This document shows, in pieces, positions 1-64,000 of a DNA stretch of 64,000 bases. Position 1 is the first letter of the stretch. Every line of letters begins with the position of its first letter. Source of the DNA: Thiocystis violascens DSM 198. GTDB taxonomy: Bacteria; Pseudomonadota; Gammaproteobacteria; Chromatiales; Chromatiaceae. Location of the stretch: assembly GCF_000227745.2 (NCBI RefSeq), contig NC_018012.1:186001-250000 (forward strand), written 5' to 3'. The position numbers were made by a program, and so were the translations under genes. The notes under the pieces were generated by a model. The model ran no database searches. It was not told the origin of the DNA and saw only the letters and a program-made list of their open reading frames with translations.

Positions 1-511
1 TCGAGTTGGAAAACTCCGCGTTCAGGGTGGCGCCTGGCAGATCCAGATCGTCGTTCGAGTTGTCCACGTCGAGACTCACCCGATCCTCGCCGAACATGGC
101 CTGGACGGTGTTCGCCACCTTCAGCACATTCTGAAACTTGAGCGTGAAGACCTCGGTCTTTTCCTCGCGAAAGACGGTGATGTCCCGGAAGTACTCTTCC
201 GTGGTCATCACCAGATAGACCCCGGTCTTGTCGTTGAAGCGGTACCAGAGACCCGCCACCCGGGCGATGCTGTCGATCGCCTCGCGCACCGTGAGCGCGC
301 GCAAAAAGAGGGTGAAGCGCCGCCCTCCGGCCTCCCGCGTCGCCACGATGTTGACGCCGGTCTGCTCGGCGATGACGCGGATCGCGTCCTGCACGCTGGC
401 ATCGCTGAACTCGATCTCGCGCAGCGGCATGGTCACGTCGCTCGCCGCGGAGTGCGCCGGAGCGACCGCGCACAGGCTCAGACAGGCAATGAAAAAAAGC
501 AGATGTCTCAT
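1..511 (-). CDS. Secretin (GspD/PilQ/MshL-like), N-terminal part only
   Basis: The gene starts at an ATG at 511-509 and runs off the left edge, so only about 170 N-terminal residues are visible. Residues 1-22 form a signal peptide (MRHLLFFIACLSLCAVAPAHS). Next comes an STN/secretin N0-like segment with the typical wording QDAIRVIAEQTGVNIV, and then VFTLKFQNVLKVANTVQ, as at the start of an N1 domain. Secretins form the outer-membrane ring through which type IV pili or type II secretion pseudopili pass. It is the last visible gene of the minus-strand assembly operon and is separated from the PilP-like gene by 314 bases holding a hairpin repeat. The STN-type beginning fits MshL/PilQ-like secretins; the exact subfamily cannot be decided without the pore domain. 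Confidence 0.85.
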   Translation of the reverse strand, partial: MRHLLFFIACLSLCAVAPAHSAASDVTMPLREIEFSDASVQDAIRVIAEQTGVNIVATREAGGRRFTLFLRALTVREAIDSIARVAGLWYRFNDKTGVYLVMTTEEYFRDITVFREEKTEVFTLKFQNVLKVANTVQAMFGEDRVSLDVDNSNDDLDLPGATLNAEFSNS

Positions 512-607
512 GGATTCCGGTTGTCCTGAACCGCGCCCCGCGCGGTATTGTTTGTTGGATTGGCTCGGCCAACGGCCGCCTCCGCGACCCTCGGAGCGGG
601 GCACCGT

Positions 608-664
608 CATTCAGTGAAGCCGTTCGTGGTTCGAGGGCCTCACCACGAACGGCTTCACTGAATG
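608..664. repeat. Perfect 22-bp-stem hairpin, copy 1 of a dispersed repeat family
   Basis: Arms 608-629 and 643-664 are perfect reverse complements (22 bp) around a 13-base loop. The core TGAAGCCGTTCGTGG / CCACGAACGGCTTCA recurs at 10558, 10715, 13780 and 42546. It fills most of the gap between the secretin and the PilP-like gene and could act as an mRNA-stabilising or attenuating stem inside the operon; no T-tract follows on the minus strand. Confidence 0.9.
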
Positions 665-788
665 GCAGTGTCGGAGCGGGCGCGGTTTCGCGGTAGCGAT
701 AAACCGCCAACCCTGATCCTTCGGGATTTCTGAGGGATGCCTCACAGATGTTCCGATCATGGATGACGCCCCCTAAGCGATCTCCCCA

Positions 789-809
789 TTGCCCCTTGCC
801 CCTTGCCCC
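789..809. repeat. Heptamer tandem repeat TTGCCCC x3 (plus degenerate copies)
   Basis: Three exact TTGCCCC units, followed by a degenerate continuation up to the stop codon of the PilP-like gene. This is the complement of the GGGGCAA arrays at 7875 and 42370. Confidence 0.85.
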
Positions 810-825
810 TTGCTCCCTGCCCCTC

Positions 826-1284
826 TCACCGAACAAGAATGACCTGCCGCATGGAGCCGACCTCGACCTCGATCTGCATCCGGTCGATGCGCTTGACCCG
901 GATCACCGCGTTCGGAGAGGCCACGTTGATACCGATGGTGTCGCCCTCGCGCACCACATGCGTGCCCACCCCCTGCACCTCCAGCAGCGCCGCCTTGTTG
1001 CCGTTCTGGAGCATCACCATGCCCTTCAGCTTCATCTTGGGCGCCGGGGCGTTGCCCTCGGCATTCTGGAAGCCTACCTTGGCCTCGCTGTCGCTGAAGC
1101 GCTTGAGGATGGGCGCCGTCAGATCGAAGGGATTGCGCGCGTCGCCGCGATAACCGGGCCGGTCGGCCGTCTGCGCCCGGACACCGCTCCACTGGGGCGC
1201 GGCCAGCAGGACCGCCAGGATCGCCGCCGCGGACGGCAGAACGCGCGCGCGGCGGCGCGCGCGCTGGACCTCATGAAGCTGCAT
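826..1284 (-). CDS. PilP/GspC-like periplasmic alignment protein
   Basis: 152 aa, predicted as a membrane-anchored periplasmic protein that would link the inner-membrane platform to the secretin. An N-terminal hydrophobic helix lies at about residues 15-33, followed by DARNPFDL, the short 'NPFD' type motif common to PilP/GspC homology-region proteins, then a small beta domain ending in IDRMQIEVEVGSMRQVILVR. I place the start at the ATG at 1284-1282 preceded by GGAG; the open frame continues upstream, but there it overlaps gspF in another frame and reads as low-complexity shadow. Its position between gspF and the secretin matches MSHA (mshK) and T2SS logic. Sequence similarity is weak by eye, so the assignment rests on architecture plus position. 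Confidence 0.75.
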   Translation of the reverse strand: MQLHEVQRARRRARVLPSAAAILAVLLAAPQWSGVRAQTADRPGYRGDARNPFDLTAPILKRFSDSEAKVGFQNAEGNAPAPKMKLKGMVMLQNGNKAALLEVQGVGTHVVREGDTIGINVASPNAVIRVKRIDRMQIEVEVGSMRQVILVR

Positions 1285-1304
1285 GCGAACGTTTAACTCC
1301 TGCA

Positions 1305-2522
1305 CTATTTCGTCGAGACCTTCAGCGCCGCCTGGAAGAAGGCCAGATACACCGTCCCCACCATGCCGCCCACGATCAGAATCATCACCGGCTCGACCCA
1401 GGCCGCCATCACCTTGACGCGCGCCTGCAAGTCCTTGCGGTAGTAATCGGCCAGCGACTGCATCACCGCCTCCAGCTCGCCGCTGCGCTCGCCGATGGCG
1501 GCCATGTGCCGCACCAGCGGCGGCATCACCTTCGCCCGCAGCGCGATCGACAGCGGCTGCCCGCCCAGGATGCGCTCGCCGGCCTGCTCGAAGGCATCGG
1601 CAAAGGCTTGATTGCCGATCACCCCGGCGGCGATCGAGAGGCTCTGCAACAGCGTGATGCCGCTGCGCAACTGCATCGCCAGCATCGAGGCCGCCTGACC
1701 CAGCGACGCCGAGCGCAGGGTGCCGCCCACCACCGGGATCTTCAGCATCAGACCGTCGATGACCCGCTTGCCGCCCTTGGTCGTGTAGGACGCCAGCGCC
1801 GCGAAGATGAAAAGCCCCACGCCGCCGCCGAAGATCGCGCCCCAATCCTGGAACCAGCCCGCCAGATCCATCAGGAACTGCGTCACCGGCGGCAGTTCCA
1901 CCCCGCGCGCGCCGAGAAACACCGCGAAGCGCGGGATGACCCAGCCGACCAGCGCCGCCGACACCCCCACCGCCACCAGGAACACCAGGCTCGGATAGGT
2001 CAGCGCCGTCATGAGCTGACGCTTGATGTCCACCCGCCGCTCGATGTCGTCGGCCAGACGCTCCAGGATGTCGTCGATCTCGCCGCTCTTTTCCCCGGCC
2101 TCGATCAGCTTGGACACCATCGGCGGAAACACCTGCTTCTCCGCCGCCAGCGCGCGCGACAGGCTGCCGCCGTCCTCGATCAGGTCGCGCATCCGCCCGA
2201 GCGCCTTGCGCAACTGGAATTTCACCGCCATCTCGCGGTTCGCCTCCAGCGCCTGCACCACCGTATGTCCGGCGCGCAGCATCAGCGCGAGCTGGCGGAA
2301 CAGAAACACCAGATCGCCCTGGCTGGTGCTCAGATAGCGCTTGGGCGCGAAGCGGCTGACCCCGCTCTCGTCGCGCCCGGCGGCCTGCGGATCGCGGATC
2401 GAGAGCGCGAAGATCTTGGCCTCGCGCAGTTGCAGCGCCGCCGTGCGCTCGTCTGCGGCCTCGATGTGTCCGACCCGCTCGGCGCCGCTGGCATCCAGCG
2501 CCAGATATTCGAAGACCGGCAT
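1305..2522 (-). CDS. Type II secretion/type IV pilus platform protein GspF/PilC family
   Basis: 405 aa, the usual family length. It begins MPVFEYLALDASG, the standard GspF opening, and has two T2SSF domains: the first with GGSLSRALAAEKQVFPPM near residues 120-135, the second with GGQPLSIALRAKVMPPLV near 315-335. Three membrane helices are visible (about 172-198, 222-245 and 375-398). The protein is the polytopic inner-membrane platform that couples the cytoplasmic ATPase to pseudopilin or pilin extrusion. It starts one base after the gspE stop, so the two are translationally coupled. Confidence 0.95.
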   Translation of the reverse strand: MPVFEYLALDASGAERVGHIEAADERTAALQLREAKIFALSIRDPQAAGRDESGVSRFAPKRYLSTSQGDLVFLFRQLALMLRAGHTVVQALEANREMAVKFQLRKALGRMRDLIEDGGSLSRALAAEKQVFPPMVSKLIEAGEKSGEIDDILERLADDIERRVDIKRQLMTALTYPSLVFLVAVGVSAALVGWVIPRFAVFLGARGVELPPVTQFLMDLAGWFQDWGAIFGGGVGLFIFAALASYTTKGGKRVIDGLMLKIPVVGGTLRSASLGQAASMLAMQLRSGITLLQSLSIAAGVIGNQAFADAFEQAGERILGGQPLSIALRAKVMPPLVRHMAAIGERSGELEAVMQSLADYYRKDLQARVKVMAAWVEPVMILIVGGMVGTVYLAFFQAALKVSTK

Positions 2523-2523
2523 C

Positions 2524-4149
2524 TCAACGCGCGTCCGGCGGCACCAGCCGCTCCACTTCGGCGAGCGTTACCGCGCCTTCCAGCACCTTGGAGCACCCGT
2601 CCTGCCAGAGGGTGTAGTAGCGGTCCGTCGCCGTCTGGCGGATCAGATCCTCGCGCGCGCCGGTCGCGATCAGCTCGCCGAGCGGGCGGTCCACCCACAG
2701 CGCCTCGTAGAGCCCGACCCGTCCCGCGAAGCCGGTGCCCAGACAGGCCGGACAGCCGACCGGGCGATAGAGCGTCAGCTCCTCCGGCAGCGTGCCGCCG
2801 AGCCGCCGGCGCTCGTCGGCGTCCGGCGTATAGGGCTCCCGGCACTGCTGGCACAGCCGGCGCACCAGCCGCTGCGCCATCACCCCGATCAGGGTCGCGC
2901 CGATCAGATAGTAGGGCACCCCGATGTCGGCCAGGCGCGTCACCGCCCCGACCGCGTCGTTGGTGTGCAGGGTCGCCAGCACCAGATGCCCGGTCATGGC
3001 CGCCTTCATCGCCGTTTCGGCGGTCTCCAGGTCGCGCACCTCGCCGACCAGGATCACGTCCGGGTCATGACGCAGAAAGGAGCGCAGCGCCAGCGCGAAA
3101 TCCACCTTGGTGCTCACCTGCACCTGCGAGATCCCCGCCACCACCTGCTCGATGGGATCCTCCACCGTCAGGATGTTGAGATCGTCCGCGTCCAGCTCGC
3201 GCAGCGCCGCGTAGAGCGTGGTCGACTTGCCGCTGCCGGTGGGGCCGGTCACCAGAATGATGCCGTAGGGCCGGTTGATCGCCTCGCGGAAGGGACCGAG
3301 GATCGGCGGCGGCATGCCGAGCCGCTCCAGATTCAGCCCGGTGGTGCCCGCCCCGAGCAGACGCATGGTCACCCGCTCGCCCCAGCGGGTCGGCGCGGTG
3401 GCCACGCGCACATCCATTGGCGGGGTGTCCCACTGCGACAGGCGATAGCTCATGGAGCCGTCCTGGGGCAGGCGCTGTTCGCCGATGTCCAGGTTGGCGA
3501 GCACCTTGATACGGGTCACCACCGCCTCGCCCTCTTGCAGGGTCAGCGGGCGCGGATACTCCAGCAGATGGCCGTCGACGCGCTCGCGCACCCGCACCGC
3601 GTACTGCTCGGGCTCGAAGTGCAGATCGGTCGCGCGGCGCAGATAGGCATCCTTCATCAGGGTGTCGAGCAGCCCGGTGGCGTCTTGCCCGCTCGCCTCC
3701 GGCGTCGCCAGCAGCGGCCCGCCGCCGCGCTGGCGGCGCAGCGCCGCGCGCAGCGCCTCCGGCGCGGCCAGCGCCGGGCGCAGACGCTCGCCGGTGGCGC
3801 GCTCGGCGATCTCCGGACTCAGCCGATCATCCGGGTCGCCGAGCGCCAGCAGCAATTCCCCGTCGCGGCGCACCGGCAGCATGGGGCGGCGTTGCAGGAC
3901 GTTGTCCGGCAGCTTTTCCAGGAGTTCCGGCACCGCCACCAGATCCTTCGGCAGCAGAAAGATCATGCCGCGCTGGCGTGCCAGTGCCTGATAAAGCGCC
4001 GCCTCCGGGAAACGCCCGGCGCGCGTCACCGCCTCCAGCAGCCGGATACGCTCGCGCCGTGCTTGCAGGCGCAGGGTCGGCAGGGTCTCGGGATCGACCA
4101 GTCCGGCGGCGATGCCGGCCTCGATCAGGGACGCCTCGGTGACCGCCAT
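2524..4149 (-). CDS. GspE/PilB-type assembly ATPase
   Basis: 541 aa from the ATG at 4149-4147, which overlaps the stop of the upstream pilT-like gene (ATGA); the longer frame upstream is inside that gene. An N-terminal MshEN/GspII_E-like domain (about 1-150) is followed by the secretion ATPase core with Walker A GPTGSGKSTT near residue 303, Asp box/Walker B VEDPIE and ILVGEVRDLETAETA, and a His box TGHLVLATLHTND. A C-terminal zinc-binding element has two CxxC pairs (LCQQC, GCPAC). The enzyme would hydrolyse ATP to power assembly of the pilus or pseudopilus on GspF. Confidence 0.95.
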   Translation of the reverse strand: MAVTEASLIEAGIAAGLVDPETLPTLRLQARRERIRLLEAVTRAGRFPEAALYQALARQRGMIFLLPKDLVAVPELLEKLPDNVLQRRPMLPVRRDGELLLALGDPDDRLSPEIAERATGERLRPALAAPEALRAALRRQRGGGPLLATPEASGQDATGLLDTLMKDAYLRRATDLHFEPEQYAVRVRERVDGHLLEYPRPLTLQEGEAVVTRIKVLANLDIGEQRLPQDGSMSYRLSQWDTPPMDVRVATAPTRWGERVTMRLLGAGTTGLNLERLGMPPPILGPFREAINRPYGIILVTGPTGSGKSTTLYAALRELDADDLNILTVEDPIEQVVAGISQVQVSTKVDFALALRSFLRHDPDVILVGEVRDLETAETAMKAAMTGHLVLATLHTNDAVGAVTRLADIGVPYYLIGATLIGVMAQRLVRRLCQQCREPYTPDADERRRLGGTLPEELTLYRPVGCPACLGTGFAGRVGLYEALWVDRPLGELIATGAREDLIRQTATDRYYTLWQDGCSKVLEGAVTLAEVERLVPPDAR

Positions 4150-5345
4150 CAGGGCTGTCTCCGCGGGCGCGGCAGCAGTCCGCCGCGCTTGGCCGCGGTC
4201 TGCTCGGCCAGCGCCGCCTGCTCGACCAGCCGGGCGGCGCGTTCGATCTGACGCTCCAGGGTCTGCGCGTCCTTGCAATGCACCAGCGCCTCGGCGCGAC
4301 TGAGGATGCCCCGATGGACCAGTTCCGCGAGCGACTGATCCATGGTGCGCATGCCCTCGGCCGCGCTGCTCTCGATCAGCGAGAAGAGCTGGCGCGTCTT
4401 GCCCTGCTCGATCAGATTGGCCGCGGCCGGGTTGACCATCAGGATCTCCACCGCCGCCACCCGTCCGCGTCCGCTGGAGCGTCGCAGCAGTCGCTGGGCG
4501 ATCACCGCCTTCAACGACATGCCGATGCGGTGGCGCGCCACGTCCTGCTCGCCGCCGGGAAAACTCCCGACCAGCCGCTCGACGCAGCCCACCGCCTCGG
4601 CGGTGTGCAGGGTCGAGAACACCAGATGTCCGGTCTCCGCCGCCGTGATGGCCGCGCGCATGGTGTCCAGGTCGCGCATCTCGCCGATCATGATGACGTC
4701 CGGATCCTCGCGTAGCGACGCCTGCACCGCCGCCGCGAAACTCGCCACGTCCCGCCCCAGCTCGCGGTGATGCACCACGCAGCGTTTGGGACGATGGACG
4801 AACTCCACCGGATCCTCCACCGTCAGGATGTGCGCGGCGCGGGTCTCGTTGATCCGATCCAGCAGGGTCGCGAGCGTGGTCGACTTGCCGCTGCCGGTCG
4901 CCCCGGTCACCAGTACCAGCCCGGCGTTCAGCCGCCCCACCTCTTCCAGTTGTGGGGGCAGGCCCAGCCGGTCGAGCGACAGCAGCCCCTGGTCCAGATG
5001 ACGGGCGGCGAGCGCCAGGTGACCCTGCTCGCGGAAGAGATTGAGCCGGAACCGCTCGCCGTCCGGCGCGCCATAGCCCAGATCCAGATGGCCGGTCTGC
5101 GCCAGATCCTCGCGCTGGCGCTCGGTGGCGAGGCGCGCCGCCAGCCGCTCCATGGCGTCGTGCCCGACCAGTGCCTCGCCCAGTTCGGGCGGCGCCGGCG
5201 CCAGTTCGCCGAGAATCCGGTAGCTCGGGCGGCTGCCGACGGTCAGATGCAGGTCCGAGGCCCCGAGCGACACGCCCGCGGCGAGCAGCGCATCGAGATT
5301 CAGCCCCACGGGCTCCAGTGCCGTCACAGACATGGCGCCGCTCAC
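4149..5345 (-). CDS. PilT/PilU-type retraction ATPase
   Basis: 398 aa. The sequence GASDLHLTVGSRPSYRI near residue 30 is the PilT N-domain signature; Walker A is ATGSGKSTT near residue 150, Walker B is VIMIGEMRDLDTM, and the His box is TGHLVFSTLHTA. PilT proteins drive depolymerisation of type IV pili. PilT is not a normal component of T2SS or of MSHA operons, so its presence between the PilO-like gene and the GspE gene is notable. It overlaps gspE by ATGA and its start overlaps the end of the PilO-like gene. An alternative start is at the internal Met5 (MSVTALEP). Confidence 0.92.
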   Translation of the reverse strand: MSGAMSVTALEPVGLNLDALLAAGVSLGASDLHLTVGSRPSYRILGELAPAPPELGEALVGHDAMERLAARLATERQREDLAQTGHLDLGYGAPDGERFRLNLFREQGHLALAARHLDQGLLSLDRLGLPPQLEEVGRLNAGLVLVTGATGSGKSTTLATLLDRINETRAAHILTVEDPVEFVHRPKRCVVHHRELGRDVASFAAAVQASLREDPDVIMIGEMRDLDTMRAAITAAETGHLVFSTLHTAEAVGCVERLVGSFPGGEQDVARHRIGMSLKAVIAQRLLRRSSGRGRVAAVEILMVNPAAANLIEQGKTRQLFSLIESSAAEGMRTMDQSLAELVHRGILSRAEALVHCKDAQTLERQIERAARLVEQAALAEQTAAKRGGLLPRPRRQP

Positions 5346-5956
5346 AGGGTCACGTCGATGCTGATGTTCAGCATGCTCTGCTGGGCCTTGGGTTCGCCCT
5401 CGGTGCGCAGTTCCACGCCCAGCGGCGCGCTCGCATAGTTCAGGTTGCCCAGTCCCCGCAGAAAGGCGAGCAGACCCCAGTAATCGCCCGCGCCCTGCAC
5501 CCGCATATAGGGCCGCCCGGATTCCTGATCCCTGAGCGGGGTCAAACCCCGGCGCCCGTCGCTCTCGTCGCCCTGCTTGAGCAGTTGGATGCCGCTCGAC
5601 TCCGCCAGGGTGTTGAGTTCCAGCAGCAGCAGCTGATGCGCGCCGGGGGTGTCGCCCGGCGTGAAGCGTCCGGCGAGTTCCCCGTAACGGGCTTCGAGCG
5701 CCTCCTTCTGCTTGACGATCTTGGGGAGCTTGCCTTGCAGCGCGGCCGCGGTGCCGACATCGACCTGGGGCACCTGAGCGCGCTTCTCGATGCGGTCGGT
5801 ACGCCGCGCGACCAGCGCGGTGGACTTGGTCAGCTCCCGGTTCGCGAAGGGGAAGATCAGCAGCCCGTAGAGCCCCACCGCGATGGCGGTGCCGATCGCC
5901 AGCCAGCGCAGTCGGTCCGCCGGGGGGAGTGCCTGCCAGGTCTGTTTCAGCTTCAT
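5342..5956 (-). CDS. PilO/GspM/MshJ-like assembly protein
   Basis: 204 aa: a short cytoplasmic N-terminus, one membrane helix (about 19-36), a charged coiled-coil stretch (about 40-95) and a small ferredoxin-like periplasmic domain ending LNISIDVTL. This layout is that of PilO/GspM/MshJ, which dimerises with PilN in the inner-membrane alignment subcomplex. The phrase YMRVQGAGDYWGLLAFLRGLGNL is the usual PilO-type element. It overlaps the PilM/N gene upstream and pilT downstream by four bases each, so all are in one tightly coupled operon. Confidence 0.85.
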   Translation of the reverse strand: MKLKQTWQALPPADRLRWLAIGTAIAVGLYGLLIFPFANRELTKSTALVARRTDRIEKRAQVPQVDVGTAAALQGKLPKIVKQKEALEARYGELAGRFTPGDTPGAHQLLLLELNTLAESSGIQLLKQGDESDGRRGLTPLRDQESGRPYMRVQGAGDYWGLLAFLRGLGNLNYASAPLGVELRTEGEPKAQQSMLNISIDVTL

Positions 5957-7812
5957 GTCCCGCTCTCCCCGAAGGCCAGCAACACCTCGATCTGGTAGCC
6001 GGAGATGGCGCGCGGCCCTGGCCCCGCGACGATGCGCGAGTTGCGCACCGTTCCCTTGAGTTCCCCCAGGGTATTGTTCAGATTGGTGACGAAGAGCTGC
6101 GCGGCGGTGCTGTTCAGCGCCCAGCCCCGCAGTTGCACCAGCGCCCCCGGAGTCGGCGGCAGCTTGATTTCATGCAGATACAGCTCGTCGCCGCAGGCGG
6201 CGGCGATCTGTTCCAGCACCCTGGGCAGCCGTTCGCGCCGCGCCGCCAGCCGCTCCATCGCGGTCACCTTGCCGGTCAGGTCGGCGATCACGCGCTCGGC
6301 GGCGGCGATCTCGGCCTGTAGCCGGTTGGCCTCGGCCAGGATCTCGTTGGCGGTCCGCTTCTGCTCCAGTTGCTCCTCGTAGAGCGCATCCAGCCGCTCC
6401 AGCTCGCGGTCGTTGTCCCAAATCGCGACGCGCATGCGCACATCGTTGGCCAGCACCGCCATCAGCACCGCCGCCGCCGCCGCGTAGGGCAGCAGATCGC
6501 GGCGCTTCCACAGCGGCGCGCGCGCCGGCTGCGCCGCCACCGAGGCCAGCGCCGCGCGCGGCACCGTGCCCAGCACATGACGCGCCACCGCCAGGATCTC
6601 GTCGGCGATCGCATCGCGCGGCGGGGTTTCCGGCGCGGCCGCCGGCCGGGCGCTGGCCGTGTCCGCCGCGCGCGCGCGCCAGAACCGCCGGGCGCCCTTG
6701 TCCAGCGACACGGGCGCGGATTCGGGTTCGGACAGCGCCGCGTCGTCGCCGGCCCGCACCACCTCCAGGCCCAGCAGGTCGGCGAGCGCCTCGGATAGTT
6801 CCGCCGCCTGATCCTCCGGGGCGCGCAGATGGATCTGGCGGATCTCCGGGGTCAGTTCCTCGCGGCACAGCCCGGCCGCGTCCTCCGGCGGCAGGCGACC
6901 GTTACGGGTATTGCCCACGCGCAGACTGCGTAGCGCGCCGGGGCGTCCGCGCATCACCGCGAACTGTTCCGGGTGTACCTCCAGATAGAGCGTCTCCGCC
7001 CCCGGCGACGCCTCCAGGGTGACGAAGCCGGCGCCCAGGATGGCATAGGCCGTGTCCAGGAAGATCCCCTGGCGCTGACATGCCTTGACCCAGGCGCGGC
7101 GCAGACTCTCCGGCACCGCGAGCGCCAGCCAGGAGAAGCCCCGCGCGTCCTCCTCGTCGTCGTCGGAATCCTCTTCCAGCGGACGGCTCTGACCCACCCA
7201 GCCGCACACCAGTTGATCGTCGGCGCGGAACAATTGATCGCGCAGTTCCACGCACTCCTCGACCTGATCGCGGGTGACCAGTTCGGCCTCGACCGCCACG
7301 TCGCCGAACCGCGCCTTGACGCGCGGTCCCGCCTCTTTGGGGAGCGCCTCCGCATCCAGCGCCTGCAGCGCCTGCCGCTCGGCGACGGCGGAGCGCTGTT
7401 CCGGGGTCAGATAACCGCGCCCCATCAGCGGCGCGCCGATGGTCCAGAACAGATTCTGCTCGCTGAAGAGACTCTCCAGCTCCCAGCGCACCAGTTCGTG
7501 CATCTGCTCGCGCGGGCGCGGATGTTCCGGGTCCACCGGCAGATCCAGCAGGGCCGTGACCGCCGAGGCGCTCATCAGCACAGCCTTTTTCGGCAGTCGC
7601 CGCACCCCGCGCGCGCGAAGCCCCTCCAGCGCCTCCGCCACGGCGACCTGCGGATCGATGGCGAGCGACAGCGCGCGGGCACGAATGGTCGCGCCGGTCA
7701 CCCCGGTCTGCACCAGGGCCGCCGTCAGGCGATAGCCATCGCTGTGCAGCACCAGCACCCGGCCCGGCTTGCCGATCTGGATGGTGTTGAGTTGGGAGAG
7801 GGGGTTTTTCAT
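5953..7812 (-). CDS. PilM-PilN fusion (GspL/MshI-like)
   Basis: 619 aa. The N-terminal 340 or so residues look like an actin-like PilM/GspL cytoplasmic domain (opening GKPGRVLVLHSDGYRLTAAL). A membrane helix lies near residues 438-457 and is followed by a long coiled coil (about 460-530) and a PilN domain (LRGWALNSTAAQLFVTNLNN). In canonical T4P these are two proteins; a single chain is the GspL/MshI arrangement. An acidic patch EEDSDDDEED sits in the cytoplasmic part. It is the first gene of the tightly overlapping block, and its upstream gap holds tandem heptamer repeats rather than an obvious promoter. Confidence 0.85.
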   Translation of the reverse strand: MKNPLSQLNTIQIGKPGRVLVLHSDGYRLTAALVQTGVTGATIRARALSLAIDPQVAVAEALEGLRARGVRRLPKKAVLMSASAVTALLDLPVDPEHPRPREQMHELVRWELESLFSEQNLFWTIGAPLMGRGYLTPEQRSAVAERQALQALDAEALPKEAGPRVKARFGDVAVEAELVTRDQVEECVELRDQLFRADDQLVCGWVGQSRPLEEDSDDDEEDARGFSWLALAVPESLRRAWVKACQRQGIFLDTAYAILGAGFVTLEASPGAETLYLEVHPEQFAVMRGRPGALRSLRVGNTRNGRLPPEDAAGLCREELTPEIRQIHLRAPEDQAAELSEALADLLGLEVVRAGDDAALSEPESAPVSLDKGARRFWRARAADTASARPAAAPETPPRDAIADEILAVARHVLGTVPRAALASVAAQPARAPLWKRRDLLPYAAAAAVLMAVLANDVRMRVAIWDNDRELERLDALYEEQLEQKRTANEILAEANRLQAEIAAAERVIADLTGKVTAMERLAARRERLPRVLEQIAAACGDELYLHEIKLPPTPGALVQLRGWALNSTAAQLFVTNLNNTLGELKGTVRNSRIVAGPGPRAISGYQIEVLLAFGESGT

Positions 7813-7815
7813 TAT

Positions 7816-7871
7816 TCAGTTATCAGTTATCAGTTATCAGTTATCAGTTATCAGTTATCAGTTGTCGGTTG
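7816..7871. repeat. Heptamer tandem repeat TCAGTTA (6 exact + 2 degenerate)
   Basis: Six exact TCAGTTA units (7816-7857) followed by TCAGTTG and TCGGTTG. It lies immediately upstream of the PilM/N start codon. A similar TTATCAG heptamer type is known from filamentous cyanobacteria (general knowledge). Confidence 0.95.
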
Positions 7872-7874
7872 TCA

Positions 7875-7902
7875 GGGGCAAGGGGCAAGGGGCAAGGGGC
7901 AA
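7875..7902. repeat. Heptamer tandem repeat GGGGCAA x4
   Basis: Four exact units that directly follow the TCAGTTA array; same unit as the 13-copy array at 42370-42460. Confidence 0.95.
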
Positions 7903-8228
7903 GGCGTAGGATGGGTAGAGTGACCGCGCGCCGACCTGGCGCCAGCCCGCCGAGGCTGGCGCCAGCCCGCCGAGGGTGGCCGGTCACGAAACCCATCGAC
8001 CGCGAGCACCAAGCAAGCCGTCGGAGCCCGCTGGCGGGCGATACGGGCGAGGCGTCCGGTCGGGGTGCGCCGGTTGGCTGCCTTCCAAAGCCCCGCTCGC
8101 CAGCGGTGAGATGCCTGTCCTGAGCGAAGCCGAAGCGGGCGAGGGGCGAAGGGCGAGCCATCGCCGCATCGGTTGTGATTGCCGCGTTTCCAAGGGGTAA
8201 GGGTTGAGTTGTCATGGCGCGATTTGGC
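7903..8228. repeat. Intergenic repeat-rich stretch between pilin-like and PilM/N genes
   Basis: No gene is supported here. It holds a GTAGGATGGGTAGAG motif near 7905 and an inverted partner (GAAACCCATC) near 7989, flanking two copies of a GCCAGCCCGCCGAGG unit (7942 and 7961). This looks like a dispersed palindromic repeat. The six-frame reading frames through it are short and of low complexity. Confidence 0.6.
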
Positions 8229-9779
8229 TTAGTTGATGGGCCAAGACCCGGGTAGGACTAGCCGGACCGTGCCCGGAATGAGCGTGAATCGGCGCCATGT
8301 AGTCATAACAACTGGTACCGTCGAAGGGGATATACTGCAATCAGTATTATCAATACGGTAAAATCTATAGGCCATTTCACCGAGATGAAGATACGTATCT
8401 GTGTCGTATGGATCCGTGTCGCCCCCAAATGTGAAGGTATGCACCTGCCTATTTCCGTTTGAGTTGAGTTCTAATTGATTGCCACTACCGCTTGATGGCA
8501 TCTGTTTGATTTCGCCGTTTTCACGATATGCGACACGCAGGCACAGGTTATTATTTGCAGTGCCGGTGCCGAGAATGTAGGCGGCCGGCATCAAAGACCA
8601 GAATTGATTACTCAAAGAGCAATCTGCTTGATCTACAATAGAGTAATCACCATTAGCTTGGAAGCCAACAATGTCCCCGTTTGTTGAGTTGCGACAGACG
8701 TTTGCCGGTGCTACCCAAACGCCGTTAGCATCACCTTCGCAGTCGGCTGGAGTGCGTCTCTCGGGTAAATTGCAAACACCGCCAGGCCTGATTCGCCATT
8801 CCCATGTTCCAGTACATTGGGCTTCATCTTTTGCGGGAGGATCACATGACCATCCTTGATTGATCTGCGTTACCCATTGGGTGGTTATATCTTGACCATA
8901 ATTATTGCAGTCATTAGATGTATCCATGCCATCATCCCAATAGTTTATTACACGGCAAGCGCCACCATAACGTAGGCAAGTCGCCGCATCGACAAAGCCG
9001 CCATCGCTGCATGAAACCGATGAACCATAGCTGCCGAAATCGACGGTAATCCCTTGGCCGTTGTCATCAGAAGGTGTGCCGTCCCAATCAGTAATTAAGA
9101 CACAATATTCATTATTATAAACAAGGGTCTCTGAACCCGCAGGCGGGTAATCCTCTTCATAAAGCAAATCTCCACCTGGCTTGCCATCCATGCCATAACT
9201 CTGAATGATTAAGTCATAAGGGGTTGATGGTGGTACAAGCGGATCAAACCGCCATCCAAAGTTATCCGTACCATCGTCGTTGCCCCATCCATCCCGATAA
9301 ACCGGGGCTCCATCCTCATCCGCAGTTGCGACCAAATAAGGGCCGTTCCAGCCTGCCCGCAGACCTGTGTCAACATTGATTGTGCTTTCGGGTAGCTCTA
9401 ACCAGTTGCTGGGAGTGGCGGGATAATAAGTTTCGCAATCGGTCTGAGTCCGAACCTCGCGATGACCCTGGCAGTATTCCCGTGTCAGCAGTTCGGTCAG
9501 GTTGCGCGGCAACCTCCCCATATCCGCAACAAACCCCCGAATCTCCGGCTGTCCGTTGAGCGTACGCGAGGTGTCACCGATGATCGCCTTGCGGATCATC
9601 TCCAGACGGTTCTTCGTATCCTGATACCGCGCCTGCCCCAGATCGTCCCCCACCTGCGACAGCGCCATGAAGCCGACCACGGACATGAGCGCGACCACCA
9701 CCAGCAGTTCCAGCAGGGTCATGCCCCGCTGGGGGCGGCGGGCGGGCGGGCGGTCCATCGCGGTCGGCCGGGCGTTCAT
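8229..9779 (-). CDS. Large Cys-rich type IV pilin-like protein
   Basis: 516 aa, far longer than ordinary pilins or pseudopilins (130-200 aa). Residues 1-19 form a basic leader ending at the prepilin peptidase site G/MTLLELLVVVALM, followed by the hydrophobic N-helix; the new N-terminus would be Met with Glu at +5. The ectodomain has about 20 cysteines and glycine/aspartate/tryptophan-rich segments, for example VCNLPERRTPADCEGDANG near residue 340. The ectodomain DNA (8229-9440) is much more AT-rich than the leader and flanking genes. The start codon overlaps the stop of the upstream secreted-protein gene (ATGA). It could be a tip adhesin, a major subunit with a surface domain, or a sensor; the sequence does not decide. 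Confidence 0.85.
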   Translation of the reverse strand: MNARPTAMDRPPARRPQRGMTLLELLVVVALMSVVGFMALSQVGDDLGQARYQDTKNRLEMIRKAIIGDTSRTLNGQPEIRGFVADMGRLPRNLTELLTREYCQGHREVRTQTDCETYYPATPSNWLELPESTINVDTGLRAGWNGPYLVATADEDGAPVYRDGWGNDDGTDNFGWRFDPLVPPSTPYDLIIQSYGMDGKPGGDLLYEEDYPPAGSETLVYNNEYCVLITDWDGTPSDDNGQGITVDFGSYGSSVSCSDGGFVDAATCLRYGGACRVINYWDDGMDTSNDCNNYGQDITTQWVTQINQGWSCDPPAKDEAQCTGTWEWRIRPGGVCNLPERRTPADCEGDANGVWVAPANVCRNSTNGDIVGFQANGDYSIVDQADCSLSNQFWSLMPAAYILGTGTANNNLCLRVAYRENGEIKQMPSSGSGNQLELNSNGNRQVHTFTFGGDTDPYDTDTYLHLGEMAYRFYRIDNTDCSISPSTVPVVMTTWRRFTLIPGTVRLVLPGSWPIN

Positions 9780-10318
9780 GGCTGGACCATCGCCAGGGGC
9801 GCGCGCTCGTAGCCGACGATCAGGATCGCCGGGCCTTTCGAGTAGTTGTAGACATGCCAGCCGGTGAAGAGGGTCGCCGTGCCCTCGCCGAGCCGCTTGA
9901 TGCCCTCGACCTGGGTGTCCTCGACATAGACCGGCAGGATGTGACCGCCCGGCGTCTCGACGAACATGCGGTGCGAGACCTTGGGTTCGGGGTCGAGCGG
10001 GAAGAAGCTCAGCGCGGTGTAGAGATAGTCGGTGTCGCGCTTGCGCGGCTCCTGCTTGATGCGCGCGCCGAAGCGCACCGGCGAGGGCTTGAAGAAGGCG
10101 CTGGTGCCCTTTTTCTCCGGGCGCGCGCCCTTGATCAGTTGGTCGATGTCGATGTCCTGGTATTGGGGTTCTGCCTGCGGCTGTGCGACGGTCGGCGGCT
10201 GATCCGGCGCCGCCGGCGCGGTCTGCGCCGCCGCGCCGCCCGGCGTCATCAGCGGCAGGCCCAGGGCCAGGCTCAGGGCGCCGATGCGCGCGGCCAGTGT
10301 CTTGATGCGGTTCTTCAT
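9776..10318 (-). CDS. Secreted protein of unknown function coupled to the pilin gene
   Basis: 180 aa from the ATG at 10318-10316; the upstream in-frame extension is repeat DNA. Residues 1-31 form a signal peptide (LALGLPLMTPGGAAAQ region), followed by a Pro/Gln-rich linker and a compact domain with SPVRFGARIKQEPRKRD and VETPGGHILPVYVEDTQ. I recognise no family. It is translationally coupled (ATGA) to the large pilin-like gene and lies upstream of the PilM/N-to-secretin block, so an accessory role in pilus assembly or export is a reasonable inference only. Confidence 0.75.
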   Translation of the reverse strand: MKNRIKTLAARIGALSLALGLPLMTPGGAAAQTAPAAPDQPPTVAQPQAEPQYQDIDIDQLIKGARPEKKGTSAFFKPSPVRFGARIKQEPRKRDTDYLYTALSFFPLDPEPKVSHRMFVETPGGHILPVYVEDTQVEGIKRLGEGTATLFTGWHVYNYSKGPAILIVGYERAPLAMVQP

Positions 10319-10483
10319 GCTGTCATCTCGGGTTGTCTGAGGTCGCGGGCGCGGAGCGCCCCCCTGGTTTACTCGTTCCACGCGTTTCCATGCTCCCGCG
10401 TGGGAATGCCGCCGCACCGCGCCAGCGGTGCGTCCGTTTGGCGCGCCGCCCATCGGCCACGCGACGCCGGAGCGTCGCGAACG

Positions 10484-10507
10484 GCTCCCACGCTGGAGCG
10501 TGGGAGC
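10484..10507. repeat. 24-bp palindrome (REP-like), copy 1
   Basis: GCTCCCACGCTGGAGCGTGGGAGC reads the same on both strands apart from the centre. A near-identical copy is at 10783-10806. Confidence 0.85.
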
Positions 10508-10557
10508 GAGCGTGAGCCAACCTGAATCCGTTCGTGGTGAGGCACTCGAACCTCACT

Positions 10558-10600
10558 TGAAGCCGTTCGTGGTGAGGTTCTCGAACCATGAACGGCTTCA
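10558..10600. repeat. CCGTTCGTGG hairpin family, copy 2
   Basis: A 43-base imperfect hairpin. Its reverse complement is identical over all 43 bases to the copy at 42546-42588, which shows the family has spread recently. Confidence 0.9.
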
Positions 10601-10714
10601 CGCGCAGAGGCCCGGATTTCCCGTCCGTCCTTCGAGAGCCTCAGGACGAACGGGAAATCCTCCGAGCGTTCGACCGCCTGACCGCCTGCTCGCTAAACTT
10701 CCTAACACCCCACC

Positions 10715-10757
10715 TGAAGCCATTCGTGGCAAGGCACTCGAACCATGAACGGATTCA
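10715..10757. repeat. CCGTTCGTGG hairpin family, copy 3
   Basis: A diverged 43-base copy in the same orientation as copy 2, followed by CGCGCCGAGGCCCGG, which also flanks the copy at 42546 in reverse. Confidence 0.85.
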
Positions 10758-10782
10758 CGCGCCGAGGCCCGGATTTGCGCTC

Positions 10783-10806
10783 GTTCCCACGCTGGAGCGT
10801 GGGAGC
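10783..10806. repeat. 24-bp palindrome (REP-like), copy 2
   Basis: GTTCCCACGCTGGAGCGTGGGAGC, one base different from copy 1 at 10484. Confidence 0.85.
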
Positions 10807-10850
10807 CAGCGTGAACGGGGCGAGAGTAGCGGTCGCGCGCATCGGCTGGG

Positions 10851-11831
10851 TTATTCCAGGCAGAGGACGATGTCGTCATGGTCGTCGTCGGGGTCGTTTC
10901 CTTCGTCCCCACTGTTGCCGCGTTCGCAGGGGTCGACGCCGTTGACGCCGCCGTAACGACCATTTTGCCCCATGCTGACGAGGCGTGGTCGCAGACCAGC
11001 CGGGGTTTCTGCTAGGTCGAAAACGAAATAGGGTCCGCCTATGCGTCCGAGGTAATAGCCGTTGATTTTCTTGTTAATGGCGACTTCGCGCGGGTAAGCG
11101 TTGTGTGTGCTGCGCCAGTCCAGCAGCCAACGGTCATATTTCGATCCGTCGTCAAATTTATGGAAAACATCGAAATTCGGGTCGGCTTTCACCGGGTCGG
11201 TGTCGCCAAAGGGGTCGGCGATCCCAATAGCTTCCGCGACCAGTTTGGCTGTGCCGCCATCTTCGATCGGGCTGCCGATGCCGTTGGTCTTTAGGTCATC
11301 GGAAAGGTCGACCAGGCTTTGCGAATCGCGCCGGAGATAGGGACCGCGCCAGCCACGGCCACGGCTAGCGTCCCAACTTTGTTCTTCGCTACCAGTACAG
11401 CCAAGCCATACCGGCCATTGAGGCGCAGGTGGCGGTAATGGGTTCGTGATGATCGGGCACTCGAACAACTGCCAAAAATTGGCTGGTGAATAGAACCATG
11501 CAGCGTTTTCCGCGGGAGTCCTGCTCGCATGATCGGGAATCGTTGATTCATTCACACCACCCGAATAGGTCGTGGAGCCAACCGTTAGCGCCAACCCAAA
11601 CGGCCCCTGCTTCGGGTAATACCCCGTATCCTGCTTGAACTGCCGGATCGCCTTGGCGATCTCCTGCATCTCGACGCGGGCGAGCTGTTCCTTGTTGTCT
11701 TCGATCACGCCGGTGAGGTTGAGCGCGCCGATGCCGGCGACGGCGGCCAGGATGGCGACGGTCACCAGCAGTTCCAGCAGGGTCATGCCGCGCTGGGTGT
11801 CGGGCGGGTGTCGAAGTGGGGCGTGGATCAT
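10851..11831 (-). CDS. Large type IV pilin-like protein (326 aa)
   Basis: Starts at the ATG at 11831-11829 (MIHAPLRHP). The 15-residue leader ends at the prepilin peptidase site G/MTLLELLVTVAILAAVAG, followed by a GspG-like helix (EDNKEQLARVEMQEIAKAIR) and YYPKQG, typical of major pseudopilins. The ectodomain is about 290 residues, two to three times the GspG length, with WRGPYLRRDSQS, a GspG-type motif, in the middle, and an acidic Asp-rich tail (GNDPDDDHDD). Together this suggests a GspG/PilA-type fold with insertions. It precedes a repeat-filled gap and then the secreted protein and third pilin. Confidence 0.85.
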   Translation of the reverse strand: MIHAPLRHPPDTQRGMTLLELLVTVAILAAVAGIGALNLTGVIEDNKEQLARVEMQEIAKAIRQFKQDTGYYPKQGPFGLALTVGSTTYSGGVNESTIPDHASRTPAENAAWFYSPANFWQLFECPIITNPLPPPAPQWPVWLGCTGSEEQSWDASRGRGWRGPYLRRDSQSLVDLSDDLKTNGIGSPIEDGGTAKLVAEAIGIADPFGDTDPVKADPNFDVFHKFDDGSKYDRWLLDWRSTHNAYPREVAINKKINGYYLGRIGGPYFVFDLAETPAGLRPRLVSMGQNGRYGGVNGVDPCERGNSGDEGNDPDDDHDDIVLCLE

Positions 11832-12141
11832 GCGTGTCCCGAGTTGGATGGCGGTGGCGAACCAGCGATGGCCTGGCGAGGCTCGGGACCGGGACAGGCG
11901 GATGGGATGCGTGTCGTGCTCGGTTCCGCGAGGCGTGGCGCGTCCGCTCCTCCCGCTCTCGCCCCAGTCTCTCAATGGGTTGGCGCCGGATGCGCAAGGG
12001 TCTGCGGAGGCACGGCCAGTCCTGGATGTCACTGTGGTTCGACGGGGACCAGCCGGCCCCCGTCGGGAATTCAAATGGCCGCCTCCCTGCGGCCCCGCGT
12101 CCCTGCGGCCTAGGACTCAAGCGAGCCCAGCTAGGCTCCGG
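11832..12141. other. Intergenic region between two pilin-like genes
   Basis: 310 bases in which I see no gene, clear promoter or repeat; only a short GC-rich inverted stretch around 12080-12110 that could form a weak stem. Confidence 0.5.
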
Positions 12142-13191
12142 TTAGATGGTATTGCGCGAGCCATCCCATTCGCCCAGCTCTTCTTCCTTGGTGTCGCCCG
12201 CGCCGTCGATGACGGTGACGAGGTTGACCTGATCGGCAGCTTCCCAGGTAGGCAAGGTCGCGCCAATAGCGCCATCAGAGACAGCACCACTACCAGCATC
12301 AACAGTTGCTTCGGTGGTGGTTCCGACCTGGAAGAGGGCAATGAACCGGTTGTACTCCGCGCCGGAGACATGCCGGTAAACGGGCACCGATGTCATGCTG
12401 CCGAGCGTGCCGTTCTTGAACAGGGTCGATGATGGGCCAATGCCGACGGCCATCATGATGGGCTTGCCAGCAGGAACAGTGCCGCTGCCGGACAAGGCGC
12501 CGGACGAGCCCAGGATGCGCTCGTAGTTGCCTGTCCAGATGGCGACGTCGAGACCCGTCGTGCCATATGCGGTCGCGCTGAAGTCGCTGCCGTCATTCGG
12601 GAAGTTATAGCTAAAGCCGCATCCATTTGCGTCCGGACTCAGGTAGATGTTGCCGGGAACGACGGCGTTGGTCCGCGCCAGGATGAGCGCTTCCGGAGTC
12701 GCGCAGGTCTTTCCGCTGCTGTCTTCAGGCGTAAAGCTGGAGTTCTTGGCGACGTAGCGCAGACCCTCGATACCGCCCGCAAACATGCCCGCTGCCGCAG
12801 AATTGGGCAGTGCTGTGATGGTGAAATCGGCCTTATCGAAGGCGACCATGTCGTACCACTCGGCGCCAGTGATCACATCATCTGTGGCGCCGTTGGTGAG
12901 CGTCGGCACCGTAGTAACTTGCAGCAGTGAATCCCAATCGCTCGGCAGCACATTGCGGTTCAAGACGCGATAGGTCGCGATGCCCTTATTCAACTCATCC
13001 ATCATGGCGACATGCGCGGCGGCGGAGGCACGGGCGTCCGTGTCTTGCAGGGCGATGGTGGCGGTACCGGCGATGGCGGCCAGGATGGCGACCACGACCA
13101 GCAGTTCGAGCAGGGTGAAACCCTTTTGGCCGCGTTTGGCGCGACGGCTCTGGAGGCGGGTGGCGAGTTTGGCAATACGGGTGAATTTCAT
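12142..13191 (-). CDS. Large type IV pilin-like protein (349 aa)
   Basis: Starts at the ATG at 13191-13189 (MKFTRIAKL). A basic leader of 24 residues ends at the processing site G/FTLLELLVVVAILAAIAG with the standard Phe+1 and Glu+5. The ectodomain is Ala/Gly/Ser/Thr-rich, about 320 residues, with two Cys (TCATPEAL, NGCGFSYNF) that could form the pilin disulfide, and MMAVGIGPSSTLF. It is the first gene of the minus-strand pilus locus. The Phe+1 makes it the best candidate for a polymerising subunit among the three. Function inferred from the N-terminus only. Confidence 0.85.
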   Translation of the reverse strand: MKFTRIAKLATRLQSRRAKRGQKGFTLLELLVVVAILAAIAGTATIALQDTDARASAAAHVAMMDELNKGIATYRVLNRNVLPSDWDSLLQVTTVPTLTNGATDDVITGAEWYDMVAFDKADFTITALPNSAAAGMFAGGIEGLRYVAKNSSFTPEDSSGKTCATPEALILARTNAVVPGNIYLSPDANGCGFSYNFPNDGSDFSATAYGTTGLDVAIWTGNYERILGSSGALSGSGTVPAGKPIMMAVGIGPSSTLFKNGTLGSMTSVPVYRHVSGAEYNRFIALFQVGTTTEATVDAGSGAVSDGAIGATLPTWEAADQVNLVTVIDGAGDTKEEELGEWDGSRNTI

Positions 13192-13447
13192 AACATTCAG
13201 TCTCGATTGAATGAGCTCCGTCCCCCCGCCGCGGGGCGCCCGGATGCCGGGGATTGTGTCAATGGTTTGAATGCCGATCGGTGCGCGCTTCCCGCGCCGC
13301 ACCGTCGCGCTCGACACGGCCCCACGCCGTCGCCGAAACCGGCCTTCCGCCGTGGCCCCGCCCATCCCTGGAGCGGTGCCGTCCAGGAGCCTGTGGATCA
13401 GGCCCCGTCAGGCGCGCCTGGCCGGGCTCCCCCGACCGTTGCTGGCG

Positions 13448-13642
13448 CTATGCCTCGTCCGTGAACCTGTGGTTCACGATGTAGCGGTATTGCTTACCGC
13501 AGTGAACGATGACTTCTTTCTGTCCCCGCTTGAGCAGACGCACTTCGATGCGCAGTTCCCCATAGCCGTCGTGGTCGGTGAGGTCGGCGTAGAGGTCGCT
13601 CACCTTGGCGAGAACCTCTTCGTGAGTGTTGGTCTGCTGCAC
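13448..13642 (-). CDS. Small hypothetical protein (64 aa)
   Basis: The frame opens with GTG at 13642-13640 and encodes an acidic/basic mixed peptide with VRLLKRGQKEVIVHCGKQYR near the middle. Codon use is like that of neighbouring real genes (GC-rich third positions), which supports coding. It has no signal peptide, membrane helix or family I recognise. It lies just upstream of the first pilin gene. Confidence 0.55.
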   Translation of the reverse strand: MQQTNTHEEVLAKVSDLYADLTDHDGYGELRIEVRLLKRGQKEVIVHCGKQYRYIVNHRFTDEA

Positions 13643-13779
13643 GGGTGAACTGTGATCCGTTGTCCGATTTCAGGTGAGAGCATAACCGGGTTTTGCGCAA
13701 ATGTAAATCGTTCTTGTTTGTGTTTTTGAGATTTTTGTTGTTTTTTGGTGTTCGTTTGGGCAGGTGCTGTGCCATTAAG

Positions 13780-13831
13780 TCAAGCCGGTTCGACCCTTCG
13801 ATAGTCTCAGGGCTCACCACGAACGGCTTGA
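13780..13831. repeat. CCGTTCGTGG hairpin family, copy 4 (diverged)
   Basis: TCAAGCCG and CGGCTTGA arms around a longer, diverged centre that contains the GGGCTCACCACGAACGG form. Located just downstream of the lipoprotein gene. Confidence 0.75.
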
Positions 13832-13868
13832 CTGAAGGCTGTGCGGCGCGCACGGGTCGGCCATTTGC

Positions 13869-14174
13869 TCAACCTCCGCAGGCGGCAAGGGCGCCTTTGA
13901 CGGCGGTGAGCTGCTCGCGGAACTCGGCGCCAAATTTGCGGCGGGTGCGCTGGGCGGCTTCGTCGAAGCTTTCGCCCTGGTTGAGATAGTCGGCGATCTG
14001 GTTGAAGGCGTCGGCGTCGAGCGCTCCGGCGAGGGCGTCGCTGCGGCAGTCGGCCTGGGCGGCGGTCAGGCCGGATTTTTGGAGTCCGGCGCGCATGCTT
14101 TCGGTATCGGGACTGCCGCAGGCGGTCAGCAGCAGGGGTAAAACGGCCAGGGCGGCGATGTGCTTGAGTATCAT
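13869..14174 (-). CDS. Small lipoprotein of unknown function
   Basis: 101 aa from the ATG at 14174-14172. The signal sequence MILKHIAALAVLPLLLTACG ends in a clear lipobox (LTAC) at Cys19. The mature part is helical and charged, with DADAFNQIADYLNQG and QRTRRKFGAEF, and two more Cys (DCRSD and the final ACGG). No family recognised. The longer open frame upstream (to 14339) is arginine/proline-rich and not credible. Confidence 0.75.
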   Translation of the reverse strand: MILKHIAALAVLPLLLTACGSPDTESMRAGLQKSGLTAAQADCRSDALAGALDADAFNQIADYLNQGESFDEAAQRTRRKFGAEFREQLTAVKGALAACGG

Positions 14175-14626
14175 GGCTCTCGGTCTCGCGATGGGTTTGC
14201 GGGCGCGCGTCCGTGTGGGGCGTGCGTTTCCGGAAAGGCGCTTGAGCGGGCGGCGCGATCGGGTCGGAGTCGGGGCTTGGGGCGCGGACTCCGGGCGGAT
14301 CGGTCTTGGGCTCATGCCTCCGGATACCTGCCTGGCCATCGGTGTGCGAGGGCTGCGTGCCTTGCGGTCGCCGCGGCCTCGGGAGCCGAGAGGGTTGGGT
14401 GGGATGCTGGATGCTGTCGGAGCGATACCCCCCAGCCGGCGCCAGGCGCCGCGTCCGGGGGTATCCGCTCATGGGCGCAAGATTAACAGCCTCGTCAGCG
14501 GGTGGCAATGAGGGTGATTCGCGTTTGTTGATTTGGCGCAAAAAGGGTGTTGGGCGGGGTAAAGCAGGGTGTTGGGCGGGGTAAAGCAAGGTCGGCTTCG
14601 GGGTAAGGTTCAGCTAGACAGCTAGA
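14175..14626. other. Intergenic region left of the transposon, with a 22-bp tandem duplication
   Basis: 452 bases without a supported gene. A 22-base unit starting GGGTGTTGGGCGGGG is duplicated head-to-tail at 14545-14566 and 14567-14588, close to the transposon end at 14627. Confidence 0.7.
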
Positions 14627-14792
14627 TGTAGCGGCCTGCAAACATCCGCGGCCCGACCTGCAAACATCGCAATTTTCGACCCGAATTAACTGCAAATATC
14701 GGGGGTCCAGGACCCGGATTATTTGCAAATGAGCCGACATTAACTGCAAACAGCCTGCAAACATCCGCGCCGGCCCAGATTAACTGCAAACG
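14627..14792. repeat. Left terminal inverted repeat of the transposon
   Basis: 166 bp, with seven TGCAAA[C/T] boxes in both orientations of spacing, outer end TGTAGCGG. Matches the right end at all but one position (A/T difference near the inner border). Confidence 0.92.
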
Positions 14793-14812
14793 GCTGAATG
14801 AGCCGGCCACAC

Positions 14813-15777
14813 TCACACCGGCAGCCCCGCAGCCAGTAACTGGCCATGCAGTTCCTGGGTCCGCCCCGGTGCCAACTGGCCGTGCAGAAAGGAGCGAATC
14901 TCCGCCGGGCGGACGTTGAGTAGATCGGCCAACGCCCGGGTGTTGTAGCCGTAGCGGGTCAGGGTCGCCTCCAGGGCATCAATGTCGGCCGCCAGGACGG
15001 CTTCGATGACCTCCAAGGTCACCGGCTTCTGCCCGACCTGATAGGCCGCCTCCAGCGCGAGCGTCAGGTACTGCTCGATCTGCAACGGGGTGGACAGTGC
15101 TGCGGCCAGGCGCTCGCGGGCCTCCGCGGTCAGCAGATCGGCCGCCGTTGCGGGGGCGCATTGCTCCAGCAACCAGTCCAGATAGGCCAACTCCTGCCCT
15201 TTGATCCCGTCCAGCCAGAACAGGGTGGTCCGGGCGCCGATCTCCTCCAGGGCTGGCCGGCGCAGATCGTCCTGAGCTTGGGGTGACCCACCAGGACCAC
15301 GGACAGGGTGCCGCCGTTGTTCTGGACCAGTTCGATCAGGCGCTTCAGCCCGACCAGGGTCTTGGGGTGCAGGTCGTGCGCCTCATCGACGAACAGGGCG
15401 ACCGGCTTCTTGCGCTTGGCGATGACCTCGATGAGCTTGCGCTCGCGCTTCTCCGGCTGGGTGGGGACCTTGAAGTCCTTCTCGGTCAACAGGTCGTAGA
15501 ACAGGGCCAGCATCAGGGTGCCAAGGTTGATCCGATGTTTGTCCACCGCGAGCGACTGGGAGACCAGGATCTCGCGCTCGTCCTTGAGGGCCTCGGTCAG
15601 CCGGTGCAGCGTGGTGGTCTTGCCGCAGCCGACCAGTCCGACCAGGGCCAGGAGTTGACCGCCATGGATGGCGATCTTGATATCGTCGAAGACCCGGCGT
15701 TGCTGGGCGGTTTCGAAATAGCCGGCGCGCGGCAGTCCGCGGGTTAGCCCAAAGTGCTTCATCACCTCGCTCTGCAT
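14813..15777 (-). pseudogene. TniB/ExeA-like transposition ATPase, frameshifted
   Basis: Read from the ATG at 15777, the protein has Walker A LVGLVGCGKTTT near residue 44 and Walker B VALFVDEAHDL near 125, typical of the AAA_22/GspA-ExeA ATPases that select targets for TniA/Mu-type transposases. After VVLVGHPKLR (about 15270) the frame breaks: adding one base restores DLRRPALEEIGARTTLFW and continues without stop into the second frame, which ends at 14813 (LAAGLPV). The lesion is a one-base loss in AGGACGATC. Either the ATPase is inactivated or this is a sequencing error; no slippery heptamer is seen. Intact length would be about 320 aa. Confidence 0.85.
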
Positions 15778-15782
15778 GCCGG

Positions 15783-17420
15783 TCAGCCTCCGCGCAGGGG
15801 TTTCAGATGGGTCCGCGCGTCGTCGATGACGTCGACCTTACGCAGTGACTCGGCCAAGGCGACATCAAGCGCGGCCAGCGCCTCTGCCGGCAGCTTGGCC
15901 AAGGGGGTGCCCAGGTACTCAGCGATGGCGCGTTTTGCCGCGACCGCCGTAGGAAAGGCCAGATCTTGGAACGGGTCCGGATCGACGAAGGGCGTCTGCG
16001 CGACGACGGGCCCTGGCGCCAGTCCTACCGAGGCGGCTGGACCGCCCCACACGGACCCTGGCAGGGCCAGTTGTTCAGCCAAGGCTGCGATGCGCTCAGC
16101 GCGTTGCTGGGTCTTGGTCTTTTTGAACGAGCGGTAGCGATGCAGGGGAATCGGCCCGCCGACCGGGTCGTAGGGGCCAAAGCGCCGCTCACCGTGCTCG
16201 ACATAGAGGGCGTTGTCGAACAGTCCCCACCACAGAATCACGTCCTCGCCGGCCAGATCAGGGTCGACCTGGTAGAGGGTCCCCTCTAGGGAGACCCGGG
16301 CGTCGACCCCGACCTTGCGCCGCTCGGGCTCGCGGGCGAAGGTGCCGAAGCGCTCCCAACTGCACATGGCGCGCACCCCATCCGGGGGCAGGTTGGCCAG
16401 CCAGTCATCGATCCGCGCATGGGGCTCGCGGCGGTGGGGCATGCGGTTGTAGTGGATCAGGAAGCGCAGCAGCCAGGCGTTCGCCTCGGCCTCCGTCTCC
16501 GGCGCGTGCAGGTGGTAGAGGGTCTCATGCATCTCCTTGACGCTGCGAAAGGGCCGCTCGACCTTCCCCTTGGCCCGGGCCGTCGGACGCCGCCCGTCGC
16601 TGTCCTTGGGCATGTGGGTGCGCACCTCGATCCCGAGGTAGTCCATGACGCGGTGGAAGATCAGGCTCTTGCCGATCGGCCCAGAGTCCATGTAGAGCAT
16701 GGCCGGGCGTCCCTGGAATGGCAACTCGGGGTCGGACTTCGGGGCCATCGCGTTGAACAGGAAGCGCAGCGCCGCCTCCACATCCTCGCCATAGACGCCG
16801 TGGTACTCCTGGTAGGCGACCCCGCTGCGGTCATCGACCACGCTGTAGAGCATCAGCAGCGGATGCCCGCGGCCCTCCTCGAACCAGGCCGGGCGCGCGA
16901 CCTGTTTCAGATCCGACGGGCTCAGATCGAACTGCCAGCAGTCGTTGCTGTGGCGGGCCTCGAAGCGCACCGCCGGCGGGACCCGGGTCAGGGTCCGGTC
17001 GTCGAAGCCCCACTGCTTGAGGTAGTGATTCACGGTGCTACGGGTCAGCACCGCGGCCGGGGCACGCAGCAGCCCCGCGGGGGTCTCCACACCATGCTCT
17101 TCGAGCAAGCGGATGGCCTGGACGGTGGAGAGGTGGCGCCCCTTCTTGTTGCTGGTGCGGATCTTCAGCGCCGCAATCACCTCGCAGTCGTGCTCAAGCT
17201 CCGCCGGGGGCAGGACCCGCGGCACCCCGCGGTCGGCGCGGTTCAGGGCCTTGGGCCGGGCGCGTGCGCGCAGTGCCCGATAGAGCGCGTCCTCCGAGAC
17301 CCCGTACAGAGCGGCCGTCTGCTGGATCAGCGCCCGGCGCTCCGGGCTGCGCGGCGCCAATGCGGCGCGCCGACGGCACAGGTCCAGCAGGGCTTCCGGC
17401 GGGAGTTGGTGACGCGTCAT
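15783..17420 (-). CDS. TniA-like DDE transposase (rve integrase core)
   Basis: 545 aa from the ATG at 17420-17418. An N-terminal helix-turn-helix part (about 10-150) precedes the rve catalytic domain with the first Asp in WQFDLSPSDL, the second in MLYMDSGPIGKS and the Glu in ARAKGKVERPFRSVKEMHETL, i.e. a complete D-D-E triad. A Mu-type C-terminal beta-barrel follows (VDARVSLEGTLYQVDPDLAG). It lies 25 bases after the resolvase and five before the ATPase. It would cut and join the transposon ends. Function inferred from motifs and element architecture. Confidence 0.92.
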   Translation of the reverse strand: MTRHQLPPEALLDLCRRRAALAPRSPERRALIQQTAALYGVSEDALYRALRARARPKALNRADRGVPRVLPPAELEHDCEVIAALKIRTSNKKGRHLSTVQAIRLLEEHGVETPAGLLRAPAAVLTRSTVNHYLKQWGFDDRTLTRVPPAVRFEARHSNDCWQFDLSPSDLKQVARPAWFEEGRGHPLLMLYSVVDDRSGVAYQEYHGVYGEDVEAALRFLFNAMAPKSDPELPFQGRPAMLYMDSGPIGKSLIFHRVMDYLGIEVRTHMPKDSDGRRPTARAKGKVERPFRSVKEMHETLYHLHAPETEAEANAWLLRFLIHYNRMPHRREPHARIDDWLANLPPDGVRAMCSWERFGTFAREPERRKVGVDARVSLEGTLYQVDPDLAGEDVILWWGLFDNALYVEHGERRFGPYDPVGGPIPLHRYRSFKKTKTQQRAERIAALAEQLALPGSVWGGPAASVGLAPGPVVAQTPFVDPDPFQDLAFPTAVAAKRAIAEYLGTPLAKLPAEALAALDVALAESLRKVDVIDDARTHLKPLRGG

Positions 17421-17445
17421 GGACGCACCACTCCCGGGCGACGCC

Positions 17446-18048
17446 CTAACGGCCCTGCGCGGCCGGGCCCGGGGTGCCGATCGGCACCCCGCGGTGGCGC
17501 AGGTAGTCGTAGAGGGTACTTTTGGCGATGCCAAGCTGGGCGGCGATCTCGCGCACCGATAGGCGCCGCTCGCGGTAGAGGGTCTCGGCGGCGCAGGCGG
17601 TTTTCTCAGCCTCGGGCGGTAGGCCCTTGGGGCGCCCGCCCAGGCGACCGCGAGCACGCGCAGCGACCAACCCGGCCTGGGTGCGTTCGCGGATCAGATC
17701 CTTTTCAAATTCAGCCAGCGCGGCGAACAAATTGAACACCAACCGACCCTGGGAGGTGGTGGTGTCCAGTGGATCGTTGAGGCTCTTGAGCCCGACCTGC
17801 TGTTCCAGCAGTACGCCAGCCAGTTCGACCAAGTGACGCAGGGAACGCCCGAGACGGTCGAGTTTCCAGATCACCAGCACGTCGCCCGGGCGCAGCTCGC
17901 CCAGCAGGGTATCGAGGACCGGACGCGGGACCTTGGCGCCGCTGACGACCTCCTGGTAGACCTTCGCGCACCCGGCGCGGCGCAAGGCGTCGACCTGCAG
18001 GTCCAGGCTCTGGTCTTTGGTGCTGACACGGGCATAGCCGATGTCCAT
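17446..18048 (-). CDS. Serine recombinase/resolvase (TniR-like)
   Basis: 200 aa. The catalytic Ser is in YARVSTKDQSLDLQ near residue 9, the conserved VIWKLDRLGRSL follows near 60-72, and EKDLIRERTQAGL leads into the long E helix. The C-terminus is a Hin-type helix-turn-helix (LSVREIAAQLGIAKSTLYDYL). It would resolve cointegrates at a res site, probably in the 344-base gap to its right. First gene of the transposon operon. Confidence 0.95.
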   Translation of the reverse strand: MDIGYARVSTKDQSLDLQVDALRRAGCAKVYQEVVSGAKVPRPVLDTLLGELRPGDVLVIWKLDRLGRSLRHLVELAGVLLEQQVGLKSLNDPLDTTTSQGRLVFNLFAALAEFEKDLIRERTQAGLVAARARGRLGGRPKGLPPEAEKTACAAETLYRERRLSVREIAAQLGIAKSTLYDYLRHRGVPIGTPGPAAQGR

Positions 18049-18392
18049 CTGCCGCTCCGCGAGGGGCTGGTGGTTTGATTTACTCGTCGTAGCTTAGGAA
18101 AAGCGGTCGCAGATTTCCACAACCGGTTATCCGGACCGTGAGACCGGGGTTTCAGGCGGTGCAGTCGGGTGGCACTGGCGGTCTGCTGACGGTCCGGAAA
18201 AACCCTCGTTTTGCCGAACCGATAGTGGCCGGCGAGTGCGGCTCAATGCAGGGGCGGCAGGACTGCGCCCGCCCGCCGCGCCGGCGGCCAGACGGTTTCA
18301 CCTGGATCCTGGATGACCGTGCGGCGGCGACTGATCCTCCAGCGACGGCGGCCGATCAGCGCCAACCCGTTGGTCAAGAAAGGCGCGGGCGT
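18049..18392. promoter_or_regulatory. Putative res/promoter region of the transposon
   Basis: 344 non-coding bases between the resolvase start and the right terminal repeat. It contains a 10-bp inverted repeat, TCCGGACCGT at 18130-18139 and ACGGTCCGGA at 18189-18198, and an imperfect palindrome around 18078-18100 (TTTACTCGTCGTAGCTTAGG). Resolvases of this kind act at such sites next to their own gene; I infer res here by position. Confidence 0.5.
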
Positions 18393-18558
18393 CGTTTGCA
18401 GATAATCTGGGCCGGCGCGGATGTTTGCAGGCTGTTTGCAGTTAATGTCGGCTCATTTGCAAATAATCCGGGTCCTGGACCCCCGATATTTGCAGTTAAT
18501 TCGGGTCGAAAATTGCGATGTTTGCAGGTCGGGCCGCGGATGTTTGCAGGCCGCTACA
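18393..18558. repeat. Right terminal inverted repeat of the transposon
   Basis: Reverse complement of 14627-14792 with one difference; outer end CCGCTACA at 18551-18558. Confidence 0.92.
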
Positions 18559-18649
18559 GGTAGCGTTGCCGGTTGTGGAAGATGCAGAGCAAGTGAAAGC
18601 GGCGCGAATTGAATTGCACAAATCCGACTTGATGAGGACGACCCGATGA
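18559..18649 (+). pseudogene. C-terminal remnant of a gene cut by the transposon
   Basis: Directly after the transposon end an open frame reads VVEDAEQVKAARIELHKSD and stops at TGA 18647-18649, overlapping the ATG of the next gene (ATGA). The frame has no start of its own, so the rest of the gene was displaced or lost. The translational coupling to the next gene supports that it was once coding. No family recognised. Confidence 0.6.
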
Positions 18650-18885
18650 CGACCGGCGAACACATTGAAGAATTAAAGGAAGCCCTGCGCGGAATCCTGT
18701 CAGAACTCACCAGCCGGATGGACGCAATCGAGACTGACGCATCAACCGCGCGGGCGCTCAACCGCGCACGGTTGGAATACCTTGAGAAACGCGAGGAGGA
18801 CCGGTCCCTTCTCGAAAAACTCGCGCGATCCGTGAAACGCGCGGAAACGGCAACATCAAAGGGGAAATTCCGTGCAAAACGCTGA
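18646..18885 (+). CDS. Small coiled-coil hypothetical protein (79 aa)
   Basis: Overlaps the truncated gene before it (ATGA) and the next gene by 14 bases. It is charged and helical (EHIEELKEALRGILSEL, ARLEYLEKREEDRSLLEKL) and ends in a basic tail KGKFRAKR. No family recognised; short overlapping genes like this are usual in phage or integrated-element cassettes. Confidence 0.65.
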   Translation: MTTGEHIEELKEALRGILSELTSRMDAIETDASTARALNRARLEYLEKREEDRSLLEKLARSVKRAETATSKGKFRAKR

Positions 18886-19153
18886 AATGAAAGCCGTCAT
18901 CAGCCCCGAACTGCGCCAAGTCCTAGATCGGTTTTCCAGCGACTCCATGCCGTTGACGCTGGATAACCTGCGGATGGAAGCGAACATGTGGCGCGGCAAT
19001 CATCCCCAATTCGCCGAACAAATCGACGCGCTGATTCAGGCGATCATCGATTCCGGGTTGCCGTATCGCGATGGCCCCAGCGAACCCGGACCCTGCCCCG
19101 ATCCGCCGCGCGTCTATCAGGTAGTGCAGAACAAGGGCGGCTGGCTGGGTTAA
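18872..19153 (+). CDS. Small hypothetical protein of the same cassette (93 aa)
   Basis: Frame opens at ATG 18872 (an in-frame Met follows at residue 6, MKAVISPEL), reads through a helical part (LRQVLDRFSSDSMPLTLDNL) and a proline-rich C-terminus (PSEPGPCPDPPRVYQVVQ). Overlaps the preceding gene and is followed by a terminator at 19210. No family recognised. Confidence 0.65.
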   Translation: MQNAEMKAVISPELRQVLDRFSSDSMPLTLDNLRMEANMWRGNHPQFAEQIDALIQAIIDSGLPYRDGPSEPGPCPDPPRVYQVVQNKGGWLG

Positions 19154-19209
19154 ACGAATCCCAAAGTGAGTCGATGGGGTGGTCCGACAGCCCGGAAAGA
19201 CGGGCGCTA

Positions 19210-19235
19210 AACCTGCCAAGTCGGCGGGTTTTTTT
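19210..19235 (+). terminator. Rho-independent terminator
   Basis: Stem AACCTGCC / GGCGGGTT (one G-T pair) with a short loop, directly followed by seven T. It ends the small plus-strand cassette. Confidence 0.85.
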
Positions 19236-19674
19236 GTGTCTAAAGCGGTGGAGGAATCGGCCTGCGCTCGCGTTCGTTTCGGCCTGGACGGCTGCGTTTT
19301 GCCATGAGGCTTCTCGCGATAGGGGGGGATATTTGCGAATTTAACACGTACTGTTTGTGAGCGCACCGGGTACAGATATAAGCGCGGATGTCGGAAAAAT
19401 CTATTGTTAAATTTTAAGCGATAGGAAGAAACGATGATAGGCGACCGACACACCGCGCGGTCACGGCGCTGATCGTCCACCAGATCGAAGGCGACTCCCA
19501 GATCATCGAAGGTCATCGCCGATGGAACGCTATCGATCCGCCTGCGTGGTCCAATGCTGGAGCGTTATAAAGTAACAAAATGGGGCGGATGCTACACCCG
19601 GAGTCGCGGCGCTGGATCGGGGTTTGATGCTGCCGACTGTGGCTAGGATAGACCGCGTGGCGGTTTTTTGTGGG

Positions 19675-19762
19675 CAGGTACCAGTCAGGTACCACTGATG
19701 CAACGCGAAGCCCGGAACCGCTTAGATTGCTCTTTTTTGTCAGGTACCAATCTAGGTACCAC
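19675..19762. repeat. Duplicated double-GGTACC motif
   Basis: CAGGTACCAGTCAGGTACCACT (19675-19696) and CAGGTACCAATCTAGGTACC ACT (19741-19763) are near-direct repeats, each with two GGTACC palindromes. Their role is unknown; they could be binding sites of a lost recombinase or regulator. Confidence 0.7.
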
Positions 19763-19831
19763 TACAGGACGCGATTTAGGCGATTTAAGGCAAACTAGCG
19801 CGATCCTTGCGCTTGTAAGTCATTGATTTTT

Positions 19832-19907
<76 letters not shown>

Positions 19908-19968
19908 AAATCAGCGCGGCATTATAAAGGCTTTCGTCGACAGCCTCAAGCGGGCTTGTAAAGTCTCC

Positions 19969-21444
19969 CTAATGCCGAATCCGCGTCCGCCAGCTCAGCG
20001 TCGTTGAACCTTCCGCGGGGATCTCGACATGCCAGGACGCCAGATTGAATGCCTCCTTGGTGTGCGGCTGACTCTCCTTGACCATCTCCCAATCGCCGGG
20101 GATGGTTTCGAGCGCCTTGACCGTCACCGGTTCGGGCTTGGCGTTCTTGAGTTCCAGCTCGAAGGCGGCTTCATAGGCATAATCATAGGCCGTGGAGCCG
20201 CCCAGCTTTTTGAAGCCGGTCTGTTTGTGGCGCGCGGTGACATCGAAGCTCTCGCCAAGCTTGAGAACGACCGTCTCGTTTTTCGGGGTGTGGTCGATGG
20301 CGTCCTCGCCGATGAATTGGGCGTTGCCGCGACTGTCTTTCGAATAGACCCGAATCACGCCCTTGGGCAGCGGAATCCCCAGACTGCCGTCCCGGTTGAC
20401 GAACTTCAGCGTGGACGCGACCGGCAGCTTGGTCCAGCCATCCCCGGTCTGCGTCTGGTAGGCGTAGGGTTGCCCCCTGACGATCAACTCCTTGACGAAT
20501 GGCACCCTGGGCGCCGACAGCAGCGCGACCTGCTTGGTTTGCTGATGGAGGATGTCGGTCGGACGGGGTAGGGTGTAGAGATGGTATTCCGCCAGACTTT
20601 CTTCCTCCGGCATGGGCGCCGCCGCGGGCAGGGCCATCGCGCGCGCCATGGGCGGCATCGGCATGATCTCCTGGACCTGATTCACTTCGCCCGCTACCAA
20701 TTGGACCTGCGCCTTGCGATAGGCGATCCCGCTGTCGTTGGTCAGGGTCACCCAGCCGTTGAGATCCATGGTCTGACCGTCCGGGGCGAGATCGGCCACA
20801 TAATCCGCTTTCCAGGACAGGCCGCCGGTCAGATAGGAGAGTTCGAGATTGCCCGTGCCGGCCTGCGCGCTCTCCAGATGCAGCACGAGGGTGGGTTGAT
20901 CGCGCAGATTCTCGGGGACATCGGGGAAGGCGAGGTGGCCGACCACCGCGGTTTCGATGCGGTCGTCATAGCGCAGCACCACGCCGTCGTTGACGGCCAG
21001 CACGGTGGCGGTCTCGACGGTCCGCTCGCCGGCGTCGTTGGCGCGGATGACCTGGACCGTGCGACCGACGTATTTCTTCAGCAGACTGGCGGGCGTGAGC
21101 AGGTCGAAGTCGAAATTCTGTTCCAGCAAGCTCAGGGCGAGTTGCCCCGTGGTTTCCTTGAGCAAGGCCGTCTCGGGGCGGATCCGTACCGAAACGGTGC
21201 GCCAGGCGAGGCGATTTTCGCCGGGCTCCAGCGTGACCTTCCGCTGGTCCTTGATCAGTGCAAGATCGTCGTTATAGATGGTGACGGCCAGCGCCTGCTG
21301 GCTGCTGTCGTCGATGCGTTGTTCCTGGTCCATGGCGGTTCCCGCTGAGGAGAAAAGGATGAGACTCAAAGCGGTGAGCGAAAGTCCGCAGGCGGTGCGG
21401 GAGCGCGGGCGCTGCAATGGGCGGAAGGCGTGTTCTGTCGGCAT
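19969..21444 (-). CDS. DUF4139 domain protein, secreted
   Basis: 491 aa from the ATG at 21444-21442. A signal peptide covers about residues 1-37 (ending LILFSSAGTAM). The mature protein opens with ALAVTIYNDDLALIKDQRKV, the typical start of DUF4139/DUF4140-type proteins, and contains LSYLTGGLSWKADYVADL, the central hallmark of the family. The C-terminal half has beta-rich repeats ending STTLSWRTRIRH. The function of this family in bacteria is unknown; it is exported and likely periplasmic. It stands alone on the minus strand between tRNA-Thr and a signalling gene. Confidence 0.85.
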   Translation of the reverse strand: MPTEHAFRPLQRPRSRTACGLSLTALSLILFSSAGTAMDQEQRIDDSSQQALAVTIYNDDLALIKDQRKVTLEPGENRLAWRTVSVRIRPETALLKETTGQLALSLLEQNFDFDLLTPASLLKKYVGRTVQVIRANDAGERTVETATVLAVNDGVVLRYDDRIETAVVGHLAFPDVPENLRDQPTLVLHLESAQAGTGNLELSYLTGGLSWKADYVADLAPDGQTMDLNGWVTLTNDSGIAYRKAQVQLVAGEVNQVQEIMPMPPMARAMALPAAAPMPEEESLAEYHLYTLPRPTDILHQQTKQVALLSAPRVPFVKELIVRGQPYAYQTQTGDGWTKLPVASTLKFVNRDGSLGIPLPKGVIRVYSKDSRGNAQFIGEDAIDHTPKNETVVLKLGESFDVTARHKQTGFKKLGGSTAYDYAYEAAFELELKNAKPEPVTVKALETIPGDWEMVKESQPHTKEAFNLASWHVEIPAEGSTTLSWRTRIRH

Positions 21445-21500
21445 CTTGTTCTCGCGTGAATTTCGTCGCTTCGGAATGGCTTGGGCTGGCGATTCAAAAA

Positions 21501-24125
21501 TCAAGGCCGCGGCTGGCCTCGGTTGACCGGGGGTGGCATCTCGCTCCGCGGTGCGAATTCGTTCTGCGTTTGTCGCAGCATCCTGGCCAACTGCACGCCT
21601 TCGTGCGCCGCCGCGCGCAGATCCTCGGTGCGGCAGGGTTTCGTCAGATAGCGGAACACCCCGCCGCGGTTGATGGCGCCAGACGGGATCGCGGCCTCGC
21701 TGGCCGCCGACAGCATGATGCGGACGATGTCCGGATGGCGTTCGCGGGTTTGCTCCATCAGGGTAATGCCATCCATCCCAGGCAGGCCGTAGTCGGCAAT
21801 CAACAAATAGATCTGCTCGTCGGCCAGAATCTCCCACACCGCCTCCGCGCAATCCACGGCGAAGATCGCCAAACCCTGATTGGCGAGCTGCGCGCTCAGG
21901 AGCCGGCGCTGTACTGGATCGTCCTCGACGATCAGCACGCCCTGGGTTGTCAACTTGATGAGCGCGGGCGGCAGCATCGTCACGGGATCGGCCGCGATCA
22001 GGCGCGCGAAGTCACCGGCCGGCATCGGTCTGCCCGTGCGATATCCCTGCACGAGATCGCAGCCAAGGCGGTGCAGGAGGGCAATCTGGGCGTCCGTCTC
22101 CACCCCTTCGGCGACCACGCGGATGCCCAGACCGTGGGCCATGGCGATGGTCGCGCGGATGATCGCCAGGTTGCCCGCGTCCTCGGCCAGATTGTTCACG
22201 AAGCTGCGGTCGATCTTGAGGATGTCGACCGGAAAACCGCTGAGATACGCGAGGCTGGAATAGCCGGTGCCAAAATCGTCCAGGGCCACGGTGACGCCGA
22301 GTTTGCGGATGGCGATGAGTTGACGGCGGGCCTTCTCCGGATCGTCCAGCAGCAGGCTTTCCAGCAGTTCGATCTGAAACAGGTGCGGCGCGATCCCAGT
22401 CTCGGCCAGCATGGCGGCAATTTCGTCCGGCAGGGTTTCGCTCGCGAATTGAGGCCCGGCGATATTGATGCTCACCTGCTGGGGCGGCAGCGACGCGGCC
22501 GACCAGATGCGCATCTGGTGTAGCGCTGTTCGCAGTACCCACTGCCCGACCGGATGCACCAGGTCGGTGGTCTCGACCAACGGGATGAAGTCTCCCGGCG
22601 AGATCATCGCACCGTCCGGGCGCCGCCAGCGAATCAGCGCCTCGCCCCCAATGATGGTCGCCGTGGCGAGATCGATCTTCGGCTGATAATGGAGTACGAA
22701 CTCGTCCTCTTGCAGTGCCTGACGAAGCTGTTGAAGCAGCTGCAGCCGATTGGCGGAGGAGACCGTCATCTCGGGGGTGTAGAAGGCGAGGGAGCCAGGG
22801 CCGGCGCGCTTGGCCGCATGCAGCGCCGATCCCGCGTCTCGCAGTAATTCGATGGCATCGTGCGCGTCGTCGGGATAGAGCGCGACGCCAATACAGACCG
22901 TCATGCAGAGTTCGCCGCCATTGAGCAGCGGGAGCGGCGCGCACAGGCAGTCTTGAATCCGCCGGGCCTGCTGGGTTGTCCAAGCGCTATCGACCGCGTT
23001 CTCCAGCACCAGGGTGAAAACATCCCCGCTGATGCGCGCCACAATCGTTGCGGGTGGCGAGTTGGCTACGAGCCGACTCGCCAGAGTCTTCAGCACCTGC
23101 TCCCAGACCTCATGCCGGTGGGAGTCCATGACGTGTTTGAAGCCGTCCAGATCGAGCGTCAGGACGGCGACCCTGGCATTGGCGAAGCCAGCGAAATTGA
23201 GCGTCTGGATCAGGCGTTTGCGCAGCAGGCGCGCATTGGGCAGATTGGTTAGTTGGTCGTGGTCGCTGAGATAGTCGATCTGATGCTGACGGCTCAGGTC
23301 GTACCAACTCACCAGCAGTGCATCCTTGTCGTCGAGCCTGACCCGCGACAGAGTGACCTCGACCTGAAAGCGCCCGCCGTCTCCACGCTGATGTTCCCAT
23401 TCGAAGCGATGCGCACCCTGTTGCAGGGTCAGTTCGATCAACTGGCCGGCCTTGACGGCGGATTCCTGACCGTCTGGCTGGTAGGGCGGCGAGAGTTCCG
23501 CGGGCGACAGATCGCAGCGGCCATCCACCAGATTCAGACCGAGCATGCGCTGAGCCGCCTGGTTCGCGGACACGAAACGGCTATCGCGGATGATCAGCAT
23601 CCCCTCGCTGGCGGACTCGAACAGGGCGCGGTAGCGGGCCTCGCTCTCGCGCAGCGCGCGCTCGATACGCTTGAGTTCGTCGATATCGTCGAGGATCCAG
23701 ATCGCGCCCTTGGATAAATCGGCGGGGACGGCGGTATCGAGCGCCCTGCCCGAGAGCGAGCAGTAAAACGGGCTGCCGTCCCGGCGTCTCAACTGATATT
23801 CGACATGCGGTTGTTCGCGGTTGCGCAGCGGCTCGAAGAATCTCTTGCCGAATTCGACGAAACGTTCCTCGGACAGATGCAGCGAGCGGACGCTGAGACC
23901 GATCAATTCCGTTGGATCCCGGTAGCCGAGAATCTGGGCAACACGGTCGTTTGCGCGAGCGATGAGACGCTCGCCGGTCAGGAGCATGATGCCGACGAAG
24001 GCGTTATCGAAGATCGCCTGGAGTTGAACCTCGCTCTCGCGCAGGCGCTCCTCGGCCGTTTGTTCGTGGGCGTTGTCGTTCAGACACTGTTTATCCATAA
24101 CCCGATCCATGTCGTCTGAGCTCAT
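21501..24125 (-). CDS. PAS-PAS-GGDEF-EAL-REC cyclic-di-GMP signalling protein
   Basis: 874 aa. Two PAS domains (about 28-145 and 160-280) are followed by a GGDEF domain whose signature is degenerate (RISGDVFTLVLEN), an EAL domain with an intact EALIRW near residue 493 and DDFGTGYSSLAYL further on, and an unusual C-terminal receiver domain (VLIVEDDPVQRRLL; phospho-acceptor in LLIADYGLPGMDG near 776). The sequence predicts a c-di-GMP phosphodiesterase under redox/ligand and phosphorelay control, with an inactive cyclase domain. No Shine-Dalgarno precedes the first ATG; alternative Mets lie at residues 6 and 10 (MDRVM, MDKQC). No kinase lies nearby. Confidence 0.92.
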   Translation of the reverse strand: MSSDDMDRVMDKQCLNDNAHEQTAEERLRESEVQLQAIFDNAFVGIMLLTGERLIARANDRVAQILGYRDPTELIGLSVRSLHLSEERFVEFGKRFFEPLRNREQPHVEYQLRRRDGSPFYCSLSGRALDTAVPADLSKGAIWILDDIDELKRIERALRESEARYRALFESASEGMLIIRDSRFVSANQAAQRMLGLNLVDGRCDLSPAELSPPYQPDGQESAVKAGQLIELTLQQGAHRFEWEHQRGDGGRFQVEVTLSRVRLDDKDALLVSWYDLSRQHQIDYLSDHDQLTNLPNARLLRKRLIQTLNFAGFANARVAVLTLDLDGFKHVMDSHRHEVWEQVLKTLASRLVANSPPATIVARISGDVFTLVLENAVDSAWTTQQARRIQDCLCAPLPLLNGGELCMTVCIGVALYPDDAHDAIELLRDAGSALHAAKRAGPGSLAFYTPEMTVSSANRLQLLQQLRQALQEDEFVLHYQPKIDLATATIIGGEALIRWRRPDGAMISPGDFIPLVETTDLVHPVGQWVLRTALHQMRIWSAASLPPQQVSINIAGPQFASETLPDEIAAMLAETGIAPHLFQIELLESLLLDDPEKARRQLIAIRKLGVTVALDDFGTGYSSLAYLSGFPVDILKIDRSFVNNLAEDAGNLAIIRATIAMAHGLGIRVVAEGVETDAQIALLHRLGCDLVQGYRTGRPMPAGDFARLIAADPVTMLPPALIKLTTQGVLIVEDDPVQRRLLSAQLANQGLAIFAVDCAEAVWEILADEQIYLLIADYGLPGMDGITLMEQTRERHPDIVRIMLSAASEAAIPSGAINRGGVFRYLTKPCRTEDLRAAAHEGVQLARMLRQTQNEFAPRSEMPPPVNRGQPRP

Positions 24126-24258
24126 TTATCGGGCTTTATACCGACAATGGCAGGTCGATACCAGTGTCTTGAATGGCTGGATCGGGTTGGCGGCGGCGAG
24201 TCGCGACTGGCGTGACGGCAGGCTGACGTCGCGCCGGGTCGCGACCCTTCATGTCGTG

Positions 24259-25035
24259 TCAGGCGACCAGCCGCCGATAGCTGTGCCAGGTGGCATACCC
24301 GAGGACCGGGAAGAGCGGGATCATCCCGACGAACAGAGTCAGTAGGCCGATCCCGCTGAGCAGGACGATCAGCGCGGCCCAGAGCAGCATGGCGGGCCAG
24401 TTGGTCAGAACGGTGCGATAACTGGTCTGCATCGCGGTGATCGGGCCTACGTCGCGATCCAGAATCATCGGGATGGCCACCGCGCTCGTGACGAAGACGG
24501 TGCCGGCCAGCAGGAGTCCGATGCCGACGAAAAAGCCGGTCACGACCGGATCGAAGTGTCCGGAGAGCAGCCCCAGATAATCGTTCGTGCTTGGGGACAG
24601 CGTGGTGAACTGGATTGCGAACAGCAGCGCCGATAGCCGTACCCAGGCCGCGGCGATCAGACCCAGAAAGAGCGCGAACAGACTGAGATTGGTCCGCCGC
24701 TCCCAGAGCAGCGCGAAACTGCCCCGGATGCTGATCGGTTCGCCGGCATCTTGCTGACGCGCCGCGACATAGAGCCCGGCGGCCAGGAAGGGGCCAAGCA
24801 GCATCAATCCGGTCAGAAAGGCGAGGGCGAACCAGGGCAGCGACCTGGTGAGCGCCAGGGTCGACCAGCAGGCGGCCGCGAATAATGTGCCATAAAGCAG
24901 GCTGCCGGCCGGAGCCGCGGCGAAGGAGCGGATGCCGGCGGCGAGCCAGTCGAGCGGCTCCGCGAGATCCGCGCGACGGATGGTGGGTGCGCTGACGAGG
25001 GTCGAACGATTCGGTTGGACGGCATTGGTTCTCAT
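24259..25035 (-). CDS. DUF2189 integral membrane protein
   Basis: 258 aa from the ATG at 25035-25033 (MRTNAVQPN). Residues about 30-45 (LAEPLDWLAAGIRSF) begin a DUF2189 domain with six hydrophobic segments (for example ALAFLTGLMLLGPFLAAGLY, GFFVGIGLLLAGTVF and the last LIVLLSGIGLLTLFVGMIPLF). The family's conserved APVLGYATWHSYR-like ending is present (PVLGYATWHSYRRLV). Function unknown; the family often accompanies respiratory genes. It is monocistronic here. Confidence 0.85.
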   Translation of the reverse strand: MRTNAVQPNRSTLVSAPTIRRADLAEPLDWLAAGIRSFAAAPAGSLLYGTLFAAACWSTLALTRSLPWFALAFLTGLMLLGPFLAAGLYVAARQQDAGEPISIRGSFALLWERRTNLSLFALFLGLIAAAWVRLSALLFAIQFTTLSPSTNDYLGLLSGHFDPVVTGFFVGIGLLLAGTVFVTSAVAIPMILDRDVGPITAMQTSYRTVLTNWPAMLLWAALIVLLSGIGLLTLFVGMIPLFPVLGYATWHSYRRLVA

Positions 25036-25581
25036 GGCGAAGACTCCAGTTGACGGGGAGATGGGTCGGGTCATGACCAGCCGCTGCCCGTCCGGGCTGG
25101 AGCGGACGGTTGGCGTCCAGCCCGCCAAGGCAAGGGCGTTTGCGCGTACTGAATTGCCGATGCGACCGGTCTGGTCGTCACAGGAAATGGGATTCGTTGG
25201 CCTGTCTGAAGTTCAACCGCGAGCAGCCTGTCGGATTTTTCCGCTGCCGAGCGGTTGAGCCGCTCGGTAACGCACTCTGGATCGCCGGCCCCTACGCGAT
25301 CATGGGCTTGATGCATGTCTTTTGGCTGGTCAATGTCGTGAGTGGGCAGGAGCGTGGCGACGGTGGCCGCCTGCCGTAGGTCGATCCGCCCGTCGCCCGC
25401 AAGCGGGTTCCTACTCACGGTCGCCTCGATTGGCGCCACGCGATCGTGAGCCCTTCTTGCGGGGGACATGGATTGAAACTCGGGCGAGTCGTTCGCACAA
25501 GTCAGTGAACGGATTTCGGTCTGCAACCCGAGGTGCGACCGATCTCCGTTCCGTTCACAACGTCACGATGAGGAAATCGGC
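25036..25581. other. Intergenic region with a lone CRISPR-repeat-like sequence
   Basis: 546 bases without a supported gene. It contains a CCCGCAAGCGGGTTCC hairpin near 25398 and the orphan repeat-like stretch at 25446-25479. Confidence 0.6.
25446..25479 (+). repeat. Solitary sequence resembling a type I CRISPR repeat
   Basis: 34 bases with a G/C-rich arm (GCCCTTCTTGCGGG) and ending GGATTGAAAC, the classic 3' end of many type I repeats. There is no second copy within the surrounding few hundred bases and no cas gene in the window, so it is not an array. Confidence 0.35.
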
Positions 25582-26232
25582 ATGAGCGACAAACAGGCGA
25601 TCGACTATCCCGGCGAGGAGATCGATGTCCGCTGGGACGAGCGGCTCTGTATTCATATCGGGGAGTGCGGCCAGGCCAAGGGCGATCTTTTCGTCGGTGG
25701 GCGAGAGCCCTGGTGTATCCCCAATGCGGCGAGCAGTGCGGAGGTCCGCGAGGTGGTGGAACGCTGTCCGAGCGGCGCGCTAAGCTATACCGACAAGTCC
25801 GGGCTGCCCGAGTCGGCGCCCGCCGAAAATACCGTGACGGTCGTCTACAACGGTCCGCTCTATCTGACCGGCGATCTCCGGATCGAGGGCGTCGCCGAGG
25901 ATCAACCCGGGTTGCGCACCCGCGCGGCGCTGTGTCGCTGCGGCGCGTCCAAAAACAAGCCCTTCTGCGATAACAGTCATCTGGAAGCCAGGTTCGAGGA
26001 CTTTGGCGCGGTGGGCGAGAAAGGGCCGGGGCTGACCGAGACCGGCGGACCGCTGACCGTGAAACCCATGCCCGACGGCTGTGTGCGGCTCGACGGCAAC
26101 CTGACGATTCGCGCCGCGACCGGCCGGGTCGCCTGGGAGGGTACCACGGCCTATCTCTGCCGCTGCGGAGCCTCTAAAAACAAGCCTTTCTGCGATGGCA
26201 GTCATCGCGTCGTCAGTTTCAAAAGCGAGTAA
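25582..26232 (+). CDS. CDGSH-type iron-sulfur protein with N-terminal 4Fe-4S-like domain
   Basis: 216 aa. The N-terminal 75 residues resemble the Fer4_19 divergent ferredoxin domain (LCIHIGECG, PWCIPN, ERCPSGAL with Cys spaced for one cluster). Two CDGSH motifs follow, CRCGASKNKPFCDNSH near residue 117 and CRCGASKNKPFCDGSH near residue 192, each with the C-x-C-x9-C-x3-H ligand set for a 2Fe-2S cluster. Proteins of this layout are thought to move electrons or clusters; the precise role is not known. Preceded by GAGGAAATCGGC before the ATG. Confidence 0.92.
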   Translation: MSDKQAIDYPGEEIDVRWDERLCIHIGECGQAKGDLFVGGREPWCIPNAASSAEVREVVERCPSGALSYTDKSGLPESAPAENTVTVVYNGPLYLTGDLRIEGVAEDQPGLRTRAALCRCGASKNKPFCDNSHLEARFEDFGAVGEKGPGLTETGGPLTVKPMPDGCVRLDGNLTIRAATGRVAWEGTTAYLCRCGASKNKPFCDGSHRVVSFKSE

Positions 26233-26280
26233 AATCGAAGCCGTGTCCAGCGTGATCCACGTTCTTTCGAGTGACCTCGC

Positions 26281-26308
26281 GATCGGCGATCGGCGATCGG
26301 CGATCGGC
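26281..26308. repeat. Heptamer tandem repeat GATCGGC x4
   Basis: Four exact units in the gap between the CDGSH gene and the first SPFH gene. Confidence 0.95.
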
Positions 26309-26364
26309 GGGCGCGGTTTCAATCAGCGAAATTTTCCACCAGGTGCCGCCGCCAGGGGATCGTC

Positions 26365-27339
26365 ATGTATGTGACCGCCTTTTTGTTGGGTTTGCTGTCG
26401 TTTGTCGTCTACAAGGTTTTTCTGCGCGCCTTCTACACCGTCAGGCCGGATGAGCGGGCGGTCATCGCCTCCTTCGGTCGCGCACAGCGCCTGGGCGATC
26501 TCATGATTACGGACGATTCGTTGAGCGAGGAAGAAATGGAACGTTACCGGGTGCCGCGTCTGCGCACCATCGGCCCCGGCGGCCCTTATTTCAAGTGGCC
26601 CTGGCAGGAGGTGCGCAAGGTCCGGGTCGTCACCGAGGCCATCGATCTGACCTGGGATCCGACCAAGACGCAAAGCACCATCGAGTCAGTGACCAAGGAC
26701 AACCTCACCACCGGGGTGGGCGGTCAGATCCGCTTCCGGGTCGCCGAATCCAATCTCTACGCCTACTGCTTCGGCGTCGACAGCCCGTTGGAACACGTGA
26801 TGGGCTATTTCATTTCGGTGCTGCGCGAGCGGATCGCCAACTTCGTCGATCCCAGGGGACAGAGTCTGGTGGGCGCTGCCGAGATTGCCGGGGGCGGCGG
26901 GCCGACCGAACTGGCGGAGGGCGTGTCGATCAACGATCTGCGCAAGAATCTGCCCCTGTTGAACGATTACATGGAGCAGCAATGCCGGTCCACCGGGACG
27001 CGCTATGGCATCGAGCTGGATGCCGCGCTCATCACCCAGATCGATCCGCCGCCGGAGGTGGATCGCGCGCTCTCGGCCATCAACACCACCCGCAATCAGG
27101 TCGCCGCCGACATCAGTACCGCCCGCGCCGACGCCGAGCAGCAGGTCACCATGAGCAAGCGCGCGGTGGAGATCGCCCGCAACAACGCCCAGGCCGAGGT
27201 TGCGCCCTTGAAGGAATTGGCGCAGACGCTGACGCGGATCAAGGCGAGCGGCGGCCCGGCGGCCTTGTATGCCTATCTGCGCAACCTGCGGGTGCCGCTG
27301 CTGGGTCGCGCCACGCGTATCGTGCGCATGGGGTCGTGA
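26365..27339 (+). CDS. SPFH/band-7 membrane protein 1
   Basis: 324 aa. One N-terminal membrane helix (about 3-20, VTAFLLGLLSFVVYKVFL) is followed directly by a band-7 domain (FYTVRPDERAVIASFGRAQ, then VTKDNLTTGVGGQIRFRV) and a helical, Ala/Glu-rich coiled-coil tail (about 240-300). Such proteins form oligomeric scaffolds in membrane microdomains. The GGGGPTELAEG insertion around residue 178 is unusual. It pairs with the second SPFH gene at 28317, and a broken nuclease gene sits between them. Confidence 0.88.
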   Translation: MYVTAFLLGLLSFVVYKVFLRAFYTVRPDERAVIASFGRAQRLGDLMITDDSLSEEEMERYRVPRLRTIGPGGPYFKWPWQEVRKVRVVTEAIDLTWDPTKTQSTIESVTKDNLTTGVGGQIRFRVAESNLYAYCFGVDSPLEHVMGYFISVLRERIANFVDPRGQSLVGAAEIAGGGGPTELAEGVSINDLRKNLPLLNDYMEQQCRSTGTRYGIELDAALITQIDPPPEVDRALSAINTTRNQVAADISTARADAEQQVTMSKRAVEIARNNAQAEVAPLKELAQTLTRIKASGGPAALYAYLRNLRVPLLGRATRIVRMGS

Positions 27340-27373
27340 TGCGATTCATGGTGACGGACCGTGCCACCCAGCC

Positions 27374-28253
27374 ATGAAAATCGACCCCGCGATCTACGAG
27401 TTTCTGGCCACCGGTGCGGAGGCACTACGCATCCTAACCGGAGGCCTGGTGCTCATCGGCCCCTATCGGTTTCGCTCGCTGACCCTCAAGGGCATCGAGC
27501 GGCGACTGGATGGCGTCTATGAACCGGACGGGCACGCCGGCCCGGTCTATGTGATCGAATATCAGGCGCAGCCGGTACCGGGAGCCTGGTATAACCTGCT
27601 GGCGAAAATTGGTCTGTATGGGGAGGAACATCCGCGCCGCGATGTGCGCGGGATCCTCATTTTTACCCGAATTCGTGATGATCCTCGTCTGCCACGGCTG
27701 ATCGGAGGCGTGGATTCGGTGGCGCGCGGTCTACCTGGAGCAGTTTCTGCCCGACTGGCTGGAGCGGGAACCGAACAATCCCTATCTCGCCGTCTTCGCA
27801 CCGCTGGTTCTGGCCGAGGACGATGACTTGCGTCAGCGCGCCCCGGTGTTGTGGCGGACGCTGTGCGAGGCGCCGCTGGAGCCGCCTGTGCGCGAGACCT
27901 TGCTGCGCATCTTTGAATTTTGGTGTTTTGAACGTTTTCGGTCGCTCACGGCCGAGGAGTTGTGGACCATGTTGAACCTGACGACCCCGTTAGAGGAAAC
28001 CCGTGCCTATCAGTCCATTTATGTGAAGGCCAAAGCCGAGGGGGAGGCAAGAGGCGAGGCAAGGGGCGAGGCAAGAGGCAAGGCCGAGACGCTCAAACGT
28101 CTGCTGACCCGTCGCTTCGGCCCGTTGCCGGAATGGGCGCGCGAGCGGATCGACACGGCCGAGGTGACGCGCCTGGATCTCTGGATCGACGGTCTTTTCG
28201 ATGCCGACCGCCTGGAGTCGCTCCTGGACGAACCGCCCGCGACTACCCAGTAG
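27374..28253 (+). pseudogene. DUF2887/Rpn-family nuclease-like gene, frameshifted
   Basis: From ATG 27374 the frame reads MKIDPAIYEFLATGAEALRIL, RRLDGVYEPD, PVYVIEYQAQPV and ILIFTRIRDDP, the PD-(D/E)xK-like core of DUF2887/Rpn proteins. After LIGG (about 27700) it breaks, and the following frame continues WRAVYLEQFLPDWL and NNPYLAVFAPLVL through to 28253, as expected for the C-terminal half. A downstream TTG at 27828 could begin a separate fragment but is more likely an artefact of the break. The tail has repeated EARG tetrads (28043-28085). These genes move within genomes; this copy sits between two SPFH genes. Confidence 0.8.
28043..28085 (+). repeat. In-frame 12-base tandem repeat (EARG)
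   Basis: Three imperfect copies of a 12-base unit GAGGCAAGAGGC-like, encoding EARG-EARG-EARG-KAE inside the pseudogene; common linker expansion in Rpn-family proteins. Confidence 0.8.
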
Positions 28254-28316
28254 CGCAATGCCTGACCGAGACGATGCCCCGCCTCCCGAGTTCCGTGCCT
28301 AATTTGGAGAGATAGC

Positions 28317-29204
28317 ATGCTGTTCGATATCGATAGCTCGCTCGGTCTGTCGGTCGCCTTTATCGTCGGCCTGCTCTATATCCCCCTGCTGCTCGCCATC
28401 GCCCGCGCGCTGGGGCTCTATGCCATCGTCAACGAACGCGAGGCGCAGGTTTTTACCCTGTTCGGCAAGGTGATCGGGACGCTGGACGAGCCGGGTCTGC
28501 GGTTTCCGCTGGGCTATTTCGGCCCCAAGGCACTGCTGGTGCCCTTTTTCGGCAAGCTCTATCGGGTGTCGACCACGTTGCGCCAGCACTATCTGCGCGA
28601 TCAGATGGTCAACTCGGAGGAGGGCACGCCGATGGGTGTCGGTATCTGGTACGAAATGCGGGTCAGCGATCCGGTCGCCTATCTCTTCCGCAACGCCAAT
28701 CCGGACGCATCGCTTCAGGCCAACGTGGCCAGTTCCACCATTTCGACCCTGAGCAATCTGGAGATGGACAAAATGCTGGAGGACCGCCACCAGTTGAGTC
28801 GACGGGTCCGCGCCACCGTCTCGCCGCTCTCCGAACAATGGGGTTATCAGCTGGGCTCGGTCTATATCCGCAAGGTTGCCTTCACCGACCGTCAGATGGT
28901 CGACAACATCACCGAGAAGGTCGTCAAGCGTCTGGTGCAGGTCACCAGCGCCATGAAGCAGGACGGCGAGAATCGGGTCGGTCTGATCAAGAGCGAGACT
29001 GCCTTCAATGTCTCGCAACAGATGGCGGAAGCCGCCGCGACCCGCCCGGCGATCGTCGGCGAGGCACTCAACGCCATTGCTCAACAGGATCCCGAGGTAC
29101 TGGATGCCGTGATGGAGGTGATGGAGACCGAGCAGCTCATCCATTCGGGGGCGAAGGTCGAGATGCTGCCGGCGGGGGCGGATTTGATGGTGCAGCTCGG
29201 TTAA
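28317..29204 (+). CDS. SPFH/band-7 membrane protein 2
   Basis: 295 aa. Hydrophobic helix at about 10-32, then a band-7 domain (REAQVFTLFGKVIGTLDEPG, QANVASSTISTLSNLEMDKML) and a C-terminal alpha-helical stretch rich in Gln/Glu/Ala (NRVGLIKSETAFNVSQQMAEA). It is prohibitin/HflK-like in outline. It is separated from its partner at 26365 by the Rpn pseudogene, and its stop is three bases before the GTG of the HAD gene. Confidence 0.88.
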   Translation: MLFDIDSSLGLSVAFIVGLLYIPLLLAIARALGLYAIVNEREAQVFTLFGKVIGTLDEPGLRFPLGYFGPKALLVPFFGKLYRVSTTLRQHYLRDQMVNSEEGTPMGVGIWYEMRVSDPVAYLFRNANPDASLQANVASSTISTLSNLEMDKMLEDRHQLSRRVRATVSPLSEQWGYQLGSVYIRKVAFTDRQMVDNITEKVVKRLVQVTSAMKQDGENRVGLIKSETAFNVSQQMAEAAATRPAIVGEALNAIAQQDPEVLDAVMEVMETEQLIHSGAKVEMLPAGADLMVQLG

Positions 29205-29207
29205 ATC

Positions 29208-29894
29208 GTGAGTGGCGAGACAGGCGTTGCTCGTGAATTGACGCCGAACGCGGTTTCAATGGTCGTCTGCTTCGATTTCGATGGCACGCTGGTCGACAGC
29301 GTCGATGCCGTCTTCCATGCCTTCCAGCAGGTTGGACCGCAATTCGGTTGCGCGCCGCTGACCCGCGAGCGGCTCGATGCACTGCGCGGACTGCATGCCC
29401 GCGAGGTGATCCGGGCGCTTGGCGTTCCCGTCCATCGGGTGCCCCGACTCGCGAGCCGGATGCGCGGCGCAATGCGCGAGAAACTCCTGGAAACGCCGCC
29501 GATCGAAGGCATCGCCGGGGTGCTGGAGGAACTCTCCCGACGCGGTTTCCGGCTCGGCGTACTGTCGTCGAACGCGCTTTCCAGCGTGCGCGACTATTGC
29601 GAACGGTATGGTTTGGATGCGTTCGATTTCATCGTCGCCGGGACCGGACTGTTCGGCAAGGCCAATGCCCTGCGGATCTTGCTGCGCCGGCAGGGGATTC
29701 AGTCTAGGGATCTGCTCTATGTCGGCGACGAACTGCGCGATCTGGAGGCCGCTCGCGCCGTCGGGATTCGCTTCGCCGCGGTCGGTTGGGGCTACACGTC
29801 GCTAGAGCGGCTGGCCGCCGCCGGACCTGACGTGCTCCTTCAACGTCCTGGAGATTTGCTGGAGCAACTGATCTGGAATTGGAGGAATCAATGA
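29208..29894 (+). CDS. HAD-superfamily hydrolase (phosphoglycolate phosphatase-like)
   Basis: 228 aa from GTG 29208 (an ATG at 29259, giving MVVCFDFDG, is an alternative start). Motif I CFDFDGTLVDS, motif II LGVLSSN, motif III in GKANAL, motif IV YVGDELRDLEAAR are all in place, with a helical cap of the Gph type between I and II. Substrate not predictable. Located just downstream of the second SPFH gene, likely in the same transcript. Confidence 0.9.
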   Translation: MSGETGVARELTPNAVSMVVCFDFDGTLVDSVDAVFHAFQQVGPQFGCAPLTRERLDALRGLHAREVIRALGVPVHRVPRLASRMRGAMREKLLETPPIEGIAGVLEELSRRGFRLGVLSSNALSSVRDYCERYGLDAFDFIVAGTGLFGKANALRILLRRQGIQSRDLLYVGDELRDLEAARAVGIRFAAVGWGYTSLERLAAAGPDVLLQRPGDLLEQLIWNWRNQ

Positions 29895-29895
29895 A

Positions 29896-30060
29896 CGCTT
29901 TAAGCGCATTTTACAGTCCCAGCAGTTTTCTGAGCGATGGAAAGAGTTTGACTGGCGAAGCTAGCGTTACATGATCATCGAGCAGCGCACCCGCATTGCC
30001 AAGCGGCTGCGTCAATCACCCGCCTTGCAGTCGAAACTGACGGATCTTCTGACTTTTGAG
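29896..30060 (+). pseudogene. DUF29 remnant with in-frame stop
   Basis: The reading frame FKRILQSQQFSERWKEFDW is followed by a TAG at 29962-29964 and then continues RYMIIEQRTRIAKRLRQSP, which matches the middle of the intact DUF29 protein at 31265 (RWREFDSCSWRATIIEQRNR). The start and end are missing. It lies between the HAD gene and the MoxR gene. Confidence 0.75.
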
Positions 30061-30180
30061 CGACGAGTATTATCCAACCGTCGAATGACCGAGATCGAAA
30101 GGATTCCGCATTCGATATTTCGGAACACTGACAGGCTCCGACTGCCACACCGATCGGATTCAGATGGAGACCCAACACCC

Positions 30181-31200
30181 TTGGACCAGACACTCAAACC
30201 AGACCCGCTCGCGGCGGCTCCCGGCGCAACCTCCCAGGTCCATCTGGCGGACCGGTTTGCCGTCCTGCGCCAGCGGATCGCCCGGACCATCCTCGGTCAG
30301 CGCACGCTCATCGACCGGCTGCTGATCGCGCTGCTCGCCGATGGGCATCTGCTGGTGGAAGGCGTGCCGGGTTTGGCCAAGACCACCGCCATCAAGGATC
30401 TGGCGGCCGGACTGGAGGGCGATTTCCATCGTATCCAGTTCACCCCGGATCTGCTCCCGGCGGATCTCACCGGCACCGAAATCTATCGACCCAACGATGG
30501 CAGCTTCCGCTTCGATCGCGGACCCATCTTTCACAACCTGCTGCTGGCCGACGAGGTCAACCGCGCTCCGGCCAAGGTGCAGTCCGCGCTGCTGGAGGCG
30601 ATGGGCGAGCGTCAGGTGACGGTCGGGCGCGAAACCTATCCGCTGCCGCGCCTGTTCCTGGTCATGGCGACCCAGAATCCGATCGAGCAGGAAGGCACTT
30701 ATCCGCTGCCGGAGGCCCAACTCGACCGTTTCCTGATGCATGTGCGGGTCGATTATCCGGACCTGGAGACCGAGCGGGCGATCCTGCGGCTCAATCGTGA
30801 CGAGGCGCGCGACGGGCGGGCGACCGATTCCGAGGTGGCAGTCAGTCAGGCCGATGTCTTCGCCGCGCGGCGCGCCATTCTCGGGCTCTACATGGCGCCC
30901 GAAATCGAGGATTATCTGGTGCATCTGGTCATGGCTACGCGCAACCCCGGCGCCTATGCCAGCGACTTGGACGGCTGGCTGCGCTTTGGCGCCAGTCCGC
31001 GCGCGACCATCGCGCTGGATCGCTGTTCGCGCGCACTGGCCTGGCTGAACGGTCGCGATTATGTCTCGCCGGAGGATGTCCAGGCGGTCGCGCCCGATAT
31101 TCTGCGCCACCGGGTGCTGTTGTCCTATGAGTCCGAGGCGGAGGGTCGCCGACCCGACGATTTCATCGCCGCCCTGCTGGCGCGCGTGCCAGCCCCTTAA
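30181..31200 (+). CDS. MoxR-type AAA+ ATPase
   Basis: 339 aa from TTG 30181, which has GGAG about 11 bases upstream; an in-frame ATG at 30085 (MTEIERIPH) would add 32 residues of no family likeness, so I favour the TTG. Walker A is EGVPGLAKTTAIKDL near residue 60, Walker B LLLADEVNRAPAKVQ near 122, sensor 1 VMATQNPIEQEGTYPLPEAQ follows, and sensor 2 region is GASPRATIALDR. MoxR ATPases act as chaperones with DUF58/VWA proteins encoded beside them, as here. Confidence 0.92.
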   Translation: MDQTLKPDPLAAAPGATSQVHLADRFAVLRQRIARTILGQRTLIDRLLIALLADGHLLVEGVPGLAKTTAIKDLAAGLEGDFHRIQFTPDLLPADLTGTEIYRPNDGSFRFDRGPIFHNLLLADEVNRAPAKVQSALLEAMGERQVTVGRETYPLPRLFLVMATQNPIEQEGTYPLPEAQLDRFLMHVRVDYPDLETERAILRLNRDEARDGRATDSEVAVSQADVFAARRAILGLYMAPEIEDYLVHLVMATRNPGAYASDLDGWLRFGASPRATIALDRCSRALAWLNGRDYVSPEDVQAVAPDILRHRVLLSYESEAEGRRPDDFIAALLARVPAP

Positions 31201-31264
31201 ACGGCGTTTGGCGGGTTTTGACTGTCGATCCGAGACACTCTCCCAATCCTGTCGGGTAAACGAA

Positions 31265-31747
31265 ATGACCGAACTCAGCACACTCTATCAAACCGATTAT
31301 TCCACCTGGGCGACTCGGAATGCCGAGTTGCTGCGCGCCGGGCGCTACGCGGAACTGGATGTCGAGCACCTTCTGGAAGAACTGAGCGACATGAGCAAAA
31401 GCGATCGGCACGAACTGGAAAACCGGCTGACCATCCTCCTCGCGCATCTGTTGAAATGGGAATATCAACTCCAGACTCTGTCCGAGCGCTGGCGCGAATT
31501 CGATAGCTGCAGTTGGCGTGCCACCATCATCGAACAGCGCAACCGCGTGGCAAAACATTTGAAAAAATCGCCCGGTCTCAAGTCACTGCTTGCCGAAACG
31601 ATTGCCGAGGCTTATGTCGATGCCTTTCAATTGGCCAGCGACGAAACCGGCCTGCCGCCCGAGACCTTTCCGGCCGATTGTCCCTATCCCGCAGATCAGC
31701 TGCTCGACAAAGGCTTTTATCCAGCACCCGACACACAGGATCACTGA
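31265..31747 (+). CDS. DUF29 protein
   Basis: 160 aa. The sequence has the DUF29 signature: TLYQTDYSTWATRNAELLRAG at the start, LDVEHLLEELSDMSKSDRHE, LLKWEYQ and TIIEQRNRVAKHLKKSP. The function of this family is unknown; DUF29 genes are multicopy in cyanobacteria and Chromatiaceae. It sits within the moxR-DUF58 operon and is intact, unlike the remnant upstream of moxR. Confidence 0.9.
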   Translation: MTELSTLYQTDYSTWATRNAELLRAGRYAELDVEHLLEELSDMSKSDRHELENRLTILLAHLLKWEYQLQTLSERWREFDSCSWRATIIEQRNRVAKHLKKSPGLKSLLAETIAEAYVDAFQLASDETGLPPETFPADCPYPADQLLDKGFYPAPDTQDH

Positions 31748-31762
31748 TCCGCCTCTGCCTTC

Positions 31763-32758
31763 ATGACGACTGTCACTCCACGCCAGACTGATGCCACCGC
31801 CGGCATCCGCCCCGACCTCAAGGAGCTGATCGCCCTGCGCGGACAGGCGCGGCGGCTCGATCTCGCGCCGCGCGGGCGGGTGCTGGCGACCCGCAGCGGG
31901 GGGCATCTCTCGCGCTTTCGCGGACGTGGCATGGAGTTCGACGAATCGCGCGTCTATCAGCCGGGCGACGATCCGCGCAACATGGACTGGCGGGTGACGG
32001 CCCGCGCCGGCACGCCTCACGTCAAGCTGTTTCGCGAGGAACGCGAGCGTCCGGTCTGGTTGCTGGTGGATCAGGGGATGTCCATGCGCTTCGGTACCCG
32101 GGTCGCCTTCAAGTCCGTCATCGCGGCGCAAGCGGCGGCGTTGCTTGGCTGGGCGGCGGTCGACCGGGGCGATCGGGTCGGTGGGCTGGTGTTCGACGAA
32201 ACCCGCTATCTGGAACGCCGGCCCGCGGCCCGAGGGGCCGGGCTGCTCCCGCTGCTTGATCGGCTGACCGCGCCGCTAAGCACGGCTCCGGGCGAGCCCG
32301 GCGGTGTCGGTCATAGCTCCATCGTCGCGGCCGCCGAACATCTCACCCGTCTGATCCGCCCTGGCAGTCTGGTCGCGGTCATCAGCGATTTCGCGGACAT
32401 CCGGATTGATCACAGTGGCTGGCTCGCGCAACTGGGCGCCGGCAGCGAACTGCTGCTGATCCTGGTACATGACGCGATTGAGTCGGAAGTCCCGCCGCCC
32501 GGACGCTACCCGGTAGCGGATGGCGCGCGGCAGGCATCGCTCGCCGAGGCGCGAACCGGCATCCTGGATCTGACTAGCGCGCGCCTGCGGGACGCCTATC
32601 TGGGACATTTCCAACGTCGCTGGGAGATCTTGCAGCGGCTGGCCCGACGCGACCGCGCGCATTTGCTGCGACTGACGACCCATGAGCCAGTGGGACCGGC
32701 GCTGGCGCGCGGACTGGGCGCGCGGTCTGGCGCCGGCATGGCGGGTGGGTCGCGATGA
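31763..32758 (+). CDS. DUF58 protein (MoxR partner)
   Basis: 331 aa. The family signature GMEFDESRVYQPGDDPRNMDW is near residue 60, after SGGHLSRFRGR. The C-terminal half resembles a VWA-like fold (PVWLLVDQGMSMRFG with the conserved Asp). Small DUF58 proteins act with MoxR ATPases. Its stop overlaps the start of the DUF4381 gene. Confidence 0.92.
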   Translation: MTTVTPRQTDATAGIRPDLKELIALRGQARRLDLAPRGRVLATRSGGHLSRFRGRGMEFDESRVYQPGDDPRNMDWRVTARAGTPHVKLFREERERPVWLLVDQGMSMRFGTRVAFKSVIAAQAAALLGWAAVDRGDRVGGLVFDETRYLERRPAARGAGLLPLLDRLTAPLSTAPGEPGGVGHSSIVAAAEHLTRLIRPGSLVAVISDFADIRIDHSGWLAQLGAGSELLLILVHDAIESEVPPPGRYPVADGARQASLAEARTGILDLTSARLRDAYLGHFQRRWEILQRLARRDRAHLLRLTTHEPVGPALARGLGARSGAGMAGGSR

Positions 32759-33276
32759 ACCCCGATCCGCTGACCGATCTGCGCGATTGGCATCTGCCCG
32801 ATCCGGTGTCCTGGTGGCCGCCCGCACCCGGCTGGTGGCTGCTGGCCGGGCTGCTTCTGGTGGGTCTTTGGTTTGCGATGCGCGGCGGGCGCGGCTGGCG
32901 TCGGCAGGGTTCCAGTACGCAAGCCGCGCTCCGGCAACTCGACGGACTCGGGAAGGCGCTGGCGCGCGACGGTGATCGACGCCGCTTCGTCGTGGGTGTC
33001 TCTCAACTGCTGCGCCGTGTGGCGCTGGTCCGGTATCCGCGCGAACAGGTCGCCGGGCTCAGTGGGGAGGCTTGGCTTGCCTTTCTGGATGCGACCGGAG
33101 GTGGCGGCGGCTTTGCGCGCGGCGCGGGTCGGGTACTCGCCGAGTCGGCCTATCGCCCGGACGCCTTCCCGGACCACGAGTCCGAGGGGGCGTTCGATCC
33201 CGAACGACTGAGCAGGCTCGCCGCCGACTGGATTCGCGCTCGGGCCAATCCAGGGATGCGCGGCAAGACGCTTTGA
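32755..33276 (+). CDS. DUF4381 membrane protein
   Basis: 173 aa, overlapping the DUF58 gene by four bases. It begins DPLTDLRDWHLPDPVSWWPPAPGWWLL, the standard DUF4381 opening, with one membrane helix at about 26-43 and a cytoplasmic helical part (RRFVVGVSQLLRRVAL). In complete moxR operons VWA/TPR (BatA/BatB-like) genes follow; here the next gene is convergent, so the operon is short. Confidence 0.9.
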   Translation: MNPDPLTDLRDWHLPDPVSWWPPAPGWWLLAGLLLVGLWFAMRGGRGWRRQGSSTQAALRQLDGLGKALARDGDRRRFVVGVSQLLRRVALVRYPREQVAGLSGEAWLAFLDATGGGGGFARGAGRVLAESAYRPDAFPDHESEGAFDPERLSRLAADWIRARANPGMRGKTL

Positions 33277-33342
33277 AAAACCTCATGATTCGCCGCTGTG
33301 CCTGAGCGTATGGACATGCCGAGACCATGCAATGGCAGCGGA

Positions 33343-34332
33343 TCACTCCATCCGCACCAGAATCCGCCCATGTGTCCGGCCGGCGAGCATTCGCGCGAAG
33401 ACCTCGGACAGACCTTCGAGATCGATTGTCTCGGTCACCATGGTTTCAAGTCGGGCCGGGCGCCAGTCGCTCGCCAGATGCCGCCAGAGTTCGGCGCGGA
33501 GCGGGGAGGGGATGTCGACCGAGTTGCAACCGAGCAGACTCACGCCGCGCAGGATGAATGGCATGACGCTGGCGTGAAGTTCATGGCCGCCGGCGAGTCC
33601 GATGGCGGCGATGTTGCCGCCGGGCGCCATGGTGCGGGTGATTTGGGCCAGCAGGTCGCCGCCGACCGTGTCGATTGCGCCGCCCCATTGCGCCTTTTCC
33701 AGCGGGCGCTTGGCCTCGGCCAGCGCCTCGCGGTCGAGGACGCGGTTGGCGCCGAGACCTCGCAGCCAGCCATGCAGGGCGGGTTTGCCTGAGATGGCGA
33801 CGACCTCGTAACCGAGCCGGGCGAAGAGGGCGATGGCCATCGAACCGACCCCACCGCTAGCCCCAGTGATCAGAATCGGACCCAGTTCCGGGCGCTGACC
33901 GTTGGTCAGCATGCGGTGCGCGGCCAGTGCCGCCGTGAAGCCGGCGGTGCCCAGGATCATGGCCGAGGCGGCATCGAGTCCGTCCGGGAGCGGCAACAGC
34001 CAGTCGCCGGGGACGCAGAGGATCTCGGCATAACCGCCGTCATGATCGAAACTCATGCCCCAGCCGGTGGCGATCACGGCATCGCCGGGTTGAAAATCGG
34101 GGTGATTGGAACGCTCGACCCGCCCGGCGGCGTCGATCCCGCCGACCAGCGGAAAGGTTCGCAGAATCTTGCCCTGGCCGGTGCCCGCGAGTGCGTCCTT
34201 GTAGTTGACGCTGGAGTGACTGACCCGGATCAGTACCTCGCCAGCGGCTGGTTCGGGTTGGGTCAGGGTTTCGATTCCGGCGTGATGACCCCGGTCGTCG
34301 CGATGGATACGGAAAGCGGAATAGCGTTTCAC
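33343..34332 (-). CDS. acuI: AcuI/YhdH-type NADPH-dependent acrylyl-CoA/quinone reductase
   Basis: 329 aa of the medium-chain dehydrogenase/reductase superfamily without structural zinc. Features: VNYKDALAGTGQGKILR near residue 43, as in AcuI/YhdH, the NADPH-binding GASGGVGSMAIALFARLG near 160, and the end GRILVRME. AcuI reduces acryloyl-CoA to propionyl-CoA. The start overlaps the stop of the heme oxygenase gene (ATGA), so the two are coupled. Confidence 0.9.
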   Translation of the reverse strand: MKRYSAFRIHRDDRGHHAGIETLTQPEPAAGEVLIRVSHSSVNYKDALAGTGQGKILRTFPLVGGIDAAGRVERSNHPDFQPGDAVIATGWGMSFDHDGGYAEILCVPGDWLLPLPDGLDAASAMILGTAGFTAALAAHRMLTNGQRPELGPILITGASGGVGSMAIALFARLGYEVVAISGKPALHGWLRGLGANRVLDREALAEAKRPLEKAQWGGAIDTVGGDLLAQITRTMAPGGNIAAIGLAGGHELHASVMPFILRGVSLLGCNSVDIPSPLRAELWRHLASDWRPARLETMVTETIDLEGLSEVFARMLAGRTHGRILVRME

Positions 34333-34973
34333 GGTTTCGATGCCTGCTCCAGTCGACGGTAAATGTCCTGAAAGGCGACAAGTGCGCCGGCGATCACCGC
34401 CTCTGGCAGCAGTGTCCCGTCGGCGCAGAGTTCATCCAGCGCGCCGGAAAAACGCTTCCAGGCCGCGGACGTCTGCTCGCCATGGAAGTCGAGAAAGGAC
34501 GCTGCGCCAAGTCCATCCCCCAGGACTCGACGTAAATGTCTGGCGATGGTCCGTCCGCCCAATGTTGCGCCTTCCAGAACATAGAGGCCGCCGACGAGTG
34601 CGCTTGTGCTTCGCGTCTTGATAACGTTCGGCGTTTGTGGATCCGGCTCGACGATCGCCGTCGGCGCCGGATCTCCCTGCTCTTCCAGATCGCGGAGCAA
34701 CGCGGGCAGCTTGGGGCGGACCCCTAAACGCTCGCGCACCGCATCGTCAAGGCCATTGTAAAAGGGCGCTTCCACGCGGGCATAAAGGATGGCGAGGGTC
34801 TGAAGATAGCGTCGGTAGTCGTCGCGGGTGACCGACGACGAGGTCAGGCGGAGCATGATGGGCAATTGTTCGACGGTCGCGTGCGTCTCGGCGGTCGCCT
34901 GGCGCAGGGTCGCGGTCAGATTCGTTCTGGATGCGGGGGAAGGAAGAGGATTCGGTGGGTCGGGATGGTGCAT
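34329..34973 (-). CDS. Heme oxygenase (biliverdin-producing)
   Basis: 214 aa. The opening LTATLRQATAETHATVEQLP carries the candidate proximal His31, and LYVLEGATLGGRTIARHL is the helix over the heme with the GxxxG-type flexible turn. The enzyme would open heme to biliverdin, iron and CO. No phytochrome gene is visible in the window, so the chromophore could be used elsewhere or the function may be iron release. Upstream gene of a two-gene coupled operon with the AcuI-like reductase. Confidence 0.9.
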   Translation of the reverse strand: MHHPDPPNPLPSPASRTNLTATLRQATAETHATVEQLPIMLRLTSSSVTRDDYRRYLQTLAILYARVEAPFYNGLDDAVRERLGVRPKLPALLRDLEEQGDPAPTAIVEPDPQTPNVIKTRSTSALVGGLYVLEGATLGGRTIARHLRRVLGDGLGAASFLDFHGEQTSAAWKRFSGALDELCADGTLLPEAVIAGALVAFQDIYRRLEQASKP

Positions 34974-35365
34974 TTGCCTCTCCGGATCAATGATTGCTGG
35001 CGCATTTTAGCACTGTGGGCTGGCCGGGAATCGTCTGCGGCCGCCATGATGCCTGGATCTGTGCATGATATGAACATCGCGCATGGCCGCACGGCGATCC
35101 TAGGGACAACGCTCCGTGAGGCGCCCCGTTTTTCTGCAATCAACTGATTATAAGAACAATAATTTAATTATAATCATCGCCGATGGTTCTTATCGAAACA
35201 GACGATCCCTTTTGACTGCCCTGATGTCTTGTGCAAAGGCCAAGTCTTACCTAGAGTTCATGAAACTTTTGTCGCGGCCCAGCCTCGAAAACCACGCCGA
35301 AAGTGCTGGCAAATTTCCTACTTTATTGCTAGGCTTTTTCAAAGACACAACTCAGGTATTGGATC
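34974..35365. promoter_or_regulatory. Divergent control region of heme oxygenase and rpoH
   Basis: 392 bases between the divergent genes. It contains an AT-rich block with nested inverted repeats: GATTATAA (35146-35153) with TTATAATC (35168-35175), and ATAAGAAC (35150-35157) with GTTCTTAT (35186-35193). A TTGACT at 35212 could be a -35 box of rpoH, but no convincing -10 follows. The role of the repeats is not known: operator or leader structure. Confidence 0.5.
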
Positions 35366-36205
35366 ATGGCTAAAGATTTCTCTCTAATGCCGACAGGCAC
35401 GATCGAGTCCTATATCAGCAGCGCGTATCAGATTCCGGTCCTGACTCCGGAAGAGGAAAAGTCGCTGGCGATGCAGCTGCGCGACCATGGCGACATGGCC
35501 GCGGCGCGGCGCCTGGTCACCTCCCACTTGAGATTCGTGATTCGCATTGCGCGCGGCTATCTTGGTTATGGGCTCCCGCTGCCGGATCTGATTCAGGAAG
35601 GCACCGTGGGTCTGATCAAGGCGGTGCGCCGCTTCGAGCCCGACATGGGCGTGCGCCTGGTGTCCTTCGCCGTGCACTGGATCCGCGCCGAAATCCACGA
35701 GTACATCCTACGCAACTGGCGGATCGTGAAGGTCGCGACCACCAAGGCACAGCGGAAGCTGTTTTTTAATCTGCGCAGTTCCAAAAAGCGTCTTGGCTGG
35801 TTTACCCGGCAGGAAGTGGAGGACGTGGCGGCGGATCTCGGCGTCAAGCCGGAAACCGTCCTGCAAATGGAATCGCGTCTGTCGAACCAGGATCTGTCCT
35901 TCGACGGTCTGGAAGACGACGACGACGATTCCCCCACGGCACCCTCGACCTATCTGCCCGATACGCGCATGGAACCGGCAAAAATGCTGGAACTGGAGGA
36001 TACGGATCGCAATCGGCGCGAACGACTCTATGCCGCGCTTCAGGGCCTGGACGAGCGCAGCAAGACCATTCTGCATGAGCGCTGGCTGTCGGAAAAAAAG
36101 CAGACGCTTCACGAGTTGGCCGAACAGTTCGGGGTTTCCGCCGAACGGATTCGACAGATCGAGAAGAACGCCATGAAAAAGATGCGCTTGCAATTGGAGG
36201 TCTAG
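35366..36205 (+). CDS. rpoH: RNA polymerase heat-shock sigma factor RpoH
   Basis: 279 aa. Region 2 reads LVTSHLRFVIRIARGYLGYGLPLPDLIQEG and FAVHWIRAEIHEYILRNWRIVK. The RpoH box QRKLFFNLR near residue 131, unique to sigma-32, is present. Region 4 (LHELAEQFGVSAERIRQIEK) carries the -35 recognition helix. It directs transcription of chaperone and protease genes on heat and other stress. Confidence 0.97.
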   Translation: MAKDFSLMPTGTIESYISSAYQIPVLTPEEEKSLAMQLRDHGDMAAARRLVTSHLRFVIRIARGYLGYGLPLPDLIQEGTVGLIKAVRRFEPDMGVRLVSFAVHWIRAEIHEYILRNWRIVKVATTKAQRKLFFNLRSSKKRLGWFTRQEVEDVAADLGVKPETVLQMESRLSNQDLSFDGLEDDDDDSPTAPSTYLPDTRMEPAKMLELEDTDRNRRERLYAALQGLDERSKTILHERWLSEKKQTLHELAEQFGVSAERIRQIEKNAMKKMRLQLEV

Positions 36206-36252
36206 CAACCGCATGCTTGCGTCAAATTGGCACGGATAGAAGCAAATCCGCG

Positions 36253-37479
36253 ATGAGCGAAATCGTCCTGATCAATGTGACGGGCGAGGATCGGCCGGGC
36301 ATTACCGCCGCCTTGACCGAGATCCTCGCCCGTTATCGCATCCCCATCCTCGATATCGGCCAGTCGACCATTCACAATGCCCTGACGCTGGGACTGCTCG
36401 TTGAACTGCCGCGCGACGGCAGCGCCTGTCCGGTCTTTAAGGATCTGCTGTTTCGCGCGCATGGTCTGGGGCTCGACATTCGTTTCACGCCCATCGACGC
36501 CGACGACTACGAGGCATGGGTGCATGAACAGGGTCAGCCGCGGCACATCATCACGCTGCTCGGTCGCCAGATCGATGCCGAACACCTGGCGCAAGTCTCT
36601 GCCGTTGTCGCCGAGCGGGGGCTCAATGTCGACCATATCGTGAGACTGACCGGACGCATCTCGCGTCGCGATCGACACCCGCATCCGCTGGCGTCGGTCG
36701 AACTCTCGGTGCGGGGCGCGGTCGAGGATCTCTCCGATCTGCATGGCGCCCTCCTGGCGCTGGGTCAGGTCATGGATGTCGATGTGTCCGTGCAGGAAGA
36801 CGACATCTTCCGGCGGAATCGTCGTCTCGTCTGTTTCGATATGGATTCGACCCTGATCCAGACCGAGGTGATCGACGAACTTGCCGTCGTGGCCGGCGTT
36901 GGCGCCGAGGTGGCGGCCATCACCGAGGCGGCCATGCGCGGCGAACTGGACTTTCAGGAGAGCTTCCGTCGTCGCATGGCCCTGCTCAAGGGGCTGGACG
37001 AATCCGTGCTGGCCGGGATCGCCGAGCGGCTGCCGATCACCGATGGGGCCGACAGACTGATCGCGACACTCAAGCGGCTGGGCTACAAAATCGCCATCCT
37101 GTCTGGCGGTTTCACCTATTTCGCCGAGCATCTGCAGCGTCGTTTCGGGATCGACGATGTCTTCGCCAATCGCCTGGAATTTCGCGACGGCAAACTGACG
37201 GGCGAGGTGTCGGGCGAGATCGTCGACGGCGCGCGCAAGGCCGCCCTGTTGCGCGAACTCGCCGCTCGCGAGGGGATCCGCTTGGAGCAGGTCATCGCTG
37301 TCGGCGATGGCGCCAACGATTTGCCCATGCTCTCCATCGCCGGACTCGGCATCGCCTTCCACGCCAAGCCCATCGTCACGCGCCAGGCCAGGCACTCCAT
37401 CGCCACGGTCGGGCTCGATGGCATCCTCTATCTGCTTGGGATGCGCGACCGAGATGTCGCAATGCTGGTTGAAACCTAA
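36253..37479 (+). CDS. serB: Phosphoserine phosphatase with two N-terminal ACT domains
   Basis: 408 aa from ATG 36253; the frame opens earlier at 36217 but without an SD. Residues 1-175 form ACT domains (VLINVTGEDRPGITAALTEIL). The HAD catalytic part has motif I CFDMDSTLIQTE near residue 195, motif II SGGFTYFAEHL and motif IV GDGANDLPML. It makes L-serine from phosphoserine. Follows rpoH by 47 bases, same strand. Confidence 0.95.
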   Translation: MSEIVLINVTGEDRPGITAALTEILARYRIPILDIGQSTIHNALTLGLLVELPRDGSACPVFKDLLFRAHGLGLDIRFTPIDADDYEAWVHEQGQPRHIITLLGRQIDAEHLAQVSAVVAERGLNVDHIVRLTGRISRRDRHPHPLASVELSVRGAVEDLSDLHGALLALGQVMDVDVSVQEDDIFRRNRRLVCFDMDSTLIQTEVIDELAVVAGVGAEVAAITEAAMRGELDFQESFRRRMALLKGLDESVLAGIAERLPITDGADRLIATLKRLGYKIAILSGGFTYFAEHLQRRFGIDDVFANRLEFRDGKLTGEVSGEIVDGARKAALLRELAAREGIRLEQVIAVGDGANDLPMLSIAGLGIAFHAKPIVTRQARHSIATVGLDGILYLLGMRDRDVAMLVET

Positions 37480-37690
37480 CACGCACCGAGCGGCCAGCGG
37501 TTTCTGGCGGATGCCGGCTCAACACCCTCTCCATCGGTCGCAACGATCATCCTGATCGATCATCGGAATTTGCCAGAAACACTTATTTTCACTACGGTTG
37601 GAAATGCCAATCCGGCAATCCGCCTGAGCCGCCGACATGGATGCTCAGGAATCGCGCCTCGCCACTTGCACTCATTGGGAGAGTTCTCTG

Positions 37691-38734
37691 ATGTCGAAAT
37701 CCATCCTTCTGCTTGCCGCGCTGGCGGCCGTCGCCGCCTCGTCAGTCGCGGCGACCGATCAGGAATTGCGCGCCAAGGCCGCCGCGGTCGGTTTGCAGGC
37801 GTTGCCTTATGGCCCCCAGCAACCGAACGATAACGCCATGACCCGCGAGAAGATCGAGCTTGGCAAGATGCTGTTTTTCGATCCGCGTCTGTCGGCCAGC
37901 GGGGTGATCAGCTGCAATACCTGTCATAACCTGGGCACCGGCGGTGACGATAATCTCCCGACCTCGGTCGGGCATGGCTGGCAAAAGGGTCCGCGCAACT
38001 CGCCGACTGTCTTCAATGCGGTCTTCAATAATGCTCAGTTCTGGGACGGGCGCGCCGAGGATCTGAAGGCTCAGGCCAAGGGGCCGGTCCAGGCGGGCGT
38101 CGAAATGGCCAACAATCCCGAACAGGTTGTCGCGACCCTGAAGAGCATGCCGGACTACGTCGAGCGCTTCGGACGCGCCTTCCCCGGCGAAGCGGATCCT
38201 GTCACCTTCGACAACATGGCCAAGGCCATCGAGGCTTTCGAGGTGACGTTGGTAACGCCGGCTTCGCCCTTCGATCAGTTTATTGAAGGCAATGACGCGG
38301 CCATGACGACAGAACAAAAGGAGGGGCTCAACCTCTTTGTCGAACGCGGCTGTACTGCTTGTCACAGTGGCGTCAACGTTGGCGGCGAGAACTATTTTCC
38401 CTTTGGCCTGATCAAGCGGCCCGGTGCGGATATCCTGCCCCCGGGGGATAAGGGTCGCTTCCAGGTCACCAACTCCGTCTCCGACGAATACGTTTTCCGT
38501 GCCGCGCCCTTGCGCAACATCGCCCTGACCGCGCCTTACTTCCATTCCGGGCAGGTCTGGGATCTCAAGCAGGCGGTGGCTGTGATGGGCACGGCGCAGC
38601 TTGGGACCGAAATCAGCGATGAGGAGGCGGGCAAGATCGTCGCCTTCCTGGAATCGCTGACGGGCGAACTGCCCAAGGTGGAATATCCGATCCTACCGAT
38701 GGAAACCGCCGAGACGCCCCGCCCGCAGTTCTGA
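37691..38734 (+). CDS. Di-heme cytochrome c peroxidase (MauG/CcpA family)
   Basis: 347 aa. Signal peptide residues 1-21 (LLLAALAAVAASSVAA). The first heme motif is CNTCH at 75-79 and the second CTACH near 221, the standard bacterial cytochrome c peroxidase spacing. KIELGKMLFFDPRLS and APYFHSGQVWDLKQAV are family signatures. It would reduce H2O2 in the periplasm. GGGAGAG before the ATG is a good SD. Convergent with the V-type ATPase B gene. Confidence 0.95.
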   Translation: MSKSILLLAALAAVAASSVAATDQELRAKAAAVGLQALPYGPQQPNDNAMTREKIELGKMLFFDPRLSASGVISCNTCHNLGTGGDDNLPTSVGHGWQKGPRNSPTVFNAVFNNAQFWDGRAEDLKAQAKGPVQAGVEMANNPEQVVATLKSMPDYVERFGRAFPGEADPVTFDNMAKAIEAFEVTLVTPASPFDQFIEGNDAAMTTEQKEGLNLFVERGCTACHSGVNVGGENYFPFGLIKRPGADILPPGDKGRFQVTNSVSDEYVFRAAPLRNIALTAPYFHSGQVWDLKQAVAVMGTAQLGTEISDEEAGKIVAFLESLTGELPKVEYPILPMETAETPRPQF

Positions 38735-38749
38735 TCGATCCCGGTTTGT

Positions 38750-38765
38750 GGGGGGCTTGCCCCCC
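38750..38765. terminator. Hairpin between convergent genes
   Basis: GGGGGG-CTTG-CCCCCC stem between the peroxidase and the V-type ATPase B genes; followed by TTTG rather than a clear T-tract on the plus strand, so termination is likely but weak. Confidence 0.5.
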
Positions 38766-38794
38766 TTTGAAAAAGCCTTCGACCGCTTCGTCGG

Positions 38795-40159
38795 CTAGGC
38801 CGCCATTTCCGATCCTTCGGGATCGAGTGTCGGAAAGTATTTATCGATCAACGCCTTTTTCATCAGCAGCGTCTCGTGATCGAAGCACTCGGCCAGGGTC
38901 TGCCAGCAGAGATCCAGCGCCTTTTCGAGCGGTAGACTGATCTCGATGCTCATGAAGCGCTCGCGGAACAGCCGTCCGAACTTGAGCAGTTGGTGATCGA
39001 ACTCGGACAACTCGAAGGCCATCGCCTGTTTCTGTTCGGCATCCCGGGCGCTGGAATAGAAGCGGATCATGGTGTTCATGATCTGGCCGTGGTCCTCGCG
39101 GGTGACCTTGCCGATCACATGCTGTTTCAGGCGCGATAGCGAACCGAAGGGGTCCAACTCGCCATTGTGCAGATAGAACTGACCCTCGGTGATATAGCCG
39201 GTGTTGTCCGGGACCGGATGGGTGACGTCGTCGCCGGGCATGGTGGTCACTGTGAGGATGGTCAGCGAGCCGCCATCTTTATAGTCGGCGGCCTTCTCGT
39301 AGCGGCGCGCCAGTTGCGAATAGAGATCGCCCATGTAGCCGCGGTTGGAAGGCACGGCCTCCATGGCTATGCCGACTTCTTTCATCGCGTCGGCGTAGGC
39401 GGTCATGTCGGTGAGCAGCACCAGCACCCGCTTACCTTCCTCGACCGCGAACTTCTCGGCCACCGCGAGCGCCATGTCTGGTACCAGCAGACGTTCGACC
39501 ACCGGATCGGAGGCCAGGTTGACGAACATCACGGTACGGGCGAAGACGCCGGCGTCCTCGAAGCGGCGCAGAAAAAAATGATAGTCGTCGAAAATCAGTC
39601 CCAGCCCGCCGAAGACGACGATGTCCGCATCGGCCTGAATGCCGATGCGCGCCAGCAGTTGGTTGTAAGGTTCGCCGGCGACCGAGAAGATCGGGATCTT
39701 CTGACTCTCCACCAGCGAGTTGAAGATGTCGATCATGGGCACGTCGGTGCGGATCATTTTGGAGGCAAGCAGCCGACGCGCCGGATTGACCGAGGGACCG
39801 CCGATCGGGAGCTTGGGATCCTGCGACAGGTCGGGTCCGGTATCCAGCGGCTCGCCATCGCCACGAAACACGCGACCAAGAATATTCGACGAGTAGGTGA
39901 CCCGCATCGGATGCCCGAGGAAGCGCACCGAAGCCTCGGTTGAGAGACCCTTGGTCCCGGCGAAGACTTGCAGGGAGACCATGTCGCGATCCAACTTGAT
40001 CGCGCGCGCGAGCGACGTGAAGCCGCCGGGATCCTCCACCAGCGCCAGATCGTCGAACGCGACTCGCATCCGCGCGTTCGCCGAGGGCGGTACGCGAACC
40101 TTCAGAATGTCCCCGACGATTTCCAGTACCTTGGAGTAGCGGGCTAGGGTTTGAGTCAA
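38795..40159 (-). CDS. V/A-type ATP synthase subunit B (orphan)
   Basis: 454 aa from a TTG at 40159-40157 preceded by GAGG; the frame before it is not conserved-looking. The sequence is a non-catalytic V-type B subunit: GRVFRGDGEPLDTGPDL, PIFSVAGEPYNQLLARIG replacing a P-loop (no GKT), VLLTDMTAYADAMKEV, RRYEKAADYKDGGSLTIL and PDNTGYITEGQF. None of subunits A, C, D, E, I or K is in the window: the adjacent genes are a FimX-like protein and a peroxidase. It therefore either works with subunits encoded elsewhere or has a second role. Confidence 0.92.
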   Translation of the reverse strand: MTQTLARYSKVLEIVGDILKVRVPPSANARMRVAFDDLALVEDPGGFTSLARAIKLDRDMVSLQVFAGTKGLSTEASVRFLGHPMRVTYSSNILGRVFRGDGEPLDTGPDLSQDPKLPIGGPSVNPARRLLASKMIRTDVPMIDIFNSLVESQKIPIFSVAGEPYNQLLARIGIQADADIVVFGGLGLIFDDYHFFLRRFEDAGVFARTVMFVNLASDPVVERLLVPDMALAVAEKFAVEEGKRVLVLLTDMTAYADAMKEVGIAMEAVPSNRGYMGDLYSQLARRYEKAADYKDGGSLTILTVTTMPGDDVTHPVPDNTGYITEGQFYLHNGELDPFGSLSRLKQHVIGKVTREDHGQIMNTMIRFYSSARDAEQKQAMAFELSEFDHQLLKFGRLFRERFMSIEISLPLEKALDLCWQTLAECFDHETLLMKKALIDKYFPTLDPEGSEMAA

Positions 40160-40208
40160 GGCGCGATACCTCGGGTGGACGGGCGGAAGGCAGTGGCATG
40201 CCGGACGT

Positions 40209-42290
40209 TCAGGTTTGCACTTCGAGCGTGGGTGACGGGCGTTGCAGGAAATTTCCCTGCACATAGTCGACGCCAGCCGTCCAGAGGACGGTGAGTGCGC
40301 GGGCGTCCTCGACGCCCGTCACGATGCTCTTGACGTTGAATTCGCGCGCGAGCGTTGCAAGCGCGATGAGTTGCTGCTGCTTGGCCGGGTCGTCCGCCAG
40401 CTCTTGGGCGAAGCTGGACTGTAACAGTACATAGTCCAGCTTCAGCCCCTGGAGCAGCAACTCGGGGCGTTCGATCGAGCCGAATCGATTCACCGCGACA
40501 CGGCATTTGATTTTTTTGAGCGTCTCAACCAGCTTGCCGATACTTGCCAGATTGCCGACGACTAATTCTTCCTGGAACTGAAATGTCAGCCAGTTGCCGC
40601 GGACATCGAATTCACGCAGGCAATCGCAGATCCACAAAATAATATTGGGATTGCGGAAGGTGTCCTCGGACAGGTTGACGAATAAACTGATGTTATGCCC
40701 GGCGCGTCGCTGTTCGCCGATGACCTGAATCGCGGCGCGGATCGCCCATTTGTCGATCTGTTCGATCAGGCCCGCGCGGATCGCGGGGTCGATGAAATCC
40801 TTGGCCTCGTAGAGCGTTTCGTGCTCGTCGAACAGGCGCACCAGAGCGCTGTAGTTTTCCTGATTGTCGCCCATGAGACTGATGATGGGTTGATAGACGA
40901 GCTTGAATTGATCGTTCTGCAATGCGTATTCGATTTTGCGCACGATGTCGGCTTCCCCTTCCTCTCCCTCCTGGTGGGCGCCCGCGGCCAGCGAACTGGG
41001 CGACTGTCCTGATGTCTGCCCCTGGGCGGCGAAGTCATGACCGATGCACAGCCGATAGGCGGCATCGAGGATGTCTTCCGCCGCCGCAGCGCGATCCCTG
41101 ACGAGGTAATAACCGATCTCGCAGTCGGGTTCTTCGCCGTCCCTGGCGGCGGCCTGGCCCGTCAGGCGGGCGGTCGCGATCAGGCGTTCGGCAAACGCCT
41201 TGGCCTCGAACTCGCTCAGGCCGTCGACGATCAGACCGAAACCGTCATCGTTCACGCGGGCAAGAAAGCCGCGTCCGGCGACGCTCGACGTCAGGATTTC
41301 AGCGAACTCCTTCAGCTTTTCAAGGCCATGAATCAATCCTAAATCGCGGAGAAGCCGTGCGCTACTCTTGACGCGGAGATAGAAGATCGCGAATGGCCGT
41401 TCGACGATGCGCTCCGAATCGATATGCGCGTCGATCTCGGTCAGCAGGCTGGCGAGTCCCGTTTCGCTGGTCGCCGCCGGTTGAGTGGCGCCAGTGTTCG
41501 CCGTTCCGGCGGGGGCGTCGATTGCGTTCAGGATCAGTCGCAGACAGGGTTCGTGGTCGACTTCGGAGGGCGCGGCGAGTAGACGCGCCTTGAATTGGCT
41601 GACGTCGGCGCGCCGGCAGGCGACGGTGAGTTCCAATGGCTCGCCTAGGGAGGAGGCATCGCCGCCGCGCAGAAGATCGCGGATCTGCTTTTGCTGTTCG
41701 GGCATGAAGAGATCAAGAAAGGGCGTCGCCTGCAGTTCATCGAGATCAGCGTAGCCGAACAGGTCGAGGTAGGCCTGATTGGCATCGATATGCAGACCGT
41801 CCTGGACGAAGGCGACGCCCGCGCTGGTGACGTCGATCAACTCGCGGTCGCGCTGTTCGCAGAGCCGGAGACGTTCGTTCAGCGCGCGGGCTTCGCGTCG
41901 TTTCAGCAGATCGGTAAATTCGCGCGAGACCGCGAGCTTGAGGTGTTCGTTATCGTTGCGTCCGATCAGATCCCGCGCGCCTCCACGTCGCGCCTTGATC
42001 AGATCTCCGGCATGACGATCCGCCTCCCCGATCACGATGAACGGAACATCGGCATCCAGCTTGCGATACGCGGCGAAGACGTGATCGAGATCCACGTCCC
42101 GATCATAACCGCAGCAGAGAATCATGTCGCAGGAACGCTGCGTAATGACATCCTGAAGGCGATCCGCCTGCGGAATCGTGACACTTGTCGCCGCCAGACC
42201 GTCCTCGCGCAAGGTGCCGATCAACCGCTCGGCTTCGCTTGTCTCGGAGGTAACGATCAAGAGTGTGAGGGTTTGATTTTGCACAGACAT
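40209..42290 (-). CDS. FimX-like protein with degenerate GGDEF and EAL domains
   Basis: 693 aa: a receiver-like N-terminus (about 8-125) without an obvious phospho-Asp, a PAS domain (about 145-260), a GGDEF domain with NDDGF in place of GGDEF near residue 350, and an EAL domain (about 455-690) in which EAL is SALVRL and key metal residues are replaced (VNRFGS, QSSFAQEL). This is the architecture of FimX, a c-di-GMP receptor that controls type IV pilus assembly and twitching. Degeneration of both active sites fits a binding rather than an enzymatic role. Immediately upstream of the V-type B gene. Confidence 0.85.
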   Translation of the reverse strand: MSVQNQTLTLLIVTSETSEAERLIGTLREDGLAATSVTIPQADRLQDVITQRSCDMILCCGYDRDVDLDHVFAAYRKLDADVPFIVIGEADRHAGDLIKARRGGARDLIGRNDNEHLKLAVSREFTDLLKRREARALNERLRLCEQRDRELIDVTSAGVAFVQDGLHIDANQAYLDLFGYADLDELQATPFLDLFMPEQQKQIRDLLRGGDASSLGEPLELTVACRRADVSQFKARLLAAPSEVDHEPCLRLILNAIDAPAGTANTGATQPAATSETGLASLLTEIDAHIDSERIVERPFAIFYLRVKSSARLLRDLGLIHGLEKLKEFAEILTSSVAGRGFLARVNDDGFGLIVDGLSEFEAKAFAERLIATARLTGQAAARDGEEPDCEIGYYLVRDRAAAAEDILDAAYRLCIGHDFAAQGQTSGQSPSSLAAGAHQEGEEGEADIVRKIEYALQNDQFKLVYQPIISLMGDNQENYSALVRLFDEHETLYEAKDFIDPAIRAGLIEQIDKWAIRAAIQVIGEQRRAGHNISLFVNLSEDTFRNPNIILWICDCLREFDVRGNWLTFQFQEELVVGNLASIGKLVETLKKIKCRVAVNRFGSIERPELLLQGLKLDYVLLQSSFAQELADDPAKQQQLIALATLAREFNVKSIVTGVEDARALTVLWTAGVDYVQGNFLQRPSPTLEVQT

Positions 42291-42369
42291 CCCAAGCGTG
42301 CCGGCGTAGCCCGATAAATCGCTGATGCCTGATTATCGGCCTTTACGGGCGGTTAGGGGAAGGGAAAAA

Positions 42370-42460
42370 GGGGCAAGGGGCAAGGGGCAAGGGGCAAGGG
42401 GCAAGGGGCAAGGGGCAAGGGGCAAGGGGCAAGGGGCAAGGGGCAAGGGGCAAGGGGCAA
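42370..42460. repeat. Heptamer tandem repeat GGGGCAA x13
   Basis: 91 bases, exactly 13 units without any mismatch, the longest heptamer array in the window. Perfect long arrays are prone to copy-number change. Confidence 0.97.
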
Positions 42461-42545
42461 GATTGTGTTTGTTTGCGTGGCGGCCGTACCAGTTTAATTT
42501 TTGACGATTTGCGGAAAAAAATTTTTCGACCCGGGCCTCGGCGCG

Positions 42546-42588
42546 TGAAGCCGTTCATGGTTCGAGAACCTCACCACGAACGGCTTCA
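42546..42588. repeat. CCGTTCGTGG hairpin family, copy 5
   Basis: Reverse complement of copy 2 (10558-10600), identical over 43 bases. Confidence 0.9.
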
Positions 42589-42660
42589 AGGACACCACGA
42601 AGGGCGCAGGGGGCATCACGGCTCCATAGTTAATGCTCTTGCCACCTTGCCCCTTGCCCC

Positions 42661-43683
42661 TTAAATCGGCATCTTCGAGTCCGCCCCTGGCACTTCGCGT
42701 ACCAGTCTCGGCACTAGATAGCCCGGTAGCTGTTGGCGCAGGGTTTGTATCAGCCGGCACGCGCGCTGGTCGCTGACCTGGAAATGGGCGGCTCCGGAGA
42801 CTGGATCGAGCTGATGGAGGTAATAGGGCAGGGCGCCGCAGCGAAACAGCCGCTCGCTGAGTTGGCCGAGCGTCGTGCTGTCGTCATTGACCGCCCGCAG
42901 CAGGACGCTCTGATTGAGGACCGTGACGCCGGCGCGGCGCAGCAATCCTAGCGACTGTTCGGCATCCGCCCCTAATTCCTGGGGATGATTGGCATGGATC
43001 ACAACCACGGCGTCCAGACGCGAATCGGCGAGGATCGCGCAAAATCGCTCGGTTACCCGATTGGGCAGCACGACAGGCAGCCGCGTATGGATGCGTAACC
43101 GACGCAGGTGCCCGATGCCATCGAGTTGGGCGACGAGCCTCTCAAGTTGATCGTCAGCCAGCATCAAGGGGTCTCCGCCGCTGAGGATGACCTCGGACAG
43201 CGAGGGATCCGCGGCGATCCGGGCGAGCGCGGAGGCGCTGCGAGCCGCCGCGGAGCCCAGGCCGGCATAGGGATAATGACGCCGAAAACAGTAACGACAA
43301 TGGATCGCGCAGGCGCCGGTGGCGATCAGCAAGGCGCGCCCCGCGTATTTTTGCAGCAGGCCGTGACCGCGATCCGCGGCGGTGTCGTCGACCGGATCCA
43401 TGACATAGCCAGGGATCCTCGCCTGTTCGAGCGCGAGCGGCAGAACCTGTCGGAGCAAGGGATCCTCGGGGTCGCCCGGTCGCATCAAGGCGGCGAATTC
43501 GCGGGTGACCAGGACTCTGAAGGAAGGCGGGGTGGCACGGTCGAGATCCGGGATGTCCGCCTCGCGCAGTCCGAGCGACTCAAGCAGGGCCGCGACATCG
43601 GTGAAGGACGCGGCGAGGGAATGCCGCCAGGATTCGCTCTGACAGGGTTTGGTCTGACAAGTCGCCAGGCTTCGCGTTACCAT
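42661..43683 (-). CDS. epmB: EF-P (R)-beta-lysylation protein EpmB (lysine 2,3-aminomutase)
   Basis: 340 aa from the ATG at 43683-43681. Radical-SAM signature [15 protein letters not shown] near residue 127; [15 protein letters not shown] and [14 protein letters not shown] are typical KamA/EpmB motifs. It turns alpha-lysine into beta-lysine for attachment to EF-P. It is divergently transcribed from efp with only 34 bases between the starts, so promoters must overlap the coding ends. Confidence 0.95.
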
Positions 43684-43717
43684 GGCGCGATTTGGCTTCA
43701 CAGAAAACGAGGATGGC

Positions 43718-44290
43718 ATGGCTTTTTACAGTACCAGTGAATTCAAGGGCGGGCTCAAGATCATGCTGGACGGGGATCCGTACAACATCGTCGAGAACGA
43801 GTTCGTCAAGCCCGGCAAGGGCCAGGCCTTCAATCGCGTGCGGGTGCGCAATCTGAAGACCGGGCGAACCGTGGAAAAGACCTTCAAGTCGGGCGATAGC
43901 GTCGAGGCGGCCGATGTCCATGATACCGAGATGCAGTATCTCTACAACGACGGCGAGGAATGGCACTTCATGGATCCGGGTAGCTTCGAGCAGATGACCG
44001 CCGATGCGAACGCGGTCGGCGAGGCCGCGAAGTGGATCAAGGATAACGATGTCTGCAAGGTGACCCTCTGGAACGGCGCTCCGCTGGCGGTCGATCCGCC
44101 CAATTTCGTGGTTCTGCGGATCGTCGAGACCGATCCGGGGCTCAAGGGCGATACCTCGGGTGGCGGCGGCAAGCCGGCCACGCTGGAAACCGGCGCCGTG
44201 GTGCGCGTGCCGCTGTTCGTCCAGTCGGGCGAATTGGTCAAGGTCGACACCCGCATCGGAGAATACGTCTCGCGCGTCAAGGACGCATGA
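43718..44290 (+). CDS. efp: Translation elongation factor P
   Basis: 190 aa. [20 protein letters not shown] opens the KOW-like domain I; Lys34 in [10 protein letters not shown] is the site beta-lysylated by EpmA. Domains II/III follow, ending with [13 protein letters not shown] rescues ribosomes stalled at poly-proline. Both of its modification enzymes flank it. AGGA SD before the ATG. Confidence 0.97.
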
Positions 44291-45288
44291 ACCACGATCC
44301 GGCCGGGCGACTTCCCAACGACTGGCGCTCAAGCGCGGCGCTCGCCATGCTCCAGGCTCGCGCGGATCTGCTCGCGCGCCTGCGCGGCTTTTTCGCGCTC
44401 GCGGGCGTCTTGGAGGTGGAGACGCCGATCCTCTCTCAGGCGGCGGTCACCGATCCGGCGCTGGCCAGTCTGGCCGTCGGCGCGGCCGGAGCGGGGGGCG
44501 GTTCAGGCCGAACGCTGTATCTTCAGACCTCGCCCGAATTCCCGATGAAACGACTGCTGGCCTCCGGTAGCGGTCCGATCTATCAGATCTGCAAAGTCTT
44601 CCGCGACGACGAACGCGGTCGCTTCCACCACCCCGAATTCAGCCTGCTGGAATGGTACCGTCCCGGTTGGGATCATCGTCGACTCATGGACGAGGTCGCC
44701 GAGCTGGTGCGCACGGCGCTCCAACGCCCGGCGATGCCGGTGGAGCGCATCGGCTATCGGGAGCTGTTCCTCAAGGGTCTGGAGTTGGATCCCTGGTTGG
44801 CGACCGTCGAGGATCTGCGCGGCGCGGCGCTGGCGGCGGGCATTGCCGACGCGGCGCGGCTCGATCTGGACGCGGACGCCTGGCTCGATCTGCTGCTGAC
44901 CCATTGCCTGGAGTCCAGCCTGGGCCGGGGCGGCATGACCTTTCTGGTCGACTATCCGCCCAGTCAGGCGGCGCTGGCCCGCATCCGTCCCGGTTCGCTC
45001 CCGGTGGCCGAGCGTTTCGAGCTGTATATCGAGGGCGTCGAACTGGCCAACGGCTTTGGCGAACTCACGGACCCGGTCGAGCAGCGGGCGCGCTTCCAGG
45101 CCGATCTGGCGACACGGCGCCAGCGCGGACAGCGCGAACCTCCGCTCGACGAGCGTTTTCTCGCTGCGCTGACGGCGGGAATGCCGGAGTGCGCGGGCGT
45201 GGCGCTTGGCATCGATCGGTTGCTGATGATGGCAACCGGCGCCGGGCATATCGACGCCGTGCTTGCCTTTCCGGTGGAGCGGGCATGA
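44287..45288 (+). CDS. epmA: EF-P--lysine ligase EpmA (GenX/PoxA)
   Basis: 333 aa, a LysRS-like class II synthetase without the anticodon domain. Motif 2 [20 protein letters not shown] and motif 3 [12 protein letters not shown] are clear; [15 protein letters not shown] follows the start. It attaches beta-lysine to Lys34 of EF-P. The start overlaps the efp stop (ATGA). Confidence 0.96.
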
Positions 45289-45373
45289 CTGGACCGTCCG
45301 CATCCGCCTTGCCCTGTCGAATCTTCAGCGGACGACTAAAATCAGTCTTGTAACAACCGTGGAGGACATCGTC

Positions 45374-45844
45374 ATGCCCATGTCAAAAATGCTTGAGGCG
45401 TATCTGATGGAGCGGGAGATCGGCTATGCCGTGATGCGGCATCCGCACACGGCATCGAGTATGGACACGGCGGCCGTGGCGCATGTGCCAGGCGACCGAC
45501 TGGCGAAGGGGGTAGTGGTGAAGGATGGCGACGAGTATCTGATGGTTGTCGTTCCATCCGATTATCACGTTCATCTCGGGCGGTTGCACCTGTACCTGGG
45601 GCATGCCGCGGAGCTTGCATCCGAGCAGGAACTGAAGGATCTGTTCCCGGATTGCGAGTCTGGCGCGGTGCCGCCAATCGGCGCGGCCTTTGGCCGGCGC
45701 ACCCTGATCGACAGGCAGTTGCTGGAGCAGCCCGAGATCTTTTTCGAGTCTGGCGATCACGAGACCCTGATCCGGGTTGGCGGCGAGCAGCTGGACGTCC
45801 TCCTGGATGAGGCTGAACCGGTTGACGTTGGGGTGCATCTTTAA
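45374..45844 (+). CDS. YbaK/ProX-type aminoacyl-tRNA deacylase domain protein
   Basis: 156 aa from ATG 45374 with GGAGG nearby (45361). It begins MLEAYLMEREIGYAVMRHPHT, the substrate-binding start of YbaK domains, and has LAKGVVVKDGDEYLMVVVPSD, with the invariant Lys of these deacylases. It would hydrolyse mischarged tRNA or act on related substrates. Located just after the EF-P operon. Confidence 0.88.
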   Translation: MPMSKMLEAYLMEREIGYAVMRHPHTASSMDTAAVAHVPGDRLAKGVVVKDGDEYLMVVVPSDYHVHLGRLHLYLGHAAELASEQELKDLFPDCESGAVPPIGAAFGRRTLIDRQLLEQPEIFFESGDHETLIRVGGEQLDVLLDEAEPVDVGVHL

Positions 45845-45857
45845 TTGGCGCGCCAGG

Positions 45858-46319
45858 ATGGCCGTGCTCGACGCGCTTTTGTTGGTGATCTGGGCGAACG
45901 CCGTCCCGGTGGCGGCACGTCTTGCGCTTGCCGATCGCTGGGCGGCGCCGGTCGATGGCGGCGCCGTTTTTTATGATGGGCGCCCCTGGCTCGGTGCCTC
46001 CAAGACCTGGCGGGGATGGTTCGCCTGTGTGCTGACGACGCCCTGGATCGCGGCGATCCTCGGATGGCCCTGGGCGCTTGGGCTGACGGTGGCCTTGGGT
46101 GCGATGCTGGGCGATGCGGTGGCCAGTTTCGTTAAACGGCGCTTCGACGTTCGTTCGGGTGCGTCAGTCCCGGTGTTGGATCAGGTTCCTGAGGCATTGA
46201 TTCCCGCCCTGGCGTTGCAGTCTCCGATGAGTCTGACGCCGATCGATCTGGCATTCGTGGTGGGCGGTTTTTGGATGGTCGACCGATTACTGACCCCGGT
46301 TGCCCGTCGCTTGCGGTAA
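45858..46319 (+). CDS. CarS/DUF46-type CDP-archaeol synthase-like membrane protein
   Basis: 153 aa, four hydrophobic segments. The phrase PWLGASKTWRGWFA near residue 46 is the CDP-alcohol transferase-like motif found in CarS (CDP-archaeol synthase, DUF46), and the loop GDAVASFVKRR is also as expected. In archaea CarS activates archaeol with CTP; in bacteria the substrate is unknown. Overlaps the 3' end of the metallophosphoesterase gene on the other strand by about 33 bases. Confidence 0.75.
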   Translation: MAVLDALLLVIWANAVPVAARLALADRWAAPVDGGAVFYDGRPWLGASKTWRGWFACVLTTPWIAAILGWPWALGLTVALGAMLGDAVASFVKRRFDVRSGASVPVLDQVPEALIPALALQSPMSLTPIDLAFVVGGFWMVDRLLTPVARRLR

Positions 46320-47261
46320 TTCGCCTGTCTGCAACTCATGCAGGGTGATTTCGGGTGGGCAGTTGAGCCGGGCATTGACCACCGAGGTTCCGGCGCCGAC
46401 CGAGGTATAACCGATGAGGTTGCCGTGGCGCCAGGAACCGGCGGCCAGTCGGCGCGGACAGCGGGCGTCCCAGGTCAACGGAAAGCCGCCCGGCAGGCAG
46501 ATCTGGCCGCCGTGGGTATGGCCGCAGAGGAGGAGGTCGAAACCGCTGTGGGCCGCGTGCCGATAGATCTCGGGGGTGTGGGAGAGCAGGATCGAGACTG
46601 CGTCCTCGGGAATCTTCGCCGCGACCTTGTCGATGTTGTGGACCCGATAGTAGTGGGCGTCGTCGATGCCGGCCAGATAGAGAGCCTGACCGTCCCGCTC
46701 GATGAGAACGGTTTCGTTCAGGAGGACGCGAATGCCCATTGACTCCAGTCCGGGAACCAGTCTGAGCGTGTCGTGATTGCCCAGGATGGCGTAGATGGGC
46801 GCCTTCAGGTTGCGCCGCAGTGCCGCCATCGCCCTCAAAACCGCCTCGAAGGGACCGAAGGTTTTCGCCCGATAGTCCCCGGTCAGCACGCAGAGATCAT
46901 AGTCCAGATCCCGGACGCTTGCGCCGATGGCGTCGGCGTTGCGGGGATCCATGTCCAGATGCAGATCGCTCAGATGCAGGATCCGGAAGCCCCGGAAGGC
47001 ATCCGGCAGGCCGGACAGCACCACCCGGTTGTGCCGGAGCCGGATCGCGCGGGCATTGCGCTGGGCGCGTTCGTAGAGTCCGCTCAGGCGCAAACAGTGG
47101 CGAATGACGCCATGCACCGAATACCAGTTTTCCGGGTAGAAAAAGTGCGCCCCAGGGCGATTGAGGACGAAGACCTCGTGATCGCCTTCCAAGCCCAGTC
47201 GCTGTCGCAGATGGCTGCGTCCGATGCGGGCGGTTAAGGCTTCGATGTCGCGAGGCTCCAT
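46287..47261 (-). CDS. Metallophosphoesterase (YkuE/LpxH-like, calcineurin fold)
   Basis: 324 aa. Metal-ligand motifs are LSDLHLDM near residue 95, LTGDYR, GNHD and LLCGHTHGGQI. The C-terminal GTSVVNARLNCPPEITLHEL closes the fold. There is no signal peptide. The family acts on phospholipid or nucleotide phosphoesters; the substrate cannot be inferred. Follows the small membrane protein at 47277 by 15 bases. Confidence 0.92.
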   Translation of the reverse strand: MEPRDIEALTARIGRSHLRQRLGLEGDHEVFVLNRPGAHFFYPENWYSVHGVIRHCLRLSGLYERAQRNARAIRLRHNRVVLSGLPDAFRGFRILHLSDLHLDMDPRNADAIGASVRDLDYDLCVLTGDYRAKTFGPFEAVLRAMAALRRNLKAPIYAILGNHDTLRLVPGLESMGIRVLLNETVLIERDGQALYLAGIDDAHYYRVHNIDKVAAKIPEDAVSILLSHTPEIYRHAAHSGFDLLLCGHTHGGQICLPGGFPLTWDARCPRRLAAGSWRHGNLIGYTSVGAGTSVVNARLNCPPEITLHELQTGELPQATGNRGQ

Positions 47262-47276
47262 GGGTCGTCTTCGCCC

Positions 47277-47444
47277 CTAGGAGGGCTTGGCGTCGTCGCT
47301 TGCCGATGTCTCCCGATCTGCCGGTTGCCGCTCTTCGCGCGCTTGTTTCAGGCGGTCGAGGGCGGCGCGCTGCTGAACATAAAATCCCAGAATAATCGCA
47401 ACGATCACGATCAGCTCGATCGCTTTGCCGGATCCGGCGTCCAT
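47277..47444 (-). CDS. Small single-pass membrane protein (55 aa)
   Basis: From ATG 47444-47442 the frame gives a membrane helix (IELIVIVAIILGFYV, about 9-23) followed by a charged tail (DRLKQAREERQPADRET) and stop TAG at 47279-47277. A GAGG motif lies eight bases before the ATG, and the gene sits 15 bases from the metallophosphoesterase start in the same direction. No family recognised; the SD and codon use support it. Confidence 0.7.
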   Translation of the reverse strand: MDAGSGKAIELIVIVAIILGFYVQQRAALDRLKQAREERQPADRETSASDDAKPS

Positions 47445-47713
47445 GTGCGTACCTCGCGATGGTTGACCTGCGTGGAAATCATTTGGATCGGGCCGATCCG
47501 GGGGTGACTATTGCGAATCATGCGGCGGATAGCAAGACACGGCGCCGCGCGGCTCCGCTCGGACAAGCGCCAGAAACCAGCGACGAGGTCGCGTGTGCTC
47601 GTGGCGCCTGGCAGGCTGGCTTCAGCATTATTTCGTTTCCGGGAAGGCTTTTCGGTCGCGCTTTGGGTAGACTTCCGGGGTTTCGATCCGAGCCAGTCAG
47701 GAGATCTTCTTTC

Positions 47714-49225
47714 ATGCACCGCACCAGCGGCATTTTGCTTCATCCGACCTCGCTGCCCGGTCCCTACGGGATTGGCGATCTCGGGCCGACCGCGCACCGT
47801 TTCATCGATTTTCTCGCAGGAGCGGGGCAAGGTCTTTGGCAGATGCTGCCATTGGGGCCGACCGGCTATCAGGATTCGCCCTATCAGTGCACCTCGGCCT
47901 ACGCGGGGAATCCGCTCCTCATCAGTCCGGACCTGCTGCTGCAGGCGGGCTGGATCCAGGAGAGCGATCTCGATCCGCCTGAATTCACGCGGGATCAAGT
48001 GGACTTTGGCGCCGTTCATGTCTGGAAACATAACCTGATTCAGCGGGCGATGAATGGTTTCAAGGCGGACGCGACCGCGGCGGATCGTGACGATTTCGCC
48101 TATTTTTGCGAGACCCATCGGATCTGGCTCGAAGATTTTGCGCTCTATCATGCCTTGAAGGTCCACCACGAGCTTCGCCCCTGGACCGACTGGGCGCCCG
48201 AGTTCGCCCTGCGCGATCCCGGGGCGTTAGCCGATTGGTCCAAGGCCAACCCTGGCGAACTCGAACTCCAGCGCTTTATTCAGTACGTCTTCTTTCGCCA
48301 GTGGGGCGAACTACGGGCCTATGCCAGGGCGCGGGGTGTCCATCTGATCGGCGACATGCCGATCTTTGTCGCCCACGATTCGAGCGAGGTCTGGACCCAT
48401 CCGGAATGGTTCGAACTGGATGATCACGGCCACCCGACGGTGATCGCGGGCGTTCCGCCGGATTATTTCAGCAGTACCGGGCAGCGCTGGGGCAATCCGC
48501 TCTACCGTTGGGAGACGCTGGCGGCCGACGGCTACAGTTTCTGGGTCGAGCGGTTGCGCCGGGTGCTCGAACTGGTCGATCTGGTGCGGATCGATCACTT
48601 TCGCGGCTTCGCGGCCTACTGGGAGATTCCCGCCGCGGAGGAAACCGCGATCAGCGGCCGTTGGGTGCCGGGTCCGGGAATGGCGCTGTTCGATGCGCTC
48701 CGCGAGGCGCTCGGCGACGACCTGCCGCTGATTGCCGAGGATCTTGGAGTCATCACCGAGGATGTCGAAGCACTGCGGGACGACTTGAAACTGCCCGGCA
48801 TGGCGGTTCTGCAATTCGGTTTCGAGGATACCGAGGGCGGCTTCGGACGCTCCGCCTTTCTGCCGCACAATCATCGCCGGCGGCTGGCCGTCTACACCGG
48901 TACCCACGACAACAACAGCCTGCTTGGCTGGTGGGCGGACAAGGATGACGCGATTCGGCACAATGCCCGCGTCTATCTCAATAGCAACGGCGAGGAACTG
49001 AATTGGGACTTCATCCGCGCCGCGCTCTCTTCCGTGGCGGCGCTGGCCCTGTTCCCCATGCAGGATGTCCTCGGACTTGGCGCCGAGGCGTGCATGAATC
49101 GTCCCGGCACGGCCAACGGGAACTGGACGTGGCGGTATCGCGAGGAGATGGTCAGCGAGGCCAACGCCGCGCGTCTGCGCGAACTGACCCGACTCTATGG
49201 GCGGCTACCCTATTCGGCGACCTGA
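47714..49225 (+). CDS. malQ: 4-alpha-glucanotransferase (GH77, amylomaltase)
   Basis: 503 aa from ATG 47714 (MHRTSGILLHPTSLPGPYGI); the open frame upstream is unrelated. GH77 catalytic motifs: LVRIDHFRGFAAYW with the nucleophile Asp, LIAEDLGVITEDV with the acid/base Glu, and TGTHDNNSLLGWW with the transition-state Asp. It remodels maltodextrins and would serve glycogen turnover. No partner genes lie next to it. Confidence 0.96.
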   Translation: MHRTSGILLHPTSLPGPYGIGDLGPTAHRFIDFLAGAGQGLWQMLPLGPTGYQDSPYQCTSAYAGNPLLISPDLLLQAGWIQESDLDPPEFTRDQVDFGAVHVWKHNLIQRAMNGFKADATAADRDDFAYFCETHRIWLEDFALYHALKVHHELRPWTDWAPEFALRDPGALADWSKANPGELELQRFIQYVFFRQWGELRAYARARGVHLIGDMPIFVAHDSSEVWTHPEWFELDDHGHPTVIAGVPPDYFSSTGQRWGNPLYRWETLAADGYSFWVERLRRVLELVDLVRIDHFRGFAAYWEIPAAEETAISGRWVPGPGMALFDALREALGDDLPLIAEDLGVITEDVEALRDDLKLPGMAVLQFGFEDTEGGFGRSAFLPHNHRRRLAVYTGTHDNNSLLGWWADKDDAIRHNARVYLNSNGEELNWDFIRAALSSVAALALFPMQDVLGLGAEACMNRPGTANGNWTWRYREEMVSEANAARLRELTRLYGRLPYSAT

Positions 49226-49232
49226 GGGCTCG

Positions 49233-50042
49233 CTATTTCTCCGCTGTCAGATAGGCAATCCATCCGGCATCCGGCTCGCCGGCCTCGACGGGCACGAAGA
49301 CTCCGTCCGGATTGCCGTCGGCATCCCAGCCCTGCCAATGGACGAGGATCCGGGAAAATCCGGCCTCGTCGAGCAGTTCGCGGACCTCGGGCAGGGTCCA
49401 GAGGCGCCAGTCGTAGCTGAACGCACGTTCCAGTCCGGAGCCGTCGTCGAAGCGGAAATGGATATGACACACGAGCCGTCCGGTCACCGGTTCATAAGCC
49501 GCCTGCTCCCAGACATAGGTAAAGTCGCCGCCCACCGGGTCATGGATTCGGCGCTCCTCGACCAGAAGACGATAGGAATCGTAGCCGCCATAGGCGTCCA
49601 GAAAGAACACGCCGCTGTCCTTCAGTGTCGCCCGGACCCGCCGAAAATACTGGAGCAGAGCGGCGCGCTCGCGTAATAGCCAATAGCTGAAGTTCATCGC
49701 CAGCACGATATCCGGCTGGCGTGTCTGCGCCGCGAGGACATTTTGCTGGAGCAAGGCGACCCGGGAACGCTGGTGTTCCGGCAATGTTTGGAGATTATGG
49801 CGCAGGCCCCAGTCGAGCACCTCGGGATCCAGATCCACGCCGAAGGCATGATTGGTCTTGCGACGGCGCACCCATTCGCAACAGATGGCGGCCGTACCGC
49901 AAAAGTCCTCCCTCAGAATCCGAGCGCCACGGCAGCGGATCATCCGATAGGTCCGGTCCACGAAGTCCACCTCCGCGGACGGATTCTGGACCGCAAGCTC
50001 ATAGAGGCGATGGCGATCGGGTCGACTTGCGGCAACCGGCAT
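49233..50042 (-). CDS. SAM-dependent methyltransferase, class I
   Basis: 269 aa. The AdoMet-binding loop reads LREDFCGTAAICCEW near residue 44, then AFGVDLDPEVLDWGL with the acidic residue for the ribose, and LAMNFSYWLLRERAALL. The C-terminal half is a beta-rich domain (FTYVWEQAAYEPVTGRLV). Substrate unknown. Convergent with malQ. Confidence 0.85.
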   Translation of the reverse strand: MPVAASRPDRHRLYELAVQNPSAEVDFVDRTYRMIRCRGARILREDFCGTAAICCEWVRRRKTNHAFGVDLDPEVLDWGLRHNLQTLPEHQRSRVALLQQNVLAAQTRQPDIVLAMNFSYWLLRERAALLQYFRRVRATLKDSGVFFLDAYGGYDSYRLLVEERRIHDPVGGDFTYVWEQAAYEPVTGRLVCHIHFRFDDGSGLERAFSYDWRLWTLPEVRELLDEAGFSRILVHWQGWDADGNPDGVFVPVEAGEPDAGWIAYLTAEK

Positions 50043-50264
50043 GATTCACGACTCGAGCCGGATCGGAAGTGTGCTACGTCCCGTTCTGTCCGATCACTGG
50101 CGATCCGCCGCTGACCGTTCATTGGACGAAGCTTCATTTGAAAGCGTCCGGCTGTTGATGTATCTTAGTCGGCTTACAGACGACAGGGAAGATCGAGCGG
50201 ACAGCCCCATGTTGCATCGGCCGCAACGGTATCCGTTCAGCACAAACGTCTGTGATCACACCCC

Positions 50265-50354
50265 GGAGAGGTGTCCGAGAGGCTTAAGGAGCACGCCTGG
50301 AAAGTGTGTATAGGTTAATCCCTATCGAGGGTTCGAATCCCTCCCTCTCCGCCA
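50265..50354 (+). tRNA. tRNA-Ser (GGA)
   Basis: 90 bases including CCA. Acceptor GGAGAGG pairs with CCTCTCC; the anticodon loop CTGGAAA has anticodon GGA; a long variable arm (TATAGGTTAATCCCTAT) and T-arm (GAGGGTTCGAATCCCTC) are typical of tRNA-Ser. Confidence 0.97.
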
Positions 50355-51031
50355 ATCCCATAAAAAAACAATATTTAGTTCAACCGCTTATGTCGCATTT
50401 TTTTAAGCGGCCCCCAATTGCCTCCCTCCGCTTCGACATTGGCTCAGGCGACATTCGCCATTAAGACTCCTACATTCTGTCTTTGTCGCAATCTGACGCT
50501 TTGGCTGCTCTCGATAACTCTCAGTAACCCGGCTTAGACTTTGAGTTGGATAGACTCTGAGACTCGGCTGGACTCGCTGTGGGAGTGGCCGGATCGGAAT
50601 GCGCTCATGATGAGCGGACACTGAACCTGTTGCATCGCGCGCGTTCTATAGTCGCTGTGAAGACGCCCTGATTCAGGGCGGGCCGGTCGAAAGACCAACC
50701 TACCTTCTGGTGCTTGACGCACTTGTTTCGTGCGGATTAGGTTTGGTCATCCGGCATCGCTTCTACTGGTTCCAGTCCCCTTACTTTGCCAGTTGTGGCG
50801 CGGGGGTTGAACCGCTTCGGGTATCCGATGCGTTATTGATGCGTCGGCCGAACTGCGCCCGAAGCCTCGGGTATCGTCGCTGACTCGGTTTGACTGGCAA
50901 TGGCGCAATTTTTGCGTTGAGTTTAGACCAAGCCTTGTCTTTCACCCTCATCGCCCCGAGCATTTATTGCAATTGGCGCTTTCGACATCGGGCCGGGTGG
51001 GCACCATCAGTTTCCGAGTGAGGTTACGTCT
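50355..51031. other. Intergenic region between tRNA-Ser and prkA
   Basis: 677 bases. Frames are short and not credible; an inverted CCGCTTA/TAAGCGG pair around 50386-50409 has a T-rich loop. I see no repeat family member or clear promoter, though the prkA operon promoter should lie here. Confidence 0.5.
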
Positions 51032-52954
51032 ATGTCGATCTTCGAACGCTACCAGGCACGTTATGAAGCCTCCCGCGAGGAGGTGCTGAGCCTGGACGAG
51101 TATCTGCAACTTTGCAAGTCGGACCCGAGCGCCTATGCGGGCGCCGCGGAGCGTCTGCTGATGGCGATCGGCGAGACGGAGATGGTCAACACCCGCGACG
51201 ATCCGCGCTTGAGCCGGGTCTTTCAGAACAAGATGCTGCGGCGCTATCCGGCCTTCTCCGAGTTCTACGGGATGGAGGAGCCGATCGAGCATCTGGTGTC
51301 CTATCTGAAGCACGCCTCCCAGGGTCTGGAGGAGAAAAAACAGATCCTCTATCTGCTCGGGCCGGTGGGCGGCGGGAAGTCGTCCCTGGCCGAGAAGCTC
51401 AAGGAACTGATGCAGGAGCGGCCCTTCTACGCCATTCATGGCTCGCCGGTGTTCGAGTCGCCGCTCGGTCTTTTTTCGCCGGAGGAGGACGGCCCCATCC
51501 TGGAAGAGGATTATGGGATTCCGTCGCGCTATCTGCGCACCATCATGTCGCCCTGGGCGGTGAAGCGGTTGCAGGAATACCGCGGCGATATCACTCGGTT
51601 CAAGGTGGTGAAGCTGTATCCCTCGATGCTGGAACAGGTCGCGATCGCCAAGACCGAGCCGGGGGACGAGAACAATCAGGATATTTCCTCGCTGGTGGGC
51701 AAGGTCGATATCCGTCAGTTGGAGCGGTTCGCGCAGAACGACGCGGATGCCTATAGCTATTCCGGTGCCCTGTGCCGCGCCAATCAGGGCATCATGGAAT
51801 TCGTCGAGATGTTCAAGGCGCCGATCAAGGTGCTGCATCCGCTGCTGACCGCGACCCAGGAAGGTAACTATAACGGCACCGAGGGTCTTTCGGCGTTGCC
51901 CTTCCAGGGGATCATTCTGGCCCACTCCAACGAGTCGGAATGGCAGACCTTCCGCAACAACAAGAATAACGAAGCCTTTCTGGATCGGGTCTTTATCGTC
52001 AAGGTGCCCTACTGTCTGCGGGTCAACGAGGAGGTCAAGATCTACGACAAACTCCTGCGCGGCAGTTCGCTCGCCGAATCGCCCTGCGCGCCCGGCACCC
52101 TGGAGATGATGGCCCAGTTCTCGACCCTGACACGCATCAAGGAGCCGGAGAACTCCAGCATCTTTTCCAAGATGCGCGTCTACAACGGCGAGAATCTGAA
52201 GGACACCGATCCCAAGGCTAAGTCGGTGCAGGAATACCGCGACTATGCTGGGGTCGACGAGGGCATGTCCGGAATTTCGACCCGCTTCGCTTTCAAGATC
52301 CTGTCTCAGGTCTTCAATTTCGATCACACCGAGGTGGCGGCCAATCCGGTCCATCTGCTCTATGTCCTGGAGCGCCAGATCGCCCGCGAGCAATTGCCGC
52401 CGGAGACCCAGGAACGCTATCTGAGTTATCTCAAGCAATATCTCGCGCCACGCTATGCCGAGTTCATCGGCAAGGAATTGCAGACGGCTTATCTGGAGTC
52501 TTATGCGGAGTACGGACAGAACATCTTCGATCGCTATGTCGTCTATGCGGATTACTGGATTCAGGATCAGGAATACCGCGATCCGGATACCGGCGAGATG
52601 ATGAATCGCGTGGCGCTGAACGAGGAGCTGGAGAAGATCGAAAAGCCGGCGGGCATCTCCAATCCCAAGGACTTCCGCAACGAGATCGTGAACTTCGTGC
52701 TGCGGGCACGGGCCAAGAATGGCGGCGCGAATCCGAAGTGGACCAGTTACGAGAAGCTGCGCGTGGTGATCGAGAAGAAGATGTTTTCCAATACCGAGGA
52801 TCTGTTGCCGGTTATCTCGTTCAATGCCAAGTCATCGGTGGACGAACAAAAGAAGCACGATCAGTTTGTTGATCGCATGACCGATAAGGGCTATACGCCG
52901 AAACAGGTGCGACTGCTGTCGGAGTGGTATCTGCGGGTCAGGAAGTCGAGTTGA
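51032..52954 (+). CDS. prkA: PrkA serine protein kinase/AAA+ protein
   Basis: 640 aa. The AAA+ N-terminus carries GPVGGGKSSLAEKL near residue 110 and the phrase PFYAIHGSPVFESPLGLF; the C-terminal half holds the kinase-like PrkA domain (SFNAKSSVDEQKKHDQFVDRM). It is YeaG-like. First gene of the conserved prkA-yeaH-spoVR operon, which is linked to stationary-phase and nutrient stress. Confidence 0.96.
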   Translation: MSIFERYQARYEASREEVLSLDEYLQLCKSDPSAYAGAAERLLMAIGETEMVNTRDDPRLSRVFQNKMLRRYPAFSEFYGMEEPIEHLVSYLKHASQGLEEKKQILYLLGPVGGGKSSLAEKLKELMQERPFYAIHGSPVFESPLGLFSPEEDGPILEEDYGIPSRYLRTIMSPWAVKRLQEYRGDITRFKVVKLYPSMLEQVAIAKTEPGDENNQDISSLVGKVDIRQLERFAQNDADAYSYSGALCRANQGIMEFVEMFKAPIKVLHPLLTATQEGNYNGTEGLSALPFQGIILAHSNESEWQTFRNNKNNEAFLDRVFIVKVPYCLRVNEEVKIYDKLLRGSSLAESPCAPGTLEMMAQFSTLTRIKEPENSSIFSKMRVYNGENLKDTDPKAKSVQEYRDYAGVDEGMSGISTRFAFKILSQVFNFDHTEVAANPVHLLYVLERQIAREQLPPETQERYLSYLKQYLAPRYAEFIGKELQTAYLESYAEYGQNIFDRYVVYADYWIQDQEYRDPDTGEMMNRVALNEELEKIEKPAGISNPKDFRNEIVNFVLRARAKNGGANPKWTSYEKLRVVIEKKMFSNTEDLLPVISFNAKSSVDEQKKHDQFVDRMTDKGYTPKQVRLLSEWYLRVRKSS

Positions 52955-52997
52955 TTTCCGAGTTTGAACGATAAGCGGCAGTTCCAAGCGAGCACCT

Positions 52998-54266
52998 ATG
53001 TCAAACTTCATCGACCGGCGTCTGAATGGCAGGAACAAGAGCGCGGTCAATCGCCAGCGTTTTCTCAAACGCTATAAGACCCAGCTCAAGCGTTCCGTGG
53101 CGGATGCGGTCAACCGGCGCAGCATTACCGACATCGATTCCGGCGAGAAGGTCGGGATTCCGTCGCGGGATATTTCGGAGCCGGTCTTCCACCATGGAAA
53201 GGGCGGGGTCCGTGACATGGTGCACCCCGGCAACAAGGATTTTCAGAAGGGTGATCGCCTGCGTCGTCCGGAGAGCGGCGGCGAGGGTTCGGGACAGGGG
53301 AAGGCCAGCAAAGATGGACAGGGAGACGACGATTTCGTCTTCGAGCTGTCGCGCGAGGAGTTCATGGATCTGCTGTTCGAGGATCTTGAATTGCCGCATC
53401 TGGTGCGTAATCAACTGATTGGCACGACCGAATTCAAGTCGATCCGTGCTGGCTATGCGACCGTCGGCCCACCCTCGAATATCGATGTGGTTCGTTCGCT
53501 GAAAGGTGCCATCGCGCGCCGGACCGCCATCGGGGCGCCCCTGCGTGCGCGCATTCGCGAACTGGAGTCCGAGATCGAGACCCTGCTGGCCACCGGAATC
53601 GCCGAGGATGACCCGCAACTGTGCGCCTTGCGCGAGGAGATCGACCGGCTCAAGACCCGTATTGCCGCGCTGCCCTTTATCGATACCTTCGATCTGCGCT
53701 ACCAGAGTTTCGTGAAACAGCCGGAGCCGACCAGCAAGGCGGTGATGGTCTGTATCATGGATGTTTCAGGTTCCATGGATCAGGCGCGCAAAAACCTGGC
53801 AAAGCGGTTTTTCATCCTGTTGTATCTGTTTCTGAAGCGCAATTACGACAAGATCGAGGTGGTCTTCATCCGTCATCACACCATCGCCCAGGAGGTGGAT
53901 GAGCAGGAGTTTTTCTATTCCCGCGAGACCGGCGGCACGGTGGTGTCCAGCGCCTTGAATCTGGCGGATGAGATTCTGCGCGCGCGTTACGATCCGAGCG
54001 TTTGGAACATCTATGCCGCCCAAGCGTCGGATGGCGATAACTGGGATTCGGATTCGGGCGTCTGCCGGGATCTTCTGATCGATCGACTCATGCCATTGAT
54101 GCGCTATTACGCCTATGTCGAGATCACGCCGCGCCAGCATCAAAGTCTCTGGTATGCCTATCAGGAAGTCATGGCCGCTTACCCTCATTTCGCCATGCAG
54201 GAAATCGACGGCGCGGATGACATCTTTCCCGTGTTCCGGGAACTCTTCAAGAGGCAGGAGGCATGA
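52998..54266 (+). CDS. YeaH/YhbH family DUF444 protein
   Basis: 422 aa. It starts [20 protein letters not shown] and ends with a VWA-like domain whose MIDAS motif is in [13 protein letters not shown] near residue 253. DUF444 proteins always pair with PrkA and SpoVR. The stop overlaps the spoVR start (ATGA). Confidence 0.95.
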
Positions 54267-55864
54267 GCCAGAACATCATTTCCGAATCCGTGGAGTGGTC
54301 TTTCCCTCTGTTGGAGCGTTTCGACCGGGAAATCGGGAATCTCGCCCACAATGTCTATGGGCTGGAGACCTATCGCAATCAGATCGAGGTGATCAGCTCC
54401 GAGCAGATGATCGACGCCTATTCCTCCGTGGGTCTGCCGATCAATTATCCGCACTGGTCCTTCGGCAAGCAATTCGTCGCGACCGAGCAGACCTATCGGC
54501 GCGGTCAGATGGGTCTGGCCTATGAGATCGTGATCAATTCCGACCCCTGTATCGCCTATCTGATGGAAGAGAATACGCTACCGATGCAGGCGCTGGTCAT
54601 TGCCCATGCCTGCTATGGTCATAACAGCTTCTTCAAGGGGAATTATCTCTTTCGTACCTGGACCAGCGCCGACGCCATCATCGATTATCTGGTCTTTGCC
54701 CGCCGGTACATTGCTCAATGCGAGGAGCGTTACGGTCAGGAGGAGGTCGAGCTTCTGCTCGATTCCTGCCATGCGCTGATGAATCATGGCGTCGACCGCT
54801 ACAAACGCCCGGCCCCGCTCAGCATGGCGGAGGAACAGCGCCGTCAGCGCGAGCGCGAGACCTATCTTCAGTCGCAGATCAACGATCTCTGGCGGACCAT
54901 TCCCACGGCGGGCGGTGTCGAGGGTGCCCGGCAGGAATCGCGCTGGCCCGAGGAACCGCAGGAAAATCTGCTGTATTTCATCGAGAAAAACGCGCCGCTG
55001 CTCGAACCCTGGCAGCGCGAAATCGTGCGGATCGTGCGCAAGATCGGACAGTATTTTTATCCGCAGCGCCAGACCCAGGTGATGAACGAAGGTTGGGCCT
55101 GCTTCTGGCACTACACCCTCATGAACCATCTCTATGACGATGGCTTTGTCACCGACGGTTTCATGATGGAGTTTCTGCAATCCCATACCGGGGTCGTGTT
55201 TCAACCGTCATTCGATGTGCCGTATTACAACGGCATCAATCCCTATGCGCTGGGGTTTGCGATGATGCGCGACATCCGCCGCATCTGCGAACGGCCGACC
55301 GCCGAGGATCGCGAATGGTTTCCGGACATCGCTGGCGGCGATTGGCGAAAGGTGCTGGATTTCGCCATGCGCAATTTCAAGGACGAAAGTTTCATCGCCC
55401 AGTATCTGTCGCCGACCCTGATGCGGGATTTTCATTTTTTCGCGATTCGTGACGACGATCGCGAAGAGCACTTGGAAGTGACGGAAATCCATGAGGAACA
55501 GGGCTATCGGGCACTGCGTCTGCGGCTCGCGGAGCAATATAATCTCGGCAGCCGCGAGCCGAATATTCAGGTCTTCAAGGTGGATCGGCAGGGAGATCGC
55601 TCGCTGACCCTGCGTCATTTTTCGCATCGTCGTCGTCCCCTGGGCGACTCGATCGATGAGATGTTGCGCCATATTCGACGCCTTTGGGGTTTCACCGTGC
55701 GTCTGGAGACGGTTCACGAGGATGGTCGGGCGCAATTGATTGGCGAAGCCTTAGAGGGTGTAGACAAAATCAAACCGTTGTGGTCAACCGCCGCAGCAGG
55801 ATGCGCGCCTCCGCCAGCCAAACCCAGGTTTCGGAGACCGCTGGCAGACGGTCATGATGCATGA
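54263..55864 (+). CDS. SpoVR family protein, C-terminus altered by IS insertion
   Basis: 533 aa as read, of which the last 35 or so come from IS DNA. SpoVR signatures: [18 protein letters not shown] near residue 115, [14 protein letters not shown] near 275, and [17 protein letters not shown]. The native frame runs to GEA(L) at 55752 and then enters the IS left end, where it ends at 55864. The product is likely still functional because the family's end is variable, but the replaced tail could affect stability. Confidence 0.92.
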
Positions 55865-56947
55865 TCAATCGACGGGCACGCTCATTCCACGCATGGGTGC
55901 GCTCGACAACCCAGCGCTTCGGCAGCGGAACGAAGCCGTCGGCGTTGGCGATCACCACTCGGTCAGGCGCCCCGTCCACGTGCCAGGAGCCAACGCTTTT
56001 GTTGGCTGGATGGCGCACGACTTCCACGCGGATCGCGTGGGTCTGCTCGGTGGTTTGGGCAAATTGACCGGCGTAGGCGCTATCGACAAACAGCGTGTTG
56101 ATCTGGGGGTACTTGGCGGCCGCGTCAGCGACGGCGCCCGAGGCGGCATCGCGGTCCTGAAGATTGGCCGCGACCACGCTCACCGCCAACACGAACCCCA
56201 AGGTATCGACCACCAGGCTGCGCTTGCGCCCCTTGACCTGCTTGCCCGCATCAAAGCCGCTCGGTCCACCCTGCGGCGAGCCGCGGGTCGATTGCGCATC
56301 CAGCACCGCCGCCGTCGGCGCGATCTCACGCCCCTCGCGTTCGCGCCATTGCCCCCGCAGTCGATCATGCATCTGCTCAAACTTCCCAGCCGCACTCCAA
56401 CGGCGAAACGTCTTGTAGACATTCTGCCAAGGCGCGAAATCGTGCGGCAGCATCCGCCACGCGCACCCCGTGCGCACCACGTAGCAACACGCCTCCAGGA
56501 TGCTCCGGCGCGACACGCGGGGCGGTTGACCCCGCCCGCCCGGCATCTCAAAGAGAGCGGCGACCAAGTCCCACTCCGCATCGGTCAGACAACTTGGGTA
56601 GCTTTGGTCGGGGTCGTGGCGACGATGCGCATCCGTATACCCATACCGACGCGGCGTTGCGCGCGCTTGCGCCTCGAGACCACTCTCGCCCCGGAGGCGC
56701 GTGACGCCCGCCTCCCGCAAGGACTTGCGAATCGTTGCTTCATGAGCCTCGATTCCCGTCCGTGCCGCGAGTTCCCGGGCAATCTCTGACAGCGTGGAGG
56801 TCGGGCGATCCGTGACAATTTGACGCAATACCGCTTGCTCCGCCTCGTGAATCTTGGGGGGACGACCAGCTTTCGACATCAGCGCACACCAGCTCAGTTG
56901 TAGACTGGTATACAAATAGCAGCTCAATTATTTTTGTCTACACCCTC
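55754..56947. mobile_element. IS5-family insertion sequence
   Basis: 1.19 kb with terminal inverted repeats GAGGGTGTAGACAAAA (55754-55769) and its complement TTTTGTCTACACCCTC (56932-56947), encoding one DDE transposase on the minus strand. The flanks are TTA (left) and TGA (right), so a TNA-type 3-bp duplication is imperfect. Inserted at the 3' end of spoVR. Confidence 0.9.
55770..56879 (-). CDS. IS5-family transposase
   Basis: 369 aa from the ATG at 56879-56877. An N-terminal winged HTH (about 10-70, ATIRKSLREAGVTRLRG) is followed by the DUF4096-like segment (SCLTDAEWDLVAALFEM) and the DDE core: SLVVDTLGFVLAV with the first Asp, LFVDSAYAGQF with the second, and RWVVERTHAWNERARRL with the Glu. 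It is complete and probably active. Confidence 0.93.
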   Translation of the reverse strand: MSKAGRPPKIHEAEQAVLRQIVTDRPTSTLSEIARELAARTGIEAHEATIRKSLREAGVTRLRGESGLEAQARATPRRYGYTDAHRRHDPDQSYPSCLTDAEWDLVAALFEMPGGRGQPPRVSRRSILEACCYVVRTGCAWRMLPHDFAPWQNVYKTFRRWSAAGKFEQMHDRLRGQWREREGREIAPTAAVLDAQSTRGSPQGGPSGFDAGKQVKGRKRSLVVDTLGFVLAVSVVAANLQDRDAASGAVADAAAKYPQINTLFVDSAYAGQFAQTTEQTHAIRVEVVRHPANKSVGSWHVDGAPDRVVIANADGFVPLPKRWVVERTHAWNERARRLIMHHDRLPAVSETWVWLAEARILLRRLTTTV

Positions 56948-57047
56948 TGAGCGAGCGCTTTCGGTCTCTGTCTCATTTTGAAGACACAAGCGGATTTTCC
57001 AGAAACGGTATAGTGGCCATCTTTGCGATGGTCCTTGAGGACGGGCG

Positions 57048-58766
57048 ATGAAGTTCCCTGTTTATTCGAATATTTTTGTGCTCCTGTTCGCCTTTCTGCC
57101 CGCGCTGGCGCATTCCTCCTCGCTGTTGGGCCGCACCCTGGAGTCGTTGCGCGAGTCCGAGACCGCCGCCGTCGATGGAGTTCACCTGCTCTCTGGACGT
57201 CTGCTCGCCGAGTTTTACGCGCTGCGGGAGCATCGACTCGTCTGGACCGAGCCCGCACGGATCGACGCCCTTCTGCTCCTGGTCGAGGAGAGTCGCCTGG
57301 AGGGCTTCGCACCCCAGGATTTTCATGTGGAGACCTTGCGCGAGCTGAGTCTTCCGCATGCCTTCGACGCACTCTCCGAGGCGGAGCGCATCGGCGCGGA
57401 CATCAAGCTCAGCGACGCGCTGCTACGTTATGTTCATCACACCCGTTTCGGCAAGCTCGATCCCGTCGCGGTCGATCCGAAACGCAATGATCGCAAGCCA
57501 GTTCCCGCCGAACAGCTACTCGCCGACATGATGGGGGCGGTGGAGGCCGACGATCCAGACGCCTTTCTGTCTTCCCGGCTCCGGCATCCCTTCTGGTACG
57601 AGGATCTCAAGCGCGGGCTTGCAAGGTATTTGGGCAAGGCGAATCTGGAGGGGCTCGCGCCACTGCCGGTCGGAGCCATTTTGAGACAGGGCAACCGCGA
57701 TCCTCGGGTGGTCTTGGTGCGGGAACGACTCGGGTTGATCGGCGATCAGGAGATCCCGGTGCCGGCGGCGGACGCAACGCGATTCGATGAGTCGCTCCAC
57801 GCCGCAGTGGTCGCTTTTCAGCGGCGATTCGGCTTGTCCGCGGATGGCGCGGTGGGTCCGTCGACGATCGCCGCCCTGAACCAGCCGTTCGATGCTGGGA
57901 AGATCGAGCGCATTCGCATCAATCTGGAGCGCATGCGCTGGCTCTACAATGACTTGGGCGCCGATTACGTGTTCGTCGATGTGGCCGACTACAAGGCGCA
58001 TGTGGTGCGCGACGGCGGGATCGTCTGGAGTACGCGCGTGATCGTCGGCGAAAAGGACGCCCAGACGCCAATGTTCCGGGACACCATGGATCATCTTGTC
58101 TTCAATCCGACCTGGACGGTGCCGATCTCGATTCAGAAAAAGATGGGGCTGGTCTCTTCAAGCTACACGCTGGTCGATCGTCAGACGGGCCGCAAGTCCA
58201 GCGGCGGCGACGCGAGCAACTACAAGCGTTACCAAGTCGTCCAGCAACCGGGACCGCGCAATGCCCTGGGGCGTGTCAAATTCATGTTTCCGAACCGACA
58301 TTCGGTCTATCTGCACGACACGCCCAACAAGGGCCTTTTCGCGCGCGATCGTCGCGCGCTCAGTCATGGTTGCGTGAGGGTCCAGGATCCGGTCAGGCTT
58401 GCTGAAATCCTGCTTCAGGAGTCGGATTGGAGCCGCGGCAGGATCGACCAGGTGCTTGGCGGCAGCCGTACTCGGTACGTCAACCTTGAGAAAACCTTGC
58501 CGGTGTTGCTCTATTATCTGACCGCCCGCGCCGACGAGCATGGCGCGGTCCGCTTTCGGCCGGATATTTACGGACGCGATCAAAGCCTGCTGGAGATGTT
58601 TGCTGGTCCGGTGCTCCGTACTCGAATCGCCTTCCCGGAACCCCCAGCTCTGCCGGATTCCGAGTCCGCGCCAGCCTTGCCGCCAGCACCGACCGATCCC
58701 GAACTTGACGCTCCGCCAGCATCGAATGCCGTGCGGTTGACTCAGACTGAGAGTCCGGCGCCTTAA
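57048..58766 (+). CDS. L,D-transpeptidase (YcbB/LdtD type)
   Basis: 572 aa. Signal peptide about 1-22, a scaffold domain (about 45-220), a peptidoglycan-binding domain PGB_1 ([17 protein letters not shown] near 257-275) and the YkuD catalytic domain with [10 protein letters not shown] near 438 (catalytic Cys). A Pro/Ala-rich tail (about 535-570) is unusual. It would form 3-3 cross-links in the cell wall. Confidence 0.93.
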
Positions 58767-59839
58767 ACCGCGTCAACTTTGGCGATGGACGCGGCTTCAT
58801 CGACCAACCGCCAGTTCAGATGTTCCCCGGCTGCCAGCGGGACGACTCGGCTTACGCCGAAGGGATACTGCTCAGGTACCTGCCAAGGTTCGCGGCGCAG
58901 CCGAATGGTCCCCGGATTGCGGGCGAGTCCATAAAAATCCGCCCCATGATGGCTGGCGAACCCTTCCAGTCGATCCAGCGCGCCCGCCTGCTCGAATGCC
59001 TCGGCGTACAGTTCGAGCGCGGCATGGGCGCTGTAAACGCCCGCGCAGCCGCAGGCGTTTTCCTTATCCCCGAGAGCGTGGGGAGCGCTGTCGGTCCCCA
59101 GGAAGAAACGTGGATGTCCGCTGACGGCCGCCTCCAGCAGAGCGAGACGATGGCGCTCGCGCTTGAGCACCGGCAGGCAATAGAAATGCGGGCGGATGCC
59201 GCCCGCCAGGATGGCGTTGCGGTTGTATAGCAGATGGTGTGGCGTGATGGTTGCCGCCAGCGTGTCCGGCCCCGCGCGGACGAACTCCACCGCGTCCGCC
59301 GTCGTGACATGCTCGAACACCACCTTGAGCGCGGGGAAATTCGTCACGATCCAGTCGAGACGTTTCGCGATGAAGCGTTGTTCGCGGTCGAAGATATCCA
59401 CCTCGGGGTCCGTCACCTCGCCATGCACCAGCAGCGGCAGACCTTCGATCTGCATCGCCTCCAGGATCGGAGAGAGACGCACCAGGTCGGTCACGCCGCT
59501 CTCCGAGTTGGTGGTCGCCCCCGCCGGATACAGCTTGCAGGCCGCCACCGCGCCGCTCGCCTTGGCGGTGGCGATCTCCTCGGGCGCCGTTTGGTCGGTG
59601 AGATAGAGCGTCATCAGCGGCTGGAAAGCGCTATCCGCGCGCAGCGCGGCCAGAATCCGCGCGCGATAGTCGAGCGCCTGAGCCGTGTCGACCACCGGCG
59701 GCTTGAGGTTGGGCATGACGATGGCCCGCGCGAACTGGCGGGCGGTGTGCCGGACGACATCCGCCATCGCCGCGCCATCGCGAAGATGCAGATGCCAGTC
59801 GTCGGGATGGGCGATGACGATTTCGTCGGGTTGGTTCAT
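58763..59839 (-). CDS. pyrC: Dihydroorotase
   Basis: 358 aa, class II type. Zinc ligands His16 and His18 in [10 protein letters not shown], the lysine in [13 protein letters not shown], and [20 protein letters not shown] near the active site. It closes carbamoyl-aspartate to dihydroorotate in pyrimidine synthesis. Its stop overlaps the end of the L,D-transpeptidase gene on the other strand by four bases. Confidence 0.96.
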
Positions 59840-60278
59840 TTCGATCTGCGGGTTGTTGGTCCTTTCGTGTTGTTATTTTGACAGAAATGCAGCGACTCTA
59901 CCCATCCTCGAGCTTCGTGCCCTTCCTTCCGACGCGCTGACATCGCATGATTTTACTCAAACCCCAATGGTTGGCGCGGGCATTTTTGGTGCGTGTCGGG
60001 TATCCTGACGCTTCATCACGATGCGCGATCACGACTCAAGAACCGCGCCAGTCCTTAACGGATACCGTCATCAATGGGCCTTTTGCTCTTTGGCGCCAGT
60101 TTTGCTTCAATCCAGGGTCTAACTCCTGGTGTCAGATTTAAGCGAGCCCACATGGCCCGTGTCGACTCGACAGCCTCGTGGAGTCAGACCCCATTCTTAC
60201 AACCTCGCCATTCTCCGAACGCCCCGATTCGGCCGATCGCCCGATCCTTCCAACCGCTTTTTCAGGAATCCATGACTT
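59840..60278. other. Intergenic region with inverted repeat pair
   Basis: 439 bases without a gene. Inverted motifs GGGTCTAACTCC (60115-60126) and GGAGTCAGACCC (60180-60191), one mismatch apart, look like REP-type ends (REP/RAYT-like, recognised only by resemblance). Confidence 0.6.
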
Positions 60279-62159
60279 ATGACCAGTTCCCACGACGGCG
60301 CCACGCGCACCAGTAATCGAAAATTGCTCGACTGGGTCGATGAGATCGCCGCGCTCTGTCGCCCCGACCGCATCTACTGGTGCGATGGCAGCCAGGAAGA
60401 GTACAACCGGCTCTGCGAGGAGATGGTCACGACCGGCTCCTTCGTCCGACTGAATCCCGAGAAGCGTCCCAACTCCTATCTGGCCTGCTCGCACCCTAGC
60501 GATGTCGCGCGGGTCGAGGACCGCACCTTCATCTGTTCGACACGCGAGGAGGACGCCGGCCCAACCAATAACTGGATGGACCCGCGCAAGGCCAAGCCGC
60601 TGCTCAAGGAGATCTTCAAGGACTGTATGCAGGGCCGCACCCTCTACGTGATCCCCTTCAGCATGGGGCCGCTGGGCTCGCCGATTGCCCATATCGGTGT
60701 CGAGATCACTGACTCGCCCTACGTGGTCGTGAACCAGCGCATCATGACGCGCATGGGTCAGCCCGTGCTCGACGTGCTCGGTCCGGACGGCGCATTCGTG
60801 CCCTGTATCCATTCGGTGGGCGCCCCGCTGCACCCCGGTGAGGAGGACGTCCCCTGGCCCTGCGCCGCGCGCATCGAGGACAAATACATCACCCACTTCC
60901 CGGAGACCCGCGAGATTTGGTCCTACGGCAGCGGGTATGGTGGCAACGCGCTGCTCGGCAAGAAGTGTCTGGCGCTACGCATCGCCTCGGTCATGGCGCG
61001 CGACGAGGGTTGGCTGGCCGAGCACATGCTGATCATGGGAGTCGAGTCACCCGAGCACGAGAAACTCTATGTGGCGGCGGCTTTCCCGAGCGCCTGCGGC
61101 AAGACCAACTTCGCGATGCTGATCCCGCCCGCTGGCTACGAGGGCTGGAAGGTGACCACCATCGGCGACGATATCGCCTGGATCAAGCCGAACGCTGACG
61201 GTCGCTTCTATGCGATCAATCCGGAGTACGGTCTGTTCGGCGTTGCGCCCGGCACCAATGCAAGCTCCAACCCCAACGCGCTCGCCGCCACCAGCCGTGA
61301 CGCCATCTTCACCAACTGCGCCCTGACCGACGATGGCGACATCTGGTGGGAGGGGTTGACCGAGGAGCCGCCCGCGCACCTGATCGACTGGCAGGGCAAG
61401 GATTGGACCCCCGGTTGCGGTCGCCCGGCCGCACACCCGAACGCCCGCTTCACCGCGCTGGCCTCGGCCTGTCCCTCGATCGACCCAGAGTGGGAGAACC
61501 CCAAGGGCGTGCCGATCAGCGCCTTCCTCTTCGGCGGTCGGGTCAGCAAGCACTTCCCGCTGGTGTTCCAGAGCTATAACTGGGAGCACGGCGTCTACAT
61601 GGCCGCGACCATGGGGTCGGAGGCGACCGCCGCCGCCATCGGCCAGGCCGCCATGCGGCGCGACCCCATGGCCATGCTGCCCTTCTGTGGCTACAACATG
61701 GCCGACTACTGGCGCCATTGGCTGCGGATGGGGCGCCGTCATGTCGCCACGCCGCCACGCATCTTCCGCGTCAACTGGTTCCGCAAGGACAGCCACTCGC
61801 GTTTCATGTGGCCGGGATTCGGCGAGAACATGCGGGTCTTGGAGTGGATCGTGAAGCGTTGCAATCATCAGGGTGCGGGGGTGGAGAGTCCGCTGGGCTG
61901 GATTCCGAACTACGACGCCTTCAACTGGGAGGGGCTGGATTTCAGTCGTGACGATTTTTACGCGATCATGAACATCGATCGCGAGGTCGCGCGGCAGGAG
62001 ACCAACGATCAGGAGGAACTCTTCACGCGGTTCGGCGATCATCTGCCCCGCGAGATCGAGATCGAGCGCGAACTTCAGCTCTCGCGGCTCTTCCATTCGC
62101 CATCCATCTGGGATCTGTCGGTGGTTTCCGGTTCGCCTGAGACAGAAGCGCCGAAATGA
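60279..62159 (+). CDS. pckG: Phosphoenolpyruvate carboxykinase (GTP)
   Basis: 626 aa. The start at 60279 follows AGGAATCC and avoids a shifted upstream ATG at 60272. The P-loop [13 protein letters not shown] near residue 270 is that of the GTP-dependent form (not the ATP-form GxSGTGKTT). [27 protein letters not shown] and [13 protein letters not shown] fit. It converts oxaloacetate to PEP and CO2, useful for gluconeogenesis or anaplerosis in an organism that fixes carbon. Confidence 0.96.
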
Positions 62160-62249
62160 CGCGAACGGCGTAAGTGGCATCCGGACATTCCGTGTCGCCT
62201 GATGTGCAAAGCGACCTAGCGATGCGTGGGGGGACGCGGGACAAGCGGT

Positions 62250-62271
62250 GGCCGATCCCGCAGGATCGGCC
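62250..62271. terminator. Perfect 9-bp hairpin between convergent genes
   Basis: GGCCGATCC-CGCA-GGATCGGCC; no T-tract follows. It lies between pckG and the convergent small-protein gene; probably a transcription barrier for both. Confidence 0.5.
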
Positions 62272-62284
62272 AGACAGCAGGCCG

Positions 62285-62554
62285 TTAAGGCGTGCTTGGT
62301 TTATCGACGGTCTTCGCCGGTTCGGTGGCGGCCTCTTTTTTCTTCGGTAACGCGCGGCAGTGGCTTGCGACCTGGACGTTGTCCTTGCGCGTGTAGCCGG
62401 CCTGCCAGCGGCATTCCGCGTTCGTTTCGCAGGCGGTCTGCTCCATGCCCTTGCAGGCGGATGCCGCGTTGGCCGGTTGCCAGGCCAGGGGGGCGATGAG
62501 TAAGGAAGAGAACAGCGTGATCCGTGCGGAGTCGAGCAAAATGGTTTTTTTCAT
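62285..62554 (-). CDS. Small secreted Cys-rich protein
   Basis: 89 aa from the ATG at 62554-62552 with AGAGAGGAAAC before it. Signal peptide about 1-36 (ending WQPANAA). The mature part has four Cys (ACKGMEQTACETNAECRW, SHCRALP) and a Lys/Pro-rich tail. No family recognised; a small periplasmic domain with two disulfides is likely. Confidence 0.75.
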   Translation of the reverse strand: MKKTILLDSARITLFSSLLIAPLAWQPANAASACKGMEQTACETNAECRWQAGYTRKDNVQVASHCRALPKKKEAATEPAKTVDKPSTP

Positions 62555-62647
62555 TGGTGTTTCCTCTCTAATAATCCCTGTGGATACCACGCGACGTTGA
62601 TTCTGTCGCGTGTTTTGGACCATAAAACGGAAGCGCCAATAAAGCAA

Positions 62648-63247
62648 TTATTTTGATTTGGCGAGTTGGAGATAGCGGCGATGGAGATGCCTGACTTGGG
62701 AGGACAGCGCGGTTGGGTCGCCGCGGTTGTCGAGGATGTCGTCGGCGCGGGCGTTGCGTTCCTGGCGGGGACACTGGCTGGCGACGATCCGCAGGATCTC
62801 GTCCTCGGTAAGATTGCTGCGGCGTTTGACGCGCTCGATCTGAACGTGTTCGGGGACATCGACGACCAGGACACGGTCGGCGAGGGTGTGCTGGCCGGTC
62901 TCGAACAGCAGTGGGATGACGAGCACCGCGTAAGGCGCGTCGAGTGTCGCGAGCCGTTCCAGCATCAGGTGCTTGATGGCCGGATGCAGGATGGACTCCA
63001 GTCGGGCACGCTCGGCGGGCGCGCGAAAGACCCGTTCGCGTAAGGCGGCGCGGTCGAGCGAACTGTCGGATCGCAGGATCGAATCTCCGAACACGGCCGC
63101 GATGCGTTCCAGCACCGGATGACCGGCGGCGGTCAGCTCGCGCGACAGGAGGTCGGTGTCGATGACGCCCGCGCCGAGCGCGCCGAGTTGATCGGCCACG
63201 GTGGATTTTCCGCTGCCGATGCCGCCGGTCAGTGCGACGGTGAACAT
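62648..63247 (-). CDS. coaE: Dephospho-CoA kinase
   Basis: 199 aa from the ATG at 63247-63245 (MFTVALTGGIGSGKSTVADQ). P-loop GGIGSGKST at residues 8-16, DTDLLSRELTAAG, and the CoaE motif VLVIPLLFET. It makes CoA in the last step. Typical neighbour of pilD, as here. Confidence 0.96.
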   Translation of the reverse strand: MFTVALTGGIGSGKSTVADQLGALGAGVIDTDLLSRELTAAGHPVLERIAAVFGDSILRSDSSLDRAALRERVFRAPAERARLESILHPAIKHLMLERLATLDAPYAVLVIPLLFETGQHTLADRVLVVDVPEHVQIERVKRRSNLTEDEILRIVASQCPRQERNARADDILDNRGDPTALSSQVRHLHRRYLQLAKSK

Positions 63248-63333
63248 CGAAACCGCCTCCGGCACCTTCCGTCGCATTGGTGTATCGGCTCGGGGGCGCA
63301 TGAATCAATCAAGGTTGGAGCGGACATGTGCCG

Positions 63334-64000
63334 CTATCCAAGTCCGCTGATTCGCAGATACGCCTGATTGATCGCGTCTCCCCAGATCAGGCTGATCCAG
63401 CCCGCCGCGGCTAGAAAAGGGCCGAAGGGCATGGGTTTATCCCTGTGGTGGCGCCCGACGGCGATCAGGATCACGCCGAAGAGCGCGCCGGTCAGGGCGG
63501 AGAGCAGGATGACCTGCGGCAGGAACTGCCAGCCGAGCCAGGCACCAAAGAGCGCCAGCAGCTTGAAGTCGCCGTAGCCCATGCCCTCCTTGCCAGTGGC
63601 GAGCCGGAAGAGTTGAAAGACGCTCCACAGGCTCAGATACCCGGCCACCGCGCCCACGATGGCGGCCTGGCTGTCGGCGAAGAGTCCGAACAGGCTCAGG
63701 ATCAGGCCCAGCCAGACCAGGGGTAGGACGATGCTGTCGGGCAGAAGCTGAGTGTCGTAGTCGATGAGTGCCAGGGCGATCAGCGCCCAGGTCAACAGCA
63801 GGGCCGGCGGCGTTTGCCAGGTCAGGCCGAATTGCATCACGACGGCCAGCGTCAGCAGGGCCGTGAAGCCCTCAATGATGGGATAGCGCGGACTGATGCC
63901 GACGCCGCAGGACGAACAGCGCCCGCGCAGAAGCAGATAGCTCAGGATCGGGATGTTCTCATGGGCGCGAATGCGGTGCCCGCAGGCCGGGCAGGTGGAG
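63334..64000 (-). CDS. pilD: Prepilin peptidase PilD/GspO, 5' end outside the window
   Basis: At least 222 C-terminal residues; the frame is open to the right edge. Zinc-finger Cys pairs are visible (TCPACGHRIRAHENIP and CSSCGVGISPRYP), followed by seven hydrophobic segments, with catalytic Asp residues in LIDYDTQLLPD and in GMGYGDFKLLA (GxGD). It cleaves and methylates pilins such as the three at 8.2-13.2 kb. The pairing with coaE is the conserved pilD-coaE order; pilC/pilB probably lie further right. Confidence 0.96.
   Translation of the reverse strand, partial: STCPACGHRIRAHENIPILSYLLLRGRCSSCGVGISPRYPIIEGFTALLTLAVVMQFGLTWQTPPALLLTWALIALALIDYDTQLLPDSIVLPLVWLGLILSLFGLFADSQAAIVGAVAGYLSLWSVFQLFRLATGKEGMGYGDFKLLALFGAWLGWQFLPQVILLSALTGALFGVILIAVGRHHRDKPMPFGPFLAAAGWISLIWGDAINQAYLRISGLG

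Follow-up and report, generated by a model that had tools for sequence, protein, structure and literature searches.

Bacterial type IV filaments are counted as six in reviews, with more expected (PMC10191384), and Denise 2019 found T4aP to be polyphyletic and left 884 "generic" systems unassigned (PMC6668835). The operon described here has likenesses to several of the known systems. With T4aP it shares a PilM-fold protein, PilN/O/P-like proteins, an assembly ATPase, a platform protein, a secretin and a PilT-family ATPase; with MSHA (proposed T4eP) the one-locus organisation of a gammaproteobacterial pilus, an MshEN-type assembly ATPase and a locus without prepilin peptidase; and with T2SS GspG/H-like prepilin N-termini, a GspE/GspF-like core and a secretin. 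It differs from T4aP in forming a single operon, in its PilM and PilN being usually fused, in an MshEN-like module in PilM, in large prepilins, in a secretin that often carries a TraK domain and in a PilT outside canonical PilT/PilU. Unlike MSHA, it has its own PilT in most branches, another gene order and a secretin scoring below the MshL cut-off; unlike T2SS, it has PilT, PilM/N-O-P instead of GspL/M/C and a secretin below the GspD cut-off.

Gene content of the operon

The window is a stretch of 64,000 nucleotides of the Thiocystis violascens DSM 198 genome (NC_018012.1, positions 186,001 to 250,000). The genes of the operon, in window coordinates, are as follows:

13448..13642, minus strand: small conserved ORF, 64 aa (own family HMM, 83 bits)
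12142..13191, minus strand: prepilin 1, about 349 aa, N-terminus GFTLLELLV (N_methyl PF07963, TIGR02532, syntenic homologues)
10851..11831, minus strand: prepilin 2, GspG-like, about 326 aa (N_methyl, weak GspG match)
9776..10318, minus strand: secreted or periplasmic protein x225, about 180 aa (conserved, syntenic homologues)
8229..9779, minus strand: prepilin 3, 516 aa, with a large C-terminal domain (N_methyl, TIGR02532, syntenic homologues)
5953..7812, minus strand: PilM/PilN fusion, 619 aa (a PilM-fold domain into which MshEN-like tandem helical motifs are set, followed by a PilN-like part)
5342..5956, minus strand: PilO-like membrane protein, 204 aa (family HMM 233 bits, conserved position)
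4149..5345, minus strand: dedicated PilT-family ATPase (TIGR01420; start GTG 5345 or ATG 5333)
2524..4149, minus strand: GspE/PilB-like assembly ATPase that has an MshEN domain and a zinc tetracysteine motif (T2SSE 385 bits, MshEN 43 bits)
1305..2522, minus strand: GspF/PilC-like platform protein (T2SSF)
826..1284, minus strand: PilP-like periplasmic protein, about 152 aa (family HMM and position)
1..511, minus strand: secretin, N-terminal part only, the gene continuing left of the window (Secretin PF00263)

The series from PilM/N through PilO-like, PilT, GspE, GspF and PilP-like to the secretin is present in the order given by the preliminary description, and the genes from PilM/N to gspF do overlap or nearly touch: there are 4-bp overlaps at both the PilM/N-PilO and PilO-PilT junctions, the PilT stop shares bases with the GspE ATG (4149), and GspF begins 1 bp after GspE. 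The ATG at 4149 gives a GspE of 541 aa and corrects an earlier one at 4278; the CxxC...CxxC of the zinc motif can be read in its sequence. The whole secretin gene, cut by the window edge, is C1:184331-186610 (759 aa). At the other end the operon continues past 10318 with two further prepilins and the small conserved ORF (10851-13642). The latter precedes prepilin 1 in most syntenic loci, and its copy in locus L042 matched no family in a Pfam search. Prepilin 1 is likely the first pilin gene of the operon. One homologue of prepilin 2 matches T2SSG PF08334; the GspG-like N-termini of the prepilins are also compatible with a pseudopilus. No family in Pfam or NCBIfam was matched by x225, which among the syntenic loci is restricted to operons with PilT. 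The PilO-like protein has no Pfam match, and its assignment draws chiefly on its family and on where the gene lies.

Class III prepilins are encoded here together with an assembly ATPase and a platform protein, which places the operon in the type IV filament superfamily. Judged by sequence, the parts of the machine are, besides the assembly ATPase, the platform and the three prepilins, a secretin and an alignment complex of PilM/N, PilO and PilP.

Distribution across bacteria

Syntenic operons were found in about 60 genomes of Gamma-, Beta- and Alphaproteobacteria, Nitrospinota, Planctomycetota and Verrucomicrobiota, and many of the carriers, usually with their own PilT-type motor, are aquatic. 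Since the same order recurs in about 60 other genomes, it is not due to chance. The members were gathered by a PilM motif, so the universality of PilM among them is built in. A single-sequence PilM/N scan returned no match in the genomes, and likewise none in plasmids; GspE matches on plasmids of Manganitrophus and Skermanella turned out to belong to other T4P/T2SS loci, and a weak PilM match in G590 belongs to a different filament operon. MoxR-DUF58 genes, tallied as recurring neighbours, were judged to be unlinked cargo. Our search for newly described type IV filament subtypes found none in the literature that matches the operon, nor any description of it. The 884 "generic" systems in Denise 2019 may include its lineage.

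Phylogenetic position

Trees of GspF, GspE and the secretin were built with a quick tree search and included MSHA and T2SS loci of the hosts themselves. In the GspF tree, with T4aP, T2SS and MSHA included, the members form a single clade of 50 rows (SH-aLRT 100); their GspE form a single clade (support 100) together with one related ATPase, and their secretins a single group (support 92). Family HMM scores are separated by wide gaps, with members at 621-935 against 392-497 for other ATPases in GspE and at 404-642 against 243-287 in GspF. The preliminary description had suggested a pilus subclass of its own, and this holds because GspE, GspF, secretin and PilT are each apart from T4aP, T2SS and MSHA, in trees from which T4bP, Com and Tad rows were absent. 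Its wording of an MSHA/T2SS-like hybrid is not borne out, as no component groups with the MSHA or T2SS of the same hosts; nor did we see in the trees the case in which all parts fall within one well-described system.

GspE and GspF match their families yet miss the GspE, PilB and GspF equivalog cut-offs. For T2SS, the scores (bits, with cut-offs) are 460/630 for GspE, 298/424 for GspF and 168/351 for GspD; for T4aP, 438/676 for PilB (TIGR02538) and 126/284 for PilQ (TIGR02515). The T4bP PilN-family model TIGR02520 gives 36 bits against 288, the Tad TadA model TIGR03819 gives 39 against 373, and the Com models give 220/300 (ComGA) and 90/240 (ComGB). A second, canonical set had been suggested as a check, and separate pilBCD, pilMNOPQ and pilT/pilU are all present in the T. 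violascens genome, as are separate T2SS genes; its canonical PilB (843 bits) and PilQ (513 bits) pass the T4aP cut-offs. The PilD gene sits in the canonical pilBCD cluster, about 65 kb from the operon.

A dedicated PilT

PilT-type ATPases had been described as foreign to standard T2SS and MSHA operons. To our knowledge none occurs in T2SS, and the statement agrees with the MSHA gene order, but the MSHA of V. cholerae employs a PilT in common with the competence pilus (PMC9815625). The PilT of the operon scores above the PilT/PilU family cut-off (TIGR01420, 388 against 319 bits). In 28 loci it forms one clade (100/100), apart from canonical PilT/PilU and sister to all those sampled, and its family HMM places members at 474-672 and others at 296-388. 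The Walker A/B, Asp and His boxes are intact in 28/28, and no member keeps the AIRNLIRE motif unchanged (here AAANLIEQ). These sequences indicate that PilT is an old, co-inherited member of the operon, a dedicated ATPase that in most branches descended together with the machine; from this PilT we infer retraction, against which the altered AIRNLIRE speaks. Loci without PilT make up one GspF clade of 24, mainly methylotrophs, and one planctomycete contig. This branch retains the remaining genes, so PilT is not indispensable, and in 4/4 PilT-less hosts examined PilT/PilU is encoded elsewhere. Methylophaga thiooxydans is a carrier whose operon lacks PilT; Neptunomonas japonica and Motiliproteus coralliicola are carriers with it.

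The PilM/PilN fusion

PilM/N has no Pfam match, and hhalign with a six-sequence PilM profile did not detect canonical PilM or GspL. The AF2 model of the PilM part of an orthologue (L045; pLDDT 91) has PilM as its best Foldseek matches (E 6e-10), and the N-terminal part is accordingly predicted to fold as PilM. The PilN part is weakly like the PilN of the same genome (E 2e-4). An MshEN-like insert lies within the PilM part (hhalign 95.7%, E 9e-9). MshEN domains that bind c-di-GMP have two RLGxx(L/V/I)(L/V/I)xxG...LxxxLxxQ motifs 5 residues apart (PMC5013675). Here the second motif is good in many members, the spacer is longer than in this rule, and the first-motif arginine is missing in nearly all members.

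The secretin C-terminus

A TraK/DUF3438 domain of conjugative T4SS closes most secretins of the lineage; in T. violascens it scores 49 bits on DUF3438, 30 bits on TraK_C and 67 bits on TIGR03749, and DUF3438 is matched by 21/21 TraK-type secretin domains. It shares sequence and predicted fold with the C-terminal domain of TraK/VirB9-type T4SS proteins, and differs in being fused to a type IV filament secretin. With its AF2 model (pLDDT 89), Foldseek returned only two PDB matches at E<=0.001 (7spb and 7oko), both the F-plasmid T4SS outer ring. No TraB/VirB10 or TraV/VirB7 genes were seen in the operon. A SEL1-like lipoprotein is encoded beside the secretin in 10/19 loci without the TraK domain and in 0/27 with it; Methylobacter marinus is a host that has this lipoprotein. 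A literature search for DUF3438 together with secretin found no paper, and both the TraK-secretin fusion and the MshEN-like module of the PilM-like part are unreported traits.

Proposed machine and alternative readings

We consider it fairly likely that these genes specify a whole type IV filament machine, self-contained and of a lineage separate from those of T4aP, MSHA and T2SS. Its product is probably a dedicated, retractable surface pilus of the superfamily, expected to serve attachment rather than to be a protein-secreting pseudopilus. The prepilins would be matured by the PilD of the canonical pilBCD cluster and polymerised by GspE via GspF, and the filament would exit via the secretin. 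The operon's own PilT would retract it or help initiation, and the PilT-less branch might borrow the general PilT of the host, by analogy with V. cholerae MSHA. The TraK-type domain could provide pilotin-like outer-membrane docking or stabilise the ring, being replaced in two branches, it would seem, by the SEL1-repeat lipoprotein. Through the MshEN-type modules of GspE and of the PilM-like protein, assembly may be linked to a signal in the cytoplasm, e.g. c-di-GMP. More tentatively, the operon could represent a subtype of pilus in addition to T4aP, T4bP, Tad, Com and MSHA, marked by a co-inherited motor pair, a TraK domain replacing the pilotin and a PilM with an MshEN-type sensor.

A divergent MSHA (T4eP) system would have the single-locus organisation, the ATPase with an MshEN domain and a secretin recognised by the MshL model, but the 120 bits on TIGR02519 miss the cut-off of 250, which the true MshL proteins of these hosts exceed (251-283). 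The operon is kept apart from MSHA in the trees of GspF, GspE and secretin alike, the hosts additionally carry MSHA, the gene order is unlike, and no MshA/MshN-type gene was identified in the operon; this reading is already largely refuted and is very improbable. A T2SS-like secretion machine in which PilT recycles or pulls back a pseudopilus seems unlikely. The GspG/GspH-like prepilin N-termini, the T2SSG match of one homologue and the best model for GspF (TIGR02120, below its cut-off) speak for it, and against it are the separation from T2SS in all three trees, the PilT, and the operon's want of identified GspC/I/J/K and of a linked secreted enzyme. Wzy_C-type ligases, expected nearby where surface pilins are glycosylated, adjoin 12 loci and suggest exposed pilins.

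The operon might also be a branch of a broad, paraphyletic T4aP assemblage, of no special status and already counted as "generic" or T4aP. It has the T4aP traits of a PilMNOP alignment complex (PilN weak, PilO and PilP by family and position) and a PilT-family ATPase, and the polyphyly and unassigned systems in Denise 2019 leave room for such a branch (PMC6668835). However, its ATPase, platform, secretin and PilT do not group with T4aP PilB, PilC, PilQ and PilT, its GspE also lies outside the other ATPases of planctomycete, verrucomicrobial and Nitrospina hosts, single-locus synteny spans phyla, and neither a TraK-domain secretin nor an MshEN-bearing PilM was seen among the T4aP loci examined, which leaves this account doubtful, though deserving some weight. 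A competence or DNA-handling pilus, to which homology of the TraK-type domain with conjugation outer rings would point and whose uptake a dedicated PilT could power, is improbable. The neighbour tally of syntenic loci has no recurring DNA-processing, ComEA/ComEC or conjugation gene, and in F plasmids TraK loss abolishes pili while some DNA transfer remains, which ties the domain to pili, not DNA (PMC8770708).

The distinct machine that we favour makes the operon a defined single-locus candidate for a further type IV filament, with a building block common to filament and conjugation machines. The swap between TraK domain and lipoprotein makes secretin docking testable, and because close branches differ in the presence of PilT, so does the role of a dedicated retraction motor become testable. 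Culturable aquatic carriers include Methylophaga, Methylobacter, Methylotenera, Neptunomonas and Motiliproteus.

Gene organization

The operon is encoded on the minus strand of the complete 5.02 Mb Thiocystis violascens genome (the window is G000:C1:186001-250000) in the order prepilin 1, prepilin 2, a secreted protein (family x225), prepilin 3, PilM/N (a PilM/PilN fusion), PilO, PilT, GspE, GspF, PilP and secretin. As the preliminary description had it, the genes from PilM/N to GspF overlap or almost touch. The genes that it placed in the operon are present, but its boundary at 10318 leaves out two more prepilin genes upstream, together with a small conserved ORF. The secretin gene is interrupted by the window edge; its complete frame (759 aa) is found in locus L009. 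A heptamer tandem repeat, (TTATCAG)n, separates prepilin 3 from PilM/N (7813-7868), and an interspersed repeat (CTTGAAGCCGTTCGTGGTGAGG.TCTCGAACC) lies in operon gaps at 10517-10787 and about 620-740; stretches similar to it recur between genes elsewhere in the genome.

The genome also holds a second, canonical pilBCD/pilMNOPQ set with PilT/PilU, as well as T2SS genes that are dispersed rather than clustered, which makes the operon a third filament system in addition to these.

Other filament genes of the T. violascens genome
C1:249334-253235, PilB, PilC, PilD (PilB 843 bits, above cut-off)
C1:3135373-3140621, PilMNOPQ
C1:3627394-3629589, PilT/PilU
3291866, T2SS GspE
3105006, T2SS GspF
3152811, T2SS GspD

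Adjoining the T2SS gspD and gspL/M-like genes is a second PilT/PilU-like ATPase pair (G000:C1:3150253-3152724), with a Walker B of the GEIRxRET type and degenerate AIRNLIRE motifs.

Distribution

The PilM/N gene was found only in T. violascens itself among 37 relatives and in one further genome among 398 of the phylum; strong matches to a two-sequence profile came from T. violascens and four others among 369 genomes of the class. Scanning 84,980 species genomes for the PilM motif yielded 59 loci, nearly all sharing a common gene order by profile annotation, in Chromatiaceae, Methylophaga, Methylomonas, Methylobacter, Methylotenera, Oceanospirillaceae, Colwellia, Moritella, alphaproteobacterial MAGs, Nitrospinota, Planctomycetota and Verrucomicrobiota. 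This distribution, patchy across phyla, suggests horizontal transfer. Directly upstream of the operon in the window (15130-18048, minus strand) lie the genes of an AAA_22 ATPase, a large protein that matches Mu-transposase/HTH weakly, and a serine resolvase, which form a TniB/TniA/TniR-like set; a link between this possible transposon and the patchy distribution is conceivable. Loci from Oceanospirillaceae, Oleiphilaceae and Colwellia (L053-L059, L061) carry after GspF a second, shorter assembly ATPase (about 430-456 aa), behind which prepilins 2 and 3 have been relocated; in the tree this ATPase is long-branched and placed close to T4aP PilB.

Phylogeny

Reference MSHA, T2SS and T4aP loci were drawn from the host genomes themselves, with labels assigned from NCBIfam cut-offs or from the neighbouring genes (for MSHA, secretins passing MshL); T4bP, Com and Tad were compared by family models alone and have no rows in the trees. 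A single branch (support 100) sets the 50 operon GspFs off from the rest, with T4aP, MSHA and T2SS each apart. The GspE group (27 members, support 100) is separate from PilB, GspE, MshE and other ATPases of planctomycete, verrucomicrobial and Nitrospina hosts. Joined to these 27 is one related ATPase from a second, divergent operon relative in Methylobacter marinus (G773:C1:845949-850684), which also encodes a 788-aa secretin. The operon secretins form one group (support 92), and the 28 PilTs form one clade (100/100) opposed to all sampled canonical PilT/PilU, among them three PilTs of solved structure. HMM scores leave a clean gap between operon members and others. The suggested subclass of its own is thus borne out for GspF, GspE, secretin and PilT against the T4aP, MSHA and T2SS references sampled.

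Denise 2019 recognised T4aP, T4bP, MSH, T2SS, ComM, Tad and archaeal types and left 884 systems 'generic' (PMC6668835); Pelicic 2023 listed six bacterial filaments (PMC10191384). No literature on such an operon or on a DUF3438 secretin was found, which is weak evidence, as most subscription papers and all preprints lay outside the search. Judged from its genes, the operon would be a new variant within the type IV filament superfamily, and its product would most likely be a dedicated pilus that can retract.

PilT

Twenty-eight loci carry PilT; it is missing from 25 others in which the PilO-GspE junction is visible. Twenty-four of these 25 coincide exactly with a single GspF clade (support 100), made up of methylotrophs and relatives of Colwellia, and the remaining one is on a planctomycete contig. 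Since PilT-bearing operons occur in all phyla and their PilTs form one clade with main subgroups that correspond to the GspE ones, the simplest account, from unrooted trees, would be that PilT was gained once, long ago, and lost in one main event. All 28 PilTs retain Walker A, Asp box, Walker B and His box. With few exceptions their AIRNLIRE motif has become A[VA][AS][NH]LI-type; the window copy reads AAANLIEQ. PilT/PilU is encoded elsewhere in all four PilT-less hosts examined.

PilM/N

Sequence searches with PilM/N did not reveal its identity. The N-terminal part of the Thiohalocapsa orthologue has a confident predicted structure (pLDDT 91), which in the PDB matches PilM best, followed by FtsA and GspL; the C-terminal part is PilN-like with low confidence. 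The PilM-like part has, between the RWE helix and the strand that follows, a helical insert with two motifs resembling the MshEN c-di-GMP motif (95.7%, E 9e-9 against MshE N-termini in profile comparison). The first lacks the arginine that in MshE stacks on guanine (PMC5013675), so c-di-GMP binding by the insert is uncertain. The operon GspE carries its own MshEN domain.

Secretin C-terminus

The window secretin, the sole DUF3438 match in the genome, ends in DUF3438/TraK_C/TIGR03749, a family otherwise known as a TraK-like protein of conjugative elements; all 21 homologous secretin tails tested alone match DUF3438. AlphaFold2 predicts a confident (pLDDT 89), mainly beta-strand domain with one long helix, and Foldseek (E<=0.001) returned only two PDB matches, both to the F-plasmid T4SS outer ring complex. 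There the TraK C-terminal domain has four strands and one helix, and traK deletion abolishes F pili while some DNA transfer remains (PMC8770708). Beyond the window, 27 non-duplicate loci encode the TraK-type domain. A SEL1-repeat lipoprotein directly adjoins the secretin in 10 of 19 loci without the domain versus none of the 27 with it (Fisher p 2e-5, not corrected for kinship); the lipoprotein-bearing loci belong to two separate branches. PilF-type pilotins are likewise helical-repeat lipoproteins, and we infer on both grounds that the TraK-type domain may substitute for a pilotin. In a close relative (L040, 1489-3453) the secretin tail looks out of frame at the expected domain site, possibly a frameshift.

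Accessory genes

Twenty-four loci encode the secreted protein x225, always together with PilT where the neighbouring region is visible, and all 25 PilT-less loci lack it. A histidine kinase/LuxR-type regulator pair adjoins 13 loci, all without PilT. A Wzy_C-type ligase flanks 12 loci, which suggests that the pilins are glycosylated and hence exposed. Beside one operon (L041, 15500-19300) runs a long stretch whose reading frames are repetitive (SPSPS...); it may hold the gene of a large repeat adhesin on the opposite strand.
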